Shown in pieces: positions 1 to 64,000 of a stretch of 64,000 nucleotides of DNA. The notes beneath the pieces are model-generated. The model worked only from the letters and a program-made list of their open reading frames with translations, ran no database searches and had not been told where the DNA came from. The stretch is taken from contig NZ_KB731324.1 of NCBI RefSeq assembly GCF_000353285.1, forward strand, positions 948,577-1,012,576, read 5' to 3'. The stretch's first letter is position 1. Each line of letters opens with the position of its first letter. A program made the position numbers and the translations under genes. Origin of the DNA: Leptolyngbya boryana PCC 6306 (lineage in GTDB: Bacteria > Cyanobacteriota > Cyanobacteriia > Leptolyngbyales > Leptolyngbyaceae).

Positions 1-935
1 TTGGAACTGGCTTTCATCCTGAGCTAACCGGACGGGAGAATGTGTATCTCAATGGCGCGATTTTGGGAATGAGTCGATCGGAGATTGCGCGCAAGTTTGA
101 TCAGATTGTTGATTTTGCTGAGGTTGAGCGGTTTTTAGATACACCTGTCAAACGGTATTCTTCGGGGATGTATGTGCGCTTAGCATTTGCAGTAGCAGCA
201 CATCTAGAGCCAGAAATTTTGATTGTGGATGAGGTTTTAGCCGTCGGAGATACCCAATTTCAGCAGAAGTGTCTGAATAAGATGGAAGAGGTGGGAAAAG
301 AGGGACGAACTGTTTTGTTTGTCAGCCACAATATGCAGACGATTAGCGCTTTATGCAATCAGGCGATCGTGCTGGAGGCAGGACAGGTTGCGTTTCATGG
401 AGAAGTACAAGCCGCGATCGACGTTTATTTAGAAAACTCTTATCAGTTGATGAGCCGGATTCCTTTGCTGGAAAGACGCGATCGTACGGGTTCAGGAAGA
501 GTGAAAGTCTCTAGCTTTCGCGTCTTAGATGCACAAGGACAAGCTGTTGAAATTCTTCAATCTGGCTTAGATTATGAGTTTGAGTTTGGCTATGTCAACT
601 ACTCAGGTCAAGCTTTAGAGAGTGTGATTGTTAGCTTTGCCGTTTCAGACGATAAAGGACAAACTATCCTATTGCTCAGAACGAGTTTTACAGATAGTAA
701 CGTTGTTTTGAATGCGAATTCAGGCGTTGTGAGATGTCGATTAAATCAGCTACCGTTAGCAAACAGCACGTATCGCTTACCTATCTTCTTCTCTTATCGC
801 GAATCTGAAGTACTGGATTATCTACAAGATGCAGTTTCGATTGTGGTAGAAGGCGGGGATTTCTTTGGGACTGGAAGTGCAGGATTGCCTCAGAAGTGTA
901 AGATTTTGACAAAAGCAGAATGGCGGAGTTTTTAA
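1..935 (+). CDS. wzt: Polysaccharide ABC transporter ATP-binding protein, Wzt/KpsT type (5' truncated)
   Basis: The gene enters from the left edge: the reading frame is open from base 3, so the GTG at 42 is an internal valine. The visible part has an ABC signature variant ([12 protein letters not shown]), Walker B ([13 protein letters not shown]) and the switch histidine (LFVSHN), so only the Walker A part is missing. After the ATPase, roughly the last 150 residues form a beta-rich region like the Wzt C-terminal substrate-binding domain. The family energises export of finished O-antigen-like chains through a two-component ABC-2 transporter at the inner membrane. The permease should lie just left of the window. 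It is the first visible gene of a glycan operon; the next gene starts 3 bases after its stop. Confidence 0.9.
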
Positions 936-938
936 CCT

Positions 939-1703
939 ATGGGAATTCGGTCAAAAATTCGGCAATTTCTGAAAAAAAGATGTCCCTGGAAATTTGTGCG
1001 ATCGCCTTTTTTGAGGTATTTTGCATTCCAAGATCCAATTGATTGCATTTTCTATGCTCTCTCGCTAACTCAGCAGCCATTTTTTATTCAAGTTGGAGCC
1101 AATGATGGAATTAATGGCGATCCAATTTATCCGTTTATTTTGAAGTGGAATTGGTCGGGAGTTAAAGTTGAGCCTGTTCGTTATATTTTTCAGGAGTTAG
1201 AGAAGAACTTTAAAGATTTCTCCAATATTATTTTGGAAAATAGCGCGATCGCTCATACAAATAACTCCCAAAAATTCTACTATTTAAAGCAAGACAGTGC
1301 TGCACCTGAATGGTATAGCCAGCTTGGTTCATTCTCGCTCCCAACGATTCTAAAACATGCTCAATGGATTCCAGATTTAGAAGAGCGACTAATGACAAGC
1401 GATGTCCCTTGTTTGACCTTTGAAGAACTTTGTGATAAACATCATATCCATCATATTGATGTTATCCATATTGATACAGAAGGATATGATTTTGAAATTA
1501 TTAAACTCATTGACTTTGAAAAATTTAGACCTGCGATCGTGCTTTATGAACATAAGCATCTAAACGTATCAGATCAGCACTTATGCCGTCAGCATCTTGA
1601 AAGTTTCGGTTATCAGTTTATTTCAACTTCAAGAGATACGTTAGCCGTTTTAGAATCGCCTCAACTTCACAAAGCTTGGAATATCGTAATAGGTACAAGA
1701 TGA
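939..1703 (+). CDS. FkbM-family SAM-dependent methyltransferase
   Basis: 254 aa. It has the FkbM pattern: FIQVGANDG (SAM-binding loop) near residue 50, a VEP motif about 30 residues later, and IDVIHIDTEGYDFEII with the conserved DTEG late in the protein, followed by LYEHKHL. FkbM proteins O-methylate sugars or small molecules. In a polysaccharide operon the likely job is methylating a sugar of the exported chain, for example as a cap, but the substrate cannot be read from sequence. It starts 3 bases after the ABC ATPase stop and overlaps the next gene by ATGA, so translation is probably coupled. Confidence 0.85.
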   Translation: MGIRSKIRQFLKKRCPWKFVRSPFLRYFAFQDPIDCIFYALSLTQQPFFIQVGANDGINGDPIYPFILKWNWSGVKVEPVRYIFQELEKNFKDFSNIILENSAIAHTNNSQKFYYLKQDSAAPEWYSQLGSFSLPTILKHAQWIPDLEERLMTSDVPCLTFEELCDKHHIHHIDVIHIDTEGYDFEIIKLIDFEKFRPAIVLYEHKHLNVSDQHLCRQHLESFGYQFISTSRDTLAVLESPQLHKAWNIVIGTR

Positions 1704-2473
1704 GTATTCGAGTTTTTATTGGTTCTGGAGAAGCCAGTTTAGTCGAGCGCAAGGTTTTAATCTATTCCTTACGGAAACACGCGCAGCAAGATTTAGATAT
1801 TTACGTTTTGAACGGGACTCATAATGCGATCGAGCGAAATGATCAAGAACCGGTTCCTGCGCCGATGTCGCTCAAAATTAAATATCAAAACGTCACTGAA
1901 TTTAGTTTGTATCGCTACCTTATCCCAAAAATTTGTAATTATCAGGGCAAGGCAATTTATCTCGACTCAGATACAGTTTGCCTCACCGATATTTCAGAGT
2001 TATATGAGATCGATTTAGGCATTCACCACTTTCTTGCTAAACAAGAATATGGTGGAAATTGGGGATTAAGCGTAATGCTGATGGATTGTGAAAAGTGCTA
2101 TTTTGATCTCGATAGGTATTTTCTTGATATCGAAAAGCAGCGCTATACTTACACAGATTTTAATCGAATGAGTTCAGCCTTTCTGAAGCATCATCCTTTC
2201 GCGATCGCTGAACTTGACCCCAACTGGAACGTATTCGATTTTCACAATTCGGAAACGAAATTGATTCACTATACCAATCTATTTACTCAACCTTGGAAAG
2301 CTTACAATCACCCCTACGGCGAATTGTGGTTTCAATACTTTCATGAAGCGATAGATGCAGGGATTTTGACAGAACGGGATATTGAGTTAAGCGTTTTACG
2401 ATCGTATATTCGCCCCGATATTCGAGAAGGAAACTTTTCTAGAAAATCTTTACTGAGCCGAATACTGCGATGA
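1700..2473 (+). CDS. GT8-like glycosyltransferase
   Basis: 257 aa from the ATG at 1700, which overlaps the previous TGA as ATGA. An upstream in-frame start at 1676 would add 8 residues inside the previous gene and is less likely. GT-A features of family 8 are present: an N-terminal Rossmann strand (IRVFIGSG), the TEFSLYRYLIP helix, YLDSDTV with the metal-binding DxD, and a later histidine motif (KLIHYT) before a QPWK segment. Family members transfer hexoses from nucleotide sugars with retention. The gene probably adds one sugar of the repeat unit made by this operon. Donor and acceptor are unknown. Confidence 0.75.
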   Translation: MSIRVFIGSGEASLVERKVLIYSLRKHAQQDLDIYVLNGTHNAIERNDQEPVPAPMSLKIKYQNVTEFSLYRYLIPKICNYQGKAIYLDSDTVCLTDISELYEIDLGIHHFLAKQEYGGNWGLSVMLMDCEKCYFDLDRYFLDIEKQRYTYTDFNRMSSAFLKHHPFAIAELDPNWNVFDFHNSETKLIHYTNLFTQPWKAYNHPYGELWFQYFHEAIDAGILTERDIELSVLRSYIRPDIREGNFSRKSLLSRILR

Positions 2474-3456
2474 AAACTTCTGTTTTAATCAATAACTATA
2501 ATTATCAGACCTATGTGATTGATGCGATCGAGAGCGTTCTCAATCAATCAGCCCAAGCCGATGAAATCATTATTGTAGATGATTGCTCAACCGATCAATC
2601 TGCCCAAGTCTTACAAGATTTTCTAAATTCAAAGTCCCCCATTCTGGGAGATTTAGGGGGCACGATTCCCTCTAATCGAAGCCCAAATATCAATCTCATC
2701 TTAAAAAAGAAAAACGAAGGACAACTTGCAGCATTTCAAGACGGATTCAACGCTGCCACAGGTGAGCTTATTTTCTTCTTAGACGCAGACGACGTATACC
2801 AAGAAACCTATATCGAAACCGTTCTAAACTTTTACCAAAATCATCCAGCTTGTGACTTTCTATTTACCAGTTCAGAACTTTTTGGTAACGAAGAAAGAAT
2901 TGCAACTTGTTACACCCACACTCGTGATCTTGGCTATTCAAAAATCAGCACCCTATATCGAAGAACTTGGATTGGACATCGCACTTCCACCCTTTCGATG
3001 AAGCGGCATGTTCTCGAAGCAATCTTTCCCATTCCTTACTTAGAAGATTGGCGAATTCGAGCCGATGACTGTGTAACTTATGGAACATCGATCGCGAATG
3101 CCCACAAATTTTACCTCAATCAACCCCTCGTAAAATATCGAGTTCATGGCAATAATGGGTACTACGGACGCTTAAAAACACGATCGCCCGAATATTTTCA
3201 ACAGTATGAACAAGCGATCGAGCGTTTGTTCAAATTCTGGATTAAAAAATTCAATTACTCCGAAGACATTGATCAATTTGCAGGTGAGGAGTTCCGTTCA
3301 ATTCCTCACCCAACTCAACAGGAATTTGATACGTTTCAATCCATCATTCGGTGTACAAACCTGCCTAAAATTCGCAAGGGATTCATGTTAGTGTTGGCGT
3401 ATCTCTATTTCCTTCGTCACCGCAATCCTTCCGAATGTTCACCCCAAAGGAACTGA
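2470..3456 (+). CDS. Family 2 glycosyltransferase with a repeat-derived insertion
   Basis: 328 aa, overlapping the previous stop as ATGA. Classic GT2 order: SVLINNYNYQTYV at the N-terminus, IIVDDCSTDQS near residue 38, and FFLDADD with the DxD near residue 105. Between the first motif block and KKKNEGQL there are about 18 extra residues (SKSPILGDLGG and following) encoded by a palindromic genomic repeat (see 2631-2672). Reading frame and catalytic motifs remain intact, so the insertion seems tolerated in a surface loop. Substrate unknown; it is probably an inverting transferase for the surface glycan. Confidence 0.85.
   Translation: MKTSVLINNYNYQTYVIDAIESVLNQSAQADEIIIVDDCSTDQSAQVLQDFLNSKSPILGDLGGTIPSNRSPNINLILKKKNEGQLAAFQDGFNAATGELIFFLDADDVYQETYIETVLNFYQNHPACDFLFTSSELFGNEERIATCYTHTRDLGYSKISTLYRRTWIGHRTSTLSMKRHVLEAIFPIPYLEDWRIRADDCVTYGTSIANAHKFYLNQPLVKYRVHGNNGYYGRLKTRSPEYFQQYEQAIERLFKFWIKKFNYSEDIDQFAGEEFRSIPHPTQQEFDTFQSIIRCTNLPKIRKGFMLVLAYLYFLRHRNPSECSPQRN
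2631..2672. repeat. Palindromic repeat inserted in frame in a coding region
   Basis: The stretch begins AAAGTCCCCCATTCTGGG and continues to ATTTAGGGGGC. It is an imperfect hairpin-forming sequence of the AAGTCCCCC...GGGGGATTTAGGGGGC type that I recall as a dispersed intergenic repeat in many cyanobacteria. Here it sits inside the GT2 gene and keeps the frame open. The outer CCCCC and GGGGG blocks are clear. Confidence 0.6.
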
Positions 3457-5036
3457 TACTGCGCCCGAAACCCGCTTCACTCTCAGATTTCGACCTTACT
3501 CAGCCCTCAACTCGCATCATCGCCTGTCCTGATCCTCCCATCGAAGCTGTTCGAGCAGGTCACGCGATCGCAATTCCTGACAACACTTTCAACATTCGTC
3601 CCCTCCTCAAACAGCTTCCATTCCAGCCCGATCTCGTCAGTCTGTCTGCCCGTGTCATGACCTTTCTGCCGCGCGGACTCCACACGTTGAACTGTCCAAC
3701 TGTAATGAAATTGGGAGACACTTTTCACTTAGGCGATGGTGGGTTGAGTCGAATGGTGAGCTATTGCAAGCATCTCAATTGTGATTACCACTGGACATAT
3801 CAAAGCCCTCAGCATCTTCACTTCTTTACTGAGGCAGGACTAAGAAATGTATTTTGGTTGCCTGGGTCGATCGTCATTGATCCATATATTCCTCAACTCT
3901 CAGAGAAGCAGTACGCCGTTATTTTTCGCGGTTCTGAATCAGAATTACACCAGTATCGAACCCATATTTTGAATGTAGTCCGAACATCTGGAATTGACAT
4001 AGATGTATGCCAAAAAGACTACACTAGCTCTCTAGAAGACTATGCAAAAGCACGGATTGTTATCAATAGTAGTTTGAATGGAGATCTGAATCGGCGTGTG
4101 TTTGAAGTGCTGATGGCAGGAGGTTTTTTACTCACCGATCGCATTCGTCCGCAGTCTGGACTCTTTGAACTCTTTGAAGAAGGCAAGCATTTTGAATGCT
4201 ACGGCAATGAGACAGAACTCATCGAGAAAATTCAGTTCTACCTTGCTCGTCCTCAAAAAGCGAACCAAATTGCCCAAGCTGGACATGAGCATTTTCTCAC
4301 TCATTACTCTCAACCAACAGTCCAGCAACAACTATATCGATCGATTTTCAACAAGCTCGAATTTCCCAAACACGATCGACGATTGCACACCTCAACCCGG
4401 CTTCAAACTCGTCTCAAACTCTACGAACTCATTCAAGAACTTCATCGCATCTATCCTAAACTCAAGATTCTGTGTTGGCGAACTTGCTCAACGATCGTCG
4501 CAGACCTTGCAGACTTACCTCGTGCTGAACTGACTCACGTTGTTGACTCTGAGCAACTCGTACAGACCCAAACAGACTATCTACAGGCAGGGCTGCAAGT
4601 CAATGTACAAGATCTGCAGCCTGATCCAGGTGGAGAATTTCAAATTGTAGTCATGAGTGGAGTGGATCGTGCCTTAGAGCAGCAGATTCAACAGAGTACA
4701 AATCTACTTTGCGATCGCGGTTTTTTCATCATTGTTCAGCCCTTTAACTTCTTTGCAATCCCACAATTGAATCAATGGATGAGAAATCAGAACTGTATTC
4801 CAATTCAGTTATCCATTCGCTTGTTCAATCAGAACTATGATCTAGCACTTGAACAGCATGGACTACTTTATCAAAAACTTTCTGCTCAAGCTGATTCAGC
4901 AAGGTTGCAGGACAAAGCAGACTTAGTAATAACTGAGATTCGAGCCAGTAGAATAATAAAAACTCAGATCAAAACGGCTCCAATCATTCGTTGCATTCTA
5001 TCTCTAATTCGGAAGCTGCGATCGCGCTTTCGCTAG
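3435..5036 (+). CDS. CgeB/GT4-like glycosyltransferase with an extra C-terminal domain
   Basis: 533 aa, starting 22 bases inside the previous gene. The first ~300 residues look like a GT-B enzyme of the CgeB/GT4-like type: the core ends with RRVFEVLMAGGFLLTDRI, a helix with ELFEEGKHF, then ELIEKIQFYLARP and a HEHFLTHYS tail, the usual C-terminal pattern for these proteins. The last ~190 residues form a second domain with a Rossmann-like run (LKILCWRTCSTIVADL, then EFQIVVMSGVDRAL) that loosely resembles a degenerate methyltransferase, without a recognisable SAM loop. The combination is unusual and the second function is unknown. Confidence 0.65.
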   Translation: MFTPKELILRPKPASLSDFDLTQPSTRIIACPDPPIEAVRAGHAIAIPDNTFNIRPLLKQLPFQPDLVSLSARVMTFLPRGLHTLNCPTVMKLGDTFHLGDGGLSRMVSYCKHLNCDYHWTYQSPQHLHFFTEAGLRNVFWLPGSIVIDPYIPQLSEKQYAVIFRGSESELHQYRTHILNVVRTSGIDIDVCQKDYTSSLEDYAKARIVINSSLNGDLNRRVFEVLMAGGFLLTDRIRPQSGLFELFEEGKHFECYGNETELIEKIQFYLARPQKANQIAQAGHEHFLTHYSQPTVQQQLYRSIFNKLEFPKHDRRLHTSTRLQTRLKLYELIQELHRIYPKLKILCWRTCSTIVADLADLPRAELTHVVDSEQLVQTQTDYLQAGLQVNVQDLQPDPGGEFQIVVMSGVDRALEQQIQQSTNLLCDRGFFIIVQPFNFFAIPQLNQWMRNQNCIPIQLSIRLFNQNYDLALEQHGLLYQKLSAQADSARLQDKADLVITEIRASRIIKTQIKTAPIIRCILSLIRKLRSRFR

Positions 5037-5062
5037 TTCTGAAGTCATCGTCACACCTGTCA

Positions 5063-6595
5063 ATGAACATAAAATCGATCCAACCCTTTAGGCTTCTTGT
5101 TGTGATCCTATTGCTGCTTGGTATTTTTTTCCGATTTGCGTCCCTCGGAGAACGACCTTACTGGCATGATGAGGCACATACGTTACTGAGATCATCGGGC
5201 TATACGCTCACAGAAATTACAACTCAAATTTTTAATACTCAAATCCTCGATCGCGATCAGGTGCTCAAATTTCAACAGCTTTCATCTGAGAAAACTGAAT
5301 TTGATGTTGTACGCTCTTTAGCAACTGAAGAACCGCATCGAGCACCTCTGTTTTATACACTTTTACATTATTGGATGCGATGGTTTGGCAACGATCTCAC
5401 TTCACTCAGAATATTACCAAGCCTGCTAAGCTTGCTCGTTTTTCCAGCGATCTACTGGCTCTGTCTTGAGTTATTTGGTTTGCCATCTACTGGATGGATC
5501 GCGATCGCACTGGTCAGTGTTTCGCCATTTCAGGTTTACTATGCTCAAGAAGTCAGAGAATATTCTCTGTGGGCGGCAACGACTTTGTTTACTTCCGCTG
5601 CATATCTTCATGCAATGCGATCTCCAAAAAAATTAGCTTGGAGCCTATATAGCGTTTCAATCATTCTATCGCTATATACGTCTCTGTTATCGCTTCTGAT
5701 TTGGGTAGGTCATTGCATTCATGCGATCGCATCTCAGAAAGTGAAACTGACGAAACCTATGAGTGCTTTTCTCAAAGCTTCATTCCTTGGATTCCTTGGA
5801 TATTTACCTTGGCTATTCTTTGTAGCCGTGAACCTGTCACAGGTCGAAAGAAGCAATGCTTGGATGTTTCAACCGACTCCGCTCCACACGTTGCTAGAGA
5901 GTTGGGTGACGAATTATCAATTTATCTTTCTGAAACGCAGTCTAGCGGGTTCTTGGAGCTTTTTATTTACAACTGCGATCGGGCTTCTCACCTTTCTTTC
6001 CGCGCGATCGCTGATTCTCCGTACCCGAAAAGCAACCTGGGTATTGATTGCACTTTTAGTTTTACCGTTACTCATTACTTTTGTTGTTCCTGACTTGATC
6101 TGGGGCGGATTACGATCGACGAATGGGCGCTACTTTGTCCCGTGCTATTTAGGGATTCAGCTTGCAGTTGCACATCTGTTTGCAACTCAGCTAAAAAATG
6201 GCTCAAATCTTCTACAGAAAGCATTTTGGCGGTTCGCATTGGTCAGTATTCTTACCGCAGGTGTGCTTTCATGTACGGTGCAGATGTTTCAAAATCGCCT
6301 GAGTGAAGATTTAGCGATCGCATCGATGATCAATCAAGCTGAAAATGCGATCGTCGTTAGTGCAGAAGAGTCTTATCAGGGAGGCGGCACGATCGGCGAT
6401 ATCCTAACATTAAGCCATCTCGTTCAGCCGAGTACAAAATTCCAGCTTGCGATTCGACATCAAGTTCCATCGCTTCCAAATCAACCGAATTTATATCTCT
6501 ATAAACCTCTTACCTACCTAAAACAGAACCTCCAGCAAACCTATACACTCCAACCTATCTACAAAGATAAGCTCTTTCAACTTCTTCCCAAATGA
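5063..6595 (+). CDS. GT39/ArnT-like membrane glycosyltransferase
   Basis: 510 aa from the ATG at 5063, 26 bases after the previous stop; an upstream start at 4991 would overlap the neighbour. The protein starts with a membrane helix (FRLLVVILLLLGIFFRF) followed by the conserved extracytoplasmic motif RPYWHDEA, whose Asp-Glu pair is the catalytic mark of PMT/ArnT-type transferases. About ten further hydrophobic segments follow. The family uses lipid-linked sugars and acts on the periplasmic face. It may decorate the glycan or a lipid carrier. The stop overlaps the next start as ATGA. Confidence 0.8.
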   Translation: MNIKSIQPFRLLVVILLLLGIFFRFASLGERPYWHDEAHTLLRSSGYTLTEITTQIFNTQILDRDQVLKFQQLSSEKTEFDVVRSLATEEPHRAPLFYTLLHYWMRWFGNDLTSLRILPSLLSLLVFPAIYWLCLELFGLPSTGWIAIALVSVSPFQVYYAQEVREYSLWAATTLFTSAAYLHAMRSPKKLAWSLYSVSIILSLYTSLLSLLIWVGHCIHAIASQKVKLTKPMSAFLKASFLGFLGYLPWLFFVAVNLSQVERSNAWMFQPTPLHTLLESWVTNYQFIFLKRSLAGSWSFLFTTAIGLLTFLSARSLILRTRKATWVLIALLVLPLLITFVVPDLIWGGLRSTNGRYFVPCYLGIQLAVAHLFATQLKNGSNLLQKAFWRFALVSILTAGVLSCTVQMFQNRLSEDLAIASMINQAENAIVVSAEESYQGGGTIGDILTLSHLVQPSTKFQLAIRHQVPSLPNQPNLYLYKPLTYLKQNLQQTYTLQPIYKDKLFQLLPK

Positions 6596-7797
6596 AGCGA
6601 ATTATCACCTGCCAAGGAAGTATCCAACTCATTGCTGCATTATCAGCGCTCTTGCATCGAGGGCAGTTGAGAGACTCCCAAAATTACCTCGTCATCTATG
6701 AGCTTTATGCTCCTGAACAGCAGCATTATGAGTTTGCAACCTTTATCGAGCAGATGGCGAGATCGATTTGTGAATGGGAGGAGATCGTCTATCTCACCCC
6801 TGATCAACTGAATGCAATTGGTCACAAACTCGACTCGACTCGACCCGCTCAAATTTATAGCCAAGTTCATCGCTGGCTCGGACTCGATCGAGCCGATGAA
6901 ATCTATCTCTGTCGCAACTGGCAATTGACGAATCAGCTTTTACTCAATGCCTATCCCTCTGCTTATCGAGTCTGCTACGGTGACGGCATCGGGCTTTATT
7001 TCTCAGAGCATTCAGCCGTCGTTCGTCGCCCGTTTACGCCGCCTCCAACCCGTGATCAAATTTTCGATTGGACTTGGTGGAAACTACGATCGCTCTGGCA
7101 TCGAATTCGTGAACGCCTGAAGTTAAAAACAAAGCTCTACTCTCTGCCTTTTGATATTGGCTACTTTGTGCTGCCTGACATTTTTGGAGAAACGCCACCC
7201 ATGCCAAGCGTCAAGCTTGCGCCAGTGCAGCTCCTCAACTTGTTTGAGCAATTCACCTCATTTGTCGATGACGATCGCGTAGCTGAAATTCAATCCATCA
7301 TTCAAGATTCGCCAGTTTCAATTCTACTCACTTCCAACTTTTCAGAAGGAGAACGCTTACCTCAAGCTCGTGAAATTCACGCCTACTATGAATTTCTTAG
7401 CTCACACAGCATTCCACCCGATAGTGTCTTGATCATCAAACCTCATCCTAGAGATGATCCCAATAAGATTAAAGAATTGCAGAAACTATGTTCTCATTTA
7501 TATCGTGAAGTCATTCTCCTGACTGATTCAAATCTGTTCTTTTTACCCTTTGAAATTTTCTTTCTCAAAGCTTTTACTCAAAAAAAGCAGAACATTCGTA
7601 TCTTTGCCGTCAGTTCTGCTTTTTTGTCCTTACAGCTTCTCTTCGATCTACCAAGCTTCATTGGATTCGGAGCAGATTTAACTACACAATCGTTTTATCC
7701 AGACTTTGTGGATGCCCGCTTAGAGCATGAACAAACCTTACATGAAGCTTGCTATCGTTTACAGTCCGCTTTGAATTCTCAACAAGACGTGCTATGA
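6592..7797 (+). CDS. Polysialyltransferase-family-like glycosyltransferase
   Basis: 401 aa. The N-terminus (MKRIITCQGSIQLIAALSAL) and the late motif IIKPHPRDD resemble the alpha-2,8-polysialyltransferase/GT52-type proteins: GT-B fold, with a KPHP nucleotide-sugar motif. No sialic-acid synthesis gene (neuA, neuB) is visible here, so the donor need not be CMP-sialic acid. It overlaps the upstream gene by ATGA and belongs to the same operon. Recognised from pattern only; it could be another GT-B capsule-type transferase. Confidence 0.6.
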   Translation: MKRIITCQGSIQLIAALSALLHRGQLRDSQNYLVIYELYAPEQQHYEFATFIEQMARSICEWEEIVYLTPDQLNAIGHKLDSTRPAQIYSQVHRWLGLDRADEIYLCRNWQLTNQLLLNAYPSAYRVCYGDGIGLYFSEHSAVVRRPFTPPPTRDQIFDWTWWKLRSLWHRIRERLKLKTKLYSLPFDIGYFVLPDIFGETPPMPSVKLAPVQLLNLFEQFTSFVDDDRVAEIQSIIQDSPVSILLTSNFSEGERLPQAREIHAYYEFLSSHSIPPDSVLIIKPHPRDDPNKIKELQKLCSHLYREVILLTDSNLFFLPFEIFFLKAFTQKKQNIRIFAVSSAFLSLQLLFDLPSFIGFGADLTTQSFYPDFVDARLEHEQTLHEACYRLQSALNSQQDVL

Positions 7798-7825
7798 ATC
7801 GAACACCAGGTTTTGTGCGATCGCT

Positions 7826-8641
7826 ATGATTAGTATTGTGACTCCTGTTTACAATGGAGAGCAGTTCATTGAGTCCTGTCTTCAAACCGTCATTGCTCAA
7901 GCGTGCGATGAAATTGAGCATCTCATTATTGATGGCGGTTCAACAGATAGCACAGTTAGTATCATTCAAAAATATGCGAACTGCTATTCTCACATTCGCT
8001 GGATCTCTGAACCGGATCGAGGTCAATCCGATGCCATGAACAAAGGCATTCAACTTGCAAAAGGCAATGTGCTGACGTTTCTCAATGTTGATGACTACTA
8101 TGAGCTAGATACTCTAAATCAAGTTAATCAGCGCTTCAAAACGCTACCTGAACCGAGCTTTATCGTGGGAAACTGTCGAATCTGGAACGATCACGGAGAA
8201 GTGATTGATATCAATAAGCCTTCTAAGTTGCGCTTGTTTGATCTCGTTCTCGGGTTGAATATCAATCCCTATCCTTGTAATCCTTGCGCTTATTTTTATC
8301 ATCGATCGCTGCATGAGCGAGTTGGAAATTATGCGATCGAGGATCACTATTCGATGGATCTAGATTTCATTCTCCGCGTGGTTCAAGTGGCTCACGTTTA
8401 CTATGTTGATGAAATCTGGGGGAACTATCGCAGAATTGCAGGAACGAAAACGTTTATTGATATGGAAAGTGGAGAGTGCGATCGCCGAGTTCGACAAATT
8501 CTAAGAAAATATCGACAGCATCTGACTCCAGTTGAGCAATTTCAGTGGTACATCTGGAAAATTTGGCATCAATGCCGCACGATTGTCTTTTCAGCTTTAA
8601 GACTCTGTTTTAGAACGATTAAACGGTTCTTTCGTAGATAA
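7826..8641 (+). CDS. Family 2 glycosyltransferase
   Basis: 271 aa. Standard GT2 signature: ISIVTPVYNGEQFIESCL at the N-terminus, LIIDGGSTDST near residue 34, PDRGQSDAMNKG and FLNVDDYYE (DxD-equivalent) near residue 93. The WISEPDRGQSDAMNKG version is typical of WcaA/WaaE-like transferases of O-antigen and capsule loci. It is the last gene of the operon, 28 bases after the polysialyltransferase-like gene and just before a strong hairpin terminator. Confidence 0.85.
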   Translation: MISIVTPVYNGEQFIESCLQTVIAQACDEIEHLIIDGGSTDSTVSIIQKYANCYSHIRWISEPDRGQSDAMNKGIQLAKGNVLTFLNVDDYYELDTLNQVNQRFKTLPEPSFIVGNCRIWNDHGEVIDINKPSKLRLFDLVLGLNINPYPCNPCAYFYHRSLHERVGNYAIEDHYSMDLDFILRVVQVAHVYYVDEIWGNYRRIAGTKTFIDMESGECDRRVRQILRKYRQHLTPVEQFQWYIWKIWHQCRTIVFSALRLCFRTIKRFFRR

Positions 8642-8648
8642 ATAGAAC

Positions 8649-8690
8649 ATCCCCCATTGCTTCTGAGCCGAATGCAATGGGGGATTTTTG
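8649..8690 (+). terminator. Intrinsic terminator closing the glycan operon
   Basis: A 12-bp perfect stem (ATCCCCCATTGC at 8649-8660 with GCAATGGGGGAT at 8674-8685) with a 13-base loop is followed by TTTTT. It lies 8 bases after the last glycosyltransferase stop and before the convergent protease gene. The T-tract favours the plus strand. Confidence 0.85.
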
Positions 8691-8704
8691 AAAAAATGCC
8701 TGAG

Positions 8705-10471
8705 CTATTCTCGCGCTGCCAGTAAGCCAAGACCTAGCGACAATAAAGCATTCACGCCGAGATAGCCCCGTGCGATCGCGCTGCTTCCTAGCCATTGCAT
8801 TTCGGGTAGAAAGACTGCACTCACGGCTAAGCAAGCTGCAACTCCGAAAGTACACCCGATCGCAAACCATTTCAACGAAGGATGTCCTAACAAACCAGCA
8901 AGCAGCAAGAAAGGAATCAGAACACTTGCAGAGATTGGATTCAGCAGATTGGAATTGAGAATCGTGCCAACCAACTCAGGAATCGAGCTACCTGCTAAGC
9001 GGAGTGGAAACTGAGGCAGATTCGTGATAAAGATGCCTCGCAAGAAGAACAATCCGCAACTTCCGAGCACCAAGCCCCAATATAGCGAAGCGCGATTTCG
9101 AGGCATCTGAGCAATAAATACTTGCGAGAATGCGATCGCAACTCCGAACATGAGAAGCTTCAGACCGAGGTTGAAGGCACTGCCATCAAACCAAATACGA
9201 CTGAAGAAACCACTCCAAAGCTTCGGAGATAACCACCAAAAGAAAGGACGGTCTTTCAAGGCTAAATTGACGGCTCCTTTTGCATCGAGTCTGCCTGAGC
9301 CATAGAAATTTTGCGGATCATCTTGAACTGCGATCGCGCTCTTTTTCAAAATTCCTTCAATCCGATCTGGGTCTTGTGTACCTAGTGAGTGAACCAAAGC
9401 TGCAACGCCTGCTACATGAGGAGCAGCCATACTGGTTCCTTGAAAGTATTCCAACACGGATTCCCCTGTAGCTGGATTAATCGTGTTCTGCAAAATTCCA
9501 CCACTCTTATTTGCAGAAGATTGAATTGAACCTCCTGGTGCAGCAATATCAATTCCCGTGCCATAGTTCGAGTAGGGCGCTTTCTTCGTTGTCGAATCGT
9601 AGGCTGAAACAGCGATTACGTGAGGATACCGGGCTGGAAACTCAGCAACACTCCGTCTCGAATTGCCTGCCGCCGCAACGATCGTCACTTTTTTACTATG
9701 AGCGTACTCGATCGCTTCTCGCATCAGTTGGCTTTCTCCCCCACCGCCTAAGCTCATATTAATGACATGTGCCCCGTGATCGGCTGCCCAACGAATCGCT
9801 TCTGCAATATCTGCTGTCGTTCCTCCACCCCAGGCTGCCAGGACTTTCAAAGGCATAATGCTCGCTTCGTAAGCAACACCTGCTACCCCATAGCGATTGT
9901 TTGTAGACTGAGCGATCGTGCCTGCAACATGCGTCCCATGACCATTATCATCAGAAGCATCTGAGCGATCGTTGACGAAATCATAGCCTTCAACGAATTG
10001 AGTTTCTTTTAAGTCAAGAACTTGGCTCACCCCAGTATCAATCACAGCAACGACGGTTCCCTTGCCTCGCGTATGTTTCCAGCTTTCTTCAATATTGATG
10101 CTTTGAAAGTTCCACTGTTTGTCATAGTCGGGATCGTTCGGCTTGCCCGTCGTTTTGTAGATGTAGTTCGGTTCCACAAATTCCGTATACTTGCCGATAT
10201 CGGAGTTTTTGAGTTTCCGAAGTAGTGCTGCATCGCCTTTCATCACAAAGACGTGATCAGCTTGAGAAAATTCACTGTTTAGGCGAATGTCGCTACTGTA
10301 GCCAGATTTTAGTTCGCTGAGTTCGCTAGAGAGTTCCTCACTGGTCAGCGACTCACGGAAGTCGAGAATAATTGAATCAAAAGTCCCAGGTTCAGTCGCA
10401 AAGGCTTGGAAAGATAAAACGGATAGCAAAAAGCTGAATACGCATAACCCGATCAGCAGTAAACGTCGCAT
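8705..10471 (-). CDS. Secreted, membrane-anchored subtilisin-like serine protease (S8)
   Basis: 588 aa. A signal peptide (residues 1-25, ending FQAFA) is followed by a propeptide-like region to about residue 110 and an S8 catalytic domain of about 270 residues. The triad is intact: Asp145 in VAVIDTGV, His178 in DDNGHGTHVAG, Ser347 in GTSMAAPHVAG, with the oxyanion Asn in AAAGNS. After the protease come about 180 residues with several hydrophobic helices (residues ~430-588), so the enzyme should be tethered in a membrane with its catalytic domain outside the cytoplasm. Many secreted subtilases lack such a tail. It follows two kinase genes on the same strand with a 57-base gap and may be co-transcribed with them. 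Confidence 0.9.
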   Translation of the reverse strand: MRRLLLIGLCVFSFLLSVLSFQAFATEPGTFDSIILDFRESLTSEELSSELSELKSGYSSDIRLNSEFSQADHVFVMKGDAALLRKLKNSDIGKYTEFVEPNYIYKTTGKPNDPDYDKQWNFQSINIEESWKHTRGKGTVVAVIDTGVSQVLDLKETQFVEGYDFVNDRSDASDDNGHGTHVAGTIAQSTNNRYGVAGVAYEASIMPLKVLAAWGGGTTADIAEAIRWAADHGAHVINMSLGGGGESQLMREAIEYAHSKKVTIVAAAGNSRRSVAEFPARYPHVIAVSAYDSTTKKAPYSNYGTGIDIAAPGGSIQSSANKSGGILQNTINPATGESVLEYFQGTSMAAPHVAGVAALVHSLGTQDPDRIEGILKKSAIAVQDDPQNFYGSGRLDAKGAVNLALKDRPFFWWLSPKLWSGFFSRIWFDGSAFNLGLKLLMFGVAIAFSQVFIAQMPRNRASLYWGLVLGSCGLFFLRGIFITNLPQFPLRLAGSSIPELVGTILNSNLLNPISASVLIPFLLLAGLLGHPSLKWFAIGCTFGVAACLAVSAVFLPEMQWLGSSAIARGYLGVNALLSLGLGLLAARE

Positions 10472-10528
10472 AATACTGGTTGGTGGGAAAGAGAGTCTCT
10501 CTCAAGATTCCCGTTGAAACGCTTGAAA

Positions 10529-12628
10529 TTATCCTCGATTCGGTTTGAGGTATTGCATTAAGGCTTCGGTATAGCGAGTCGTTCCGTGTTCAGTGGTTGG
10601 GGCAAGTTTTCGCGATCGTGCTAAGCAAGCCTGTGCCTCTTTGAGATTGTGCATCATTGCAAATGTCCAGGCTAATTCTGCGTAAATTTCGGCGCTGAGA
10701 GCCGGATTGTGTTTTGCCAATTTCAGCACATGTCGATAGAGATCGATCGCGGTCGTAAAGTCCCCTTTGCATTGCAGCAAATCAGCATGGCGGCAATGAT
10801 TTTTTATGGCAAGTAATGCCTCATCAGGAGGGGGAGTCTCGAACTCTGCGATCGCATCTGCTAGGCTTCCGCGCCATTGATTATACAAAATTAGGGTATA
10901 GCGCTCATTGCCTGTAGTTTGATCAGATGGGCATGGGGTTCCATACATTGCGATCGCTTGTGTGAAATTGTCTTCTTGAAGCGCGATCGCGAAATTGGTT
11001 CTCGCTGCCCAATAGCTCGGAGCAATTTGTAATGCTTTCTGAAAAAAATCTGCTGATTTGGAATGCTGGTTTAGACGATGCTGAATTACACCTAAATTGT
11101 TATATGCTTCTGCACTAGCAGCATCGAAGATCAAAATTGCATGAAATAGTGTTTCAGCTTGAGCGAGTTGATCGCTCTGATAGCACCTAATTGCGCGTTG
11201 AAATAGAGCATCTAAAGTCGTGAGTCTACTATCTTGAATTTGCTCGAATCTTTCTTTGGCTCTTTGTTTTGCTGCTTGAATGAAGGTTTGAAGTTCATGA
11301 ACGAGCCACCGTTGTTCAGTGGGTGAGAGGTATTGACCAAACTGATATACTTCTTGGGTGCGCATTCTGATGACACCGACACTCTCTCCTTTACGAGTTT
11401 TTTCGAGATGAATGTCTTCAATTTCCTCAAGAATGAATGAGATCTTTTGGTAGAACTCGAAGCGTTTTAGCATTCCTGCCAGTATGAGCGTGTAATCATT
11501 AACGCTCAAAACTGTGGGTTTGATTAAAGTCTGGAGATCTCTCGCAAAGCAGATTCCGGCTAGGGCTGTGACACAAGGGAAGGTAACTAAGATTAAACCG
11601 TAGTAGCCAACTTCTGACATGTTTAATCGACTGACAGCCACGATCCGAAAGAGAATGAATGCCGTGAGTAAGTACAGAAGAACAAGTCCGATTCTGATCC
11701 GGATTTTATCGGCTTTGCTCGATTGAAAGCTTTGCCCTGAAAAGTGGATGTGTAAGGCACGATCGCTCTTAATTAACGAGACTTTTGTATTGCGCGGACG
11801 TTGCGGAGAGGGACTCGATACAAATTCTTCTTTCGGATTGCGACCTTGCAAAGCCGACAGTGCTAAAGCCGCAGAATTAAATCGGTCTTCCTCTGCTGCT
11901 TCAATACAGCGCTTTAACCAACGACTAAACTCAGCAGAAATCCTCAAATTCGGCGGAATTTGTAACTGGAGATCATCTGATGTTTGTAACTGATTGGGGT
12001 CTTTGCCTGTGAGTAAATAAAGTAGGGTTGTTCCCAAAGCATAAAGGTCTGTCGCGCAAGTTGCTTTTCCGCGAAACTGTTCCGGAGCCATGTAGCCCAG
12101 TGTGCCGACAACCGTGCTGCCCCCGGTTACAGTTTGGCGATAGGTATCTTGAACGGCTCCAAAATCAACAAGATAGATATTGCCTTCTCGATCGCGCAAA
12201 ATATTCTGGGGTTTGATATCTCGATGGAGAATGGGCGGTAGAAAAGTTTGCAGATAAACCAGGATATCGAGCAGTTGAAACGCGATCGCTTTCGTTGTGT
12301 CTTCGTCTGGTCGCCAACCTTTTTGAATCCATTGGGCTAGTGTTTTCCCAGGTGCGAGAGCTTGCACAATGCAGAATAAACGATCGTCTTCGGTATCAAT
12401 TTCAAACGAATCGATATAGCGAGGAATGGCAGGATGATTCAGTTGCTTGAGAACTTTCACTTCTCGCTCAAACAAATCGAGTGTTTTCCAATCCGACGTT
12501 TGACGCAGTGAAACAACTTTCAGTGCAACATACTGCTGAGTGTGCAGATCCTCAGCTTTATAGGTCGTTCCAATGCCGCCTTGACCTAATGTTTCTAAGA
12601 TTTTGTAGTGCGAATGAATGATATCCAT
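10529..12628 (-). CDS. Ser/Thr protein kinase with TM segments and TPR repeats
   Basis: 699 aa from the ATG at 12628, 4 bases after the preceding kinase's stop; a longer version would need a TTG start inside that gene. Kinase motifs: GQGGIGTTY glycine loop, VALK, HRDIKPQN, VDFGAVQ, GYMAPEQFRG. A central hydrophobic region (two helices around LVLLYLLTAFILFRI and YGLILVTFPCVTALAG) anchors it, then a short domain and at least three TPR-like units (AEAYNNLGVIQHRLNQHSK, YWAARTNFAIALQ, AEIYAELAWTFAM). This is the usual cyanobacterial Hanks-type kinase plus C-terminal sensor or scaffold layout. Substrates are unknown; translational coupling to the ankyrin kinase suggests they act together. Confidence 0.88.
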   Translation of the reverse strand: MDIIHSHYKILETLGQGGIGTTYKAEDLHTQQYVALKVVSLRQTSDWKTLDLFEREVKVLKQLNHPAIPRYIDSFEIDTEDDRLFCIVQALAPGKTLAQWIQKGWRPDEDTTKAIAFQLLDILVYLQTFLPPILHRDIKPQNILRDREGNIYLVDFGAVQDTYRQTVTGGSTVVGTLGYMAPEQFRGKATCATDLYALGTTLLYLLTGKDPNQLQTSDDLQLQIPPNLRISAEFSRWLKRCIEAAEEDRFNSAALALSALQGRNPKEEFVSSPSPQRPRNTKVSLIKSDRALHIHFSGQSFQSSKADKIRIRIGLVLLYLLTAFILFRIVAVSRLNMSEVGYYGLILVTFPCVTALAGICFARDLQTLIKPTVLSVNDYTLILAGMLKRFEFYQKISFILEEIEDIHLEKTRKGESVGVIRMRTQEVYQFGQYLSPTEQRWLVHELQTFIQAAKQRAKERFEQIQDSRLTTLDALFQRAIRCYQSDQLAQAETLFHAILIFDAASAEAYNNLGVIQHRLNQHSKSADFFQKALQIAPSYWAARTNFAIALQEDNFTQAIAMYGTPCPSDQTTGNERYTLILYNQWRGSLADAIAEFETPPPDEALLAIKNHCRHADLLQCKGDFTTAIDLYRHVLKLAKHNPALSAEIYAELAWTFAMMHNLKEAQACLARSRKLAPTTEHGTTRYTEALMQYLKPNRG

Positions 12629-12632
12629 AGGT

Positions 12633-14597
12633 TTAACGGTTTCGATTGTACTCACTGTTTCGCTGACTCGGTGCTGAGCCAATGCCCATGAGTTTGTTGC
12701 TTAGTTCTGAATCATCGCGAGGCTGACGAGGATATGCATTTTCGCTTTGCCAGTTTCTCTCAGCTTGTTCTTGCTGCCGAATCCTTTCTTCTTCTCTTCG
12801 TCGGGATGGGTTAACGCCCGCTCGTTCATTGAATGCCAGCCGGATTGCTTCTCGCATGGGTCGATTCTTGCCTCCCATGCTCGCTCGTTTCAAAGGAGTG
12901 ATCCCTTGTAGATTCGACTGATGAATGTTAGCTCCAACCTGTAACAACTTCCAAATCGTCTGTACATCTTGATCAGACTCCACTCGGTCTACCAGAAAAT
13001 TTAGTAAGGTATTGCCACCGCGATCGAGGGCATCCGCATAGGGTAGGAGTTCCAAAATTTCTTCAGGAGTTAGAAACTTGAGTTCATGGAAATGGATTTG
13101 ATTGAGCATGTCTGGAGTGAGCTTTTGCTGTTTCGCAATCATTGAGCGAAACACACCTGCATCTGAATTTGCCACAGCTCTCTGAAAGACTTCTGAGAGA
13201 TTGACATAAGTACTAACATCTCCTTCTGTAAGGCTCTGCACCAGATTGAGCCAGCCTCGTTGGCTTGCAGTTTGAATCAGAGTTTCGATGAGTTGTTGCT
13301 TCTGATCTTTAATCTGCGATCTCCGACTGATGTGTTCTACAAACAGTTGAGCATTGGCTTCAGAATTGATGTAATCGATCGCGGTTTTGCCTTTTTTATC
13401 TTTCAGGCTGATATCGATCTGATTCAGCGCGAGAATTGCTTTCAGCGCTTCTGGCTTGCGTTGTGCAGCCTCATGAAGGGGAGTTTGACCTTGATGATCG
13501 CGATACTGCAAGTTGCCGCCTTTTGCGACGATTTGTTGGATTGAGTCAGCTTCTCCTAAAGCGATCGCTTGATAGATCAAAGTTCTTCCTTCAATGTCTG
13601 TCGCATTTGGGTCTCCACCTTTACTTAAATACTCTTTGATGGATAAATCTCGATGATCGATAGAAGTATAAGCAGATTGAGTGAGTCCAACTTTATTGAT
13701 AATTGCGTAGCGATAGTGATCGGTAACGACTAAAGCAATGAGCGTTAAGGCACTCATTGCCCCGATTCCGATGGAGAGCTTTGAAGATTGTTTGGGTGGA
13801 GGTTGGAGTTGAGAGATCGCGATTTCTGCTGATGCAAACCGATCTTTCGGCGCGGGTTCTAAAATCTTTTCTAACCAATCTGCAAAGTGCGGTGAGAGTT
13901 GAAGTTGCGATCGAAACTCAATTCTCAACTTTTGAACAGGTAAATCGGCAGGCGATCGACGAGTTAGTAAAAAGAGTAATGTTGTGCCTAAACCGTATAA
14001 ATCAGTTGCCGCAACGACTTGACCACGAAACTGTTCAGGAGCCATATAGCCGTAAGTTCCGACGACTGTACTACCCTGCATGAATGTATTGTGATACGTA
14101 CTTCCAACTGAGCCAAAATCAACTAGAAAAATTTGACCATCAGCGCGACGAATTAGATTTTGCGGCTTGATATCGCGATGAAAGACAGGTGGATTCAGGG
14201 TGTGGAGATAATTGAGAATCTCTAAGACTTGTAGCGCGATCGCTCGAATCTCTGCTTCTGTCCCGTGCCAACCTTGCTGTACCCAATCAAAAAGAGATTT
14301 GCCCTTGGCGAGTTCTTGAACGATGTAGAAATTGCGGTCACGCTCAGTCTCGACGACGAAATACTCTAAATATTTGGGAATGTTCGGATGATTGAACTGC
14401 TGAAGAATCTCAGCTTCACGTTCAAATAATTCGATGGTTTTCCAGTTAACGGCTTGTCGTAAAACAAGCGTTTTTAAGGCAACTTGTTTCTGTGTCGTCT
14501 GATCCTTTGCCAGATAGGTGATACCTGTGTTGCCTTCACCCAAGCGTCCCAAGATTTGATAACGCCGCTGAATAATATCACCAGACTGATGAACCAT
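12633..14597 (-). CDS. Ser/Thr protein kinase with ankyrin-repeat C-terminus
   Basis: 654 aa. Kinase domain, residues ~10-270: GEGNTGITY loop, VALK, HRDIKPQN, VDFGSVG, GYMAPEQFRG. One transmembrane helix follows (LSIGIGAMSALTLIALVV, ~280-300), then ankyrin-type units such as DPNATDIEGRTLIYQAIALG, DHQGQTPLHEAAQ and KDKKGKTAIDYI, later NLQGITPLKRAS. Ankyrin repeats bind proteins, so the external or C-terminal side probably senses a partner. The C-terminus is charged and Gln/Arg-rich. It is the first gene of a kinase pair and starts after a hairpin downstream of hpnH. Confidence 0.88.
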   Translation of the reverse strand: MVHQSGDIIQRRYQILGRLGEGNTGITYLAKDQTTQKQVALKTLVLRQAVNWKTIELFEREAEILQQFNHPNIPKYLEYFVVETERDRNFYIVQELAKGKSLFDWVQQGWHGTEAEIRAIALQVLEILNYLHTLNPPVFHRDIKPQNLIRRADGQIFLVDFGSVGSTYHNTFMQGSTVVGTYGYMAPEQFRGQVVAATDLYGLGTTLLFLLTRRSPADLPVQKLRIEFRSQLQLSPHFADWLEKILEPAPKDRFASAEIAISQLQPPPKQSSKLSIGIGAMSALTLIALVVTDHYRYAIINKVGLTQSAYTSIDHRDLSIKEYLSKGGDPNATDIEGRTLIYQAIALGEADSIQQIVAKGGNLQYRDHQGQTPLHEAAQRKPEALKAILALNQIDISLKDKKGKTAIDYINSEANAQLFVEHISRRSQIKDQKQQLIETLIQTASQRGWLNLVQSLTEGDVSTYVNLSEVFQRAVANSDAGVFRSMIAKQQKLTPDMLNQIHFHELKFLTPEEILELLPYADALDRGGNTLLNFLVDRVESDQDVQTIWKLLQVGANIHQSNLQGITPLKRASMGGKNRPMREAIRLAFNERAGVNPSRRREEERIRQQEQAERNWQSENAYPRQPRDDSELSNKLMGIGSAPSQRNSEYNRNR

Positions 14598-14604
14598 AGC
14601 AGAA

Positions 14605-14643
14605 AATTCTGGAGCATGATGTGAAATGTCACTCTCCAGAATT
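14605..14643 (-). terminator. Hairpin between hpnH and the kinase pair
   Basis: AATTCTGGAG (14605-14614) pairs with CTCCAGAATT (14634-14643), a 10-bp perfect stem. Read on the minus strand the right end runs into AATTTTCT, a moderate T-tract, so it may end the hopanoid transcript 13 bases after hpnH. Confidence 0.55.
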
Positions 14644-14656
14644 CCCGATTTTGCTG

Positions 14657-15670
14657 CTATTTACCCAATACAGAGGTCATAGCACGTCCAATATTGTGTG
14701 GTTGCATCGCGTCGATCGCAGCCGTTGGCTCATATCCGCAGTGCACCATACAGTCTGCACAATTTGGATTGCCGCTCTTGCGACCGTACTGGCTCCAGTC
14801 CGTCTTATCCAATAGCTCTTGGAAGGTTTTGTAATAGCCATCATTCAAGAGATAGCAAGGCTTCTGCCAACCCAAAACGCTATAGCTCGGACTACCCCAA
14901 GGCGTGCATTCATAATCCTTCTCGCCCATGAGAAAGTCTAGGAACAGTGGATTATGGCTAAAGTTCCACTTCTTCCCTTTTTTCATCGGTGCAAGGATTT
15001 GACGGAACAGAATATGCGTCTGTTCACGCTTCAAGAAATGGTCTTGATCAGGTGCCCATTCGTAGCTGTAGCCTGGAGAAATCTGCATTCCATCGACTCC
15101 CAGTTCGGTGAGAAAATCGAAGAATTCGTGCATTTCTTCAGGATTGGCACCCTCGAAGATGGTGGTGTTGGTATTGACCTGGAAGCCGCGTGCCTTCGCC
15201 GCTTTAATCGCTTTGACAGCCGTATCGAATACGCCTTTGCGATCGACGCATTGATCATGCCAATCGCGCATCCCATCGAGATGCACCATAAAGGTGAAAT
15301 AGGGCGAGGGCTTGAACTTGTCGAGGCTCTTTTCGAGTAGGATGCCGTTGGTGCAGAGATAAATGAATTTTTTACGATCGATTAATCCCTGAACAATTTC
15401 CCCAATTTGAGGATGCAGAAGCGGTTCACCACCTGGGATCGAAACCACAGGTGCGCCACATTCTTCCGCTGCTCGGAAACAGTCTTCCGGGGAAAGATTT
15501 TGTTTGAGAATTTCAACGGGATGCTGAATTTTTCCACAGCCCGTGCAAGCGAGATTGCACCGGAACAATGGCTCTAGCATCAAAACCAAGGGAAATCGTT
15601 TTCGACCTAGTAAACGTTGTTTGACTAGGTAAGAGCCGATTCCGACGACTTGCTGTATTGGGACTCCCAT
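14657..15670 (-). CDS. hpnH: Adenosyl-hopene transferase HpnH (radical SAM)
   Basis: 337 aa. Radical-SAM cluster motif [10 protein letters not shown] with Cys38, Cys42 and Cys45, [11 protein letters not shown], a partial TIM barrel, and a C-terminal SPASM-like cysteine region ([15 protein letters not shown]). The sequence matches HpnH closely in length and motifs. HpnH joins a 5'-deoxyadenosyl radical to diploptene (hopene), giving adenosylhopane, the first step to C35 hopanoids. It is the last gene of a minus-strand operon RND-hpnA-hpnH, and the next enzyme of the pathway, hpnG, lies divergently at 19336. Confidence 0.95.
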
Positions 15671-15680
15671 CGCTATCTCC

Positions 15681-16667
15681 TCACTCGGTTTGAATTAAAT
15701 TCTCTTGAAACCAGTCTACGGCATCTTTCAAAGCGATGTGAATGGGCGTTTGGGGAAGCCCCAATTCACGAATTGCTTTACTTGCATCGTAGTACATTGG
15801 CTGTTTGGACATTCTCACTCCATCGACTGGAATTGAAGGTTTTTTCCCAAATTTCGTGAGAATCGTTTCGTCAATCCAGGCGACAGACAGCGGAATCCAG
15901 ACCGGAATCGATCGAGCCGGGGCACTCAGTCCGGTAATCTGACTTAATTCATCAAGCAATTGTTTCAAACTCAGATTTTGATTGCCGAGAATATACCGTT
16001 CTCCGGATTTGCCTTTCTGCAAGGCGAGCAAATGCCCCCAAGCGACATCTTGCACATGCACAAAGTTGAGTCCTGTTTCGACATAAGTTGGCATTCGCCG
16101 TTCTAAAAATCGCACCACAATGTCGCCTGTTGGAGTTGGTTTGATGTCATACGCCCCGATCGGTGTACTAGGATTCACAATCACAACATCTTGACCCAAT
16201 TGTGCTGCTTTGACGGCTTCTTGTTCTGCCCAATACTTCGATTGTTTGTACTCTCCAATCAGTTTCTCGACCGGAGATTGATACTGTTCGGTCGTCGGTT
16301 GACCACTGGGATCAATACCGATCGCGGCGACAGAACTGGTATAAACCGATCGCCCAATTCCTGCTGCTTTTGCGGCAGCTAGGACATTGCGCGTGCCCAG
16401 GACATTACTTTGATAAAGCAAATCGCGATCGCGTTGCCACAGGGAGTAATGCGCTGCGACATGAAATAAACAATCGCAGCCTTGCATCGATCGAGCTAAA
16501 TCTGGATCGTTCAAGTCTCCTGAGATGAGTTCAATTTCCAACCCGTTGAGGTTATCCAACCGGGCATTTGAGCGGGCAAGTGCTTTGACCTCATAGCCTT
16601 GTTGCAGCAGTAATCGGACAAGATTTGCGCCGACAAAGCCTGTGCCTCCAGTGACAAATGCTTTCAT
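15681..16667 (-). CDS. hpnA: Hopanoid-associated sugar epimerase HpnA
   Basis: 328 aa extended SDR. The N-terminal nucleotide-binding motif [12 protein letters not shown], the TSSVAAIG strand and the YKQSK catalytic Tyr-Lys motif are all present. It is typical of HpnA, an NAD-dependent epimerase/dehydratase-like protein found in hopanoid clusters whose exact role in composite hopanoid synthesis is not settled. The start overlaps the RND stop by 4 bases and hpnH begins 10 bases after its end, so the three are almost certainly one operon. Confidence 0.88.
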
Positions 16668-19264
16668 CGTTTTTTAGGTTTGAGATCATCGAGCAGAGTG
16701 TACACGACGGGTACAACGAACAAACTGAGTAATGTGGATGTAACTAAGCCACCCGCGATCGCAACTGCCATGGGAGAGCGGAGTTCTGATCCGGCACCAA
16801 GTCCAAGCGCGATCGGAACCATACCTAAAATCGTTGATGCAGTTGTCATCATGATCGGTCGCAGTCGAATCGGACCAGCTTCGAGAATTGCACTACTGCG
16901 ATCGAGTCCTTGTCGCCGCAATTGATTGATGTAATCGACGATCAAGATGGCATTTTTATTCGTGATGCCGAGCAGAAACACAAAGCCAATCAGCGAGATC
17001 ATGCCGAAATCGCTTTGAGTGATGAGCAGCGCGAGCATTGCGCCAACGAGTGCGAGTGGCAGAGAAAGCGTAACGACGATTGGGTCGATCAAGCTTTTGA
17101 ACAGTAATACGAGAACAACTGCAATACAGAGTGCTGAGAGTCCCAACGTTCTACCAAAACTGTTAAAGATCTCACGACTACTTGCCGAATCTCCCCCTAA
17201 GTCGAGTGTGACATTTGCAGGTAAAACAGTTTTAGATTCATTGACTAATTTTTCGGTTGCATCACCCAAGGATAGACCTTTACCCAAGTTTGCACTGACA
17301 TAAACGACTCGCTGTCCATCGCGTCTGTCGATCTGCTGAATGCCGTTGCGATTGCTACTCCCGCTGAGCGTCACATCTGCAATGCCTGGAATGGTCTGTA
17401 CGCGATTTTTCAAGTCGTTTCCAGCTTTCTCTAGCGTTGCTAAATCTTCCCCTTTAAGAGAGGCTTGCAGTGGCTTCTGGCTGCCTGCTTCGACAAAGGG
17501 AATGTCTTCAACGCTGGTAGTTACTCCGGAGATTTCCGGCAAGCGCGATCGCAGTTGATCCTGAAGCGTCGCGGTTGGCGTAGAGTGTCCGGGTTTTAGC
17601 TTGACGTAGATCAAGCCTTTATTCGGTTCGCCTTCACGCGATCCCACGGTTGTAAATACAGTTTGAACCTCAGGAGCAGTTCTCACGGAGTCTTCAAGCT
17701 GTTTTGCAACATTGAGCGAATCTTGCAATGGATTAATTTGGGGAATCTGTCCGCCTGCTGCTAAGGTTGCTGCAATCTCTTCTTGAGATGGGATTTTCGG
17801 TAAGGGAGCCGTGTATCGAACGTTAAATTCTCCGCGATCGAGCTTCGGAATAAATCCTTGCGGAATCATCGGAATGATGGCAATCCCTGCTGCAAAACTG
17901 GCAAGCGCAATCCCCACGACGATCGCTCGATGGCGTAATGACCACTGGAGTAATTTGCGGTAGTTATCAGTAAACCAAAACCCAACTCTGTCAAACCGTC
18001 CCGAACTGGGGCGATTTGATTTTCTCAGCATGTAAATCGACATCACAGGCGATAATGTCCGTGCGACTAACAGCGACATGATCATCGCGGCTGAAACTGT
18101 GATTCCGAAGGGTTTAAAGAACTGCCCAATCACGCCTTCCATGAATCCAATCGGCAGGAACACGGCGACGGCTGTAAACGTGGCAGCGGTTACAGTTAAA
18201 CCGACTTCACTGGTTGCTTTGAGGGCTGCTTGTCTGGGAGATTCCCCCTCTTCGATATGTCGGCTGATGTTTTCGACATCGACGATCGCATCATCGACGA
18301 CACTTCCAATCACAAGCGCCAATGCCAGCAGGGTGATGGTTTCGAGATTAAATCCAAAAAATGCCATCACGATCGCAGTGCCGAGAAGCGAAATCGGAAT
18401 GGCAAGGGCTGAAATTAAGGTTGCCTGCCAACTCCGAAGAAATGGATAGATCACAATCACCGATAAGGCGATCGCTTCAATCAATGCCTCGATCGTTGAA
18501 TGGGTTGCGTTCTGAATGTATTCAGCTTGCGTGGACGCTAGTGTAATTTTCACATTGCTGAGATTTTTTCGCAGTGTGTCAATCTCTTGCTCAACTGTGT
18601 TTACGACTTCGAGTGTGTTTGCATCTCCGCGTTTCACCACTTGAATCGCGATCGCATCTTTGCCGTTAAATCGCGTCAAGGTTGCTCCACGTTCGTTGCC
18701 GCCTGCACCGAGCGTATTTACTTTCAGCACACCCGCGATTTTTTCTAAGGGCGGAACGATCTGGCTGGTTGTCAGTTGAGTCAGGTCTTGGAGATTTCGC
18801 GAATCGCTTTCGATCGCATAGCTGATCGCTGCGGTTTCATTCAAATTCAAGGCGATGACTTTGAATTGAGTTTCTTTCGGCAGCGTTACCGATTTCATCG
18901 TTTCTTCAACCGTTTGACGCGCTTGGTCTAAACTCGTCCCCACTTCAAACGATAAGCTGACAGCCGTTTGATTGGGAAACGTTGAAGATCGCAGGTCATT
19001 CACGCCTTTCAGCGATTGCATGGCTTGTTCGATCTGTTGTGTGACTTGCCGCTCGGTTTCGGAAGTTGCCGTTAATGGAGCTTCTGCACTGACCACAACG
19101 ACGGGAAAGGTGATGTCAGGAAAGAGCGCATATTTTAATGAACTCAGGGCAAAAAATCCGGCGACTGTGATGGTCAGCCAGAAGGAGATGCTTAACCACG
19201 GCATCGCTATCGCGATCCGGGAAATGTTGAAACGCTCCCGTGAAGTCGGTTTGGGCAAATTCAT
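16664..19264 (-). CDS. Compact RND-family (AcrB/HAE-like) permease lacking docking segments
   Basis: 866 aa against about 1030 for AcrB-type pumps. The membrane parts are complete: TM1 (WLSISFWLTITVAGFFAL), the TM4 proton-relay pair in VIGSVVDDAIVDVENI, two homologous halves and a C-terminal TM bundle. Both periplasmic loops are short: in loop 1, GVLKVNTLG runs almost straight into TRFNGKDAIAIQVVK, and in loop 2, GIADVTLSG runs into RRDGQRVVYVSANL, so the ~100-residue segments forming the AcrB TolC-docking domain are absent in both halves. Such a pump would not contact TolC in the AcrB way. The operon position upstream of hpnA suggests hopanoid or lipid movement, like the unrelated HpnN, but this is inference. 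Confidence 0.85.
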   Translation of the reverse strand: MNLPKPTSRERFNISRIAIAMPWLSISFWLTITVAGFFALSSLKYALFPDITFPVVVVSAEAPLTATSETERQVTQQIEQAMQSLKGVNDLRSSTFPNQTAVSLSFEVGTSLDQARQTVEETMKSVTLPKETQFKVIALNLNETAAISYAIESDSRNLQDLTQLTTSQIVPPLEKIAGVLKVNTLGAGGNERGATLTRFNGKDAIAIQVVKRGDANTLEVVNTVEQEIDTLRKNLSNVKITLASTQAEYIQNATHSTIEALIEAIALSVIVIYPFLRSWQATLISALAIPISLLGTAIVMAFFGFNLETITLLALALVIGSVVDDAIVDVENISRHIEEGESPRQAALKATSEVGLTVTAATFTAVAVFLPIGFMEGVIGQFFKPFGITVSAAMIMSLLVARTLSPVMSIYMLRKSNRPSSGRFDRVGFWFTDNYRKLLQWSLRHRAIVVGIALASFAAGIAIIPMIPQGFIPKLDRGEFNVRYTAPLPKIPSQEEIAATLAAGGQIPQINPLQDSLNVAKQLEDSVRTAPEVQTVFTTVGSREGEPNKGLIYVKLKPGHSTPTATLQDQLRSRLPEISGVTTSVEDIPFVEAGSQKPLQASLKGEDLATLEKAGNDLKNRVQTIPGIADVTLSGSSNRNGIQQIDRRDGQRVVYVSANLGKGLSLGDATEKLVNESKTVLPANVTLDLGGDSASSREIFNSFGRTLGLSALCIAVVLVLLFKSLIDPIVVTLSLPLALVGAMLALLITQSDFGMISLIGFVFLLGITNKNAILIVDYINQLRRQGLDRSSAILEAGPIRLRPIMMTTASTILGMVPIALGLGAGSELRSPMAVAIAGGLVTSTLLSLFVVPVVYTLLDDLKPKKR

Positions 19265-19335
19265 AAACTAGGTAAGGCTAAAAAGAACGTTGAGGGGATG
19301 TTAAGGTTGCTTGAGTAAATTCATCCAGTTTTTCA

Positions 19336-19956
19336 ATGGTTCCGGTGATTCTCGTCCCCCAAGGTGCTGAATATCAGGCTGTGTCTCAAGGCGCAAGCGA
19401 TGCGATTCAAGTTGTTGCAATCCCGGCTGGAATTGCGGTTGCTGATTTTCTCGATCGCACTTTGATTCCAGATCATGCGGCACTCCTCGTCATGGGTTTA
19501 TGTGGCAGTTTATCCTCTCAAGTTGGAATTGGCGAACTGGCACTTTATCATTCTTGTGTCAACTTCTCAGGAGAAGAGATTGCGTGCGATCGCTCACTGA
19601 CCCAACGACTGCAAAATCATTTTAGAGTTGCCTCTGTGCGGGGATTCATCAGCGATCGTGTAATTTGCTCTGTGGCAGAAAAGCGAGCGTTAGGCGAGAA
19701 GTATCAGGCGGATGTGGTGGATATGGAAGGATTCGCGATCGCACAGCGATATTCAGTTGCGATGTTGCGAGTGGTCAGTGATGATTTGCAATTTGATATG
19801 CCCGATCTGAGTGATGCGATCGTCGATGGCAAGATTCAAGGATTGCGGATGGCAAGGGCAATGGTGAAAAAGCCGATCGCGGCGAGTCGATTGATTCGGG
19901 GATCGCTGGCGGCATTGAAGCGATTGCGGCAAATTGCGGCTGAATTGCCGATGTGA
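19336..19956 (+). CDS. hpnG: Hopanoid-associated nucleoside phosphorylase HpnG
   Basis: 206 aa, start ATG at 19336. Phosphorylase-superfamily features: LLVMGLCGSLSSQVGIGEL near residue 50, VVDMEGFAIAQ with the Met-Glu nucleoside-binding pair, and RVVSDDLQFDMPDL with the catalytic Asp region. HpnG removes adenine from adenosylhopane, giving a (phospho)ribosylhopane, directly after HpnH. It is divergent from the RND-hpnA-hpnH operon with a 71-base shared promoter gap. Its last ~130 bases are present a second time, degenerate, at 20822-20957. Confidence 0.88.
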   Translation: MVPVILVPQGAEYQAVSQGASDAIQVVAIPAGIAVADFLDRTLIPDHAALLVMGLCGSLSSQVGIGELALYHSCVNFSGEEIACDRSLTQRLQNHFRVASVRGFISDRVICSVAEKRALGEKYQADVVDMEGFAIAQRYSVAMLRVVSDDLQFDMPDLSDAIVDGKIQGLRMARAMVKKPIAASRLIRGSLAALKRLRQIAAELPM

Positions 19957-19973
19957 AAAGGGCAATTCAGAAA

Positions 19974-20399
19974 TCAAATCGTCCAATCTTCAAAGCGTAA
20001 ATTGGGCACTAACGAGAAGTCTCGTTGATTTCGAGTCACCACGATCGCATCCGTTGAGAGTGCGACTGCTGCAATTTTCAGGTCTTGCTGAAGGCGCTTT
20101 TTACGAAGGGATGGATTGAGAACAAGTTGCTTATACTCAGAATATGCTGCTTGATCAAAGCTAAGAATCTGAATCCCTTTCAAAAAATTCAACGTCTGTG
20201 AAAATCGCTCATACAACTGAACCATTTCTTTCATATAGTTTGGGTCGTTTATTCGCACAACTCATCCATTAAAAAGTTCTTGAGCAGTGATGACAGTTGT
20301 AACGACTGCTGTATCGTATTGCTGAATGCGTCCTGTGATCAGTGGGTGTTCTTGCAAAGCGAGTGAAACGTGTTCAGTATCTAAAATCCATCGACTCAT
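19974..20399 (-). pseudogene. vapC: VapC-like PIN-domain toxin with an in-frame stop
   Basis: One frame reads from ATG 20399 to the stop at 19974 (142 codons) but carries TGA at 20262-20264 (codon 46). The first part, MSRWILDTEHVSLAL, has the leading PIN Asp; it ends ITAQELFNG just before the stop. The second part continues with VVRINDP and carries the later PIN motifs QDLKIAAVAL and AIVVTRNQRDF. The pieces together give one normal-length PIN toxin, so the TGA is probably a TGG (Trp) to TGA change. A GTG two codons later (20258) could restart a 94-residue fragment, which would lack the first catalytic Asp. The start overlaps the antitoxin stop as ATGA. Confidence 0.8.
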
Positions 20400-20770
20400 C
20401 AGTTCGGCTCAATCCAATCGATCTCAATTTCATCGTCGTTCTCAACTTGGCGCTTTGCCCAAAGCTCATCTGCAATTTCTGCAAAATAAGGATCGTCTTT
20501 GAACAGGCCTAGGAAGGGTTTCCAGGAGGGTGCTGAAGTAGATGAGATATTTGTACGGTCTGACACTTGTACAGGAAGAACTTCAACTGTGGATAAGCTC
20601 TCTAACAGAAGTTGCTGAATGGCTTCCATTGCTTCTTCTTTAGTTGCTCGCTCGACTGAGCAATTCGGCAAAGTCGGCACAGTTGCCCAAAAATGACCAT
20701 TTGCTTGCTGCTCTAATAGAATGTGCAGGGTGATGTCAGATGAAGATTGGGAAGTGACATGTAGATTCAT
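20399..20770 (-). CDS. HicB-like antitoxin paired with the PIN toxin
   Basis: 123 aa from the ATG at 20770; an ATG at 20812 would add 14 residues and cannot be excluded. The first ~65 residues look like a HicB-type fold (LHILLEQQANGHFWATVPTLPNCS, then TKEEAMEAIQQLLLES). The acidic tail (FLGLFKDDPYFAEIADELW) resembles cyanobacterial antitoxin tails that wrap around PIN toxins. It is the upstream gene of a two-gene toxin-antitoxin operon. With the toxin interrupted, it may survive as an orphan antitoxin. Confidence 0.65.
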   Translation of the reverse strand: MNLHVTSQSSSDITLHILLEQQANGHFWATVPTLPNCSVERATKEEAMEAIQQLLLESLSTVEVLPVQVSDRTNISSTSAPSWKPFLGLFKDDPYFAEIADELWAKRQVENDDEIEIDWIEPN

Positions 20771-20821
20771 AGAGCAGTTCAAATTCCATAGTTTGATTTT
20801 AGCTGACGGCATGGGTTTACT

Positions 20822-20957
20822 GCGATCGACGATGGAAAACTCAAAGTAGTATTGATGGCTTAGACGATGAATGGTAAAAAAGCCGATCGCAGCGAGTCGA
20901 TTGATTTGGGGGTCGCTGACGGGATTGAAGCGATTGCGACAAGTTGCGGCGGAGTTG
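20822..20957 (+). repeat. Degenerate second copy of the hpnG 3' end
   Basis: Bases 20871-20957 align without gaps to 19861-19947 (the last codons of hpnG) with about 10 mismatches in 87. Weaker similarity with small indels continues back to about 20822 (GCGATCGACGATGG against GCGATCGTCGATGG at 19816). The copy is in the same orientation, has no usable reading frame of its own and lies on the far side of the toxin-antitoxin cassette from hpnG. Confidence 0.8.
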
Positions 20958-21375
20958 AGTGATCTTGAATTGGGTTCAGCGTTCTGAGATGAGTTGTCAG
21001 CGAATTCAAGCCTCGGTGAGTCATGGGCTTCAGTGGCCGTTTCTTAAGCTTGAACAGCAAACTGTGACGATCGACCTTTTCGTTTATCTGCTTCCTCCGG
21101 TTGGGCAAATTCTCAGCTTCTTCGTTTGGATGATGCGAAATGGCGGTTAAGTGCGATCGAGTTTTTCTAAAGCACCTTCAAATGCAGCGTCTGAAATTAG
21201 CGTGAAACCAACGACTATCGCTTTGGCTCTATAGAGGCAAGAGCACAGTGTCACATCGTTCTAGCACAGTGTCAATAATTAAAGAAGCGGTAAGCAGTAT
21301 CGCAATTCGCTTATCAGCAATACGTACTGTCATTTGAGCTTCTTGAAATTCTCTTCTAGTACAAGCGAGCACCCT
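20958..21375. other. 418-base gap before the metalloprotease fusion
   Basis: No confident gene. A 63-codon frame from a GTG at 20959 to 21150 ends in a hydrophobic stretch (VYLLPPVGQILSFFVWMM) but matches nothing I recognise and is probably decayed DNA left from the rearrangement that duplicated the hpnG tail. The promoter of the downstream gene must lie in 21150-21375; no clear -35/-10 pair was found. Confidence 0.4.
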
Positions 21376-23094
21376 ATGTCTCAATCTTCTAGCCAAACAG
21401 AACCCACCTCAAAACAGAGTTTCTGGATGCAATGGATTTTTGTTAATAGTTTAGGACATGGAATTGGTCTAGCACTGCCTATTCTGTTCGCTGATCTGTT
21501 CTCAGTCCAAGACTACAAGAGCTATGGTGTGCTTGCCTATTTGTCTTTTGGAATCTGGGTTGGTTTACCTCAATGGCTTGTCTTGCGCCAGATCATTCCC
21601 ATCTCATCACTGTGGATTTGGGTTGTTGTGCTATCTCCTTTATTGTCCTTGCTGCTCATCCTCCCGGTCGCGCTCTCCCTGGCACCTTTAGTTTTTTTCA
21701 TCTATCCATTACTCCTGAGCTGCGGTCAATGGCTAGTTTTACGACAGAAATTACAGAAGACATCAGCATGGATAGTCAATAATGCGATATTTGTGACGAT
21801 GAGCGGGTTGGTTGGCGGGGGGTTTGGAGTAGCACGCATTCTACCAAACTATCTTGGAATCTCTATTTTACTTGGAGGACTCTGCGGAGGATTCGTTTAT
21901 GGTTTGATGAGTGGAATGGAGTTACGTCGCCTCATTCGACAATCGCCCCAATCGCTGAGAAACCAACGACAGTCTAACCTTGACACGCCTCCAAACTTCA
22001 GTGTTTGGAGATTCCAAGTCTTCTCGTTTCTTCTCTTGGCTGTACTATTTGGAATTTGGCTGCATGTTATTTTGTCTATTTCCCCTACCAGTAATAGATT
22101 AATTCCTGTTTGGCTTGGGCTTATCATTCTTTATGTTTATAGCTTTCTCTCAATCTTGGTGCATGAATTGGGGCATTTGCTCTTTGCCTTGTCAAATGGG
22201 TTTGATCTCAAGTACTTTGCAGTTGGTCGATGGATCTTAGTCCGTCAGAACAAAGGCTTTAAGTTGCGTCGAATGCGTCGTCGAGTTGCAGGCGGGTTTG
22301 TACTTCCTGTCTCTAAATCTCTAGAATCCTTGGATAGACGATTATTCATGATGATATTAGGAGGACCTGTCGCTTCTTTCCTATTATTTTTTGTAGGAGC
22401 ACTTCCTATATTATTGTTTCCAAAGTTAGTAAGCGATAATGACACGATTCGATGTATCACCTTTATTTCTGTTCTAAGCTTACACGCTGCAATTTTGAAT
22501 GCGATTCCTTTGAAGTTCGGCTACTGGAATACAGATGGACGGATTATGTTGAATCTGATTCAAAATAATTCCCAGGGTCAGAGATTCGCTGCGCTTTATG
22601 GTGTGAGTGCTAGGCTAAGACAAGGAATTCGTCCGCGAGATATTGATCCTGATTTGGTTAGGTGGGTACTAGCGATGCCTGACAAATCAGTGGAACATAT
22701 TTCAGGGTTGTTAATCGGGTATTATGTTGCATTAGATCAGGGAGGATATGAACAAGCTGGCAATTATCTCGATCAAGCCCTTGATATGCATTTGTATTAT
22801 CCTGAGCTTTTTCGTGCATCTTTGCTGATAGAAGGTACTTACTTTGAAGCTCATATTCGTCATCGGGTTGACCATGCTCGTCAATGGTTTGAGAAGATTC
22901 AGGAGACAGTGCTTGTTGAACCCTACACGTTGCTAAGAGCAGAAGCAGCGCTACTTTTGGCACAGGGTGAAAAAGCATCTGCTCGACTCAAGGCTGAACA
23001 AGGGTTGGCTAGTATTCAACGCGATCGCTCTGTGCTTCAAGGCGCGATCGCCGAAAATGACTGGCTACATTCGTTACTTCAAAAAGCAACTTAA
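21376..23094 (+). CDS. Membrane protein fusing a QWLVLR-repeat TM domain to an M50-like metalloprotease and a helical tail
   Basis: 572 aa from ATG 21376; a TTG start 14 codons upstream is less likely. Residues ~15-190 form a multi-TM domain with two copies of QWLVLRQ (residues 66 and 118), a motif I recall from cyanobacterial membrane proteins of unknown role. Residues ~225-400 carry a site-2-protease-like unit: HELGH (His263, Glu264, His267) in a TM helix and NAIP...DG (Asn375 on), matching the M50 NxxPxxxxDG motif with a short insertion. The last ~170 residues are soluble, helical and TPR-like. All catalytic residues of an intramembrane zinc protease are present; no substrate is suggested by the neighbours. 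Confidence 0.7.
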   Translation: MSQSSSQTEPTSKQSFWMQWIFVNSLGHGIGLALPILFADLFSVQDYKSYGVLAYLSFGIWVGLPQWLVLRQIIPISSLWIWVVVLSPLLSLLLILPVALSLAPLVFFIYPLLLSCGQWLVLRQKLQKTSAWIVNNAIFVTMSGLVGGGFGVARILPNYLGISILLGGLCGGFVYGLMSGMELRRLIRQSPQSLRNQRQSNLDTPPNFSVWRFQVFSFLLLAVLFGIWLHVILSISPTSNRLIPVWLGLIILYVYSFLSILVHELGHLLFALSNGFDLKYFAVGRWILVRQNKGFKLRRMRRRVAGGFVLPVSKSLESLDRRLFMMILGGPVASFLLFFVGALPILLFPKLVSDNDTIRCITFISVLSLHAAILNAIPLKFGYWNTDGRIMLNLIQNNSQGQRFAALYGVSARLRQGIRPRDIDPDLVRWVLAMPDKSVEHISGLLIGYYVALDQGGYEQAGNYLDQALDMHLYYPELFRASLLIEGTYFEAHIRHRVDHARQWFEKIQETVLVEPYTLLRAEAALLLAQGEKASARLKAEQGLASIQRDRSVLQGAIAENDWLHSLLQKAT

Positions 23095-23176
23095 ATGCTT
23101 TTGCGATCGCTAACAAATCTTCCGAATTTGGATAAAAAATCTTATAGTATTCATGTATCTCTTTACCTCATAACTC

Positions 23177-25420
23177 ATGCCCGATCCCGTTCCTCAATGG
23201 CAAATTCATCAAGCTGAGATTCCAGACGTATTCGTTCAGGCTGTGAAGCAGCAGGCTCCAGGAATTGAGGGACGCTACTTGCCGCAATTGCTCTGGCAGC
23301 GAGGCATTCGAGATATCGAACAATTAGCCGGATTTCTAAATGCCGCCCATTATCAGCCCATGAGTTCGGTTGAGTTTGGGCAAGAAATGCAGTGGGCAGT
23401 GCAGCGATTAGTTCAAGCGATCGAACGAGAAGAAGCGATCGCAATTTGGGGCGATTTTGATGCAGATGGAGTAACTTCAACAGCGGTACTGTGGGACGGA
23501 TTAGGACAGTTCTTTCCCCAGAATCAAAAGCTGTTTTACTACATTCCCAATCGCTTTACTGAATCGCATGGACTCTCTAAGACCGGAATTGACCAACTCC
23601 AGCATGTTCAGGTCATCGTGACGTGCGATACGGGCAGTACAAATTTAGATGAGATTCAATATGCTCAGAGCCTAGGCATTGATGTAATCGTGACTGATCA
23701 TCACACATTGCCAGAATCCCGTCCGCCTGTGATTGCGATCGTCAATCCGCGATCGCTCGAAAAAGACCATCCCTTTGCTTCATTGTCTGGCGTTGCAGTG
23801 GCGTATAAGCTCGTTGAAGCGATGTATGAGGCTTTGCCGGATGTGCCAGAAAAGCCGATTGAGAATTTACTCGATTTAGTCGCGATCGGCTTGATTGCAG
23901 ATTTAGTCGAACTCAAAGGCGATTGCCGTTATCTCGCGCAAAAAGGCATCGAGCAGCTTCAGAAACAATCCACCAAAGCAGCAACTCGTCCAGGCATTAC
24001 GAGATTGTTAGAACTCTGTAAGCGATCGGGCGATCGACCCACTGATATTTCTTTTGGATTAGGGCCTCGAATCAATGCAGTCAGCCGGATTCAAGGCGAT
24101 GCACACTTCTGTGTCGAGCTATTAACGAGCCAAGATGTCCAACGCTGTAAAGAGCTAGCGGACGAAACAGAACTGGCAAACACTCGCCGCAAAGCTCTGC
24201 AAAAAGATGTCTTACAGCAAGCAAAAGCAAAACTCGCACAACTGGATCTCTCAACGACGGGTGTGATTGTGCTGTGGGATGAACAATGGAGTGGCGGGGT
24301 TCTGGGATTAGTTGCAGGTCAGATTGCTCAAGAATATGGCAAACCAACGATTTTACTAACAGTAGATGAGGAATTTGCTCGTGGCTCGGCTCGATCGACA
24401 AATCAAATCGATCTCTATCAACTCGTCAAAGATCAGGCTCATCTCTTACATCGCTTTGGTGGGCATCCATTTGCCGCCGGATTGAGTTTAGCGATCGACA
24501 ATCTCCCTCTATTTGCCCAAGCAATCAATCAGCGATTACTCCAACAAAGTGATCCCCCTACTCCAACGATTCAAGCGGATCTTTGCGTCACGGTGAGCGA
24601 ACTCAATCTCGAACTCTACAAAGAACTGCGATTGATTGAACCTTGCGGAATGGGGAATCCAATTCCAAAATTATTGATTCAAAACTGCTGGTTTCAAGCG
24701 GGTAGAAATACCAAAATTCAAGACCTCTACGGACGCAAAGTTGAATACATTCGCACCCCGTTTATGATTTGCGATGAATCAGCCGCACAAGGCTTTCCGG
24801 GCATATGGTGGGGGCATTATGCCTATGAACTTCCAACCGGACGCTGTGATGCCATTGTGGAACTTGAGAACAATACTTTTCGCAAGCGATACGAAGTTCG
24901 ATTAGTTGCAGTGCGATCGTGCGAAGAAATCAAACCGGCTCAAACGCAATGGCTTTTAGATTGGAGAACTCAACGCACTGAAGAAAAAGCAATTGAGCTA
25001 AAAACTGTTCCGACTAGTTGGAATGAATTAAAAATCTGGTACAGACGAGCGTTGACTGAACAATGCCCTTTAGCGATCGCCTATCCTCCCCCAACCTTGC
25101 TTCCTGCTGCTGAGATCTGGCAAACCTTCGTGGGCATTGCAAAATATCTCAGTCGCACCGGAAAGACTGCGACTCGGCAGCAATTGTACGATCGATTGAT
25201 GATTGGTGATATTGCATTAAAAGCTGGAATTCAAACCTTAGAATCACTTGGCTTTCATGTCACGTATTCAGATCAGGGCTTCAGCTTCAGCTTCAAGGAA
25301 CAGGCAGCTTCTAATCTGATGCTTGAACCTTTTTTCGCTGCGATTCGAGAAGAACAATTCTATCGACAGTACTTTGCCCAAGTTCCATTGACTACGATTC
25401 AAGCGATCGTAGTCAATTAG
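23177..25420 (+). CDS. recJ: Single-stranded-DNA-specific exonuclease RecJ
   Basis: 747 aa. DHH-family motifs: IWGDFDADGVTSTAVLW (motif I), CDTGSTN, VTDHHTLPES (motif III, the DHH), and a DHHA1 domain with RFGGHPFAAGLSL. RecJ degrades single-stranded DNA 5' to 3' in recombination and repair. The protein is about 170 residues longer than E. coli RecJ owing to a C-terminal extension, which I recall as usual for cyanobacterial RecJ. It stands alone, 82 bases after the metalloprotease gene. Confidence 0.93.
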   Translation: MPDPVPQWQIHQAEIPDVFVQAVKQQAPGIEGRYLPQLLWQRGIRDIEQLAGFLNAAHYQPMSSVEFGQEMQWAVQRLVQAIEREEAIAIWGDFDADGVTSTAVLWDGLGQFFPQNQKLFYYIPNRFTESHGLSKTGIDQLQHVQVIVTCDTGSTNLDEIQYAQSLGIDVIVTDHHTLPESRPPVIAIVNPRSLEKDHPFASLSGVAVAYKLVEAMYEALPDVPEKPIENLLDLVAIGLIADLVELKGDCRYLAQKGIEQLQKQSTKAATRPGITRLLELCKRSGDRPTDISFGLGPRINAVSRIQGDAHFCVELLTSQDVQRCKELADETELANTRRKALQKDVLQQAKAKLAQLDLSTTGVIVLWDEQWSGGVLGLVAGQIAQEYGKPTILLTVDEEFARGSARSTNQIDLYQLVKDQAHLLHRFGGHPFAAGLSLAIDNLPLFAQAINQRLLQQSDPPTPTIQADLCVTVSELNLELYKELRLIEPCGMGNPIPKLLIQNCWFQAGRNTKIQDLYGRKVEYIRTPFMICDESAAQGFPGIWWGHYAYELPTGRCDAIVELENNTFRKRYEVRLVAVRSCEEIKPAQTQWLLDWRTQRTEEKAIELKTVPTSWNELKIWYRRALTEQCPLAIAYPPPTLLPAAEIWQTFVGIAKYLSRTGKTATRQQLYDRLMIGDIALKAGIQTLESLGFHVTYSDQGFSFSFKEQAASNLMLEPFFAAIREEQFYRQYFAQVPLTTIQAIVVN

Positions 25421-25474
25421 TGAAGATCGCGAATCGAGAACTAGATGCTGCCGCTGCGCCAGGTAGCACAGAAG

Positions 25475-25588
25475 TTAGAGGATGTTTCAAAGGTATCAAC
25501 CGTTTCCTCGCTCCGTTCTAGCTCGCCCCGGATTGGAAATCTAGGGGCGGGTGAATGCGATGAACGATACGTTTCAAACATCTTCTTA
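25475..25588. repeat. 114-base fold-back element between recJ and a convergent gene
   Basis: The outer arms 25475-25497 and 25566-25588 are inverted copies (19 of 23 positions match, core AGGATGTTTCAAAGGTATC). Inside, CTCGCCCC (from 25522) pairs with GGGGCGGG (to 25551). The right arm reaches the stop codon of the minus-strand gene at 25586. It could be a small non-autonomous mobile element or act as a two-way transcription stop; no T-tract is obvious on either side. Confidence 0.5.
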
Positions 25589-26026
25589 GGAAGGTTTAAA
25601 TATCGCTAACTTCCAGTTACTCGGCTCCTCTAACTGATTTAACTGCCCTTTTGAGATGACCCATAACGTTGTTCGAGTTCTAAATAGCCCGAAAACTTTG
25701 CGATCGCCTTTGGAGGTCGGAGTCGATCGGGTCACAGTCCCACAATAAGGATTTGAACCCTTGAGCGTGACAACAAAAAACTGGTTCGCTTCGTAGCCCT
25801 CAGGAATTTTGAAAGTGGCAAAAACATTGTGTCGCCCCTGCCAAGGTTCAACCACAACTTTTTCTGGATGAATCAAATTCTCTGAAGTTTCAGTTTGCGA
25901 TAGCACCCAATCTGGGCAACCAGAAGCAACACTGGGTCTGCGCGATTCCAGTTTTTCTGCCCCCAATATCACGATCGGCAAACTCATCAAGGCAATTAAG
26001 ATTAAACCAGCCCGCTTAGTCAACAT
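25586..26026 (-). CDS. Secreted hypothetical protein
   Basis: 146 aa with an N-terminal signal or membrane segment (AGLILIALMSLPIVILGAEK). The mature part has two cysteines (SGCPDWV and NPYCGTV) that could form a disulfide, and a beta-rich profile (NVFATFKIPEGY, FFVVTLKGSN). A good ribosome site (AAGG) precedes the ATG at 26026. I do not recognise the family. It is alone on the minus strand, downstream of the amidase gene by 66 bases and possibly co-transcribed with it. Confidence 0.6.
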   Translation of the reverse strand: MLTKRAGLILIALMSLPIVILGAEKLESRRPSVASGCPDWVLSQTETSENLIHPEKVVVEPWQGRHNVFATFKIPEGYEANQFFVVTLKGSNPYCGTVTRSTPTSKGDRKVFGLFRTRTTLWVISKGQLNQLEEPSNWKLAIFKPS

Positions 26027-26092
26027 CCTTACACTTGGTTAGAAATATCACGTGAATCTAGGGTAGATCATTCATCTTCAGTTTGACAAAAA

Positions 26093-27841
26093 TCACTGCA
26101 ATTGGCTTTGAGCAAACCATTCTGTTACTCCATCTGCCAGGGTCGCTGCAAGTCTCTTTTGTTCTACGGGGTTCGTGATCCACTCAAATTCATCGGGATT
26201 AATCATAAATCCCAGTTCTAAAAGCACAGTCGGCGCGACGGTGGGGCGAGTCAGAGCAAGATTGTTCCAGTACACACCATAAGAAGGTCGATCGAGCTTT
26301 TTCACTAGATAGTCATGCAAGAATACGGCTAAATCATGAGCCTGAGGCTGATACCAGAAGGTAGCAACGCCTTTTGTATTGATGGCATCACCATCATCTG
26401 GCAGCGCATTGTAATGAATCGAAAGCGCGATCGTTGGTTCAGTCTCATTGATTTGCTTCACTCGCGGAGCTAAATCGAGATCAATATCTGCCTCACGAGT
26501 CATCACGACTCTTGCACCTCGCTTGACTAATTCCTCGCGCAGCAATTTGCTGGTGATTAAGGCAACTTCTTTCTCTGGATATCCGGTTCCCCCTCTTGAA
26601 CCTAAATCTTCGCTGCCACCATGTCCTGGATCAAGAAGAATTTTCATACCAGACAACGAATTCTTCCGCATTCGTGGCGGGTGCTTCAGCGATAACACTA
26701 ATGTTGTGCCTTCATATCGCAATTTATAACCCCACTGTTGATTCGATTTGAGATTGAAGCGATATTCGATCTTTTCAGGTGCAACTTGTTGCCAATCTAA
26801 TCGAGCGATCGCGGGATCAGTACTTAATCGAATCGTATCGGTTTGCGCTGTTGTGTTGTAAAGCGTCAGAATGAACCGATTTTGATCTTGAGCAACCGTA
26901 ATCGGTACAGGAATTTGCAGCGGAAAACGGACTTCTGTCCAATCTTTCACAGTGCGAGATGTGATGCCACGAATCAGCGATCGTACTGGAGTGGCTCCCG
27001 GAATGATTTTGACATCGCTCGATCGAATCCATCCCCCATACTCCAATCGCAACCAATCGCCTTCGCGCGCGGTAATTGTTGCTCTTGTTCCTCTCGGCAA
27101 GGGCGTTAAGCGAGAAAAATCTGTACTGGCTCCGGTTCTTGCAGTTCCTTGCTCAGCGGTTACTTCTGCGATTTCTAATCGAGCCGGATCGAGGATCGAA
27201 ATTTTTCCAGGCGCTTCTTGACTCACATTTCCCAACAGATAAGTGACTTTTCCTAAATCTCCGCTCGTTTTCGGAGTCACACAGCCTGCATACTGAGTCG
27301 ATTGCGTTGGGGTCGGTTCAGTTAACCCGGTCAACACGCCCGAATTGGCAGGCAATGTTGCGATCGCACTTTGCGCTACCAACGGCAACATCTGATCTGC
27401 AACTTTGACATTGACGATCGAATTGGGAGGTGCGATCGCGCTGAGACAAATCGCTTCTCCCGGCAGTCGAGCTACATCGACCGTAGGAGTCAGCGAACCT
27501 TCTGCAAACGATTGTCCAACTGGAGCAGGTGGCTGATTCGATTTGCGCGTGACTTTAATTTTAAGTTCCTCTTCCCCATAGCGAACCGAGAACTGATTCT
27601 CGCCCATTTGCAGAGGGAAACTGGGCGCAAAATGTCCTCCACGACTACGCTGAATGCGTTTGCCATTGACAAGCACTTCTCCTTGAGGGGGAGCCGAACC
27701 GATGAGAAAGATTTGTTTTGCGATCGTTTCATGTTCGCCCGGTGGATACACCACAGTTAAGGCAGGCTTTGACCAAGCGATCGAAATCGTCAAAATCACA
27801 GTCAAGACGGCTAACATTAACGCGCTGAGAAATCGCTTCAT
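26093..27841 (-). CDS. N-acetylmuramoyl-L-alanine amidase (Amidase_3) with SH3-like and AMIN-like domains
   Basis: 582 aa. A signal peptide (~1-24) is followed by a beta-rich N-terminal region, an SH3-like segment (TARTGAS to GGWIRSSDV, ~230-280), an AMIN-like region and the catalytic zinc domain (~395-578). The catalytic motifs are LLDPGHGGSEDLGS (zinc His), YPEKEVAL (zinc Glu), LSIHYNA (zinc His) and LLELGFM (catalytic Glu). It cleaves the amide between MurNAc and the stem peptide in the periplasm and would act in septal splitting or peptidoglycan turnover. Divergent from pyrG with a 173-base promoter gap. Confidence 0.9.
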   Translation of the reverse strand: MKRFLSALMLAVLTVILTISIAWSKPALTVVYPPGEHETIAKQIFLIGSAPPQGEVLVNGKRIQRSRGGHFAPSFPLQMGENQFSVRYGEEELKIKVTRKSNQPPAPVGQSFAEGSLTPTVDVARLPGEAICLSAIAPPNSIVNVKVADQMLPLVAQSAIATLPANSGVLTGLTEPTPTQSTQYAGCVTPKTSGDLGKVTYLLGNVSQEAPGKISILDPARLEIAEVTAEQGTARTGASTDFSRLTPLPRGTRATITAREGDWLRLEYGGWIRSSDVKIIPGATPVRSLIRGITSRTVKDWTEVRFPLQIPVPITVAQDQNRFILTLYNTTAQTDTIRLSTDPAIARLDWQQVAPEKIEYRFNLKSNQQWGYKLRYEGTTLVLSLKHPPRMRKNSLSGMKILLDPGHGGSEDLGSRGGTGYPEKEVALITSKLLREELVKRGARVVMTREADIDLDLAPRVKQINETEPTIALSIHYNALPDDGDAINTKGVATFWYQPQAHDLAVFLHDYLVKKLDRPSYGVYWNNLALTRPTVAPTVLLELGFMINPDEFEWITNPVEQKRLAATLADGVTEWFAQSQLQ

Positions 27842-27996
27842 TGCTGCTGGAACCGAAATAAGGCATACCGTATCACATCCCGCCTTCGTTGACGTGAGAG
27901 TTTAGCTCACAGTTGCCGAATTCCTTGAGAAACTCCGGATATTCTCCCCCTGGGCGATCGCAGTTGTGGCAGAATAGACCGGATAAGTTTTGGTAG

Positions 27997-29649
<1,653 letters not shown>

Positions 29650-29679
29650 AGCGCCTTTTACACGTTTAACCCTTGACGA

Positions 29680-29710
29680 TTAGCCTAACGAACCCGATTC
29701 GTTAGGCTAA
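29680..29710. terminator. Terminator-like hairpin between pyrG and leuD
   Basis: TTAGCCTAACGAA (29680-29692) pairs perfectly with TTCGTTAGGCTAA (29698-29710): 13 bp with a 5-base loop. It lies between two convergent genes, so it can serve both. T-rich sequence follows on the plus side (ATCTTATCTT). Confidence 0.75.
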
Positions 29711-29723
29711 ATCTTATCTTCTG

Positions 29724-30326
29724 CTAGCTCGCCTGTCCCCAAGCGACATAAGGCAAATTTGCCGCTGTTGCCCGAATCTGTTCTGCCTGTGCGACTAACT
29801 GCCCACACGCATCCCAAGTTCCACAAGTCAGCATTTGTCGTGCTCCTTCTGGCATCGAAATCGCGCCTGTAAACTCACCGCATCGCACCTGCATCTGATC
29901 CAAATCTACCGTCACCTGAAGCTGTGGATTCTCTGCTAACAAGGCTTGAAGCTGGCTAGTGACACTCGGCTCAGCCGTCACACAAGGAATCCCGATCGCG
30001 ACGCAATTGCCAAAAAAGATTTCGGCAAAGCTCTCACCCACGATCGCGCTAATTCCCCACTTTGCGATCGCTTGGGGAGCATGTTCTCGGCTCGATCCGC
30101 AACCGAAATTGCCATTGACCACTAAAACTTTTGCACCTTGATATTGCGGCAAATCAAACGGGTGCTGACCATTTAACTGTTTACGATCGTCCGCAAAAAC
30201 TTGCGCTCCCAATCCATCAAACGTCACACAGCGCAAAAAACGAGCCGGAATAATGCGATCGGTATCAATATCATTGCCTACCAATGGAATACCGCCACCT
30301 GCGATCGTTCTAACTTCGCTCACCAT
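29724..30326 (-). CDS. leuD: 3-isopropylmalate dehydratase small subunit
   Basis: 200 aa. The swivelling aconitase domain is marked by [15 protein letters not shown] near the N-terminus and [14 protein letters not shown] near residue 95, with GDxDTDxI-type substrate contacts. With LeuC, not in this window, it isomerises 2- to 3-isopropylmalate in leucine synthesis. Separate leuC and leuD loci would not be unusual in cyanobacteria. It lies 24 bases downstream of the anti-sigma-type kinase on the same strand and may share its transcript. Confidence 0.93.
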
Positions 30327-30350
30327 ACTGTCTTAACCTTGCAACGAATC

Positions 30351-30818
30351 CTAGCTATTGTCGCATTTTTTGACTAAGCAGAGACAGTTCACTCTTTCTC
30401 GGACGCAGTGGTATTCAATCTCCCATTGATGCTGATCGCGCAGCTTCTTGAACAAAGTCCCGCCCCAATGCTCGCTATGCTCTAAAGGATTCGGATACTC
30501 TTGTTCAACTTGATCGAGCAGGTCTTCTAGATCAAATGGTGAACCTTGATCCCAAATCCGAATCTCCAAGTGATCCGGATACAACCCGGCTTCTAGTTGA
30601 ATGAGCGTATGGAGCGGCAGAGCAGTATGGGCATGACGCACCGCATTCGTAAAGCCTTCAACTAAAGCAATCTGACCTTGCAGCCAAGCTGCTTGAGAAA
30701 GCGGCGGTCGTCGGAATTGTTCAAACCAGCGGAGAATTTGAGCAATCGCAGTTAAATCGCTTTGCATCATCAATCGATCAAAGTAAATCGCACCCCCCAT
30801 CGTCTTTAAATGCGTCAT
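30351..30818 (-). CDS. RsbW/SpoIIAB-like anti-sigma serine kinase (HATPase)
   Basis: 155 aa from ATG 30818, preceded by an AGG-type ribosome site; a GTG at 30848 would overlap the upstream gene. GHKL ATPase motifs: N-box VEGFTNAVRHAH, G1 box IWDQGSPFDLE, and a weak, unusual G2 region (HWGGTLFKKL). The family phosphorylates a Ser in STAS-domain partners. It follows the STAS-sugar transferase gene by 19 bases on the same strand, so that STAS domain is a natural candidate partner. Two more module members, a free STAS protein and a PP2C phosphatase, lie at 32596-34147. Confidence 0.82.
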   Translation of the reverse strand: MTHLKTMGGAIYFDRLMMQSDLTAIAQILRWFEQFRRPPLSQAAWLQGQIALVEGFTNAVRHAHTALPLHTLIQLEAGLYPDHLEIRIWDQGSPFDLEDLLDQVEQEYPNPLEHSEHWGGTLFKKLRDQHQWEIEYHCVRERVNCLCLVKKCDNS

Positions 30819-30837
30819 AGCTGATACCTGTTCAAGA

Positions 30838-31824
30838 TTAAAATGCACTGCCTTTCTTTAGTAGAACAGCTACTGTTTTCAAGATCAGTTGTAAATCATA
30901 TTTCAAGCTCCAGCGTTGCTGATAGCGTAGATCAAGCTGAATTACCTCCTCAAAGTTGCGGATCTGCGATCGACCATGCACCTGCCACTCACCTGTAATT
31001 CCCGGTTTCACATCAAGGCGCTGCCAATTTGGAATTTCATACCGCTCAACCTCTTCGGGTAAGGGTGGACGAGTCCCTACTAGACTCATTTCACCCCGCA
31101 ACACATTCCAGAACTGCGGTAGCTCATCTAAGCTTGTTTTTCGCAAAAACTGTCCGACCTTAGTAATTCTCGGATCTTTCGCATTCTTGAAAAATGCGCC
31201 TTCATTCTCATTTTGAACTTGAGATTTTAATTGTTCTGCGTCAGTGACCATTGAACGAAACTTCCAAACGCGAAAGTGCCGTCCCAAATGTCCACAGCGA
31301 GTTTGAGAAAATAAAACCGAACCCGGACTATCTAGCTTAATCGCGATCGCAATCGGCACAAACACAAGCGCTGTAATGGTCAGCCCAACTAATGCTCCAG
31401 CAATATCAATAAGTCGTTTGGTACGAGACTGAATGGATGGATGTGTCGATTCGACCGCAGGCTGAATCAGAACAGGGTCTAAAGGAGCAGTTCCAGGCTC
31501 GATAGTAAATTGTCGATCGAGATCCGCTAAAGCGAGAATTGCTAAAATCTCAGGTCGAACGCTCCAAAGTGCCATCTCAATCTGACGGCTTTTCGTTGCT
31601 TTAAGGCACATCACTAAAGCACCGATCGCGCTACTATCAATGAAAGTCGTCTGCGCAAAATCAAGAATCAGCTTTGTGACAGTTGGATGGGCTTCGATCA
31701 ATTCCCGACATTTTGTCCGGAAAGCAACTGCTTCGACAACAGTGAGCATGGACGGAAGTTTAATCAGATACGTACTATCTGTTTGGGTGACGACAAATTC
31801 AATAGGAGAGCGCTGTTGAACCAT
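30838..31824 (-). CDS. STAS domain fused to a polyprenyl-phosphate sugar transferase
   Basis: 328 aa from ATG 31824, chosen because GAGG lies 5 bases upstream; an ATG at 31866 has no ribosome site. Residues ~5-105 form a STAS domain with TTFIDSSAIGALVMCL, where Ser64 sits at the position phosphorylated in SpoIIAA and RsbV. Residues ~135-328 are a bacterial sugar transferase (WcaJ/PglC-like core): RLIDIAGALVGL membrane helix, VWKFRSM, SLDELPQFWNVLRGEMSLVGTRP and GITGEWQVHGRS. Such enzymes load the first sugar phosphate on undecaprenyl phosphate and start exopolysaccharide synthesis. The fusion suggests this step is gated by partner switching. Confidence 0.85.
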   Translation of the reverse strand: MVQQRSPIEFVVTQTDSTYLIKLPSMLTVVEAVAFRTKCRELIEAHPTVTKLILDFAQTTFIDSSAIGALVMCLKATKSRQIEMALWSVRPEILAILALADLDRQFTIEPGTAPLDPVLIQPAVESTHPSIQSRTKRLIDIAGALVGLTITALVFVPIAIAIKLDSPGSVLFSQTRCGHLGRHFRVWKFRSMVTDAEQLKSQVQNENEGAFFKNAKDPRITKVGQFLRKTSLDELPQFWNVLRGEMSLVGTRPPLPEEVERYEIPNWQRLDVKPGITGEWQVHGRSQIRNFEEVIQLDLRYQQRWSLKYDLQLILKTVAVLLKKGSAF

Positions 31825-32595
31825 ATTGACCTCAGAGATTAGGCGACGATTAGGGGACAGCAACATGGCAAGTCAAGCCAGAAATCCTGCCTCGCTAACC
31901 GATCATCCGTGTCGCAAAAACGATGATCGAATCATGCCTGTCATTGAATAGGCGACGGATCTAGAAAATCGACGATGCACCCGATTAGATGAAACCGTTT
32001 GAAAATCGACACTCAACTGATAACAGAGTGCCTGTGTTGAGCGAATCGATAACACTCTAGATATTTCTCTCGCTTGTGCGACCCCAAATCGTGCGCGATC
32101 GCGAGTTCAATTTGGGGATCATCCATATGCTTGTGGAATCGCACACTCCTTTAAAGTTCTGTCTAAATTAGCTTCGTAAGTTCCATTAAATCAATCGCCT
32201 TCTGGAATCGAAAGTTTAATGCGATCGCCAAGAGATCGGTAAACTCCAAGCTTTCAAAGGATAGAGTAGCAATCCAGATAGCAGTCATCCCGTGACTAAA
32301 CTCACGTTAATAACGTTCCAAGAAGCAGGCGAGAACGTGTTTTTCATCATTGCGAGGTTCTCAGCTTGAGCATTCTTTAAGGTTTTCAAATAGATCTCTG
32401 AATTTACACCTAAAAGATAGTGGCTATTTTCTCGATCGATATAGGTTGAAATTACGGAATCGCAATCAAATCCGTCTCCGTACGCGGCAGTAAAAATCTG
32501 AAATTTTACATAAGCAGCTTCTTCAGCGATCAGGGCTATATGATCTAGGTTTTTCCTATCTGATCCATCACCTATTCAGTGAGTTAGTCATCATT
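31825..32595. other. 771-base divergent intergenic region of the partner-switching module
   Basis: No gene was recognised. It must hold the divergent promoters of the STAS-sugar transferase and the free STAS gene. Visible structure: CCCCAAAT (32082-32089) pairs with ATTTGGGG (32110-32117) around a HIP1 palindrome, and a small AT hairpin lies at about 32491-32510 (GTAAAAATCTGAAATTTTAC). The length is large for this compact genome and leaves room for an untranslated leader or small RNA, but nothing matches a family I know. Confidence 0.4.
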
Positions 32596-32928
32596 ATGAG
32601 TTTACCTGTCAAAGTTATTCAACTCAGTGGCATTCTGAGTCACACTCAGGCAAAACAGTTTAGACAAGAAATCGCTGATCTGATTGAAGCAGGCACGGTC
32701 GAGGTGTTGATCGATTTTGAGCAAGTGACTTTTATGGATAGTGCTGGATTGGGAGTGCTGGTCAGTATCCTGAAGCTTGTGAATGGAGCAGATGGAACCG
32801 TTTCACTCTGCTCCATTCGACAAGAGGTCAAGATGCTGCTGGACTTAGCAGATGTGGCTCAGTTCTTTGAAATTTTTCCCAATCAAGAAGCGTTTTACCA
32901 AGCCAAAGCAAACTATTCCCCAATCTGA
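32596..32928 (+). CDS. STAS-domain anti-sigma-factor antagonist (RsbV-like)
   Basis: 110 aa, a single STAS domain. VTFMDSAGLGVLVSIL carries the D-S-x-G-L-G signature; Ser49 matches the phosphorylated Ser of SpoIIAA/RsbV. In partner switching the dephosphorylated STAS protein binds the RsbW-type kinase and releases the kinase's other partner. It is convergent with the receiver-PP2C phosphatase gene (41-base gap) that would dephosphorylate it. Resembles the HmpV component of the Nostoc hormogonium switch (from memory). Confidence 0.88.
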   Translation: MSLPVKVIQLSGILSHTQAKQFRQEIADLIEAGTVEVLIDFEQVTFMDSAGLGVLVSILKLVNGADGTVSLCSIRQEVKMLLDLADVAQFFEIFPNQEAFYQAKANYSPI

Positions 32929-32931
32929 TAT

Positions 32932-32964
32932 AGAACTCCAGAGGCTTCAAAAACTTGGAGTTCT
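32932..32964. terminator. Two-way hairpin between the STAS and phosphatase genes
   Basis: AGAACTCCA (32932-32940) pairs with TGGAGTTCT (32956-32964), 9 bp, in the 40-base gap between two convergent stops. T-tracts are weak on both strands. Confidence 0.5.
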
Positions 32965-32968
32965 TGCG

Positions 32969-34147
32969 TTACTTCAATTTGATCTGAAGCAACGAGCAAT
33001 CATCATCAAAATCTTTGCTTCCTGTGAGATCTTGAACCGTCTGAATGATAGCTTCTGAGTTATCGATCGAGTCTGAGCGGTGACACTGATTCACGACATC
33101 AATAAAGCTATTGAGATTCCAGATTTCGCCATTCGGCTGCATGAATTCATAGATGCCATCACTAAAAAGGTAGAGAGTACTTTCTTGCTCTACTCTGAAG
33201 AATTGAGTTTTGTACTTAGTGTCTGGAAACATCCCGATCGGAGTTCCGGGTGTTCTGAGACGATGTACTTGATGATGAGGAGATTGCCCAGACAGCACCA
33301 GTGCAGGAGGATGCCCTGCACTCGCGTACATCAGAAGTTGCTTGGAATAGTTGTAGACTCCATACCAGATTGTGAAATAGCGCTCCGGTGTGTCAGCGTC
33401 CCAATTGTCTGCCTGCCCGGAAGCAAAAGCTTCGTTTAAGGCAGTCAGCACTAATCCGGGTTGATAGAAGTTAGTTCCAGGTAAGATTTGAGCGCGGAGA
33501 ATATTCTGGATCGACACAGACACCAATGCGGCTCCTAAGCCATGTCCAGAGACATCCAGTAAGTACATTGCTAGAAAATCAGCATCGAGCCAATGATAGT
33601 CAAAGCAGTCTCCGCCAAGCTGTCGAGACGGAAGAAACTGCGATCGCGTCATGACCTTATCATTCATCGGCGTGGGTAAGAGCGATCGCACATAGTCCGC
33701 TGCTTCAGCAATTTCTGACTCTAAGCGCTCTTGCTGAACTTTTAATGCTTGAGTGAGTCTCCGCTGTTCTTGAAATGCCTGGTAAACGCGCAGCCCTGCG
33801 CGTAATCTAGCACTGAGTTCACTGATCTGGAACGGCTTTGAGAGAAAATCATTGGCTCCTTGATCGAGAGCTTTAATGTGATGTTCTGCTGATGGCTGAG
33901 CATTGAGTAGAACAACATAAATATCCGACCAATTTGGATCAGCTTTTAAGGCTCGACAGACTGAAACCCCATCAATTCCGGGTAAATCCCAGTTGCAGAG
34001 AATCAGTGCAGGACAAATCGAGGAAATGAGTGTTAACCCTTCTTCTCCACTGGTTGCCTCAAAGACTTCATAACCTTGATTTTGCAGAAGTTTTTTTAGA
34101 AGTTTACGGATTAATTGATCATCGTCAATCACTAGGATTCGGAACAT
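32969..34147 (-). CDS. Receiver-PP2C phosphatase (RsbU/SpoIIE-like) with a degenerate receiver
   Basis: 392 aa. Receiver domain 1-120, a coiled linker ~125-160 (QEQRRLTQALKVQQERLES), then a SpoIIE/PP2C domain with GGDCFDYHWL, LLDVSGHGLGAALVS and LFSDGIYEF, holding the metal-binding Asp residues. The receiver keeps the acidic pocket (Asp8, Asp9) and Lys104, but the phosphoacceptor position is Asn52 (LILCNWDLPGIDG) and the usual Thr/Ser is Asn82 (VVLLNAQ). It should therefore not be controlled by normal aspartyl phosphorylation. The phosphatase domain looks active and would dephosphorylate a STAS partner. Confidence 0.87.
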   Translation of the reverse strand: MFRILVIDDDQLIRKLLKKLLQNQGYEVFEATSGEEGLTLISSICPALILCNWDLPGIDGVSVCRALKADPNWSDIYVVLLNAQPSAEHHIKALDQGANDFLSKPFQISELSARLRAGLRVYQAFQEQRRLTQALKVQQERLESEIAEAADYVRSLLPTPMNDKVMTRSQFLPSRQLGGDCFDYHWLDADFLAMYLLDVSGHGLGAALVSVSIQNILRAQILPGTNFYQPGLVLTALNEAFASGQADNWDADTPERYFTIWYGVYNYSKQLLMYASAGHPPALVLSGQSPHHQVHRLRTPGTPIGMFPDTKYKTQFFRVEQESTLYLFSDGIYEFMQPNGEIWNLNSFIDVVNQCHRSDSIDNSEAIIQTVQDLTGSKDFDDDCSLLQIKLK

Positions 34148-34281
34148 ATGAAAACTCAGCGGGGCGCTTCTCTTAATGCCTAGAATGCCCGAACCTAGTT
34201 CGACTTAAGCATGAGATGTGACATTGCATTCATGCGCGCGCCCGCTGATATTTTTGGCTGGAGTAATACTTTCGGCGAGTA

Positions 34282-34998
34282 CTAGCCTAAATCGGATTTT
34301 GACCGATATTTTCGCCACATCCCTAAGCCCATGACAATCATTCCAGGAAGGAGAGCGGGAGAAGGAACCGTGGCTGAGGAAGCTCTCGCACCTCGCATCT
34401 GTGCGATCGCAAATCCATTTGCTGTCTCCGGAGCACTAATCTGAATCGACTGAATTGGATCAAGCGGATCATCGGAGTAAAAGCCGAAATACTGTGCCCC
34501 TGCGTTGCCATTGATCGACTGAGCTAGGACATCAGAAACGACCCCGCTTTGGGCGATCGCAGAAATCGTAAACGAATCCAATACGTTCGGCTCAGCATAA
34601 AAATCAAACGCGATGAGATTGGGTAACTTCAGGTTGAGCGTTGTGGTGTTATAGGCCGCATAAACTTCGCCCTGATAGCCATTACTCCAAGTGAGCCAAT
34701 CTGTTGCTTGATTGGGGCCGATGGGTCGCTTAACAACACTGGGGCTAAATTCAATGTCACCGAGTGGTGAACTGATCTTGTCTAAATAAACTCCAAAGGC
34801 CTCTGCACCATTTGGGATTGAAACGAGATTGAGTCCTAAATTGGCTAGGGTATCTGTTCCATTGATCCAATTACCAGAATTATTGACCGTGACAATCGCG
34901 GCATGGGCAGGTGCGATCGTGCTTAAACTTGCAGCCGCCGTGAGAAACAGGGCAAATCCGCCTTTCTGAAGCGAGGTAGCCATTTCAACGTACTCCAT
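34282..34998 (-). CDS. Secreted protein with a PTPA/PEP-CTERM-like C-terminus
   Basis: 238 aa. A signal peptide (ALFLTAAASLSTIAPAHA) is followed by a beta-rich exported domain of unknown fold. The C-terminus is VPSPALLPG, a hydrophobic stretch and RKYRSK, the variant exosortase sorting signal usually written VPTPALLPG. Such proteins are cut and attached or released at the cell surface by exosortase, and the family is often linked to exopolysaccharide. No exosortase is in this window. Its position beside the partner-switching and sugar transferase genes fits a surface-matrix theme. Confidence 0.75.
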   Translation of the reverse strand: MEYVEMATSLQKGGFALFLTAAASLSTIAPAHAAIVTVNNSGNWINGTDTLANLGLNLVSIPNGAEAFGVYLDKISSPLGDIEFSPSVVKRPIGPNQATDWLTWSNGYQGEVYAAYNTTTLNLKLPNLIAFDFYAEPNVLDSFTISAIAQSGVVSDVLAQSINGNAGAQYFGFYSDDPLDPIQSIQISAPETANGFAIAQMRGARASSATVPSPALLPGMIVMGLGMWRKYRSKSDLG

Positions 34999-35170
34999 GT
35001 GAGGTGGACGATAGGCTGCCCCTGATGAAGCTCAAGAGATTCGGAAATCGAATCGGATAAAAAATAGACAGAGCGTGAAGGTTGTATAAAGTTAAAGTGT
35101 TGGTAGACACGGTGCCTTAATTATTCTGCCGGAATTCCGGGATTGTACGGAGCGCTTTACAAAAAATTCA

Positions 35171-35176
35171 TATAAT
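35171..35176 (+). promoter_or_regulatory. -10 box TATAAT upstream of the NIL-ferredoxin gene
   Basis: A perfect TATAAT without a well-spaced -35 element. Transcription would begin near 35183, inside a longer version of the gene starting at GTG 35181, which supports the shorter start at GTG 35205. Confidence 0.45.
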
Positions 35177-35204
35177 TTCAGTGAAGCAACCTGGAGATCG
35201 AACT

Positions 35205-35609
35205 GTGAAAAAACGAGTCACCCTAACGTTTCCGAAACGGTCTGTGCAAATGCCCGTGACCTATCGATTAGCTAAAGATTTCAATGTGGCAGCGAATATT
35301 ATTCGCGCTCAGGTTGCGCCGAATCAAGTGGGTAAATTAGTGGTCGAATTGTCAGGAGATATTGATCAACTCGATGCCTCGATCGATTGGATGCGATCGC
35401 AGGATATTCACGTCTCATTTGCCAGTCGCGAAATTACGATCGATGAAGATATCTGTGTACATTGCGGACTGTGTACGGGAGTTTGCCCGACAGAGGCATT
35501 AACGCTCGATCCACAGACGTTTCGATTGACCTTTACACGATCGCGCTGTATCGTCTGTGAGCAATGTATTCCCACTTGTCCAGTCCAAGCGATTTCTACA
35601 ACGTTCTAA
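35205..35609 (+). CDS. NIL-domain 4Fe-4S ferredoxin
   Basis: 134 aa from GTG 35205, with GGAG 8 bases upstream; the GTG at 35181 lacks a ribosome site. Residues ~1-75 form a NIL (ACT-like) domain and residues ~80-134 carry two 4Fe-4S motifs, CVHCGLCTGVCP and CIVCEQCIPTCP. Similar proteins are conserved across cyanobacteria and may pair amino-acid sensing or methionine metabolism with electron transfer; the partner is unknown. Its 3' end overlaps the convergent methyltransferase-like gene by 14 bases. Confidence 0.88.
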   Translation: MKKRVTLTFPKRSVQMPVTYRLAKDFNVAANIIRAQVAPNQVGKLVVELSGDIDQLDASIDWMRSQDIHVSFASREITIDEDICVHCGLCTGVCPTEALTLDPQTFRLTFTRSRCIVCEQCIPTCPVQAISTTF

Positions 35610-36282
35610 CCCGTAGCATTTGATTGCCACCGCGCTGAAATTCATAAGGCACTTGCTGAATTGTGGCAGAGTAGCCTTGAGCTTGCAATGCTTGAATGAT
35701 GGGATCAACAAATGGAGACATTTCACCCGTCATATTCAGTAGAAGTGGAAAAACTCTCACATCAGCAGATAGACGGCACATTTCTAAAATAGAGGCTAAA
35801 TGAAATTCTAGTGACAACTGGTCAGAGTATAGAAACAGTAAATGAGAACACAACGCTAAATTAAACTGTTTCGATGCAAAAGGCAGATTCGGTAATTCGC
35901 AGGTTTGATAGCGTCCTTGCTGAAATCCAATCGGAAAGTCTTGGAGAAAATTCTGCATCGAATTCATCCGAGACTGTCCCATTTCTTTCGGCGATCGAAA
36001 CGTCTTCCAAATAAAATTGTCTCGCGTTGCCTCAACCTTGCTCAGAACGACATCATAAGTTTCATCGATTCGCTGCTGAATTTCTGCCACTGAGAATTGA
36101 TAAATCGGATCACAGGAAATAACCGAATGCCCCTGCTGAGTCAGTTCTGCATTGAAACTTGCAGGCCCACCGCCACAGTCTAGAATGTTGCTCTGAAGAT
36201 CGGTTTCAGAAAGATCAAACATCTGAATATATTCAGTCAGCGATCGACCCCACGGTACAATCTGCTCCAGTCGTAATCCCAT
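35596..36282 (-). CDS. SAM-dependent methyltransferase-like protein
   Basis: 228 aa. LQSNILDCGGGPASFNAEL is a class I methyltransferase motif I variant, followed by SVISCDPIYQFS at the motif II position and LPFASKQFNLALCSHLLFLY where the post-motif region is expected. I recall similar small cyanobacterial proteins annotated only as methyltransferases. Substrate unknown. It overlaps the convergent NIL-ferredoxin gene by 14 bases at the 3' ends. Start ATG at 36282. Confidence 0.65.
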   Translation of the reverse strand: MGLRLEQIVPWGRSLTEYIQMFDLSETDLQSNILDCGGGPASFNAELTQQGHSVISCDPIYQFSVAEIQQRIDETYDVVLSKVEATRDNFIWKTFRSPKEMGQSRMNSMQNFLQDFPIGFQQGRYQTCELPNLPFASKQFNLALCSHLLFLYSDQLSLEFHLASILEMCRLSADVRVFPLLLNMTGEMSPFVDPIIQALQAQGYSATIQQVPYEFQRGGNQMLRVRTL

Positions 36283-36419
36283 GCCTCACCTCGCTCAGCA
36301 ATCAAGATAAAATTCTGGCTTCAGCTCCCACATCTGCGGCAATGAATTGAGTGGGAGCACCTAAGCTAGAGGAAATCGATTGAACGAATTAAGCTTTGTC
36401 TAGCGGTTTGCCAGTTTGC

Positions 36420-37364
36420 TTAGTCTAAAGCTGCTAACGAGAGATTTTTCGACGCTGCCTGACTTGTGCGAGTCAGAAGCGAGAGCTTTTGGAGCAATTC
36501 TTGAGCTAACATTGCAAAGGCTCTTGATCCTGAAGTTCCTGGATTATTGAGGACAACCGGAGTAAAACTATCGATCGCTTTCGAGACATTAACATCGGAT
36601 GGAATTCGCGTTTTAAACAGCTTCGCCTCACTAAAATCTTCATTCAATCGCTTCATCACCTGTCCGTGATAGCGACTCGTCAATAGATTGCCAGAGAGCG
36701 AAAAGGCAATGCCGAGCAGTTCTAATTCCACTTGCTCAGTATCCGTTTTGTGAGTTTCTTTGAGCTTAGCAAGCCGACGTTCTAGAAGTTGAATTCCAAT
36801 CAGAGAAAGAGGTTCTGGCTTGGCTGGAATCAGATAAAAATTACTCGCGAGTAATGCACTCCGAGTAATCAAGTTATATCCCGGCGCACAATCGAGAATG
36901 ATCAAATCGTAATCTTTCGCGATCGGGTCTAGTACTTGCCGAATCAGATTCTTTTCAAATTCATTCCAGACTTGCTCAAAATCTGCTTGACCTTTCTGCA
37001 CGGCCGTTTTGTGCAACATTTGAGAGACTAAAAACTCATCATAGAGATCAATATCTCCTGGCAAAAGATCAAACCCTTTTACTTGACACACATACTTGTG
37101 GATGGCATCGGGAACGATTTGGGGGAGTTTCGGATCAGACAGAATCGCACGATGAATTAAATGCCTCAAGGTACGCTTATCATTCCGTAGCTTGGCAAAA
37201 TCGGCAGGAGTCATCAAACTCAAGGTCGCGCTGATCTGCGTATCCAAATCGACGAGCAACACCCGCTTCTGGTGAAACTTTGCTAAACAAGTCGCCAAAT
37301 TCACAGACATCGTGGTTTTGCCCACGCCGCCCTTCATGTTGGTCATTGCGATCGTATAAGTCAT
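36420..37364 (-). CDS. ParA-family ATPase
   Basis: 314 aa from ATG 37364, preceded by a near-perfect ribosome site (GGGAGGAG, 4 bases upstream); a longer in-frame version from 37415 is unlikely. It has the deviant Walker A MKGGVGKTTMSVNLA, Walker A' VLLVDLDTQ and Walker B LIILDCAPG. ParA-type ATPases position DNA or protein cargo along the nucleoid. No parB or parS-like cluster is next to it, so cargo other than the chromosome is possible. Confidence 0.88.
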   Translation of the reverse strand: MTYTIAMTNMKGGVGKTTMSVNLATCLAKFHQKRVLLVDLDTQISATLSLMTPADFAKLRNDKRTLRHLIHRAILSDPKLPQIVPDAIHKYVCQVKGFDLLPGDIDLYDEFLVSQMLHKTAVQKGQADFEQVWNEFEKNLIRQVLDPIAKDYDLIILDCAPGYNLITRSALLASNFYLIPAKPEPLSLIGIQLLERRLAKLKETHKTDTEQVELELLGIAFSLSGNLLTSRYHGQVMKRLNEDFSEAKLFKTRIPSDVNVSKAIDSFTPVVLNNPGTSGSRAFAMLAQELLQKLSLLTRTSQAASKNLSLAALD

Positions 37365-37710
37365 TTTCTCCTCCCGCAAATTGCTTGTCAAAAATGCCAC
37401 CGAAACATGCGGCACATCATACCGTACTGCGTTGCCTCAGACACACAAATCCCTAGAACAGTTCGTGGGGAGAGCTAAAGATCAAGGATAAGTATTACGC
37501 TTAAGCGAGACTCAATTCGCATGATATTTCGGATTGCGGGAACTCTAGCCTATTTCAGCGGGAATGTAAACTTTTCTGGTATTGGTCATCACAACAATGA
37601 ATGTGATCTAGGCAACGTAAACGCTTCAGACATCTACATTATGGTGAATAGGCGCTCCTGCAATCGTTAGATATGCTGTTTTATATTCACGCTAGGAGGA
37701 GAGAATTCGC
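37365..37710. promoter_or_regulatory. Divergent promoter region of parA and the PAS-Crp regulator
   Basis: 346 bases without a gene. An inverted repeat ATCACA (37588-37593), 8-base spacer, TGTGAT (37602-37607) lies about 105 bases before the regulator's ATG and uses Crp-type half-sites with unusual order and spacing. The strong ribosome site AGGAGGAG sits just before 37711. No -35/-10 pair is certain. Confidence 0.4.
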
Positions 37711-38871
37711 ATGAAGACAGGGAATTTGTTAAGTCAGCAAATTCAAACAATGAACGTGAAGATTCTTGATCTATATAAAAACTCGAAACAGACTCCAACG
37801 GGTGATTTTTTCTCGATCGCCTTAAAGGAACTAGGCGTTGTCTCAGAAGAACTTGAAGTTGCTGTCGAAGAATTAAATCGTCAGAGTGAAGTCTTGGACA
37901 GCAACTATCATGACATTTATGCTGAGCGCTTACGATATCAAAATCTATTTGAATTTGCACCTGACTGCTATCTTGTTACTGATATTCAAGGCAAAATTCA
38001 AGATGTTAATTTAGCAGCCGCAGCATTGCTAAATCGACGATCGCAACATCTAATTGATAAACCGTTTTCAGTTCTCATTGCACTAGAGGATCGCCATCGA
38101 TTTCGCACTGCGCTAACCGATGTTGTAGGGTGCGATCATGTTCAATTCTCAGCCAAGCTTCAATATAATGCACATCAGCAGTTTGATGCGCGAATTACTG
38201 TAGATACAATTCGCGCTCAAGGAAAGCTCTTGGCGCTACGTTGGATCATCAGTGAGCAGCGAAACTGTGAGCCGGAAGCAACGACCGATGCACTCAGTCC
38301 AACAAATTTTGAACCGCGATCGCTGCTTCAATACAATCGCGGTGAAATTATTCCTCTGGCAGCCCAATCGATTTGGTTAGTCACACAGGGAGTTGTTAAG
38401 CTTTGTAGTTTTACAGAGACCGGAGAAGAAGTTTTAGTAGGCATTGTCGCAGAAAGAATGGTCTTTGGAAAAAGTTTAACCAGTCTCCCTATCTATCAAG
38501 CTATGGCTCTTTCATCAGAAGTGAAGCTTGTCTCTGTTTCTCTCTTGGAATTGGGTCAGTCTGCAACTTTAGCACAAGCGCTTGTTCCGCTGATTACCCA
38601 ACGATTACAGCAAACGGAACGGCTACTCACGCTGCATGGACAGCTTCGCGTCAGCGATCGCTTGATTGGACTGCTCACCCTATTCGCTCAAGAGATTGGT
38701 GAGCCTACTAGCGAGGGGATTCGGCTCAAAGCTAGATTGACTCACCAAGATATCGCGAATGCTTGTTCGACGACACGGGTAACTATCACTCGATTGCTCA
38801 ATCGACTTCAAGAAGAAGGTACGATTCAGTATGATTCGAGCAATCACATCATCCTACGAGCAGCAACATAA
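37711..38871 (+). CDS. PAS-cNMP-type-HTH transcription regulator (Crp/Fnr family)
   Basis: 386 aa, longer than the ~230 of ordinary Crp proteins. An N-terminal helical region (~25-60) leads to a PAS domain (~70-190: LFEFAPDCYLVTDIQGKIQDVN). A cupin-like effector region follows (~205-290: LAAQSIWLVTQGVVKLCSFTETGEEVLVGIV) and a Crp-type winged helix (~310-386: LTHQDIANACSTTRVTITRLLNRLQEEGTI). The effector domain does not show the usual cAMP-binding arginine motif. The next gene on the same strand is psaB, so it is a candidate psaB regulator. A PAS domain would allow light, redox or ligand input. Confidence 0.82.
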   Translation: MKTGNLLSQQIQTMNVKILDLYKNSKQTPTGDFFSIALKELGVVSEELEVAVEELNRQSEVLDSNYHDIYAERLRYQNLFEFAPDCYLVTDIQGKIQDVNLAAAALLNRRSQHLIDKPFSVLIALEDRHRFRTALTDVVGCDHVQFSAKLQYNAHQQFDARITVDTIRAQGKLLALRWIISEQRNCEPEATTDALSPTNFEPRSLLQYNRGEIIPLAAQSIWLVTQGVVKLCSFTETGEEVLVGIVAERMVFGKSLTSLPIYQAMALSSEVKLVSVSLLELGQSATLAQALVPLITQRLQQTERLLTLHGQLRVSDRLIGLLTLFAQEIGEPTSEGIRLKARLTHQDIANACSTTRVTITRLLNRLQEEGTIQYDSSNHIILRAAT

Positions 38872-39174
38872 AAAAACTATCGAGATTGATATCCTGGCTA
38901 CATCCAGGTTTTACACAGATCTCCGTCTATCAGTAGAATGCGATCGCTGTGCAAGCCACTAAGCTCAAAGCTAATACTTAGTTGCCGTAGCCGCTTCTAG
39001 AGCCTTCCCTCCCGGAAATCTAGAAGCTTTTTCGTGCAAAATTGTATTTGCTAACACAATCTAGATTTAACGAAAGTTCCCCCCATAGACATACCAATTT
39101 AGATAGCACCACCGCTAAATTGATCAGCTAATACTACTCCGACTTTACTCATCCCATAAGAGTAGGTAGAAACT
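38872..39174 (+). promoter_or_regulatory. Regulator-psaB intergenic region
   Basis: 303 bases. The first half holds a terminator hairpin (38993-39032), so psaB should have its own promoter in about 39033-39150. A small stem TACTC...GAGTA occurs just before the ribosome site (TAGGT before ATG 39175). No Crp-type or NtcA-type palindrome is clear. Confidence 0.45.
38993..39032 (+). terminator. Intrinsic terminator or attenuator before psaB
   Basis: GCTTCTAGA (38993-39001) pairs with TCTAGAAGC (39019-39027), 9 bp, followed directly by TTTTT. It lies 121 bases after the regulator stop and 142 before psaB. Confidence 0.75.
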
Positions 39175-41394
39175 ATGGCAACAAAATTTCCAAAGTTTAG
39201 CCAAGACATTGCGCAAGATCCAACGACACGCCGCATCTGGTATGGAATTGCGAGCGCGCACGATTTTGAAACGCATGATGGCATGACTGAGGAGAAGCTA
39301 TATCAAAAGATATTTGCGACTCATTTTGGTCATGTTGCAATCATTTTCCTCTGGGCATCTAGTCTGTTGTTCCACGTTGCTTGGCAGGGCAACTTTCCTC
39401 AGTGGATCAAAGACCCGATCCATCTTCGCCCCATTGCTCACGCGATTTGGGATCCTCAATTTGGTAAACCTGCGGTCGAAGCGTTTAGCCAAGGTGGAGC
39501 GAGCTATCCAGTCAACATCGCCTACTCCGGCGTGTATCACTGGTGGTATACGATCGGTATGAGAACCAATGCGGATCTCTATCAGGGATCTATTTTTCTA
39601 CTTTTGCTAGCAGCACTGTTTTTATTTGCAGGATGGCTGCACCTGCAACCGAAATTTCGCCCGAGCCTAGCTTGGTTCAAAAATGCGGAATCTCGCCTAA
39701 ATCACCATTTAGCTGGCTTATTTGGTGTCAGTTCTCTCGCTTGGGCAGGACATCTCATTCACGTTGCTATCCCTGAATCTCGCGGTCAGCATGTGGGTTG
39801 GGACAACTTCCTCACAACCCTGCCGCACCCGGCTGGTCTTAGACCCTTCTTTACTGGAGACTGGGGCGTGTATGCTCAAGATCCAGATACAGCAGAGCAT
39901 ATTTTTAATAGCTCGGACGGTGCGGGAACTGCAATTCTCACATTTCTCGGAGGTTTTCATCCTCAAACCGAATCGCTGTGGCTGACCGATATGGCGCATC
40001 ATCATTTAGCGATCGCCGTTATCTTTATTATTGCGGGGCATATGTACCGCACAAATTTTGGCATTGGTCATAGCATTAAGGACATTCTCAATGCTCGCGG
40101 CAAAGGAATTCAAGGACAAGGAAACCTTCCACACCAAGGACTGTACGATACTTACAATAATTCGCTGCATTTTCAGCTTGGAATCCATTTAGCTGCTTTA
40201 GGAACAGCGCTATCTGTGGTCGCACAGCATATGTATGCAATGCCACCCTATGCGTTTATCTCCAAAGACTTCACGACGCAGGCAGCACTGTATACACACC
40301 ATCAGTATCTAGCAGGGTTCTTTCTCATCGGTGCATTTGCTCATGGTGCAATCTTCTGGGTTCGTGACTATGATCCAGACAACAATCAAAATAATGTACT
40401 AGCTCGATTACTAGGTCATAAAGAAGCGATCATTTCGCATTTGAGTTGGGTTTCTTTGTTCCTTGGTTTTCATACCTTAGGGCTGTATGTTCACAATGAT
40501 GTACAGGTTGCCTTTGGTGTACCAGAAAAGCAGATTCTGATTGAGCCTGTGTTTGCTCAGTGGATTCAAGCGTCTCATGGTAAAGCGCTGTATGGTTTCA
40601 ATACGTTACTGTCGAACGCGGATAGCTTGGCAACGACGGCTTGGCCGAATCACGGTAATGTCTGGTTACCCGGTTGGCTCGATGCGATCAACAGTGGGAC
40701 AAATTCGTTGTTCTTAACGATTGGACCGGGTGACTTCTTAGTGCATCATGCGATCGCATTAGGATTACATGTGACGACGCTCATCTGTCTGAAAGGTGCG
40801 CTCGATGCTCGTGGAAGTAAGCTAATGCCAGACAAGAAAGATTTTGGCTTTAACTTCCCCTGCGATGGTCCTGGACGCGGTGGTACTTGTCAGATTGCTT
40901 CTTGGGAACAGTCTTTCTACTTAGCAACTTTCTGGATGTTGAACACGATCGGCTGGGTGACTTTCTACTGGCACTGGAAACATTTAGCGATCTGGTCAGG
41001 CAATGTCGCACAGTTTAATGAAAGCTCAACTTATCTGATGGGTTGGCTGCGCGATTATCTCTGGCAGTACTCGGCTCCGCTGATCAATGGTTATAACGTT
41101 TACGGAACGAGTAATTTGTCTGTTTGGGCTTGGATGTTCCTGTTTGGTCATTTAGTGTGGGCAACTGGCTTTATGTTTTTGATTAGCTGGCGTGGCTATT
41201 GGCAAGAGCTGATTGAAACATTAGTCTGGGCACATGAACGCACACCGCTGGCAAATTTAGTTCGATTCAAAGATAAACCTGTTGCTTTATCGATCGTTCA
41301 AGGTTGGCTGGTTGGCTTAGTTCACTTTACGGTCGGCTATATCCTGACGTATGCTGCTTTCTTGATTGCAGCGACAACCGGTAAATTTAGCTGA
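39175..41394 (+). CDS. psaB: Photosystem I P700 apoprotein A2 (lone, divergent PsaB paralogue)
   Basis: 739 aa, normal PsaB length, collinear from [20 protein letters not shown] to [14 protein letters not shown]. The FX iron-sulfur ligands are present ([12 protein letters not shown], Cys563 and Cys572) and the C-terminal half is strongly conserved. Differences from ordinary PsaB, as remembered, cluster in the N-terminal third ([41 protein letters not shown]) and in a longer loop ([16 protein letters not shown]). No psaA lies upstream, unlike the standard psaAB operon, so this is probably an alternative PsaB (PsaB2-like) that pairs with the main PsaA. It is preceded by a PAS-Crp regulator and closed by a strong terminator. 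Confidence 0.93.
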
Positions 41395-41493
41395 CGAAAA
41401 AATGGGGAGCGATGGATTTGCTACTTATGCGATCGCTGTGATTAGCATCCTAATACCAAATTGATTTTTGATCGCAACAGATGCTTCGCCCAA

Positions 41494-41526
41494 AAAACTC
41501 CGAGTTTGTCAAAAGCTCGGAGTTTT
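41494..41526. terminator. Two-way terminator between psaB and lptC
   Basis: AAAACTCCGAG (41494-41504) pairs with CTCGGAGTTTT (41516-41526). A-tracts and T-tracts on both sides make it functional in both directions between convergent genes. Confidence 0.8.
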
Positions 41527-41555
41527 GCAATTTTGGAAAATTATCGCCCTAACCC

Positions 41556-42704
41556 TTATCGCCCTGCTCCCTGAGGTGTAATTTGCAGTTCGACTCGCCC
41601 TTCTTGGCTCCCTTGAACTGCAACCTGCTGATCATCGAGTTTTCCAGATGCTTGCGGACCTGCAATGCTAAAGGGCGGATTGCTCTGTTGATAGCTCACA
41701 TTGCCATTGGCTTGAAATTGCTGCGTGATCAGATACCACACGACTCGATTGGCGCTCAACCGCGATCCATTTTTCTCCCCGACCCCTTGCACATTGCCCG
41801 TTAAGGTTGCCACTTGCTGATCGATTTGCATCTCTGCTTGGTTCGCGGTCAATCTGACTTGTTGAGCCGAATTGACGATCGTTACAGGCTCACTTGCCAC
41901 CAAAGTTTTTTGATCAATGTTCCAATTCAAAGCATTGCCCGTAATCTGAGTGCCAGACTGTTTGAGTGCAATCCGAGCATTCTGACGCAGATTCACGACT
42001 TTCGCTTTGAGATCGACTTCGGTTTGTTCGGCGCTGCCTTGATCCGTGAGCTGTTTATTTTCATAGCGATCGACTTGCAGAGGGCGATCGCTCTTCAATT
42101 TCTGATTCTGAATCTCCCAACTCAGTTTTTCTCCCCGCATTTGCATCGTCGGCTCTTTCACCTGAGCGACAATCTGCCCCATGACATCCACGCGACGCGC
42201 CCGAGTGAGAAATCTTCCTTCTTTGGCGGCTAACTGCACCTGTTTGTGATCTCCTGTAAAGCCGTCCCGAATGATCAACACATCTTCAGCAGGCTTCCAC
42301 TCTAATTCCTTGCCTTTTAGGACAGAGCCATCTCGAACATCGGTCGCCGTGATTTGTCCTCGCATCAAGATCGATTTTCCATCTTCCTTGATTTCACTGC
42401 GCGCTGCTTCAATCTTAAAAACGGTTTGCCCATCTTGAAAAAGCTCACCTCTGGGTTTCTGAATGGTTGCCGTCTTCTTATCCTTCGCGTAAACGGCTTC
42501 CTCGGCATTCACTTTCCACAAAAGTTGTCCTTTCTCGTTCGCCTGCTCCAACGTAATATTCTTAAAGGTCAGATTACTATCAAACTTCTGAGCCTCTTTG
42601 GTTCCCTCTGCCAAACGCTCTGCCGCTCGATTACGATTTCCGCAGGCAGTCGTGCTCATTAAAAGTGTGATTAACGCTAGATTCAAAAGAATAAAACGAC
42701 GCAA
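41556..42704 (-). CDS. lptC: LptC-like LPS export protein
   Basis: 382 aa if it starts at TTG 42704, which has GAGGG 8 bases upstream and gives a clean lipoprotein or membrane signal (RRFILLNLALITLLMSTTAC); a longer in-frame start at 42779 has no such support. The rest is a repetitive beta-rich OstA/LptC-type jellyroll (LTFKNITLEQANEKGQLLWKV, several ARSEIKEDG-like strands), with a second half resembling LptA-like repeats. The family bridges LPS from the inner-membrane LptBFG to LptA. It is longer than E. coli LptC (191 aa); I recall long forms in cyanobacteria. Last gene of a metG-NYN-lptC run. Confidence 0.82.
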   Translation of the reverse strand: MRRFILLNLALITLLMSTTACGNRNRAAERLAEGTKEAQKFDSNLTFKNITLEQANEKGQLLWKVNAEEAVYAKDKKTATIQKPRGELFQDGQTVFKIEAARSEIKEDGKSILMRGQITATDVRDGSVLKGKELEWKPAEDVLIIRDGFTGDHKQVQLAAKEGRFLTRARRVDVMGQIVAQVKEPTMQMRGEKLSWEIQNQKLKSDRPLQVDRYENKQLTDQGSAEQTEVDLKAKVVNLRQNARIALKQSGTQITGNALNWNIDQKTLVASEPVTIVNSAQQVRLTANQAEMQIDQQVATLTGNVQGVGEKNGSRLSANRVVWYLITQQFQANGNVSYQQSNPPFSIAGPQASGKLDDQQVAVQGSQEGRVELQITPQGAGR

Positions 42705-42793
42705 AATACAAGCCCTCAAGTAAAAAATCTGGGGAGCGATCGAGAATTTAGACGAATCAATCTCGATTCTGCTCCCCAAATTATCACTTAACT

Positions 42794-43411
42794 TTAGGAT
42801 GAATGTTGATCGTCGTGTTCATCCATCAAGCCAATTCCTGACAGCGGACGATACGTGTAGCTGCGCGGTGTTTTCTGGATATCCTCTTTAATATTGTCGA
42901 GATCAATATAGCGATCCGCAACATTAATCAAACTATCGCTGGTCATCGATCGTAAGCTCACAACCTCAACTCGCACTCCACGATAGCTGACAGCGTTCAC
43001 TGCATATGCCAAATCCCCATCGCCACTGACTAAGACAGCAGTATCATAAGACCCTGCCAGTGACATCATATCGACAGCAATCTCGACATCTAAGTTTGCC
43101 TTTTTCGAGCCGTCTGGCAATTGTACTAAATCTTTAGAAATGACGCGATACCCATTGCGTCGCATCCACAAGAGAAACCCCTGCTGTTTCTCGTTGGTAC
43201 GATCGACCCCAGTATAGAAAAACGATCGCAGCAATCTTGATCCAGAAGTTAAGCGCACCAGCAGCTTAGTGTAGTCAATCTCAATGCCAAGCTGAAGGGC
43301 TGCATAGAACAAATTTGAGCCATCAATGAAAATGGCAACTCTCCCGCGATTTTCTAGGACTTGCTCCGGAGAAAATACCGTCTCCGGCTCATGATTCAGA
43401 TGATTCAACAC
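42794..43411 (-). CDS. NYN-domain protein, LabA/DUF88 family
   Basis: 205 aa from GTG 43411, with GAGG 9 bases upstream; a TTG five codons earlier is less likely. The NYN (PIN-like) core shows VAIFIDGSNLFYAA, KKANLDVEIAVDMMSLA and TAVLVSGDGDLAYAV, giving the four acidic residues of the putative nuclease site. Related to LabA of Synechococcus elongatus, which affects circadian output, and to proteins thought to act on RNA. It lies between metG and lptC on the same strand. Confidence 0.9.
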   Translation of the reverse strand: MLNHLNHEPETVFSPEQVLENRGRVAIFIDGSNLFYAALQLGIEIDYTKLLVRLTSGSRLLRSFFYTGVDRTNEKQQGFLLWMRRNGYRVISKDLVQLPDGSKKANLDVEIAVDMMSLAGSYDTAVLVSGDGDLAYAVNAVSYRGVRVEVVSLRSMTSDSLINVADRYIDLDNIKEDIQKTPRSYTYRPLSGIGLMDEHDDQHSS

Positions 43412-43485
43412 AATTGATATCCTCAATTTTTTATGAAAGGTTTTGAACGAAATAAAGAAGCGACATTCAACAGAGACTTAGAAAA

Positions 43486-45084
43486 CTAAGATGAACCTTC
43501 AATCGGAAGTTCAAGTTTTTGAAAGACAGGTTGAGGTTTCTGAAGTTGTTGTTTAGCTCGAAGTATTCCCCATCTTGCTTGATTGGGGAAGGAGGTTGAC
43601 ACATCAATTAAGCTACTGTTATTAAAATCAATACTAAAACCTAATTGTTGATAAACCGCAGTACTCGTGTGTGGAACAATAGGGGCGAGCAAATACGCTG
43701 CAAGCCTGACTGATTCCAATACTGCATAAAGAACTTGCTCTGCTTCTTGGGGTTTCCCCTGTTTGTACAATGACCAAGGAGCTTGTTCATTGATATATTT
43801 GTTACCTGCTCGTAAAAGAGTTAAGGTTTCTTCACAGGCTGTATCAAACCTCAAGGCTTCGTAAGCTTGTGCAACTCGGTCTTCTAATCCTTCTGCAATC
43901 GATCGCAAAGGATGATCGATCGCAATCTCCGCCTCAGGAACCACTCCCCCACTGTTTTTGTGAATCAGTCCCAAAGCGCGATTGAGTAAGTTTCCGAAGT
44001 TATCCGCCAGGTCGGCGTTGCACAAATCGACAAAGCGAACTTCATCAAAGACTCCATCGCGTCCGAATTCGATACCTTTTAGAAAATAGTATCGAAAGGC
44101 ATCGACTCCGTAGCGCTCAACCAAAGCGACCGGATCAATCGCATTCCCCGCGCTCTTGCCCATCTTGACACCATCTTGCACCAAGAATCCGTGACCAAAG
44201 ATTCGATCGGGCAGTGGCAATCCGGCAGACATGAGCATGGCTGGAAAATAGACCGCATGAAAGCGCAGAATATCTTTGCCAATGATGTGAACGTTGAAGG
44301 GATACCACTCAGAAATGGCATTTTCTAAAGTTGGCGCTTGATCCGGCTCCAATAATGCTGTGATGTAACCGAGTAGCGCATCGAACCATACATATATTGT
44401 ATGGTTCGGATCATTCGGAACCGGAAAACCCCAATCAAAATTAACGCGAGAAATTGAGAAATCCCGCAAGCCTTGACTGACAAAGCTCAGGACTTCATTG
44501 CGCCGAATGTCCGGCTGAATAAATTCAGGCACCTCGGCATAAAGCTTTTCTAATTTCTCTTGATACTTAGAAAGTCTGAAGAAGTAGTTCTCTTCATCGC
44601 GCCATTCCACTGGTTTATTCACGTGGATCGGACAGTGCTTGTTCTCTAACAAGTCGCGCTCTTCTTTAAACTCTTCGCAGGCAACGCAATACCAGCCTTT
44701 CTGCTGACTCAGATAAATGTCGCCGTTTTCCCACACTCGCTGAAAAAATTCTTTGACGATCGCAGCATGTGGCTCATCGGTGGTGCGAATAAAGCGATCG
44801 TATTTCACATCTAACTGCGCCCACAGCTTTTTGAAGCTTTCAACGACCAGATCACAGTGCTCCTTAGGAGTGCGTCCTAAGGCTTCTGCGGTGCGCTGAA
44901 TCTTCTGTCCATGTTCATCACTCCCGGTCACAAATCGCACGGATCGACCTCGAAGCCTTTGAAATCGCGCTAAAGCGTCCGCCGCAATTGTTGGATATGC
45001 ACTGCCAATATGCGGTGAATCATTCACATAATAGAGTGGAGTGGTGAGCGAGAAAGTAGATTTTTCTGTGGGTTGAAAATTCAT
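43486..45084 (-). CDS. metG: Methionyl-tRNA synthetase
   Basis: 532 aa. The class I motif HIGH appears as PHIGSAY and KMSKS as VKMGKSAGN. The connective domain has a zinc-type pair (CVACEEF, CPIHVN), and the anticodon-binding helical domain fills the C-terminus. It charges initiator and elongator tRNA-Met. The protein ends without the ~100-residue C-terminal dimerisation domain of the longer bacterial forms. First gene of metG-NYN-lptC. Confidence 0.97.
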   Translation of the reverse strand: MNFQPTEKSTFSLTTPLYYVNDSPHIGSAYPTIAADALARFQRLRGRSVRFVTGSDEHGQKIQRTAEALGRTPKEHCDLVVESFKKLWAQLDVKYDRFIRTTDEPHAAIVKEFFQRVWENGDIYLSQQKGWYCVACEEFKEERDLLENKHCPIHVNKPVEWRDEENYFFRLSKYQEKLEKLYAEVPEFIQPDIRRNEVLSFVSQGLRDFSISRVNFDWGFPVPNDPNHTIYVWFDALLGYITALLEPDQAPTLENAISEWYPFNVHIIGKDILRFHAVYFPAMLMSAGLPLPDRIFGHGFLVQDGVKMGKSAGNAIDPVALVERYGVDAFRYYFLKGIEFGRDGVFDEVRFVDLCNADLADNFGNLLNRALGLIHKNSGGVVPEAEIAIDHPLRSIAEGLEDRVAQAYEALRFDTACEETLTLLRAGNKYINEQAPWSLYKQGKPQEAEQVLYAVLESVRLAAYLLAPIVPHTSTAVYQQLGFSIDFNNSSLIDVSTSFPNQARWGILRAKQQLQKPQPVFQKLELPIEGSS

Positions 45085-45624
45085 AGATTATCTGGAAATA
45101 AGCCTTGTAAGTGATCCGGGCAAGGCTTGGATTGAATTGGCTAAACAACAATAATAGAAAAAGCGTACATCGAGTAAAAGCACTTTCCAATTCTAACCAG
45201 CAACGTTGTGCAAGATGTGCTGTCAAATCTTAAATCTTGCCAGGGCAATTCAGGGAATGTTGGGCACTTCTAACTTTGCCTCAGTGACTCTCACTATAAA
45301 ACCATCTCTGGAAATCTGCGCAGATTTCCGGAATTTATCTGCACTGTTTACCTTTCCCGCTTCGTGGGGATACGAATTCTCATATGAAGGTCAGCATAAA
45401 CTTCTTTAAGTTGCTGAAAAAAATCAGTAAAACTGGGGAAACAGTCTTCAAAAATTCATGCTCGCTGCCGAGAACTTTTACGGATCTGTGTCGCGGTTCT
45501 TAATTCAAGGTTTACAAATCTCGGCAGATCACGTTCTCGCAAAACTTCAGTACATTCTCTCAAAGCTTCCATCTTGAGTCGGACAAATAATGGTCGCATA
45601 GAGTTAGTGCGTGAAATCGAGTCT
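45085..45624. other. 540-base divergent region between metG and a PEP-CTERM gene
   Basis: No convincing gene: short frames here have no ribosome site or recognisable product. It should contain the promoters of metG (-) and the PEP-CTERM gene (+). An AT-rich stretch around 45400-45440 (TTCTTTAAGTTGCTGAAAAAAATC) precedes the long leader of the surface-protein gene. Confidence 0.4.
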
Positions 45625-46338
45625 ATGAAATTTGTCAAAGGTTTACTCTCGGTTACGGCTTTGTCGGCGATCGCAATTATCAGTCACACGGGATCGGCTC
45701 AAGCGATCAGCTTCAGCATTACCCACGGTGCTCCTGGAGCGGGCGGTGTTACCAATCAAGGTGCATACTCTGACTTGCAACTTCCAGGAACGAAAACTGT
45801 AGATTTCAACTCTGGCAGTGTGCCGACGACGGGATTTGCAAAATACAGCTTTCAGAAAAACAATGGGTCTAGCAGCGTCCGTTCTGATGTCTGGGCGCCC
45901 GCAGGTGTCAGTGGACAAGTAAATACGAGCAAATACCTCGCTGTATTTGCTGGTAACGATGTCACGATCGATTTAGCCAACCATTTGGATTACTTCGGAA
46001 TCAACTGGGGCGCAATGAGTCCTGGCAACGTGTTCTCGTTCTTCGATGGCAATCGTCTGATTCAGACGATTGGCTACAACGATGTGAATCCGCTTGCGGA
46101 AGTGCGGGCATCCCAACATGGCAATGAAGGAAATGGTTTCGTCCATTTCACCGCTACCCAGAAGAATCAGTACTTCAACCGGATTGTGATTTCGCAAATC
46201 GGGGGCGGCGGTTTTGAGTCGGACAACCACTCGTTCCGCATGGCTTCGGTTCCTGAACCAACTGCAATTTTGGGCTTGACCGCGGTCGGTGGCGCGTTGC
46301 TGCTGAAGCGCAAAAAACAAACTCAAATTGAAGAGTAA
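45625..46338 (+). CDS. PEP-CTERM exported surface protein
   Basis: 237 aa from ATG 45625; earlier in-frame codons lack a signal peptide. The signal peptide (MKFVKGLLSVTALSAIAII, cut after SAQA) precedes a beta-rich domain with VDFNSGSVPTTGFAKYSF and NHLDYFGINWGAMSPGN. The C-terminus is VPEPTAILGLTAVGG with a KRKKQ tail, a canonical PEP-CTERM exosortase signal. It resembles the Npun_F0296-type exosortase-dependent surface proteins (from memory). Monocistronic, closed by a hairpin terminator. Confidence 0.85.
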   Translation: MKFVKGLLSVTALSAIAIISHTGSAQAISFSITHGAPGAGGVTNQGAYSDLQLPGTKTVDFNSGSVPTTGFAKYSFQKNNGSSSVRSDVWAPAGVSGQVNTSKYLAVFAGNDVTIDLANHLDYFGINWGAMSPGNVFSFFDGNRLIQTIGYNDVNPLAEVRASQHGNEGNGFVHFTATQKNQYFNRIVISQIGGGGFESDNHSFRMASVPEPTAILGLTAVGGALLLKRKKQTQIEE

Positions 46339-46394
46339 GTTCGATCGCCTTGCTTGTGAGTTGGATTACATCTAAAAGTGTTTAACGAGTTTCA

Positions 46395-46422
46395 CCCCTC
46401 TTCAATCGAGGGGTTTTATTTT
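46395..46422 (+). terminator. Intrinsic terminator after the PEP-CTERM gene
   Basis: CCCCTC (46395-46400) pairs with GAGGGG (46408-46413), followed by TTTTATTTT. It ends 11 bases before the stop of the convergent methyltransferase. Confidence 0.8.
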
Positions 46423-46432
46423 GCGGTTTCAA

Positions 46433-47419
46433 TTACAGGGGAGCGGTCGCTGTTGAAAGATTGTGCGATCGATCAGAGGTCGCAGTATTGCGTTGAGCGC
46501 GAAACATACCAAATCGGCAAAGACCTGTGCCAAAAGCAATTCGCATCAGGATCAAGGTCGGAACTTCTCGCAGGGATTTGATCAAGCCTGATGCCCCAAA
46601 TTTGATTAAGCCTTGGGGTCGGGCAATGCCTTGCCAAATCGAATCGAGCCAGGATGGCAGCGTCGGTTCTGTCCAGTCTGCGGTGATCACTTCACCTGCC
46701 ACGAATCCGGTTGCCGCCAATTGTTCAGAAAATCCTTCAATACTCGAAAAAGCGGGATGTGCCCATTGATCGAGAAGTTGTTGCATCACCGGGCGCTCCC
46801 AAAAATTGAGCGGAATTTGACGATCGTCTCTCTGATTCCAATCGGCGACAACCAGAATGCCGCCGGGTTTGAGAACGCGCATTAATTCTCTAGCAAAAAT
46901 CGCCTTATCTGGCATGTGCGGTCCTGCTTCAATTGACCAAACGACATCGAAACTGGCATCGGGATAAGAAAGTGCCATCGCATCATCGACTCGAAACTGT
47001 GCGGTGACGCCCGCGGGCGTTAATTCTTGAGCGCGTTTGACTTGTTGGGGGCTAATCGTCACCCCAGTGACCTCGAATCCATAATCTTTTGCCAGAATTC
47101 GGCTACTGCCCCCGATTCCACACCCGACATCGAGAACAGTTGTGCCAGGGGGAAGCTGATCTAATCCACCCCAGCGCACCATTTCATGCACAAAGTCAGA
47201 TTTTGCGACAAGAAAATCTTTGCGGCGAGGCGGTGCGCCATAATGCCCCAGGTGAATATGTTCGCCCCAGTAAAACTCTAAAATGCCATCTTCTGTCCAT
47301 GCGTCATATGACGTTGCGACCGAATCAGAAGATTGATATCGACGAGGAGTGATCAGATAAATAGCAATGCCGAGAATGGGTAGGGCAATCAAGAGCCAGA
47401 GAACGAGAGATAAATTCAT
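46433..47419 (-). CDS. 2-methyl-6-phytyl/solanyl-benzoquinol methyltransferase (Sll0418-like)
   Basis: 328 aa. An N-terminal membrane helix (LVLWLLIALPILGIAIYLI), then YQSSDSVATSYDAWTEDGILEFYWGEHIH, motif I TVLDVGCGIGGSSRIL, and DDAMALSYPDASFDVVWS. The match to Synechocystis Sll0418 as I remember it is strong along the whole length. That enzyme methylates the ring precursor of plastoquinone and tocopherol at the inner envelope or thylakoid side. Gene-order clues are absent. Confidence 0.9.
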   Translation of the reverse strand: MNLSLVLWLLIALPILGIAIYLITPRRYQSSDSVATSYDAWTEDGILEFYWGEHIHLGHYGAPPRRKDFLVAKSDFVHEMVRWGGLDQLPPGTTVLDVGCGIGGSSRILAKDYGFEVTGVTISPQQVKRAQELTPAGVTAQFRVDDAMALSYPDASFDVVWSIEAGPHMPDKAIFARELMRVLKPGGILVVADWNQRDDRQIPLNFWERPVMQQLLDQWAHPAFSSIEGFSEQLAATGFVAGEVITADWTEPTLPSWLDSIWQGIARPQGLIKFGASGLIKSLREVPTLILMRIAFGTGLCRFGMFRAQRNTATSDRSHNLSTATAPL

Positions 47420-47494
47420 GAATTCAGAGATGGTTGCCTGCAGCGAAGCGGATCTACTACGTTTGTACTTCTGTCAATCTAACGCAGTTCAATC

Positions 47495-48109
47495 TCAGAA
47501 TTCAAATTCAGCCAGTTCTCGCCCCAGATCAGCACATAATATCAACAGCTTACGTCGGGGCAGCGGACAAATTTTGCCTTGTTGAGCGAAGTCATTGAAC
47601 ATCCGCGTTACCGTAACTCTCGTCGTGCCAAGCATTTCCGCGATTAATTGATGAGTGAGAGGTACATCAAGCAGATACCCTTGATCGACCTGGGTGCCAA
47701 ATCTTGCGGCAAGCCAGTACAACAGTTTGAGTAATCGCTGTGACGTCGATCGAATATGCATGAATTGCAGCATGATTTCGGTTTGATTCGTGTAGCGCAT
47801 CCATGCTGCTTGGGCTTCCGCGTTTGAGGTCGGAATTAATTGTGCGGTCACGTCTGTGAGACATTCGAGTTGATAATGCTTGAGTCGAGACAGCGGTTTC
47901 CCAATCATGTCACCTGCTCCCCAAATTCCAAGGGTTGTGACTTCTCCAGATCCAGTCCAAGTTACAGAACGCACATATCCTGTTTCGATTTCCCAGAGAC
48001 AGTCGGGACGGAGCGTTAACAGTTTTTTGCGCTGAAACTGCAGCTTAGGCGATCTCAAAAGCGACAGGGTGAGGGGTGAGTTGAGGGAGGAGGAATGAAC
48101 CAGGGGCAT
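47495..48109 (-). CDS. Crp/Fnr-family transcription regulator
   Basis: 204 aa from ATG 48109; a TTG start 18 codons upstream would put a Crp-type site inside the gene. The first ~110 residues are a cupin-like effector domain (ETGYVRSVTWTGSGEVTTLGIWGAGDMIGKPL) without a clear cAMP-binding motif. The C-terminal winged helix is clear (PLTHQLIAEMLGTTRVTVTRMFNDFAQQGKI). The ligand is unknown. A Crp-like palindrome at 48143-48158 lies 34 bases upstream of the start, suggesting self-control. Confidence 0.85.
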   Translation of the reverse strand: MPLVHSSSLNSPLTLSLLRSPKLQFQRKKLLTLRPDCLWEIETGYVRSVTWTGSGEVTTLGIWGAGDMIGKPLSRLKHYQLECLTDVTAQLIPTSNAEAQAAWMRYTNQTEIMLQFMHIRSTSQRLLKLLYWLAARFGTQVDQGYLLDVPLTHQLIAEMLGTTRVTVTRMFNDFAQQGKICPLPRRKLLILCADLGRELAEFEF

Positions 48110-48142
48110 AAGAATTTGGGGATAGGGGAACGAACAGGCTAA

Positions 48143-48158
48143 TGTGATGAAAGTTACA
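48143..48158. promoter_or_regulatory. Crp-type operator upstream of the Crp/Fnr gene
   Basis: TGTGATGAAAGTTACA matches TGTGA-N6-TCACA at 9 of 10 conserved positions. Its place just upstream of the ATG at 48109 suggests autoregulation, probably repression if it overlaps the promoter. Confidence 0.5.
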
Positions 48159-48510
48159 CTCAAATCTCAAGATTCTTTGGGATTTGTAATTGCAATTTTT
48201 TAGGACATAGACCCGAGGAAAGAGGCTGTACGCGGCTAAAAATTAATGCAATTATTCTCACTTACTATACCGGGATCCCCCCGAAAAACGTTCCTTTTAT
48301 TATCACTATCGTTTAACTTTGAAAATCTTATGCTAGGTCAGTTAATGATATTTAATAGCGATAGATAGATTCGATTATCACGGGCATTGATCTCGCATTT
48401 TTCCGTAGTTGAAGGGTTAATCAAATGTCTCAAAACCTAGTAGAGTGGTGCGTAGGTCATGTGTGATCATTGTCGATTCCACAAGATTAAAACTAGGTGG
48501 TGAGCTAGTG
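48159..48510. other. 352-base divergent region upstream of pgpH
   Basis: AT-rich with no gene recognised. A stretch of TTAATGATATTTAATAGCGATAG precedes the HD-phosphohydrolase gene. A second, weak Crp half-site (TGTGATCATTG) occurs near 48461. The ribosome site GGTGGTGAG is just upstream of ATG 48511. Confidence 0.4.
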
Positions 48511-50859
48511 ATGAACTCCCTTCGATCTTGGGCGCAACAAATTCAACACGTGTGCAATGAGTCGGGGAAGCATCTTAAGCAGTCCGCGTCGATGCGATCG
48601 TTGCAACGAGTCAGTGCGCTGCAAAAACAGTTAGGGAAACAGCCTAAAGTCCCGAAACCTGTGACGATTGTGCTCACTTCGCTGGTGCTATCTGCTGCAT
48701 TGGGACAGCGATTTTATGACCAACCTCGTTTGAGTATAGGTAAGATTGCGCCTGAAACGATCACAGCGCCGAGAGATGCCCAAGTCGAAAATAAACAAGC
48801 GACAGAAGAGAAACGCAGAGCAGCGCGCAGCATTTCGACTCCGGTCTGGATGCCCGATGTGGCTCTGTCCGATGAAATTCGCAAAACGGTGCAATCCCAC
48901 TTAGATGCAGGACTAAAACTGCGGAAAGACGCTGGAGAGTTTCCCTATGTCGAACTTGAAAAGCTGTCAGAACCGACTCAACGATATTTACGCAAAGCCG
49001 AAGTCTGGGAATGGAAAGCGATCTTAGAAGCGACTCAAGCTCCGAATACTCAGCTCGTCGATCGCATCAGTGATCCAGTGCAACGCCGAGCAGCAACAGA
49101 GCTATTTCGGAATAAAAATCAAACAACTCTGGATGGACTATCGGGTCTAGAAGCGAAAATCACAACGGCTCAGCAGCACTATGTCACGGCTCGTTCACAG
49201 CTTAGTGCGCCTTACGATCCAACTTTGTTTGATGTTTCTGACGTAGCGTGGCAGAAAATGCAGGGCGAAGTAATGGCAACGCTCGATCGCATGTTGATGC
49301 AAGGGATTGCACCTGGGCTAGAAGAAACATATGTGAGAAATGCGATCACACTGAATTTGCAAATTGCGACTCCGCCCGAAACAAGAGCGATCGCAACCCA
49401 AATCCTCGTCAGTGCGCTGAAACCGAATTTAGTCAAAGATGAAGATCGAACCCGCCAACAAGCCGAACTTGCGGCAAATAATGTTGAGCTTGTGATGGTG
49501 AACGCTTACCGGGGTAGAGCGATCGTTCAGCAAGGAGCAGAGATCACGCAGGATGCGTTTATTTTGCTTGACTATTTTAAGCTGAGTCGCCGCGAAACAA
49601 ATTGGTGGGGGTTAGTGGCACTCTTTGGCTGTGTCAGTGGCTCCGTTGTTATTTTTTGGCGATTAGAACAGCGCTATCATCCCAAAGGATTGCGGAATCG
49701 AGACTACTGGCTGGTGGGCTTGATGTGTCTCAGCACGCCCTTGTTCATTTTGGTCAATGTGCCTTCAACGAATTTACCTGCGATCGGGGTGTTGATGGGA
49801 ACGTTCTATGGTTCGGTTTTAGCTGTCACTGGGGTAGGATTACTGACGATCATTTTGCCGATCGCCATGGGATTAACTTGGACGCAGTGGTTACCGAGTG
49901 CGATCGCTGGACTCACGGTGGCACTGTTCGCTGCAAGAGTGCGATCGCGTGAGGAGTTAGCTTTTCTAGGATTAGGGGTTGGAGTGACTCAAGGCTTGCT
50001 CTTTCTACTGCTTGGCGCTCTGTCTGGAGTTGCTTGGTACAGTTTGCTCGGAGGAGCCGTTTTAGAAGGCTTGTTGGGATTAGGGTGGAGCATTATTGCC
50101 ATCGGGATTAGCCCCTATCTTGAACATCTGTTTGATGTGGTCACCACCTTACGCTTGGTCGAACTTGCCAATCCCAATCGAGCGTTGTTGAAGCGGTTGG
50201 CAGCCGAAACTCCGGGCACGTTTCAACATACTTTATTTGTTGCGAATCTGGCAGAAGCCGCTGCACGGAAACTGGGGTGCAATGTGGAATTAGTCCGAGC
50301 GGGAACGCTCTATCATGACATCGGCAAAATGCATGACCCCCTCGGATTTATTGAGAATCAAATGGGGGGCGTGAATAAACATGATCTGATTGATGATCCG
50401 TGGCAGAGTGCAGCCATTATCAAGAAGCATGTGACAGAAGGCTTAGTCATGGCACGTCGCGCGCGATTGCCCAAGGTCGTGCAAGCGTTTATCCCAGAGC
50501 ATCAAGGGACAATGACGATCGCATATTTTCATCACCAAGCCCTACAACGCGCTCAGCAGGATCAGACGATCATCGTCAACGATGAGGATTTTCGCTATGA
50601 CGGACCTGCTCCCCAATCGCGAGAAACCGGGCTTTTGATGTTGGCTGATTCTTGTGAAGCGGCACTGCGATCGCTCAAGGATGCCACGCCAGACGATGCC
50701 TTAAATATGATTAACAAGATTTTGGCAGCCCGCTGGAAGGATGGACAGTTGAGTGAATCCGGCTTGACGCGATCAGAAATGAGCACGATCGCAGAAGTTT
50801 TTGTGCAAGTCTGGCAACAATCGAATCATCAACGTATTGCATATCCGAAAGCGAAGTAA
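48511..50859 (+). CDS. pgpH: 7TM-HD phosphohydrolase, PgpH-like (c-di-AMP phosphodiesterase family)
   Basis: 782 aa from ATG 48511, with a good ribosome site. A short cytoplasmic start and one TM helix (~50-75) precede an extracytoplasmic 7TMR-HDED domain to about residue 360. Seven TM helices follow (~365-560) and an HD domain with GTFQHTLFVANLAEAAAR and TLYHDIGKMHDPLGF, whose His-Asp metal ligands are intact. Listeria PgpH with this layout hydrolyses c-di-AMP, so a role in second-messenger, osmotic or potassium control is likely here. Confidence 0.9.
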   Translation: MNSLRSWAQQIQHVCNESGKHLKQSASMRSLQRVSALQKQLGKQPKVPKPVTIVLTSLVLSAALGQRFYDQPRLSIGKIAPETITAPRDAQVENKQATEEKRRAARSISTPVWMPDVALSDEIRKTVQSHLDAGLKLRKDAGEFPYVELEKLSEPTQRYLRKAEVWEWKAILEATQAPNTQLVDRISDPVQRRAATELFRNKNQTTLDGLSGLEAKITTAQQHYVTARSQLSAPYDPTLFDVSDVAWQKMQGEVMATLDRMLMQGIAPGLEETYVRNAITLNLQIATPPETRAIATQILVSALKPNLVKDEDRTRQQAELAANNVELVMVNAYRGRAIVQQGAEITQDAFILLDYFKLSRRETNWWGLVALFGCVSGSVVIFWRLEQRYHPKGLRNRDYWLVGLMCLSTPLFILVNVPSTNLPAIGVLMGTFYGSVLAVTGVGLLTIILPIAMGLTWTQWLPSAIAGLTVALFAARVRSREELAFLGLGVGVTQGLLFLLLGALSGVAWYSLLGGAVLEGLLGLGWSIIAIGISPYLEHLFDVVTTLRLVELANPNRALLKRLAAETPGTFQHTLFVANLAEAAARKLGCNVELVRAGTLYHDIGKMHDPLGFIENQMGGVNKHDLIDDPWQSAAIIKKHVTEGLVMARRARLPKVVQAFIPEHQGTMTIAYFHHQALQRAQQDQTIIVNDEDFRYDGPAPQSRETGLLMLADSCEAALRSLKDATPDDALNMINKILAARWKDGQLSESGLTRSEMSTIAEVFVQVWQQSNHQRIAYPKAK

Positions 50860-51051
50860 TTTCGATACCTAATATTGATGAATTGATGAAATCTTGCTGA
50901 ACTTGGAAGCTTTTCCAGATCATCTCGGCAATTGTATGGAGAATGAAGCTAGGTGTGAGAATGTTAGGGTTTTACCTCTGCCTGAGGATAGATCTCTGCT
51001 CAGAGTTATTACGTATTTTTAATCAGTCCTTGAAAAAATCACGAGCAAGGC

Positions 51052-52032
51052 ATGATTGACAGAGTTTTTCCCAAGAAACGCTTCATGATTCGTTGGTTAT
51101 CGTCTGTTTCCGGTAGTTTTTCCGTTACGGCTACCTGTACACTGCTGAGCTGTGCGATTTTGCTGCCTCGCGTTGGCATTACCCCTCAACCTGTTCGCAT
51201 CGCTCAAGCTGCTGATCCAATTGAGCGGTCTCGGGTAGCGCGCCCAGTCCCAGTTGTGGAAAGAAAGATTGCGGGAGTGCCGATCCGCCTCGTCACGATC
51301 GATCTAACAGACCCGCAGACTTTTATTAATATTGGGCTGGCAAACGAGGCAATTCGGGCAAATAGTGCCCGATCGACTCGGGGCGATGAAGCGTTTGAAT
51401 CTCTGGTGAAGCGGCATCGCGCTGCGATCACCGCCAGCGGAACTTTCTTTAGCATGGATGAGCAGAAGCGCGTCATGGGCAATATGGTTGCCGCTGGTCG
51501 CTTTCTGAAATACAGTCCTTGGGAAAATTATGGAACTACTTTAGGACTCAAGCGCGGCAATCAGCTCGAAATGGTGACCGCTCGAACGGAGGGAAAGCCC
51601 AAGTGGGAGCGGCATTGGTTCTCGTTGACGGCGGGTCCGCGATTGTTGAAGCAAGGCAGAATATCGATTCGTCCCCGGCAGGAAGGATTCAGTGATCCAT
51701 CGGTTATGGGAGTGGCGACGCGATCGGCGATCGGCTTTCCCAAAAGCGCGAATCGGTTGTATTTGGTAACTTTCCACAAGCCGATTACCTTGCAGAAAGA
51801 AGCGGAGATTATGAGAGCGATCGGGGCGCATGAAGCGATGAATCTCGATGGGGGAACGTCGGTGGCATTGGCGGCAGGCAATCGTGTTTTACAGTCGGCG
51901 GGTCGAGATTTGACGAATGTGATCACGGTTTACGACACAAAATTTCCAGCGCCGGAAGCGTTAAAGCGATCGTGGCAAACTTTTCAGCAAGATGATCAGG
52001 TTGCACTCAGGTTTAATCCAGCTAGCCCGTAG
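51052..52032 (+). CDS. Phosphodiester glycosidase family protein (NAGPA-like)
   Basis: 326 aa. An N-terminal signal or anchor (SVTATCTLLSCAILLP) is followed by a domain of the NAGPA/DUF2233 type: AAITASGTFFSMDE, TAGPRLLKQG, and HEAMNLDGGTSVAL near the C-terminus, the diagnostic motif. The family can uncover phosphodiester-linked sugars or act on cell-wall phosphosugars. It is exported and lies alone between the HD phosphohydrolase and a convergent histidine kinase. Confidence 0.82.
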   Translation: MIDRVFPKKRFMIRWLSSVSGSFSVTATCTLLSCAILLPRVGITPQPVRIAQAADPIERSRVARPVPVVERKIAGVPIRLVTIDLTDPQTFINIGLANEAIRANSARSTRGDEAFESLVKRHRAAITASGTFFSMDEQKRVMGNMVAAGRFLKYSPWENYGTTLGLKRGNQLEMVTARTEGKPKWERHWFSLTAGPRLLKQGRISIRPRQEGFSDPSVMGVATRSAIGFPKSANRLYLVTFHKPITLQKEAEIMRAIGAHEAMNLDGGTSVALAAGNRVLQSAGRDLTNVITVYDTKFPAPEALKRSWQTFQQDDQVALRFNPASP

Positions 52033-52039
52033 CCCTGTC

Positions 52040-52067
52040 AATTCAATCAGGTCAGACGAATTGAATT
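52040..52067. terminator. Weak AT-rich hairpin between convergent genes
   Basis: AATTCAAT (52040-52047) pairs with ATTGAATT (52060-52067), with CCC and GGGG blocks just outside. It separates the glycosidase from the convergent histidine kinase by 43 bases. No T-tract. Confidence 0.35.
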
Positions 52068-52075
52068 CGGGGTGC

Positions 52076-54112
52076 TTAGCTGTTCTGAATGCTGAGCGGC
52101 TGAGATTGTTTGACAGGAGAAGGCGCGATCGATAAATCTACATCCGTTTCCTCAATTTCTGCAAACGGATCTAACCACGGCAACCAAATCCGAAACGTAC
52201 TGCCTTTATCTGGAACCGACCAGAACGACAACGTGCCCCCGTGCATTTCTGCTAATCGTTTTGTCAGCGCTAGTCCTAATCCTGTCCCTTCATGCTTGCG
52301 AGTCATGGAAGAATCAATCTGCTGAAAGGGTCTAAACAATAAATGCCAGCGATCTTTGGGAATGCCAATGCCGGAATCTTCGACTTCTAGACAAAGATAA
52401 GCGGTCTCTTGATTAATCGGACTGCGATCGGGGCGAACATCTTGAACCAGTTGATAGCCATACCCAATCCGGGCAATCAGTGACACTGAGCCTCCCTCGG
52501 GCGTAAACTTCACGGCATTCGAGAGCAGATTAATCACCATCTGACGAACCCGCCGTTCATCGAGGGGAACACGATCGAGATCATCGCCCAGTTTCATTTC
52601 CAATTTCAGCCGCTTCATCTCGGCGCTCGGCTGCACCATTTTCAGACATTGCTCACACATTTCTCGAATGTTCACAGGTTGCAGACTCAGCTCTGCTTTG
52701 CCCGCTTCGATTTTGGCAATGTCTAATAAATCATTGATGATTTTCAGCAAATGAATTGCCGCATCATCTGCTTGCTGAAGAAACTCTAATTCTTCTTCAC
52801 GATCGTCACAACAGCCATCGCGCACCAAGCGGACACAGCCAATAATGGCATTCAAAGGAGTTCGCAATTCGTGAGAGGTCGTTGCCAAAAACTCGCTTTT
52901 GACTTGGTTCGCTGCTTGCGCTTCTTGCCACGCTGCTTCTAGCTCACTGGCTCGTTCTTCTAAACGCTCCACCATATTGTCGAGTGCTTCAGCGAGATAA
53001 TTGAGTTCTCGAACCTTGAAATTCTTGGGGGCGCGCTCACCATCAAAACGCTGGCGGATTTTCAGTGCGTATTCGCTCAATTTCTCGATCGGACGAGCCA
53101 AATCGCGTGTGAGATAGAGGGTTGCTAATAAAATTGCAGTTAACAAACCCAAGGTGAGGATAATCAAAACCTGCTTGATATCCCCTAAGCCAAACAGCGC
53201 ACTGTCAACCGAAGTTGCCGCGAGCACAACCCACGTCGAAGTCTCTCCATTCTTCAGCGACACCTGAATCGCACTGCTCCCGGCTAGCCACTCTGCACCG
53301 TTCTCTTCAAACAGGACAGGTGCAAGCGATTCGCGTTCATTTGAGGCGCGTGCTCCCACGGTACTGCTCGCCATTGCCTGTTCAAACACTCGTTGTAGCT
53401 GCTGAGAGTTTGCTTCTTGGCGAATATTCCGCCCGATCCGTTCAGGAATCGGATGCGCCAGAATTACGCCCGTATCATCAATGACAACGGTATAGCCCGA
53501 TGAAATTGCATTCACTGCTGGCTCTGGTTTTGAGTAAAGCGATGCCTGCACGCTCAAGGCATAACGCTCTCCAGATTTGAGAACCACGGGCGCGCTCATG
53601 ACTAAGCTCAATTGATGATCAACCGAAACTTCTGTGCCAACTTTAGCAGGCTGTCCAGGCGATACCTCAATATTGTTGGAATTGACCACATTGGCAGGAG
53701 TCTCTCTATTTTGCCAGGGATCTCGCGGAAACTGCACGATCGGTTGATTGCCACATGTACTGGACTGAACAGTTTGAGTTTTCAAGTTCAGCAGTTGGAT
53801 ACATTGCAGCGAGAGTGGGGAATTGCGCTGCAACTGCTCGAGAAAGTCATAGGTTGCTTGAGGAGAATCGAGTTGAAGTGTGGCAGACGTGGTTGCTAAA
53901 GCGAGATTCGATCGTAAAGTGGCGATCGAAGTTTGTAGTTCTTCTGCTTTGCGGACAGCGCTAGCTGTGAGGGTAGACCGCGCTGTTTGAAGGAGTCCTG
54001 ATTTTGCTTTCTTATACGCAACAACTTCGCCTGTCAATAGCACCGGAATACTAAGGAGTAACAAACGCCATAGCAGGATGCGACGAAACGAAGATTGACG
54101 TGACTTTGCCAT
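52076..54112 (-). CDS. Membrane sensor histidine kinase (dCache-HAMP-HisKA-HATPase)
   Basis: 678 aa. TM1 (~11-32, RILLWRLLLLSIPVLLTG), an extracytoplasmic dCache-like sensor (~35-305), TM2 (~313-335), HAMP (~336-390), a coiled coil, then HisKA with His414 in TTSHELRTPLNAIIG, N-box VINLLSNAVKFT, G1 LEVEDSGIGIPKDR and G2 GTGLGLALTKRL. All catalytic boxes are present. The sensor resembles small-molecule chemosensor domains. No response regulator gene is adjacent, so the partner is elsewhere; the C-terminal ~30 residues are not a receiver. Confidence 0.92.
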   Translation of the reverse strand: MAKSRQSSFRRILLWRLLLLSIPVLLTGEVVAYKKAKSGLLQTARSTLTASAVRKAEELQTSIATLRSNLALATTSATLQLDSPQATYDFLEQLQRNSPLSLQCIQLLNLKTQTVQSSTCGNQPIVQFPRDPWQNRETPANVVNSNNIEVSPGQPAKVGTEVSVDHQLSLVMSAPVVLKSGERYALSVQASLYSKPEPAVNAISSGYTVVIDDTGVILAHPIPERIGRNIRQEANSQQLQRVFEQAMASSTVGARASNERESLAPVLFEENGAEWLAGSSAIQVSLKNGETSTWVVLAATSVDSALFGLGDIKQVLIILTLGLLTAILLATLYLTRDLARPIEKLSEYALKIRQRFDGERAPKNFKVRELNYLAEALDNMVERLEERASELEAAWQEAQAANQVKSEFLATTSHELRTPLNAIIGCVRLVRDGCCDDREEELEFLQQADDAAIHLLKIINDLLDIAKIEAGKAELSLQPVNIREMCEQCLKMVQPSAEMKRLKLEMKLGDDLDRVPLDERRVRQMVINLLSNAVKFTPEGGSVSLIARIGYGYQLVQDVRPDRSPINQETAYLCLEVEDSGIGIPKDRWHLLFRPFQQIDSSMTRKHEGTGLGLALTKRLAEMHGGTLSFWSVPDKGSTFRIWLPWLDPFAEIEETDVDLSIAPSPVKQSQPLSIQNS

Positions 54113-54447
54113 AAGCCCTAGGACTGGATAGGGGACGAAGACAGGAAAGCGGCAGAGCAGAAGAGCGATGACAAGTTTCTAGAGCGATGAGCGGAGGCAA
54201 GGCAGAATTTTGCCGAAACGAGTAGTGAACGATCTTATCGGCATAGTTCGAGATGATTCATCCGCTATATGTACGATCTTGAGCGAATTCGCACCAAAAA
54301 TCATATTTTTACTTTAACGGCGATAGAGCGTTCTAACCAGTTTTGCGCGAATTTCTTCAAAATGGCAGTACCCAGGCGGGGGATATGCTGCGGACTGATA
54401 TGCCAGATTTGAGCAAATTCTATTACCCTGTATGAAGCTACTGAACT
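54113..54447. other. 335-base divergent region between the histidine kinase and a GNAT-like gene
   Basis: No gene recognised. A purine-rich stretch (54113-54200) follows the kinase start and an AT-rich stretch (around 54295-54315) could hold promoters. A minus-strand frame overlapping the next gene (54301-54582) has no ribosome site and matches no known pattern. Confidence 0.4.
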
Positions 54448-55644
54448 GTGGATATGGTTGAACAATTCCAGCCCCGAACCTCGATCGCTTGGATCAATAA
54501 GATTTCTGAAGTTCCGCAGCTCGCCTGGGATGCTCTGGCAATGCCGCTGAAAACGCCGTTTCTCGAATGGGACTGGTTGCATACTCTGGAGACATCGGGC
54601 AGTACAACGGCTCGCTCTGGCTGGTTACCGAATCATTTAACGGTTTGGCGAGACCATGAGTTAATTGCTGCCGCGCCGCTGTATATCAAAGGTCACAGTT
54701 ATGGTGAGTTTGTTTTTGATCACCAATGGGCGGATTTAGCCGATCGCTTAGGGATTCAGTATTATCCAAAACTCTTAGGAATGTCACCGTTTACCCCGGC
54801 TGAGGGGTATCGATTTTTGATTGCACCGGGAGAAGATGAGGACGAGATTACCGACCTGATGGTCAGCGCGATCGATCATTTCTGTTCGCGAAATCGGATC
54901 TCTGGCTGTAATTTTCTCTATGTTGATCCCGATTGGCGTGTGGTGATGGAACGTCACGGGTTTAGTTCTTGGCTGCATCACAGTTTTATTTGGTCGAATC
55001 AGAACTATCAATCGTTTGATGACTATCTAGGCGCATTTAATGCGAATCAACGCCGCAATATTAAGCGTGAGCGGAAAGCCGTGACAAATGCGGGCTTATC
55101 TTTCAAGATTCTGACTGGGGATGATATCCCAAAGTCAATGTTTTCGCTGATGTACAACTTCTACAGTGATACTTGTGACAAGTTTGGCTGGTGGGGGAGT
55201 AAGTATTTAACCAAGAAATTCTTTGAGCAGCTTTATACGAGCTACCGTCATCGCGTTGTGTTTTTTGCGGCTTATGCAGAAGGGGATGAGCATCCGATCG
55301 GCATGTCGTTTTGTCTGACGAAGGGCGATCGCTTATATGGTCGTTACTGGGGTTGTACTCAGGAAATTGATTGCTTACATTTTGATGCTTGCTATTACGC
55401 GCCGATCGAGTGGGGCATTCAAAATGGCATTCAACTATTTGATCCGGGTGCGGGCGGGCGGCATAAGAAGCGGCGAGGCTTTCCGGCAATGCCAAATCAT
55501 TCGCTGCATCGGTTCTATAACAGTCGGCTGTCGCAGATTTTGCGATCGCATATCGAGCAGATTAATGATCTCGAACAACAAGAAATTGACGCGATTAATC
55601 AAGAATTGCCGTTTAAGCAACAAACAATCGACTTCAAAATTTAG
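54448..55644 (+). CDS. GNAT-fold peptidogalycan-type acyltransferase (COG3146-like)
   Basis: 398 aa from GTG 54448; ATG 54454, two codons on, is equally possible. Two GNAT-like halves: an N-terminal region with PFLEWDWLHTLETSG and LTVWRDHELIAAAPLYIKGH, and a C-terminal half with FNANQRRNIKRERKAV, AEGDEHPIGMSFCL and RKHKKRRGFPAMP-type basic segments (GGRHKKRRGFPAMPNH). It closely resembles the family once called peptidogalycan biosynthesis/recognition proteins, whose true activity is unknown. Confidence 0.8.
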   Translation: MDMVEQFQPRTSIAWINKISEVPQLAWDALAMPLKTPFLEWDWLHTLETSGSTTARSGWLPNHLTVWRDHELIAAAPLYIKGHSYGEFVFDHQWADLADRLGIQYYPKLLGMSPFTPAEGYRFLIAPGEDEDEITDLMVSAIDHFCSRNRISGCNFLYVDPDWRVVMERHGFSSWLHHSFIWSNQNYQSFDDYLGAFNANQRRNIKRERKAVTNAGLSFKILTGDDIPKSMFSLMYNFYSDTCDKFGWWGSKYLTKKFFEQLYTSYRHRVVFFAAYAEGDEHPIGMSFCLTKGDRLYGRYWGCTQEIDCLHFDACYYAPIEWGIQNGIQLFDPGAGGRHKKRRGFPAMPNHSLHRFYNSRLSQILRSHIEQINDLEQQEIDAINQELPFKQQTIDFKI

Positions 55645-55674
55645 AATGGATAAGCTGACACGGGTTGGACTCTC

Positions 55675-56058
55675 ATGACTCAAGCGGTTTTTAATCCCAC
55701 TGCTTTGGATGACAAGCTCTCGAATCGGTTTATTGAACTCGATCCGAGCGGCTATTTTTTGATTTATCTCGATCGATCCGGCGGGGTCATTTGCGCCGAT
55801 TTTTACACGAATACGATTAACGAAAAAGGGTTAGCCTGCGACCCAGAAACGGGTGAACCGTTACCTTGTAGCGGCGGGTTGAAGCGACAGCCGAGCGCAG
55901 TTTTTCGGGGTCGGACGGCGAAAGAGTTGTGTATTGAAGTGTTTGAGAAGCCTGAAACTTGCTGTATTACTCGATTGGATCATGCAGCGTATTTGGGTCG
56001 GGAATTTGTCCGGGCAGAATCCTGTTTGTTTGGCGATCAAGAATACGTGCAAGATTAG
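55675..56058 (+). CDS. DUF4346-like conserved protein
   Basis: 127 aa. FIELDPSGYFLIYLDRSGGVICADFY, the TINEKGLACDPETGEPLPCSGG turn, and AVFRGRTAKELCIEVFE with TRLDHAAYLGREFVRAE are features I recall from the DUF4346 family found in cyanobacteria and fused to other domains elsewhere. Three cysteines occur in mid-protein. Function unknown. It follows the GNAT gene by 30 bases on the same strand and is probably co-transcribed. Confidence 0.7.
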   Translation: MTQAVFNPTALDDKLSNRFIELDPSGYFLIYLDRSGGVICADFYTNTINEKGLACDPETGEPLPCSGGLKRQPSAVFRGRTAKELCIEVFEKPETCCITRLDHAAYLGREFVRAESCLFGDQEYVQD

Positions 56059-56115
56059 AATCGGGTTCGGCTCCGCTGGTGCTGAGGTTGGTGAAGGGGA
56101 GCCGAGGTTTGCAAC

Positions 56116-57261
56116 CTATAGAAATTCCTCGATCGCATGGGCTAACGCATCGATTTCTTCTTCGGTGGTGAAGTAATGTACACATGCCCGAACACAATTC
56201 GGATTCAGAATCACCCGCAGAAAGAAATTTCGCGCCTCTAAATATTGAACCAGTTGCGGATGCTTGCCATTCTCTAACTGAAACGAGACGAGTCCAGAAG
56301 CAGGAGCCGAGGTTTTGAGGCATTTCACATTCGGCAATGCTTTCAATCGTTGCCAGAGGTACGCACTGCGATCGCAAATCATTGAATATCTTGTTTCGGC
56401 AAAGGGCTGATGAAACGCGATCGCCTCTCTCAAAGCTGGATACAGCGGAATCGCAGAAGTGGCAATCTCAAAAGCGCGACCATCGGATTGAAAGCACTCG
56501 GGAGTTCCTTTGGCATCGGTGATCACACTGCGCCAGCCAATAAAGGTTGGATGTAAGGTTTCTCTTGCTTCAGGGCGAACGTACAAAGCACCAACTCCCG
56601 CCGCTCCACACCACCATTTATGACCAGTGAAGGCGTAGAAGTCTGCGTTTAATTCAGTGAGATTTAGGGGTAAAACGCCTACAGACTGAGCGGCATCGAC
56701 GAGAACTTGTACTGATCGCGCATGACAAATTTCCACCATTTCTTGAAGTGGTAAAACTTGCCCCGTGTTCCAGAGAATGTGGCTAACCACGAAGAGACGA
56801 GTATTGGGTTGGAGAAACTGTTCGACGATCGCGCTTGGATCACCCGAATTCAAAGTCTCTAATAGGGGACAAACCGAAACCTCTAAATCAAATCGTCTCT
56901 GAAGTTCTTGAACGGCTGCCACGATTCCTTGATGTTCGCAATCGGTGAGCAGAATGTGATCGCCTGCTTGCCAATCGATTCCCCACAGGGCAATATTGCA
57001 GCCAACCGAGACATCTTCGGTGAGAGTAATCGTGTCTGCAGTTGTGCCGAGTTCTTTCGCGATCGCTGCTCGCGTCAAATTTCCTTCTTGCACAATCCAG
57101 GAATTCGCTGCACTGGAAAAAGGACCCAATTCCTGAAAGCGAATATTTGCATCTTGGAGGGCTGCAATTGCCGATCGCGGCATCGTTCCTTGTCCGCCGT
57201 AATTAAAATACGCTTTCCCAGCGAGATATGGAAATTCAGCCCGATGCTGTTGTAAAGACAT
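56116..57261 (-). CDS. PLP-dependent class V aminotransferase fold protein (cysteine/cystine lyase-like)
   Basis: 381 aa. Fold type I PLP enzyme: FNYGGQGTMPRSAI at the N-terminus, TLTEDVSVG, HILWNTGQVLPL, VLVDAAQSVGVLPLNL with the PLP-binding Asp, and FTGHKWWCGAAGVGAL with the PLP lysine. Class V members include cysteine desulfurases, isopenicillin-N epimerases and the cyanobacterial L-cysteine/cystine C-S-lyase; the last is my best guess. The 3' end faces the DUF4346-like gene. Confidence 0.82.
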   Translation of the reverse strand: MSLQQHRAEFPYLAGKAYFNYGGQGTMPRSAIAALQDANIRFQELGPFSSAANSWIVQEGNLTRAAIAKELGTTADTITLTEDVSVGCNIALWGIDWQAGDHILLTDCEHQGIVAAVQELQRRFDLEVSVCPLLETLNSGDPSAIVEQFLQPNTRLFVVSHILWNTGQVLPLQEMVEICHARSVQVLVDAAQSVGVLPLNLTELNADFYAFTGHKWWCGAAGVGALYVRPEARETLHPTFIGWRSVITDAKGTPECFQSDGRAFEIATSAIPLYPALREAIAFHQPFAETRYSMICDRSAYLWQRLKALPNVKCLKTSAPASGLVSFQLENGKHPQLVQYLEARNFFLRVILNPNCVRACVHYFTTEEEIDALAHAIEEFL

Positions 57262-57372
57262 AACGCAACTCTAAGCACTCTCTTCATCCTACGATGAAAT
57301 ATTCGTGACTCTTTGCGGATTGCGCTTGCTCCTCTAAGATAAGTATTTGCAGCACATTACACCTTAAACGCA

Positions 57373-58356
57373 ATGGCAGAGACAATCTTCTTTAACGCCC
57401 TTCGGGAAGCGATCGACGAAGAAATGGCAAAAGACCCGACAGTATTGGTGATGGGAGAAGATGTCGGGCATTATGGCGGCTCCTATAAAGTCACCAAAGA
57501 TTTGCATAAGAAGTACGGCGATTTGCGATTGTTAGATACCCCGATCGCCGAAAACAGCTTCACGGGTATGGCGATTGGTGCAGCAATGACTGGATTGCGT
57601 CCCATTATTGAAGGGATGAATATGGGCTTTTTGCTGCTGGCGTTTAACCAGATTTCAAATAATGCGGGCATGTTGCGCTACACGTCTGGCGGGAATTTCA
57701 AAATTCCGGTTGTGATTCGCGGTCCCGGTGGAGTAGGAAGTCGGCTCGGAGCAGAACACTCTCAGCGATTAGAAGCGTATTTCCAAGCGGTTCCAGGTTT
57801 GAAAATTGTGACCTGCTCAACGCCTTATAACGCGAAAGGGTTACTCAAATCTGCCATTCGTGACGATAATCCTGTTCTCTTCTTTGAGCATGTTCTTCTG
57901 TACAACTTGAAAGAAGATTTGCCCAACGAAGAGTACTACTTGCCGCTCGATAAGGCAGAAATCGTTCGCAAAGGTAAAGATGTGACGATTCTGACCTATT
58001 CGCGGATGCGTCACCACGTGATGCAAGCGATGAAAACGCTAGAAAAAGAAGGCTATGACGCAGAAGTGATCGATTTGCTTTCACTGAAGCCGTTAGACTT
58101 TGAAACGATCGGTGAATCGATTCGGAAAACTCATCGTGTGATCATCGTTGAAGAATGTATGAGAACGGGCGGAATTGGAGCAGAGTTGACGGCTTCGATT
58201 AACGATCTCTTTTTTGATGAGTTAGATGCTCCGGTGTTGCGGATGTCTTCACAAGATATTCCGACTCCTTATAACGGAACTCTAGAAGCATTAACGATCG
58301 TGCAACCGCCGCAGATTGTGGAAGCAGTTCGGAATATGGTTCCGCTCAAGGTGTAG
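57373..58356 (+). CDS. pdhB: Pyruvate dehydrogenase E1 component, beta subunit
   Basis: 327 aa. Transketolase-like fold: [41 protein letters not shown], the typical [21 protein letters not shown] segment, and a C-terminal PQDIPTPYN-type motif ([14 protein letters not shown]). With the alpha subunit it decarboxylates pyruvate, using TPP, to feed acetyl-CoA synthesis. It is closed by a 17-bp hairpin and followed by a non-core island before secD. Confidence 0.95.
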
Positions 58357-58359
58357 CGA

Positions 58360-58401
58360 GAAGGGTCAATCGATCGAAGAAAAGCGATCGATTGACCCTT
58401 C
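58360..58401 (+). terminator. Strong hairpin closing pdhB
   Basis: GAAGGGTCAATCGATCG (58360-58376) pairs perfectly with CGATCGATTGACCCTTC (58385-58401): 17 bp with an 8-base purine loop. No T-tract follows (AGCTTATTA), so it may also be an mRNA-protecting 3' end or a repeat. Confidence 0.7.
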
Positions 58402-58596
58402 AGCTTATTAACTGATGTCGATTAAGTTGTAATAGAACTCGTTAATGAGATTAAGATGTAGCGCCGGATCTAGGTCTGAATTATTATACAAATGAACTAT
58501 ACGATATCCAGCTTCTCGATCGGGCGGATTCTGATCCTAAAAATAGCTTTAAATCTGCTTTCAGAATAAGGTTGCGGAGTCTACCATGTGCCTGAC

Positions 58597-58637
58597 TTGA
58601 CAGATTAAGATTCGGATTCCGGATCTTAATTTGTCAA
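58597..58637. repeat. 41-base near-perfect palindrome
   Basis: Two 20-base arms, TTGACAGATTAAGATTCGGA and its inverted copy, surround one central base. The two mismatches would be G-U pairs in RNA. Each arm begins with TTGACA, a perfect -35 hexamer, in opposite directions. Confidence 0.8.
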
Positions 58638-58735
58638 AGACGATGGATAAGATTCTGCGCAGTGAAATAATGCAGCAAAGATACGGGCTATTTCTAAAGG
58701 TGAAATTTTGGATTGCAAAATTGCTGAATAATGCT

Positions 58736-58791
58736 CCGATTTGGGATCTTATCCACCAGGAATGCGGTTCAATGCCCGATTTGGGATCTTA
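58736..58791. repeat. Tandem direct repeat upstream of the island genes
   Basis: CCGATTTGGGATCTTA occurs at 58736-58751 and again at 58776-58791 (40 bases start to start), each preceded by AATGC. The second copy ends 54 bases before the first gene's ATG. Confidence 0.75.
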
Positions 58792-58845
58792 GACTGCAAG
58801 GTAAAAGAACGCTAATAAAGTTGTTATGTATTAAGAGGAAAGCAT

Positions 58846-59100
58846 ATGACCCAAATAATAAAGTTCTTGGCTATTATTACCTTGGTGGGTTCAATTGCTT
58901 GGCTTGTCTCAGATCCGGGCTTCGAGCCAGCACTCGCGTTGGTAGGCTCAATATCAACTCTAGTATCAGCGGTAGTTGTTGAGAAACGCAGTAAACGGCT
59001 TGCACGACAGCATCAGTCTGTCTCAAATTCCTCTATGGGTATTCAGGCAGGTGGAGATGTAAGTATCGGAAATAGCAATAGCGACGAGCATGCTAAATAA
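58846..59100 (+). CDS. Small two-TM membrane protein with a C-terminal IQAGGDV motif
   Basis: 84 aa with a good ribosome site (GAGGAA, 7 bases upstream). Two predicted TM helices (~4-21 and ~28-47) join through a short turn, SDPGFEPA, a P-G-F-E-P pattern I recall in small 2TM modules beside conflict-system effectors. A basic segment follows (VEKRSKRLARQH) and the tail ends SSMGIQAGGDVSIGNSNSD. Similar tails occur in proteins that assemble through RHIM-like motifs; here the core is IQAG. The gene overlaps the next by 11 bases, so the two products are made together. Confidence 0.65.
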   Translation: MTQIIKFLAIITLVGSIAWLVSDPGFEPALALVGSISTLVSAVVVEKRSKRLARQHQSVSNSSMGIQAGGDVSIGNSNSDEHAK

Positions 59101-60139
59101 AGATCAGGAACAAAACGTCGCCCAAGGGAGTACTGCAATCCAAGCAGGCGGTGATGTCACAATTACGGGGTTAACTTACACTGAAGTTAGAAACGTTGCA
59201 CTTGATGTCTTTAAAGCAAATTTCTATGAACTTGCGGGAGTTGCCAAAGAAATAGCTAGAGCCAGAGCCGAAGAAATTACTGAAGCATTTCTATCGAAAC
59301 TACAACAAGAAAATTCAAATGGGTTTAAGAAATCGAACGATCCCGATTTCCAGTACGCACTTTTTACAGTTCAGAAGGAATACGCCAGAAATGGTGACAA
59401 AGAGCTTGGAGATCTTCTGGTTGATCTTTTGGTCGATAGAAGCAAGCAAGAGCAGCGCGACATTTTACAGATTGTTCTTAATGAATCTCTTATCACAGCA
59501 CCCAAGTTAACCGAGAACCAACTTGCCGCTTTGGCTGTAGTATTTCTGTTTAGGTATACACAGAATTTTCGTGTTGGCAATCATCAAATGTTTGGTGAGT
59601 ACCTTGACACGCATGTTGCTCCGTTTGCTTCAAAACTCGTTAAAAATATAGCTTGTTATCAACATCTCGAATTTTCCGGTAGCGGAGCGATTGGGCTTGG
59701 AGAAATCAGCCTTGAAAAGATTTTGGGTAAGACCTATCAGGGACTATTTCTGAAAGGATTTGAAGAAAAAGAAATTACAGATAGGAGTATCTCTATTGGA
59801 ATTGCTCAAGGTTTCTTCATACAGTGCCTTAATGACCCATCCAAATTACAGGTTCGTGCGATTAACAAAGAATCGCTAGACAAGGCTTTGGAAGAATGTG
59901 CAATTTCGGCTGAGGAGCGTGTCCAAATTCATGCTCTGTTTGACCTCGGAAAAATGAACGATTCGGAGATTAAAGACAAGTGCATCGAAATTAAATCCTA
60001 CATGTCTAACCTTTTTGAAACATGGTCGGAGTCTACGATGAAGAACTTCAAACTTACTAGTGTGGGGATCGCGATTGGTCATGCAAATATCAAGCGCTTG
60101 ACAGGTGAGTTCACAAATTTATCTGCTTGGATAAACTAA
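59090..60139 (+). CDS. Soluble protein with N-terminal IQAGGDV motif (LPO_1073/Vpar_1526-like)
   Basis: 349 aa. The N-terminus contains STAIQAGGDVTITG, the same motif as in the partner's C-terminus. The remaining ~320 residues are soluble and mostly helical, with a DPDFQYALFTVQKEYARNGD segment and LGDLLVDLLVDRSKQEQRD that I recall from proteins labelled LPO_1073/Vpar_1526 family. No enzymatic motif is visible. The shared motif and overlapping start suggest that the two proteins form one system, possibly abortive-type immunity or stress response; this is inference. Confidence 0.6.
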   Translation: MLNKDQEQNVAQGSTAIQAGGDVTITGLTYTEVRNVALDVFKANFYELAGVAKEIARARAEEITEAFLSKLQQENSNGFKKSNDPDFQYALFTVQKEYARNGDKELGDLLVDLLVDRSKQEQRDILQIVLNESLITAPKLTENQLAALAVVFLFRYTQNFRVGNHQMFGEYLDTHVAPFASKLVKNIACYQHLEFSGSGAIGLGEISLEKILGKTYQGLFLKGFEEKEITDRSISIGIAQGFFIQCLNDPSKLQVRAINKESLDKALEECAISAEERVQIHALFDLGKMNDSEIKDKCIEIKSYMSNLFETWSESTMKNFKLTSVGIAIGHANIKRLTGEFTNLSAWIN

Positions 60140-60186
60140 TGCATCCCACCCAAGCGAATTGCCTAGATCCTCTTGGGTGGGATGCA
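60140..60186 (+). terminator. 15-bp hairpin closing the island
   Basis: TGCATCCCACCCAAG (60140-60154) pairs perfectly with CTTGGGTGGGATGCA (60172-60186), starting right after the stop of the second island gene. No T-tract follows. TCCCACCCAA recurs without its partner near 60256-60265. Confidence 0.6.
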
Positions 60187-60429
60187 AAGCTCCTGCTGAT
60201 CCGAAAGATAAGCCATAGGGCAATGCAGTCGATGATACTAGCTTCTTGCTCTCTGTCCCACCCAACTCAACCTGAGAGAATTCGCGCAATCCTCTACATC
60301 AATCTAACCCTACCCCAAAGCAAATCTTTTTAGCGGCTTCGTAAGGCTATTTTTATTACTCGAACCGTATCCAATGCAACGTCCTGCATAGAAAGCGCTA
60401 TCATAACCTTTGTCATAACGGGATTTGCT

Positions 60430-61854
60430 ATGGGACGGCAACGAGGATTATTAATACTCATTTTGGTGATGGTGCTTGCCTCCATTTACATCATTGTGGA
60501 TGAGCGGCACTTTCCAACACTATTAGGATTGGACTTACGCGGCGGTTCGCAAATTACGATTCAGGTCAAACCCACCGCAGAGATCAAAAACATTACATCC
60601 GAACAGCTTGGAGATGTCCAGCGCGTCATCGAAGGGCGGATTAATGGACTCGGCGTATCAGAGCCGCTCGTACAAACAGCAGGCGAAAATCAGATTCTTG
60701 TCCAGTTGCCGGGAGTTAGCGATCCCGAACAGGCAGAACGAGTGCTCGGCGGAACCGCTCAACTCGATTTTCGGGCGCAGAAACCTGGAACAGAACAGCA
60801 ACTCCCGATCGAATATCAAATTCGCCGAGAATTGCTCGCCAAACAGAAAGAACTGCGAAAATCGAACGACGAAAAAGCGATCGCCGAAAATCAAGCCGCT
60901 CTCAAACGTAGCAATGACGCGATCGCCGCTTTATTCGACTCACCTGCATTAGGTGGTAGAAACTTACAGAATGCTCAGCCCGAATCTGCCCCCGGTTCAA
61001 GTGCTTTCAGTGTCGCACTGAGATTTGATCAAGAAGGCGGCGATAAATTTGCCCAACTCACCAAAAGCTTGGCAGGAACAGGTCGCTCTCTCGGAATTTT
61101 CTTAGACAACGGCTTAATTAGCTTTCCTAGCGTCGGTGCAGAATTCGCACAGACTGGCATCACAGGTGGAGGTGCAGTCATTACCGGAAACTTTACAGCC
61201 CAAGAAGCGACAGACTTAGCTGTACAGTTGCGAGGCGGCTCACTCCCGCTGCCTGTTGAAGTCGTCGAAAACCGGACAGTCGGTGCAACCTTGGGACGCG
61301 ATAGTATTCAGAGCAGTATCTACGCTGGACTGGGTGGATTGCTATTTGTATTAGGCTTCATGGTTGTCTATTATCGGCTCCCTGGCGTAATTTCAGCGAT
61401 CTCGCTCGTTATCTATGCGCTCCTCACCTATGCCGGATTCAAACTCTTAGGTGTAACGCTGACTTTGCCTGGAATCGCCGGATTTATTCTCAGTATTGGG
61501 ATGGCAGTCGATGCGAATATTCTGATCTTTGAACGGACTCGTGAAGAATTGCAGTCTGGTAAAACCCTGTATCGATCGGTCGAGTCCGGCTTCTTCCGCG
61601 CCTTTTCCAGCATTCTCGATAGTAATGTGACCACTGCGATCGCTTGTCTTGCTCTGATTTTTCTCGGTTCTGGGCTAGTTCGTGGATTCGGAGTTACACT
61701 TCTGCTCGGTGTCGCCATTAGTATGTTTACGGCTGTGACTTGTAGCCGCACCCTCCTGCTGTATGCCTTGACCTTTGCCGGATTACGCAAGCCTGAATGG
61801 TACAGCCCCAACGTTCCCAAAGCTAATCAATCGATCTCGGAGACCGCTTCATGA
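60430..61854 (+). CDS. secD: Protein translocase subunit SecD
   Basis: 474 aa. One TM helix ([16 protein letters not shown]), the [16 protein letters not shown] motif near residue 35, a periplasmic P1 domain, then a conserved [15 protein letters not shown]-type segment ([23 protein letters not shown]) and a C-terminal five-TM RND-like bundle ([18 protein letters not shown]). With SecF it uses the proton gradient to help protein translocation across inner and thylakoid membranes. Its stop overlaps the secF start as ATGA. Confidence 0.96.
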
Positions 61855-62813
61855 AACTGAATGTCATTCGCCAGCGAGGACTGTGGTGGGCGATTTCTGC
61901 AATCTGTATCCTTGCAAGCATCATTGCCATGCTGATGCTCCAAACTCAAATCGGCACACCTTTACGTCCGGGACTCGACTTTAAAGGTGGAACGCGTCTG
62001 CAACTAGAACTCGATTGCAGTCAGCCTGGAAATTGTGATAAGCCCATCAGCCTCGACGCAATTCGTGAAGTGTTGAAGACTGAGAATTTAGGCGACTCGA
62101 GCCTTCAACTTGTCGGTCAGGATCAGCGAGCAGTGTTGATTCGGACGAATACATTAAGCGTGGATCAGCGCACTAAACTGCAAGCAGAACTGCAATCGAA
62201 AATTGGCAAATTTGATGCGGCGAAAACGCAGATTGATACTGTCGGTCCGACGATCGGGAAACAGCTCTTTCAATCTGCACTCTTGGCGCTGATTGTTTCC
62301 TTTGCAGGCATCACGTTCTACATGACAATTCGCTTTGAGTTGGACTATGCGATTTTTGCAATTCTCGCGCTTTTCCACGATGTGCTGATCACCGTTGGTT
62401 CCTTCGCAATTCTGGGGTTAACGCCTTTGAGAACCGAAGTCGATAGCTTGTTCGTTGTGGCGCTACTGACGATCGTGGGTTTCTCGGTCAACGATACGGT
62501 TGTCATCTACGATCGTATTCGCGAGACGATTCAACTTAACCCAGGTCAGCATATCAATGAGATTGTCGATGATGCAGTCAATCAGACCTTAACGCGATCG
62601 ATCAACACAACTTTGACGGTGTTATTGACGTTATTTGCGCTGTTTTTCTTCGGAGGCGAAACGCTGAAGAATTTTGCATTGGCGTTGATTATCGGATTTG
62701 CTATGGGAGCGTATTCAAGTATCTTTATCGCGAGTACACTATTGGCACTGTGGCGTGAGAAGCGGGGTCGAGCCTTTGCCCCGGTGAAAACGGCAGCAGT
62801 AGAAGCCGAGTAA
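61851..62813 (+). CDS. secF: Protein translocase subunit SecF
   Basis: 320 aa. TM1, [17 protein letters not shown], then [21 protein letters not shown] and [19 protein letters not shown], the typical SecF signature, and a C-terminal TM bundle. Forms a heterodimer with SecD in the Sec translocon. Translational coupling with secD is shown by the 4-base overlap. A small membrane protein gene follows 9 bases later. Confidence 0.96.
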
Positions 62814-62822
62814 CGATAAAGT

Positions 62823-63245
62823 ATGACACCTCCAGATTTCATTGACCCGAATGCACCCAAACTTGACCCCAAATTTCAAGCCGCTGTGCAACGCTTGCAT
62901 CAATTGACAGTATTGGGGCGGTGGCTGACCCTCATCGGACTGTGGTTGACGATCGGGGCACTGAGTCTCTGGGGGTTACGCTATCCAATTTCGCTGATGC
63001 AAGATTACTTTACCTGGGCAGCATTGCGGCATGGGTTAGCGAACAATTTGCTTGCTTCACTTGGCTTAGGGTTGTGTATTGGGCTAACGGTGAGTGTTCT
63101 GGTTTGGCAGAGCCGAAATATTCTGTTTGGTCTGCCCAAACCTGAGCAGGAAAGACTGGAACGAATGGTGTTCAAGATTTGGCAACAGGGTGAAAGTCAT
63201 CCGCTCTGGAAGTGGATTCAGCCCAAGTCATCGAGTAGAAGTTGA
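62823..63245 (+). CDS. Small membrane protein downstream of secF
   Basis: 140 aa. Proline-rich polar start, then two strong TM segments (LTLIGLWLTIGALSLWGL and LLASLGLGLCIGLTVSVLVW) joined by a loop, and a charged C-terminus (KPEQERLERMVFKIWQQGES). I recall proteins of this kind (DUF3611-like) in cyanobacteria and plastids; identity not certain. It is the third gene of the secDF run. Confidence 0.6.
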   Translation: MTPPDFIDPNAPKLDPKFQAAVQRLHQLTVLGRWLTLIGLWLTIGALSLWGLRYPISLMQDYFTWAALRHGLANNLLASLGLGLCIGLTVSVLVWQSRNILFGLPKPEQERLERMVFKIWQQGESHPLWKWIQPKSSSRS

Positions 63246-63292
63246 AGTGCAGAAAACCCGCTACGCTAGATGAGTGAATTCTAGAAAGCGAT

Positions 63293-64000
63293 ATGCAAAA
63301 TTCTGAGCGCAATTCTCCCGCTGCACCGCTGCTTCAGAGTGCAACATTGATCTCAATTCTCGCGGCGATCGTGATTAATGCGCTTTCCAATGTGTTTCCG
63401 CTACGAGGCTTAAATATTGGCGCGATCGCAAATCAGGTTTTAGGCGGAGTTTTGATCACGCCAGCGAATTATGCGTTTGCGATTTGGGGTGTGATTTACC
63501 TAGGTTTAGTCAGCTTTGGCATTTATCAAGTGCTTCCGGCTCAGCGTCATAATCCCCGGTTATTGAAATTACGCGCTCCGATCATTTGGGCATCGATTTT
63601 TCAGATTGTTTGGGTGTATTTATTTCAACTGCAACAGTTCTGGTGGTCTGTTGTCTTCATGTTGGGGATTTTGTTGAATTTGATTGCTGCATATTGGTGG
63701 TCAAGATTTCAAAATACTCGGATTTCACGTGAAGATAAATGGTTGGCTCAGATTCCAATTCGGATTTATCTAGGCTGGATTAGTGTGGCAACGATCGTGA
63801 ATGTTGCCTCTGCTTTATACGCTTCTCAGTGGAATGGTTTTGGCATTGCGCCGAGTGTGTGGACAGTGTTGATGCTATTGATTGCAGCAGCGATTACTTG
63901 TGCGATCATTCTCCAATATCGAGATGTGGCATTTACGGGCGTAATCGTGTGGGCATTTTTAGCAGTTGCGGTGCGTCAATCTGCACAGCCTGCGATCGCG
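63293..64000 (+). CDS. TspO/MBR-like tryptophan-rich membrane protein (3' truncated by window edge)
   Basis: Open from ATG 63293 to the window end, 236 codons with no stop. About six TM segments are rich in Trp and Tyr (TPANYAFAIWGVIYLGL, PIIWASIFQIVWVYLF, IYLGWISVATIVNVASAL). The pattern fits proteins labelled tryptophan-rich sensory protein (TspO/MBR homologues), membrane proteins that bind tetrapyrroles or other small ligands. At 236+ residues it is longer than classic TspO (~160). Confidence 0.65.
   Translation, partial: MQNSERNSPAAPLLQSATLISILAAIVINALSNVFPLRGLNIGAIANQVLGGVLITPANYAFAIWGVIYLGLVSFGIYQVLPAQRHNPRLLKLRAPIIWASIFQIVWVYLFQLQQFWWSVVFMLGILLNLIAAYWWSRFQNTRISREDKWLAQIPIRIYLGWISVATIVNVASALYASQWNGFGIAPSVWTVLMLLIAAAITCAIILQYRDVAFTGVIVWAFLAVAVRQSAQPAIA

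Follow-up and report, generated by a model that had tools for sequence, protein, structure and literature searches.

Related partner switches

Fusion of a STAS domain to a sugar transferase is already known. PMC8256260 gives all4160 of Anabaena PCC 7120 an N-terminal STAS domain and a glycosyltransferase domain, and all4160 is named in PMC4390870 among the genes needed for heterocyst envelope polysaccharide synthesis. We infer that all4160 probably belongs to the solitary type-A clade, whose 41 rows all lack a neighbouring kinase. The fusion analysed here (T), from Leptolyngbya boryana PCC 6306, has the same composition but is accompanied by a kinase gene (K), and this kinase is the standout feature of the locus. 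A search of the open-access literature found no description of a kinase paired with a STAS-transferase.

T and K lie close to a free STAS protein (S) and a phosphatase (PP). Like RsbU/RsbV/RsbW and SpoIIE/SpoIIAA/SpoIIAB, the locus combines a kinase, a STAS protein with a target Ser and a PP2C phosphatase, and K and the STAS parts match these systems in fold and sequence. It differs from them in the fusion of one STAS domain to an enzyme; by a by-eye alignment this domain also appears to be without the acidic residue that contacts the kinase, and no sigma factor was found nearby among 24 window proteins scanned. Nostoc punctiforme HmpU/V/W comprises the same three protein types (phosphatase, STAS protein and kinase), with the STAS protein as the output (PMC8256260, PMC6495340); the available parts of these sources do not describe a fused transferase. 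Synechocystis Slr1861/Ssr1600 (SigC) and PmgA, as presented in PMC12329169, are cyanobacterial examples of RsbW-like kinases whose STAS substrate carries a Ser-Ser site. Unlike the T-K pair, Slr1861 has SigC as its output and a free-standing STAS partner.

Partner switches also act on outputs other than sigma factors. In Vibrio fischeri SypE/SypA, a STAS Ser controls polysaccharide-dependent biofilm formation below the level of transcription, with unphosphorylated SypA as the active form; SypA is a free STAS protein (PMC10120452), whereas T carries its STAS domain within the enzyme itself. SiaABCD, HsbA-HsbD and BgrV-BgrR have a diguanylate cyclase as their enzyme output and, according to PMC8457831 and PMC5085249, act in trans on c-di-GMP synthesis, while the T-K switch that we propose would act in cis on a sugar transferase.

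Organization of the locus and its proteins

The window, by which we mean the whole stretch of DNA analysed, spans 64,000 nt (contig NZ_KB731324.1, 948,577-1,012,576, forward strand). Open reading frames and Pfam domains agree with an earlier note, made from the DNA letters, that placed the four proteins here (Table 1). Of the two candidate serines it named, Ser49 of S is correct, and its Ser64 of T, numbered from M15, is Ser78 of the 342-aa frame. The 19-base gap that it gave between T and K holds if K starts at the ATG; the GTG start of the longest frame (30848) instead gives an 11-base overlap with T. The genes are clustered as described, but S lies on the strand opposite T, K and PP, and the locus is therefore best viewed as a cluster containing one likely T-K operon, not as a four-gene operon.

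Table 1 Features of the T-K locus (window coordinates)
Feature	Position	Strand	Remarks
K, RsbW/SpoIIAB-like serine kinase (predicted)	30351..30848	-	165 aa from GTG; 155 aa from ATG 30818
T, STAS + polyprenyl-phosphate sugar-1-phosphate transferase fusion	30838..31866	-	342 aa; possible start M15, 31824
T STAS domain, residues 25-124	31495..31794	-	Pfam STAS 1.1e-14
T Ser78, candidate phosphorylation site	31633..31635	-	conserved in 112/112 fusions
T Bac_transf catalytic domain, residues 150-336, with D247-E248	30859..31419	-	Pfam 1.2e-66
S, free STAS protein	32596..32928	+	110 aa; Pfam STAS 2.5e-19
S Ser49, aligns with SpoIIAA Ser	32740..32742	+	phmmer alignment
PP, receiver + PP2C (SpoIIE) phosphatase	32969..34147	-	392 aa; Pfam Response_reg 2e-25, SpoIIE 1.4e-41

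T is probably an enzyme that initiates a surface polysaccharide, as predicted from its domains and fold. It has the Bac_transf domain and PglC-like fold of the monotopic initiating transferases (PglC/WbaP), together with the DE pair (D247-E248), which we take to be the catalytic dyad of the Bac_transf family and which is kept in all 112 non-redundant fusions. The catalytic part of the predicted model resembles PglC 8e37 (Z 17.2) and WbaP 8t53 (Z 17.2), and on NCBIfam EPS_sugtrans T scores 297.2 bits, barely above the cut-off of 295.55. The STAS part resembles 1vc1 (Z 17.9) and SpoIIAA 1thn (Z 16.6), with the target Ser before helix 2 as in RsbV/SpoIIAA-type proteins; phmmer matches of this part to designed armadillo repeat proteins were short and repeated, and we discarded them as spurious.

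K has an RsbW/SpoIIAB-type serine kinase domain (Pfam HATPase_c_2, 3.3e-15) with its motifs and is a predicted kinase. Its model (pLDDT 86.8) has SpoIIAB 1til as top Foldseek match (2.6e-8) and also matches RsbW 6m37 (3.9e-6), so that SpoIIAB and RsbW are its best matches by both structure and profile; it scores far under the cut-offs of the NCBIfam rsbW equivalogs. Across the T-linked kinases, N-box residues E64 and N68 and also G102 are present in 41/41, and D100 of the D-x-G motif in 40/41.

The free STAS protein is close to SpoIIAA (1th8_B, phmmer 1.1e-13), and its motif 'mdsag' aligns with SpoIIAA 'mdssg' ('mdasg' in the SpoIIAA chain of 1tid/1til). The SpoIIAA Ser that aligns with Ser49 is presumably the one that is phosphorylated in SpoIIAA. 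For Synechocystis Ssr1600, PMC12329169 models S59, the leading residue of the Ser-Ser pair, as controlling binding. The residue singled out in the earlier note is thus the relevant one.

In the earlier note's proposal, the output is an enzyme and not a sigma factor. A Pfam scan of 24 window proteins, which covers part of the window's frames, found no sigma factor among them (one could be encoded elsewhere in the genome), and enzyme outputs have precedent in SiaD, HsbD and BgrR. The same scan speaks against a different arrangement, in which the STAS domain of T would be an input that draws K off S or a sigma factor and reports the state of polysaccharide synthesis to transcription, the eventual output. 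That a Synechocystis RsbW-like kinase, Slr1861, acts on SigC through a switch of the classical kind (PMC12329169) and that the K model is nearest to SpoIIAB/RsbW are in favour of titration; 27 of 39 T-K pairs, however, have no free STAS protein within 5 kb, though S could lie elsewhere, and we consider this arrangement unlikely.

Distribution and divergence of the T-K pair

In a phylum sample of 146 genomes, K adjoins T at 22 of the 47 T genes found; 21 of these kinases lie downstream of T on the same strand and one (G109) on the opposite strand. The gap is at most 50 bases, or the genes overlap, for 29 of 40 T-linked kinases. The pair recurs in many families, spanning Synechococcus, Cyanobium, Microcystis, Planktothrix and Nostoc-like genomes. 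Among seven other congeneric genomes searched, five have K adjacent to T, as in the window (T lies near contig ends in the remaining two), and three reproduce the complete four-gene arrangement. This recurrence across families, together with the repeated four-gene layout in the genus, is more than chance.

Joint conservation of the four genes was one of the checks that the earlier note suggested. Using free-STAS and PP profiles that leave out fusions, we find that 10 of 39 T-K pairs have both S and PP less than 5 kb away, in three gene orders, and that 25 have neither. A single origin of the four-gene cluster was not supported, as the PPs of the window's genus and those of the T-K clusters in f7, a family whose tree position identifies it as Nostocaceae, form separate starred sets.

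The fusion also occurs widely without an adjoining kinase gene, an occurrence that the earlier note had named as counting against its reading: 25 of the 47 fusions have no neighbouring K, 19 of them in f7, and in the window's order the figure is 13 of 22, with two more of uncertain status. Each of eight solitary-fusion genomes checked has at least two PF13581 (RsbW-type) matches, so a kinase encoded elsewhere may control these fusions. Three genomes (G014, G076, G093) considered as kinase-free carriers of a fusion had no match to the kinase alignment at 1e-12, yet PF13581 matches two proteins in each of them at 1e-8 or better.

The absence of a neighbouring K bears on whether the T-K neighbourhood is simply inherited gene order with no functional coupling. 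Type-A Nostocales and other f1 genera lack the neighbour while T is visibly unchanged, as this explanation would predict; overlapping or near-overlapping genes are nonetheless maintained across many families, and four f7 genomes (G024, G042, G078, G091) retain the pair alongside a solitary T, which makes mere inheritance very improbable.

Ser78 is Ser in 112/112 non-redundant fusions (entropy 0, the lowest of 108 STAS columns) and is kept in 70/70 T without a neighbouring K. Its conservation alone is therefore no argument for phosphorylation by K, and joint loss of Ser78 and K, which we looked for, does not occur, as Ser78 is retained everywhere. Ser78 sits at the start of a helix and could have a structural role. 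Acidic residues in the beta2-alpha1 loop of SypA/SpoIIAA contact the kinase (PMC10120452). At the equivalent columns of T, 42 and 44 by our by-eye alignment, there is no Asp in 112 fusions, and column 42 is Ser in 58 and Thr in 50. The Arg partner of this contact is by eye missing in K. A comparison of T-linked with ordinary-module kinases for an exchanged Asp(STAS)/Arg(kinase) salt bridge was uninformative, the Arg being missing by eye in both groups. Relaxed constraint on the STAS domain of solitary T was not seen in the STAS/catalytic divergence (median ratios 2.72 and 3.18 where K is missing vs 3.13, in groups that differ in depth).

The kinase tree separates the T-linked kinases from those of ordinary K-PP-S modules, as the 41 T-linked rows need 3 label changes compared with 25.4 in shuffles; by eye, the T rows group similarly. 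Genomes in which no fusion was found nevertheless contribute two kinases, L157/G085 and L133/G089, that fall within the T-linked group or next to it. Given catalytic-domain distances, K and STAS distances correlate at 0.62 (39 pairs). Against same-genome control kinases the values are 0.62 vs 0.31 (14 genomes) and 0.63 vs 0.28 (17 genomes, partly the same), a borderline comparison in which the bootstrap interval touches zero (-0.01 and -0.03). These distances suggest, at a borderline level, that K co-varies with the STAS domain of T beyond the catalytic domain and above control kinases.

This pattern also bears on the possibility that T uses its STAS domain structurally, for dimerisation or anchoring, and that K, S and PP make up a K-PP-S switch of the ordinary sort located beside T. 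The similar constraint on the STAS domain of solitary T, the absence by our alignment of the usual acidic contact residue in all fusions and the occurrence of ordinary K-PP-S modules without T in the same family would fit such a module. The separate grouping of T-linked kinases, the many T-K pairs that lack both S and PP nearby and the tracking of the STAS domain by K distances argue against it, and we regard it as improbable.

A proposed switch on polysaccharide initiation

On balance we favour, with modest confidence, the reading that K binds and phosphorylates the STAS domain of T and so gates polysaccharide initiation post-translationally. This reading draws on the domains and predicted folds of the proteins, on motifs that are intact, and on the recurrent linkage and the co-variation of K with T. 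The earlier note's proposal that T is switched by K gains from a fusion-associated kinase lineage, intact motifs in both proteins, the fully conserved Ser and K-STAS co-variation, and is weakened by the frequent absence of adjacency. Solitary T is common and keeps Ser78 and a similar STAS constraint, and no fusion has an Asp at the columns that we aligned with the kinase contact, all of which weigh against the reading that we favour.

In the proposed mechanism, T would be a membrane-associated initiating sugar-phosphate transferase with an N-terminal STAS domain of anti-sigma-antagonist type, and K its dedicated serine kinase. K would bind the unphosphorylated STAS domain and phosphorylate Ser78, and a PP2C (PP here, other PP2Cs in other lineages) would reverse this. 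The phosphorylation state of Ser78 may then gate or localise T, and with it the initial step in making a polysaccharide. S could be a second substrate or a competitor of K, which would let a signal at the PP receiver feed in. By analogy with SypA and SiaC, our guess is that the dephosphorylated form is on.

More tentatively, and with a little under an even chance in our estimation, the pair may represent a widespread cyanobacterial cis partner switch in which an RsbW-type kinase dedicated to the STAS domain of T toggles polysaccharide initiation through serine phosphorylation with no transcription factor involved, the solitary all4160-type relatives being under another kinase or freed for the heterocyst envelope. 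Slime or capsule production may in this way be switched directly by protein phosphorylation. To our knowledge, the post-translational starting and stopping of capsule, sheath and slime synthesis in cyanobacteria is poorly understood, and the T-K pair offers a specific two-protein hypothesis with a single residue, Ser78, for mutation. If correct, it would give STAS switches a cis-fused output, an initiating transferase, and could explain the STAS domain on the heterocyst envelope transferase.

No polysaccharide genes lie directly beside T in the frames read from the window. The genes that follow look leuD-like and pyrG-like by eye, and the distance from T to an ABC-type polysaccharide region is about 22 kb.

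Gene content and predicted folds

An RsbW-like serine kinase, a STAS domain fused to a polyprenyl-phosphate sugar-1-phosphate transferase (the fusion), a free STAS protein and a receiver-PP2C phosphatase are all encoded in the window with the domains that an earlier note had given them; the genome is 7.26 Mb and, judging by its relatives and by a PsaB-like ORF at 39175-41394 (recognised by eye), cyanobacterial. In the predicted structure of the fusion (mean pLDDT 76), the STAS domain (residues 19-127) resembles TM1442 (1vc1; Z 17.9, rmsd 1.9 over 106) and SpoIIAA (1thn; Z 16.6, rmsd 2.2 over 106). Next come a linker modelled with low confidence (127-139) and a long helix (148-179), and the catalytic part matches PglC (8e37; Z 17.2, rmsd 3.3 over 176) and WbaP (8t53; Z 17.2, rmsd 2.3 over 154). 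The structures nearest to the kinase model (pLDDT 86.8) are SpoIIAB and RsbW.

Distribution of the fusion, its kinase and their neighbours

A scan of named genomes returned at least 588 relatives. Among the best 80 loci, which were kept, 45 (L001-L045) are fusions, 44 in cyanobacteria and one in Rhabdochromatium, and the others match mainly the catalytic part; the kinase lies directly downstream in 12 of these 45. No kinase was found adjoining the fusion of the purple sulfur bacterium Rhabdochromatium marinum (L036), a possible transfer from cyanobacteria. Sampling 146 genomes evenly (fusions accepted at E up to 1e-90 with a match spanning the STAS part; kinases at E up to 1e-12, adjacency judged by reading tables) gave 47 fusions in 41 genomes, leaving out one truncated by a contig end (G097). 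The kinase adjoins 22 of them, 21 on the same strand, and Nostocaceae, as placed by tree position, supply 19 of the remaining 25. In the order to which the window belongs, represented by 42 genomes of one family, 22 fusions were found, with the kinase adjacent to 7, apart from 13 and unclassed near contig ends for 2. The earlier note had regarded a widespread fusion lacking the kinase gene as contrary to its proposal; adjacency is indeed absent for 25 of 47, but each of the eight solitary-fusion genomes examined has at least two PF13581 (RsbW-type) matches, and a kinase encoded elsewhere may regulate the fusion there.

Removing duplicates left 112 fusions, of which 39 have the kinase within 700 bases, 70 do not and 3 fall in neither class. 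Kinase linkage changes 6 times on the fusion tree, against a shuffled mean of about 32, and two large groups lack the kinase: a 41-row Nostocales clade, probably of the type of all4160, the STAS-glycosyltransferase of Anabaena PCC 7120, and a 15-row group with 13 members from the window's family. On the kinase tree (78 rows), the 41 fusion-linked kinases, including the second of the tandem pair in L010, account for 3 label changes against a shuffled mean of 25.4. Both trees were built quickly, have long branches in several places and some open forks, and are unsure in their fine detail. Kinases of ordinary modules (beside a PP2C gene, often with a free STAS gene, no fusion) fall outside the fusion-linked group, including those from other genera of the window's family. 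The exceptions are L157 and L133, in whose genomes a fusion was looked for and not found, and L120, whose genome carries its fusion on a different contig. Four ordinary modules of the window's family (L219, L225, L221 and L226), without a transferase, comprise a very large PP2C-containing protein, the kinase and a second PP2C protein of ~380 aa, with a free STAS protein in L219 and L225.

The earlier note had also asked whether the four genes are conserved together. Within 5 kb of the fusion, or less where the retrieved flank or the contig stopped short, free STAS and phosphatase genes are both present in 10 of the 39 pairs, one of the two in 4 and neither in 25. The layouts vary: phosphatase, reversed free STAS, fusion, kinase (window, G162, G164, G165); fusion, kinase, free STAS, reversed phosphatase (G024, G042, G078); and fusion, kinase, phosphatase of 803 aa, reversed free STAS (L005, L009, L040). 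In the window's own genus, G168 has the free STAS gene and no phosphatase in the searched stretch, and G163 has neither. Fusion and kinase are therefore the core, with the phosphatase and free STAS protein as neighbours in particular lineages. Phosphatases from the window's genus and those from the Nostocaceae form separate starred sets.

Co-variation of kinase and STAS domain, and the phosphorylatable serine

Across the 39 pairs, the correlation of kinase distances is 0.83 with those of the STAS domain and 0.73 with those of the catalytic domain; the partial correlations are 0.62 (STAS given catalytic) and 0.26 (catalytic given STAS), and 500 label permutations reached at most 0.23. Within genomes, the kinase scored 0.62 against 0.31 for a weaker-scoring control kinase (14 genomes) and 0.63 against 0.28 (17 genomes, partly the same), the controls being grouped by score and not by tree and those of the second set mixing subtypes. 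Given catalytic and other-kinase distances, the values were 0.56 against 0.06 and 0.61 against 0.16, respectively. The kinase thus appears to track the STAS domain more closely than control kinases of the same genomes do, a comparison that is suggestive rather than firm because the bootstrap intervals for the difference are -0.01 to 0.69 (14 genomes) and -0.03 to 0.66 (17 genomes).

Ser78 of the fusion (Ser64 in the earlier note) is present in 112 of 112 fusions, and no other of the 108 STAS columns has so low an entropy; at position 79, 110 fusions have Ser and 2 have Cys, and the catalytic D247-E248 is likewise invariant (112 of 112). Solitary fusions also keep Ser78, in a STAS domain without relaxed constraint (the groups differ in divergence depth), and its conservation alone therefore fits phosphorylation by this kinase, phosphorylation by another kinase or a structural role alike. 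In our alignment to SypA and SpoIIAA, none of the 112 fusions has Asp in columns 42 and 44, matched to acidic kinase-contact residues described in PMC10120452, which would speak against SpoIIAA-like docking in every detail.

We favour direct regulation of the fusion by the kinase over its two rivals, the reverse route, in which the fusion titrates the kinase, and a STAS domain with a purely structural part to play. Dephosphorylation would then switch the transferase on, a guess by analogy, since the unphosphorylated forms of SypA (PMC10120452) and SiaC (PMC8457831) are the active ones. The STAS-transferase fusion (all4160), the kinase type and partner switches with an enzyme as output are already known; our literature searches found no paired, widely kept kinase arranged in cis with an initiating transferase, and we regard this pairing as a variant on known themes.

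Genomic surroundings and the link to polysaccharide

Other neighbours of the pair were partly scanned at six loci (L001, L008, L014, L016, L041, L042). Glycosyltransferases lie beside it at three (Cyanobium L041, Synechococcus L042, Microcoleus L001); at the other three, the scan met an unrelated gene (histidinol dehydrogenase, formyl transferase, exonuclease). The tie to polysaccharide therefore comes mainly from the enzyme family and all4160. Immediately upstream of the fusion, seven inspected loci carry a strongly conserved DUF3318 gene of 213-222 aa (Pfam was run on 3 of the 7), whose copies have at least 75% identity to that of L001 and contain H-E-x-x-R.

Features in the window and at related loci
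Location	Coordinates	Strand	Feature
Window	42-8641		ABC-type surface polysaccharide region encoding glycosyltransferases, a Wzt C-terminal domain and a protein with a match to alpha-2,8-polysialyltransferase (PF07388, 4.4e-16)
Window	10529-14597	minus	Adjoining eukaryotic-type protein kinases, one with TPRs, the other with ankyrin repeats
Window	39175-41394		PsaB-like gene, no psaA immediately upstream, CRP-like regulator before it (recognised by eye); possibly an extra solitary psaB copy
L001	5136-5804		DUF3318 gene
L016	5242-5892		DUF3318 gene
L235	5693-6343		DUF3318 gene
L008, L010, L231, L239			DUF3318 gene
L010	6998-8191		Tandem pair of divergent RsbW-like kinases immediately after one fusion
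L150	4617-5941		Divergent fusion without linked kinase, free STAS gene immediately adjoining
L151	4118-5519		Divergent fusion without linked kinase, free STAS gene immediately adjoining
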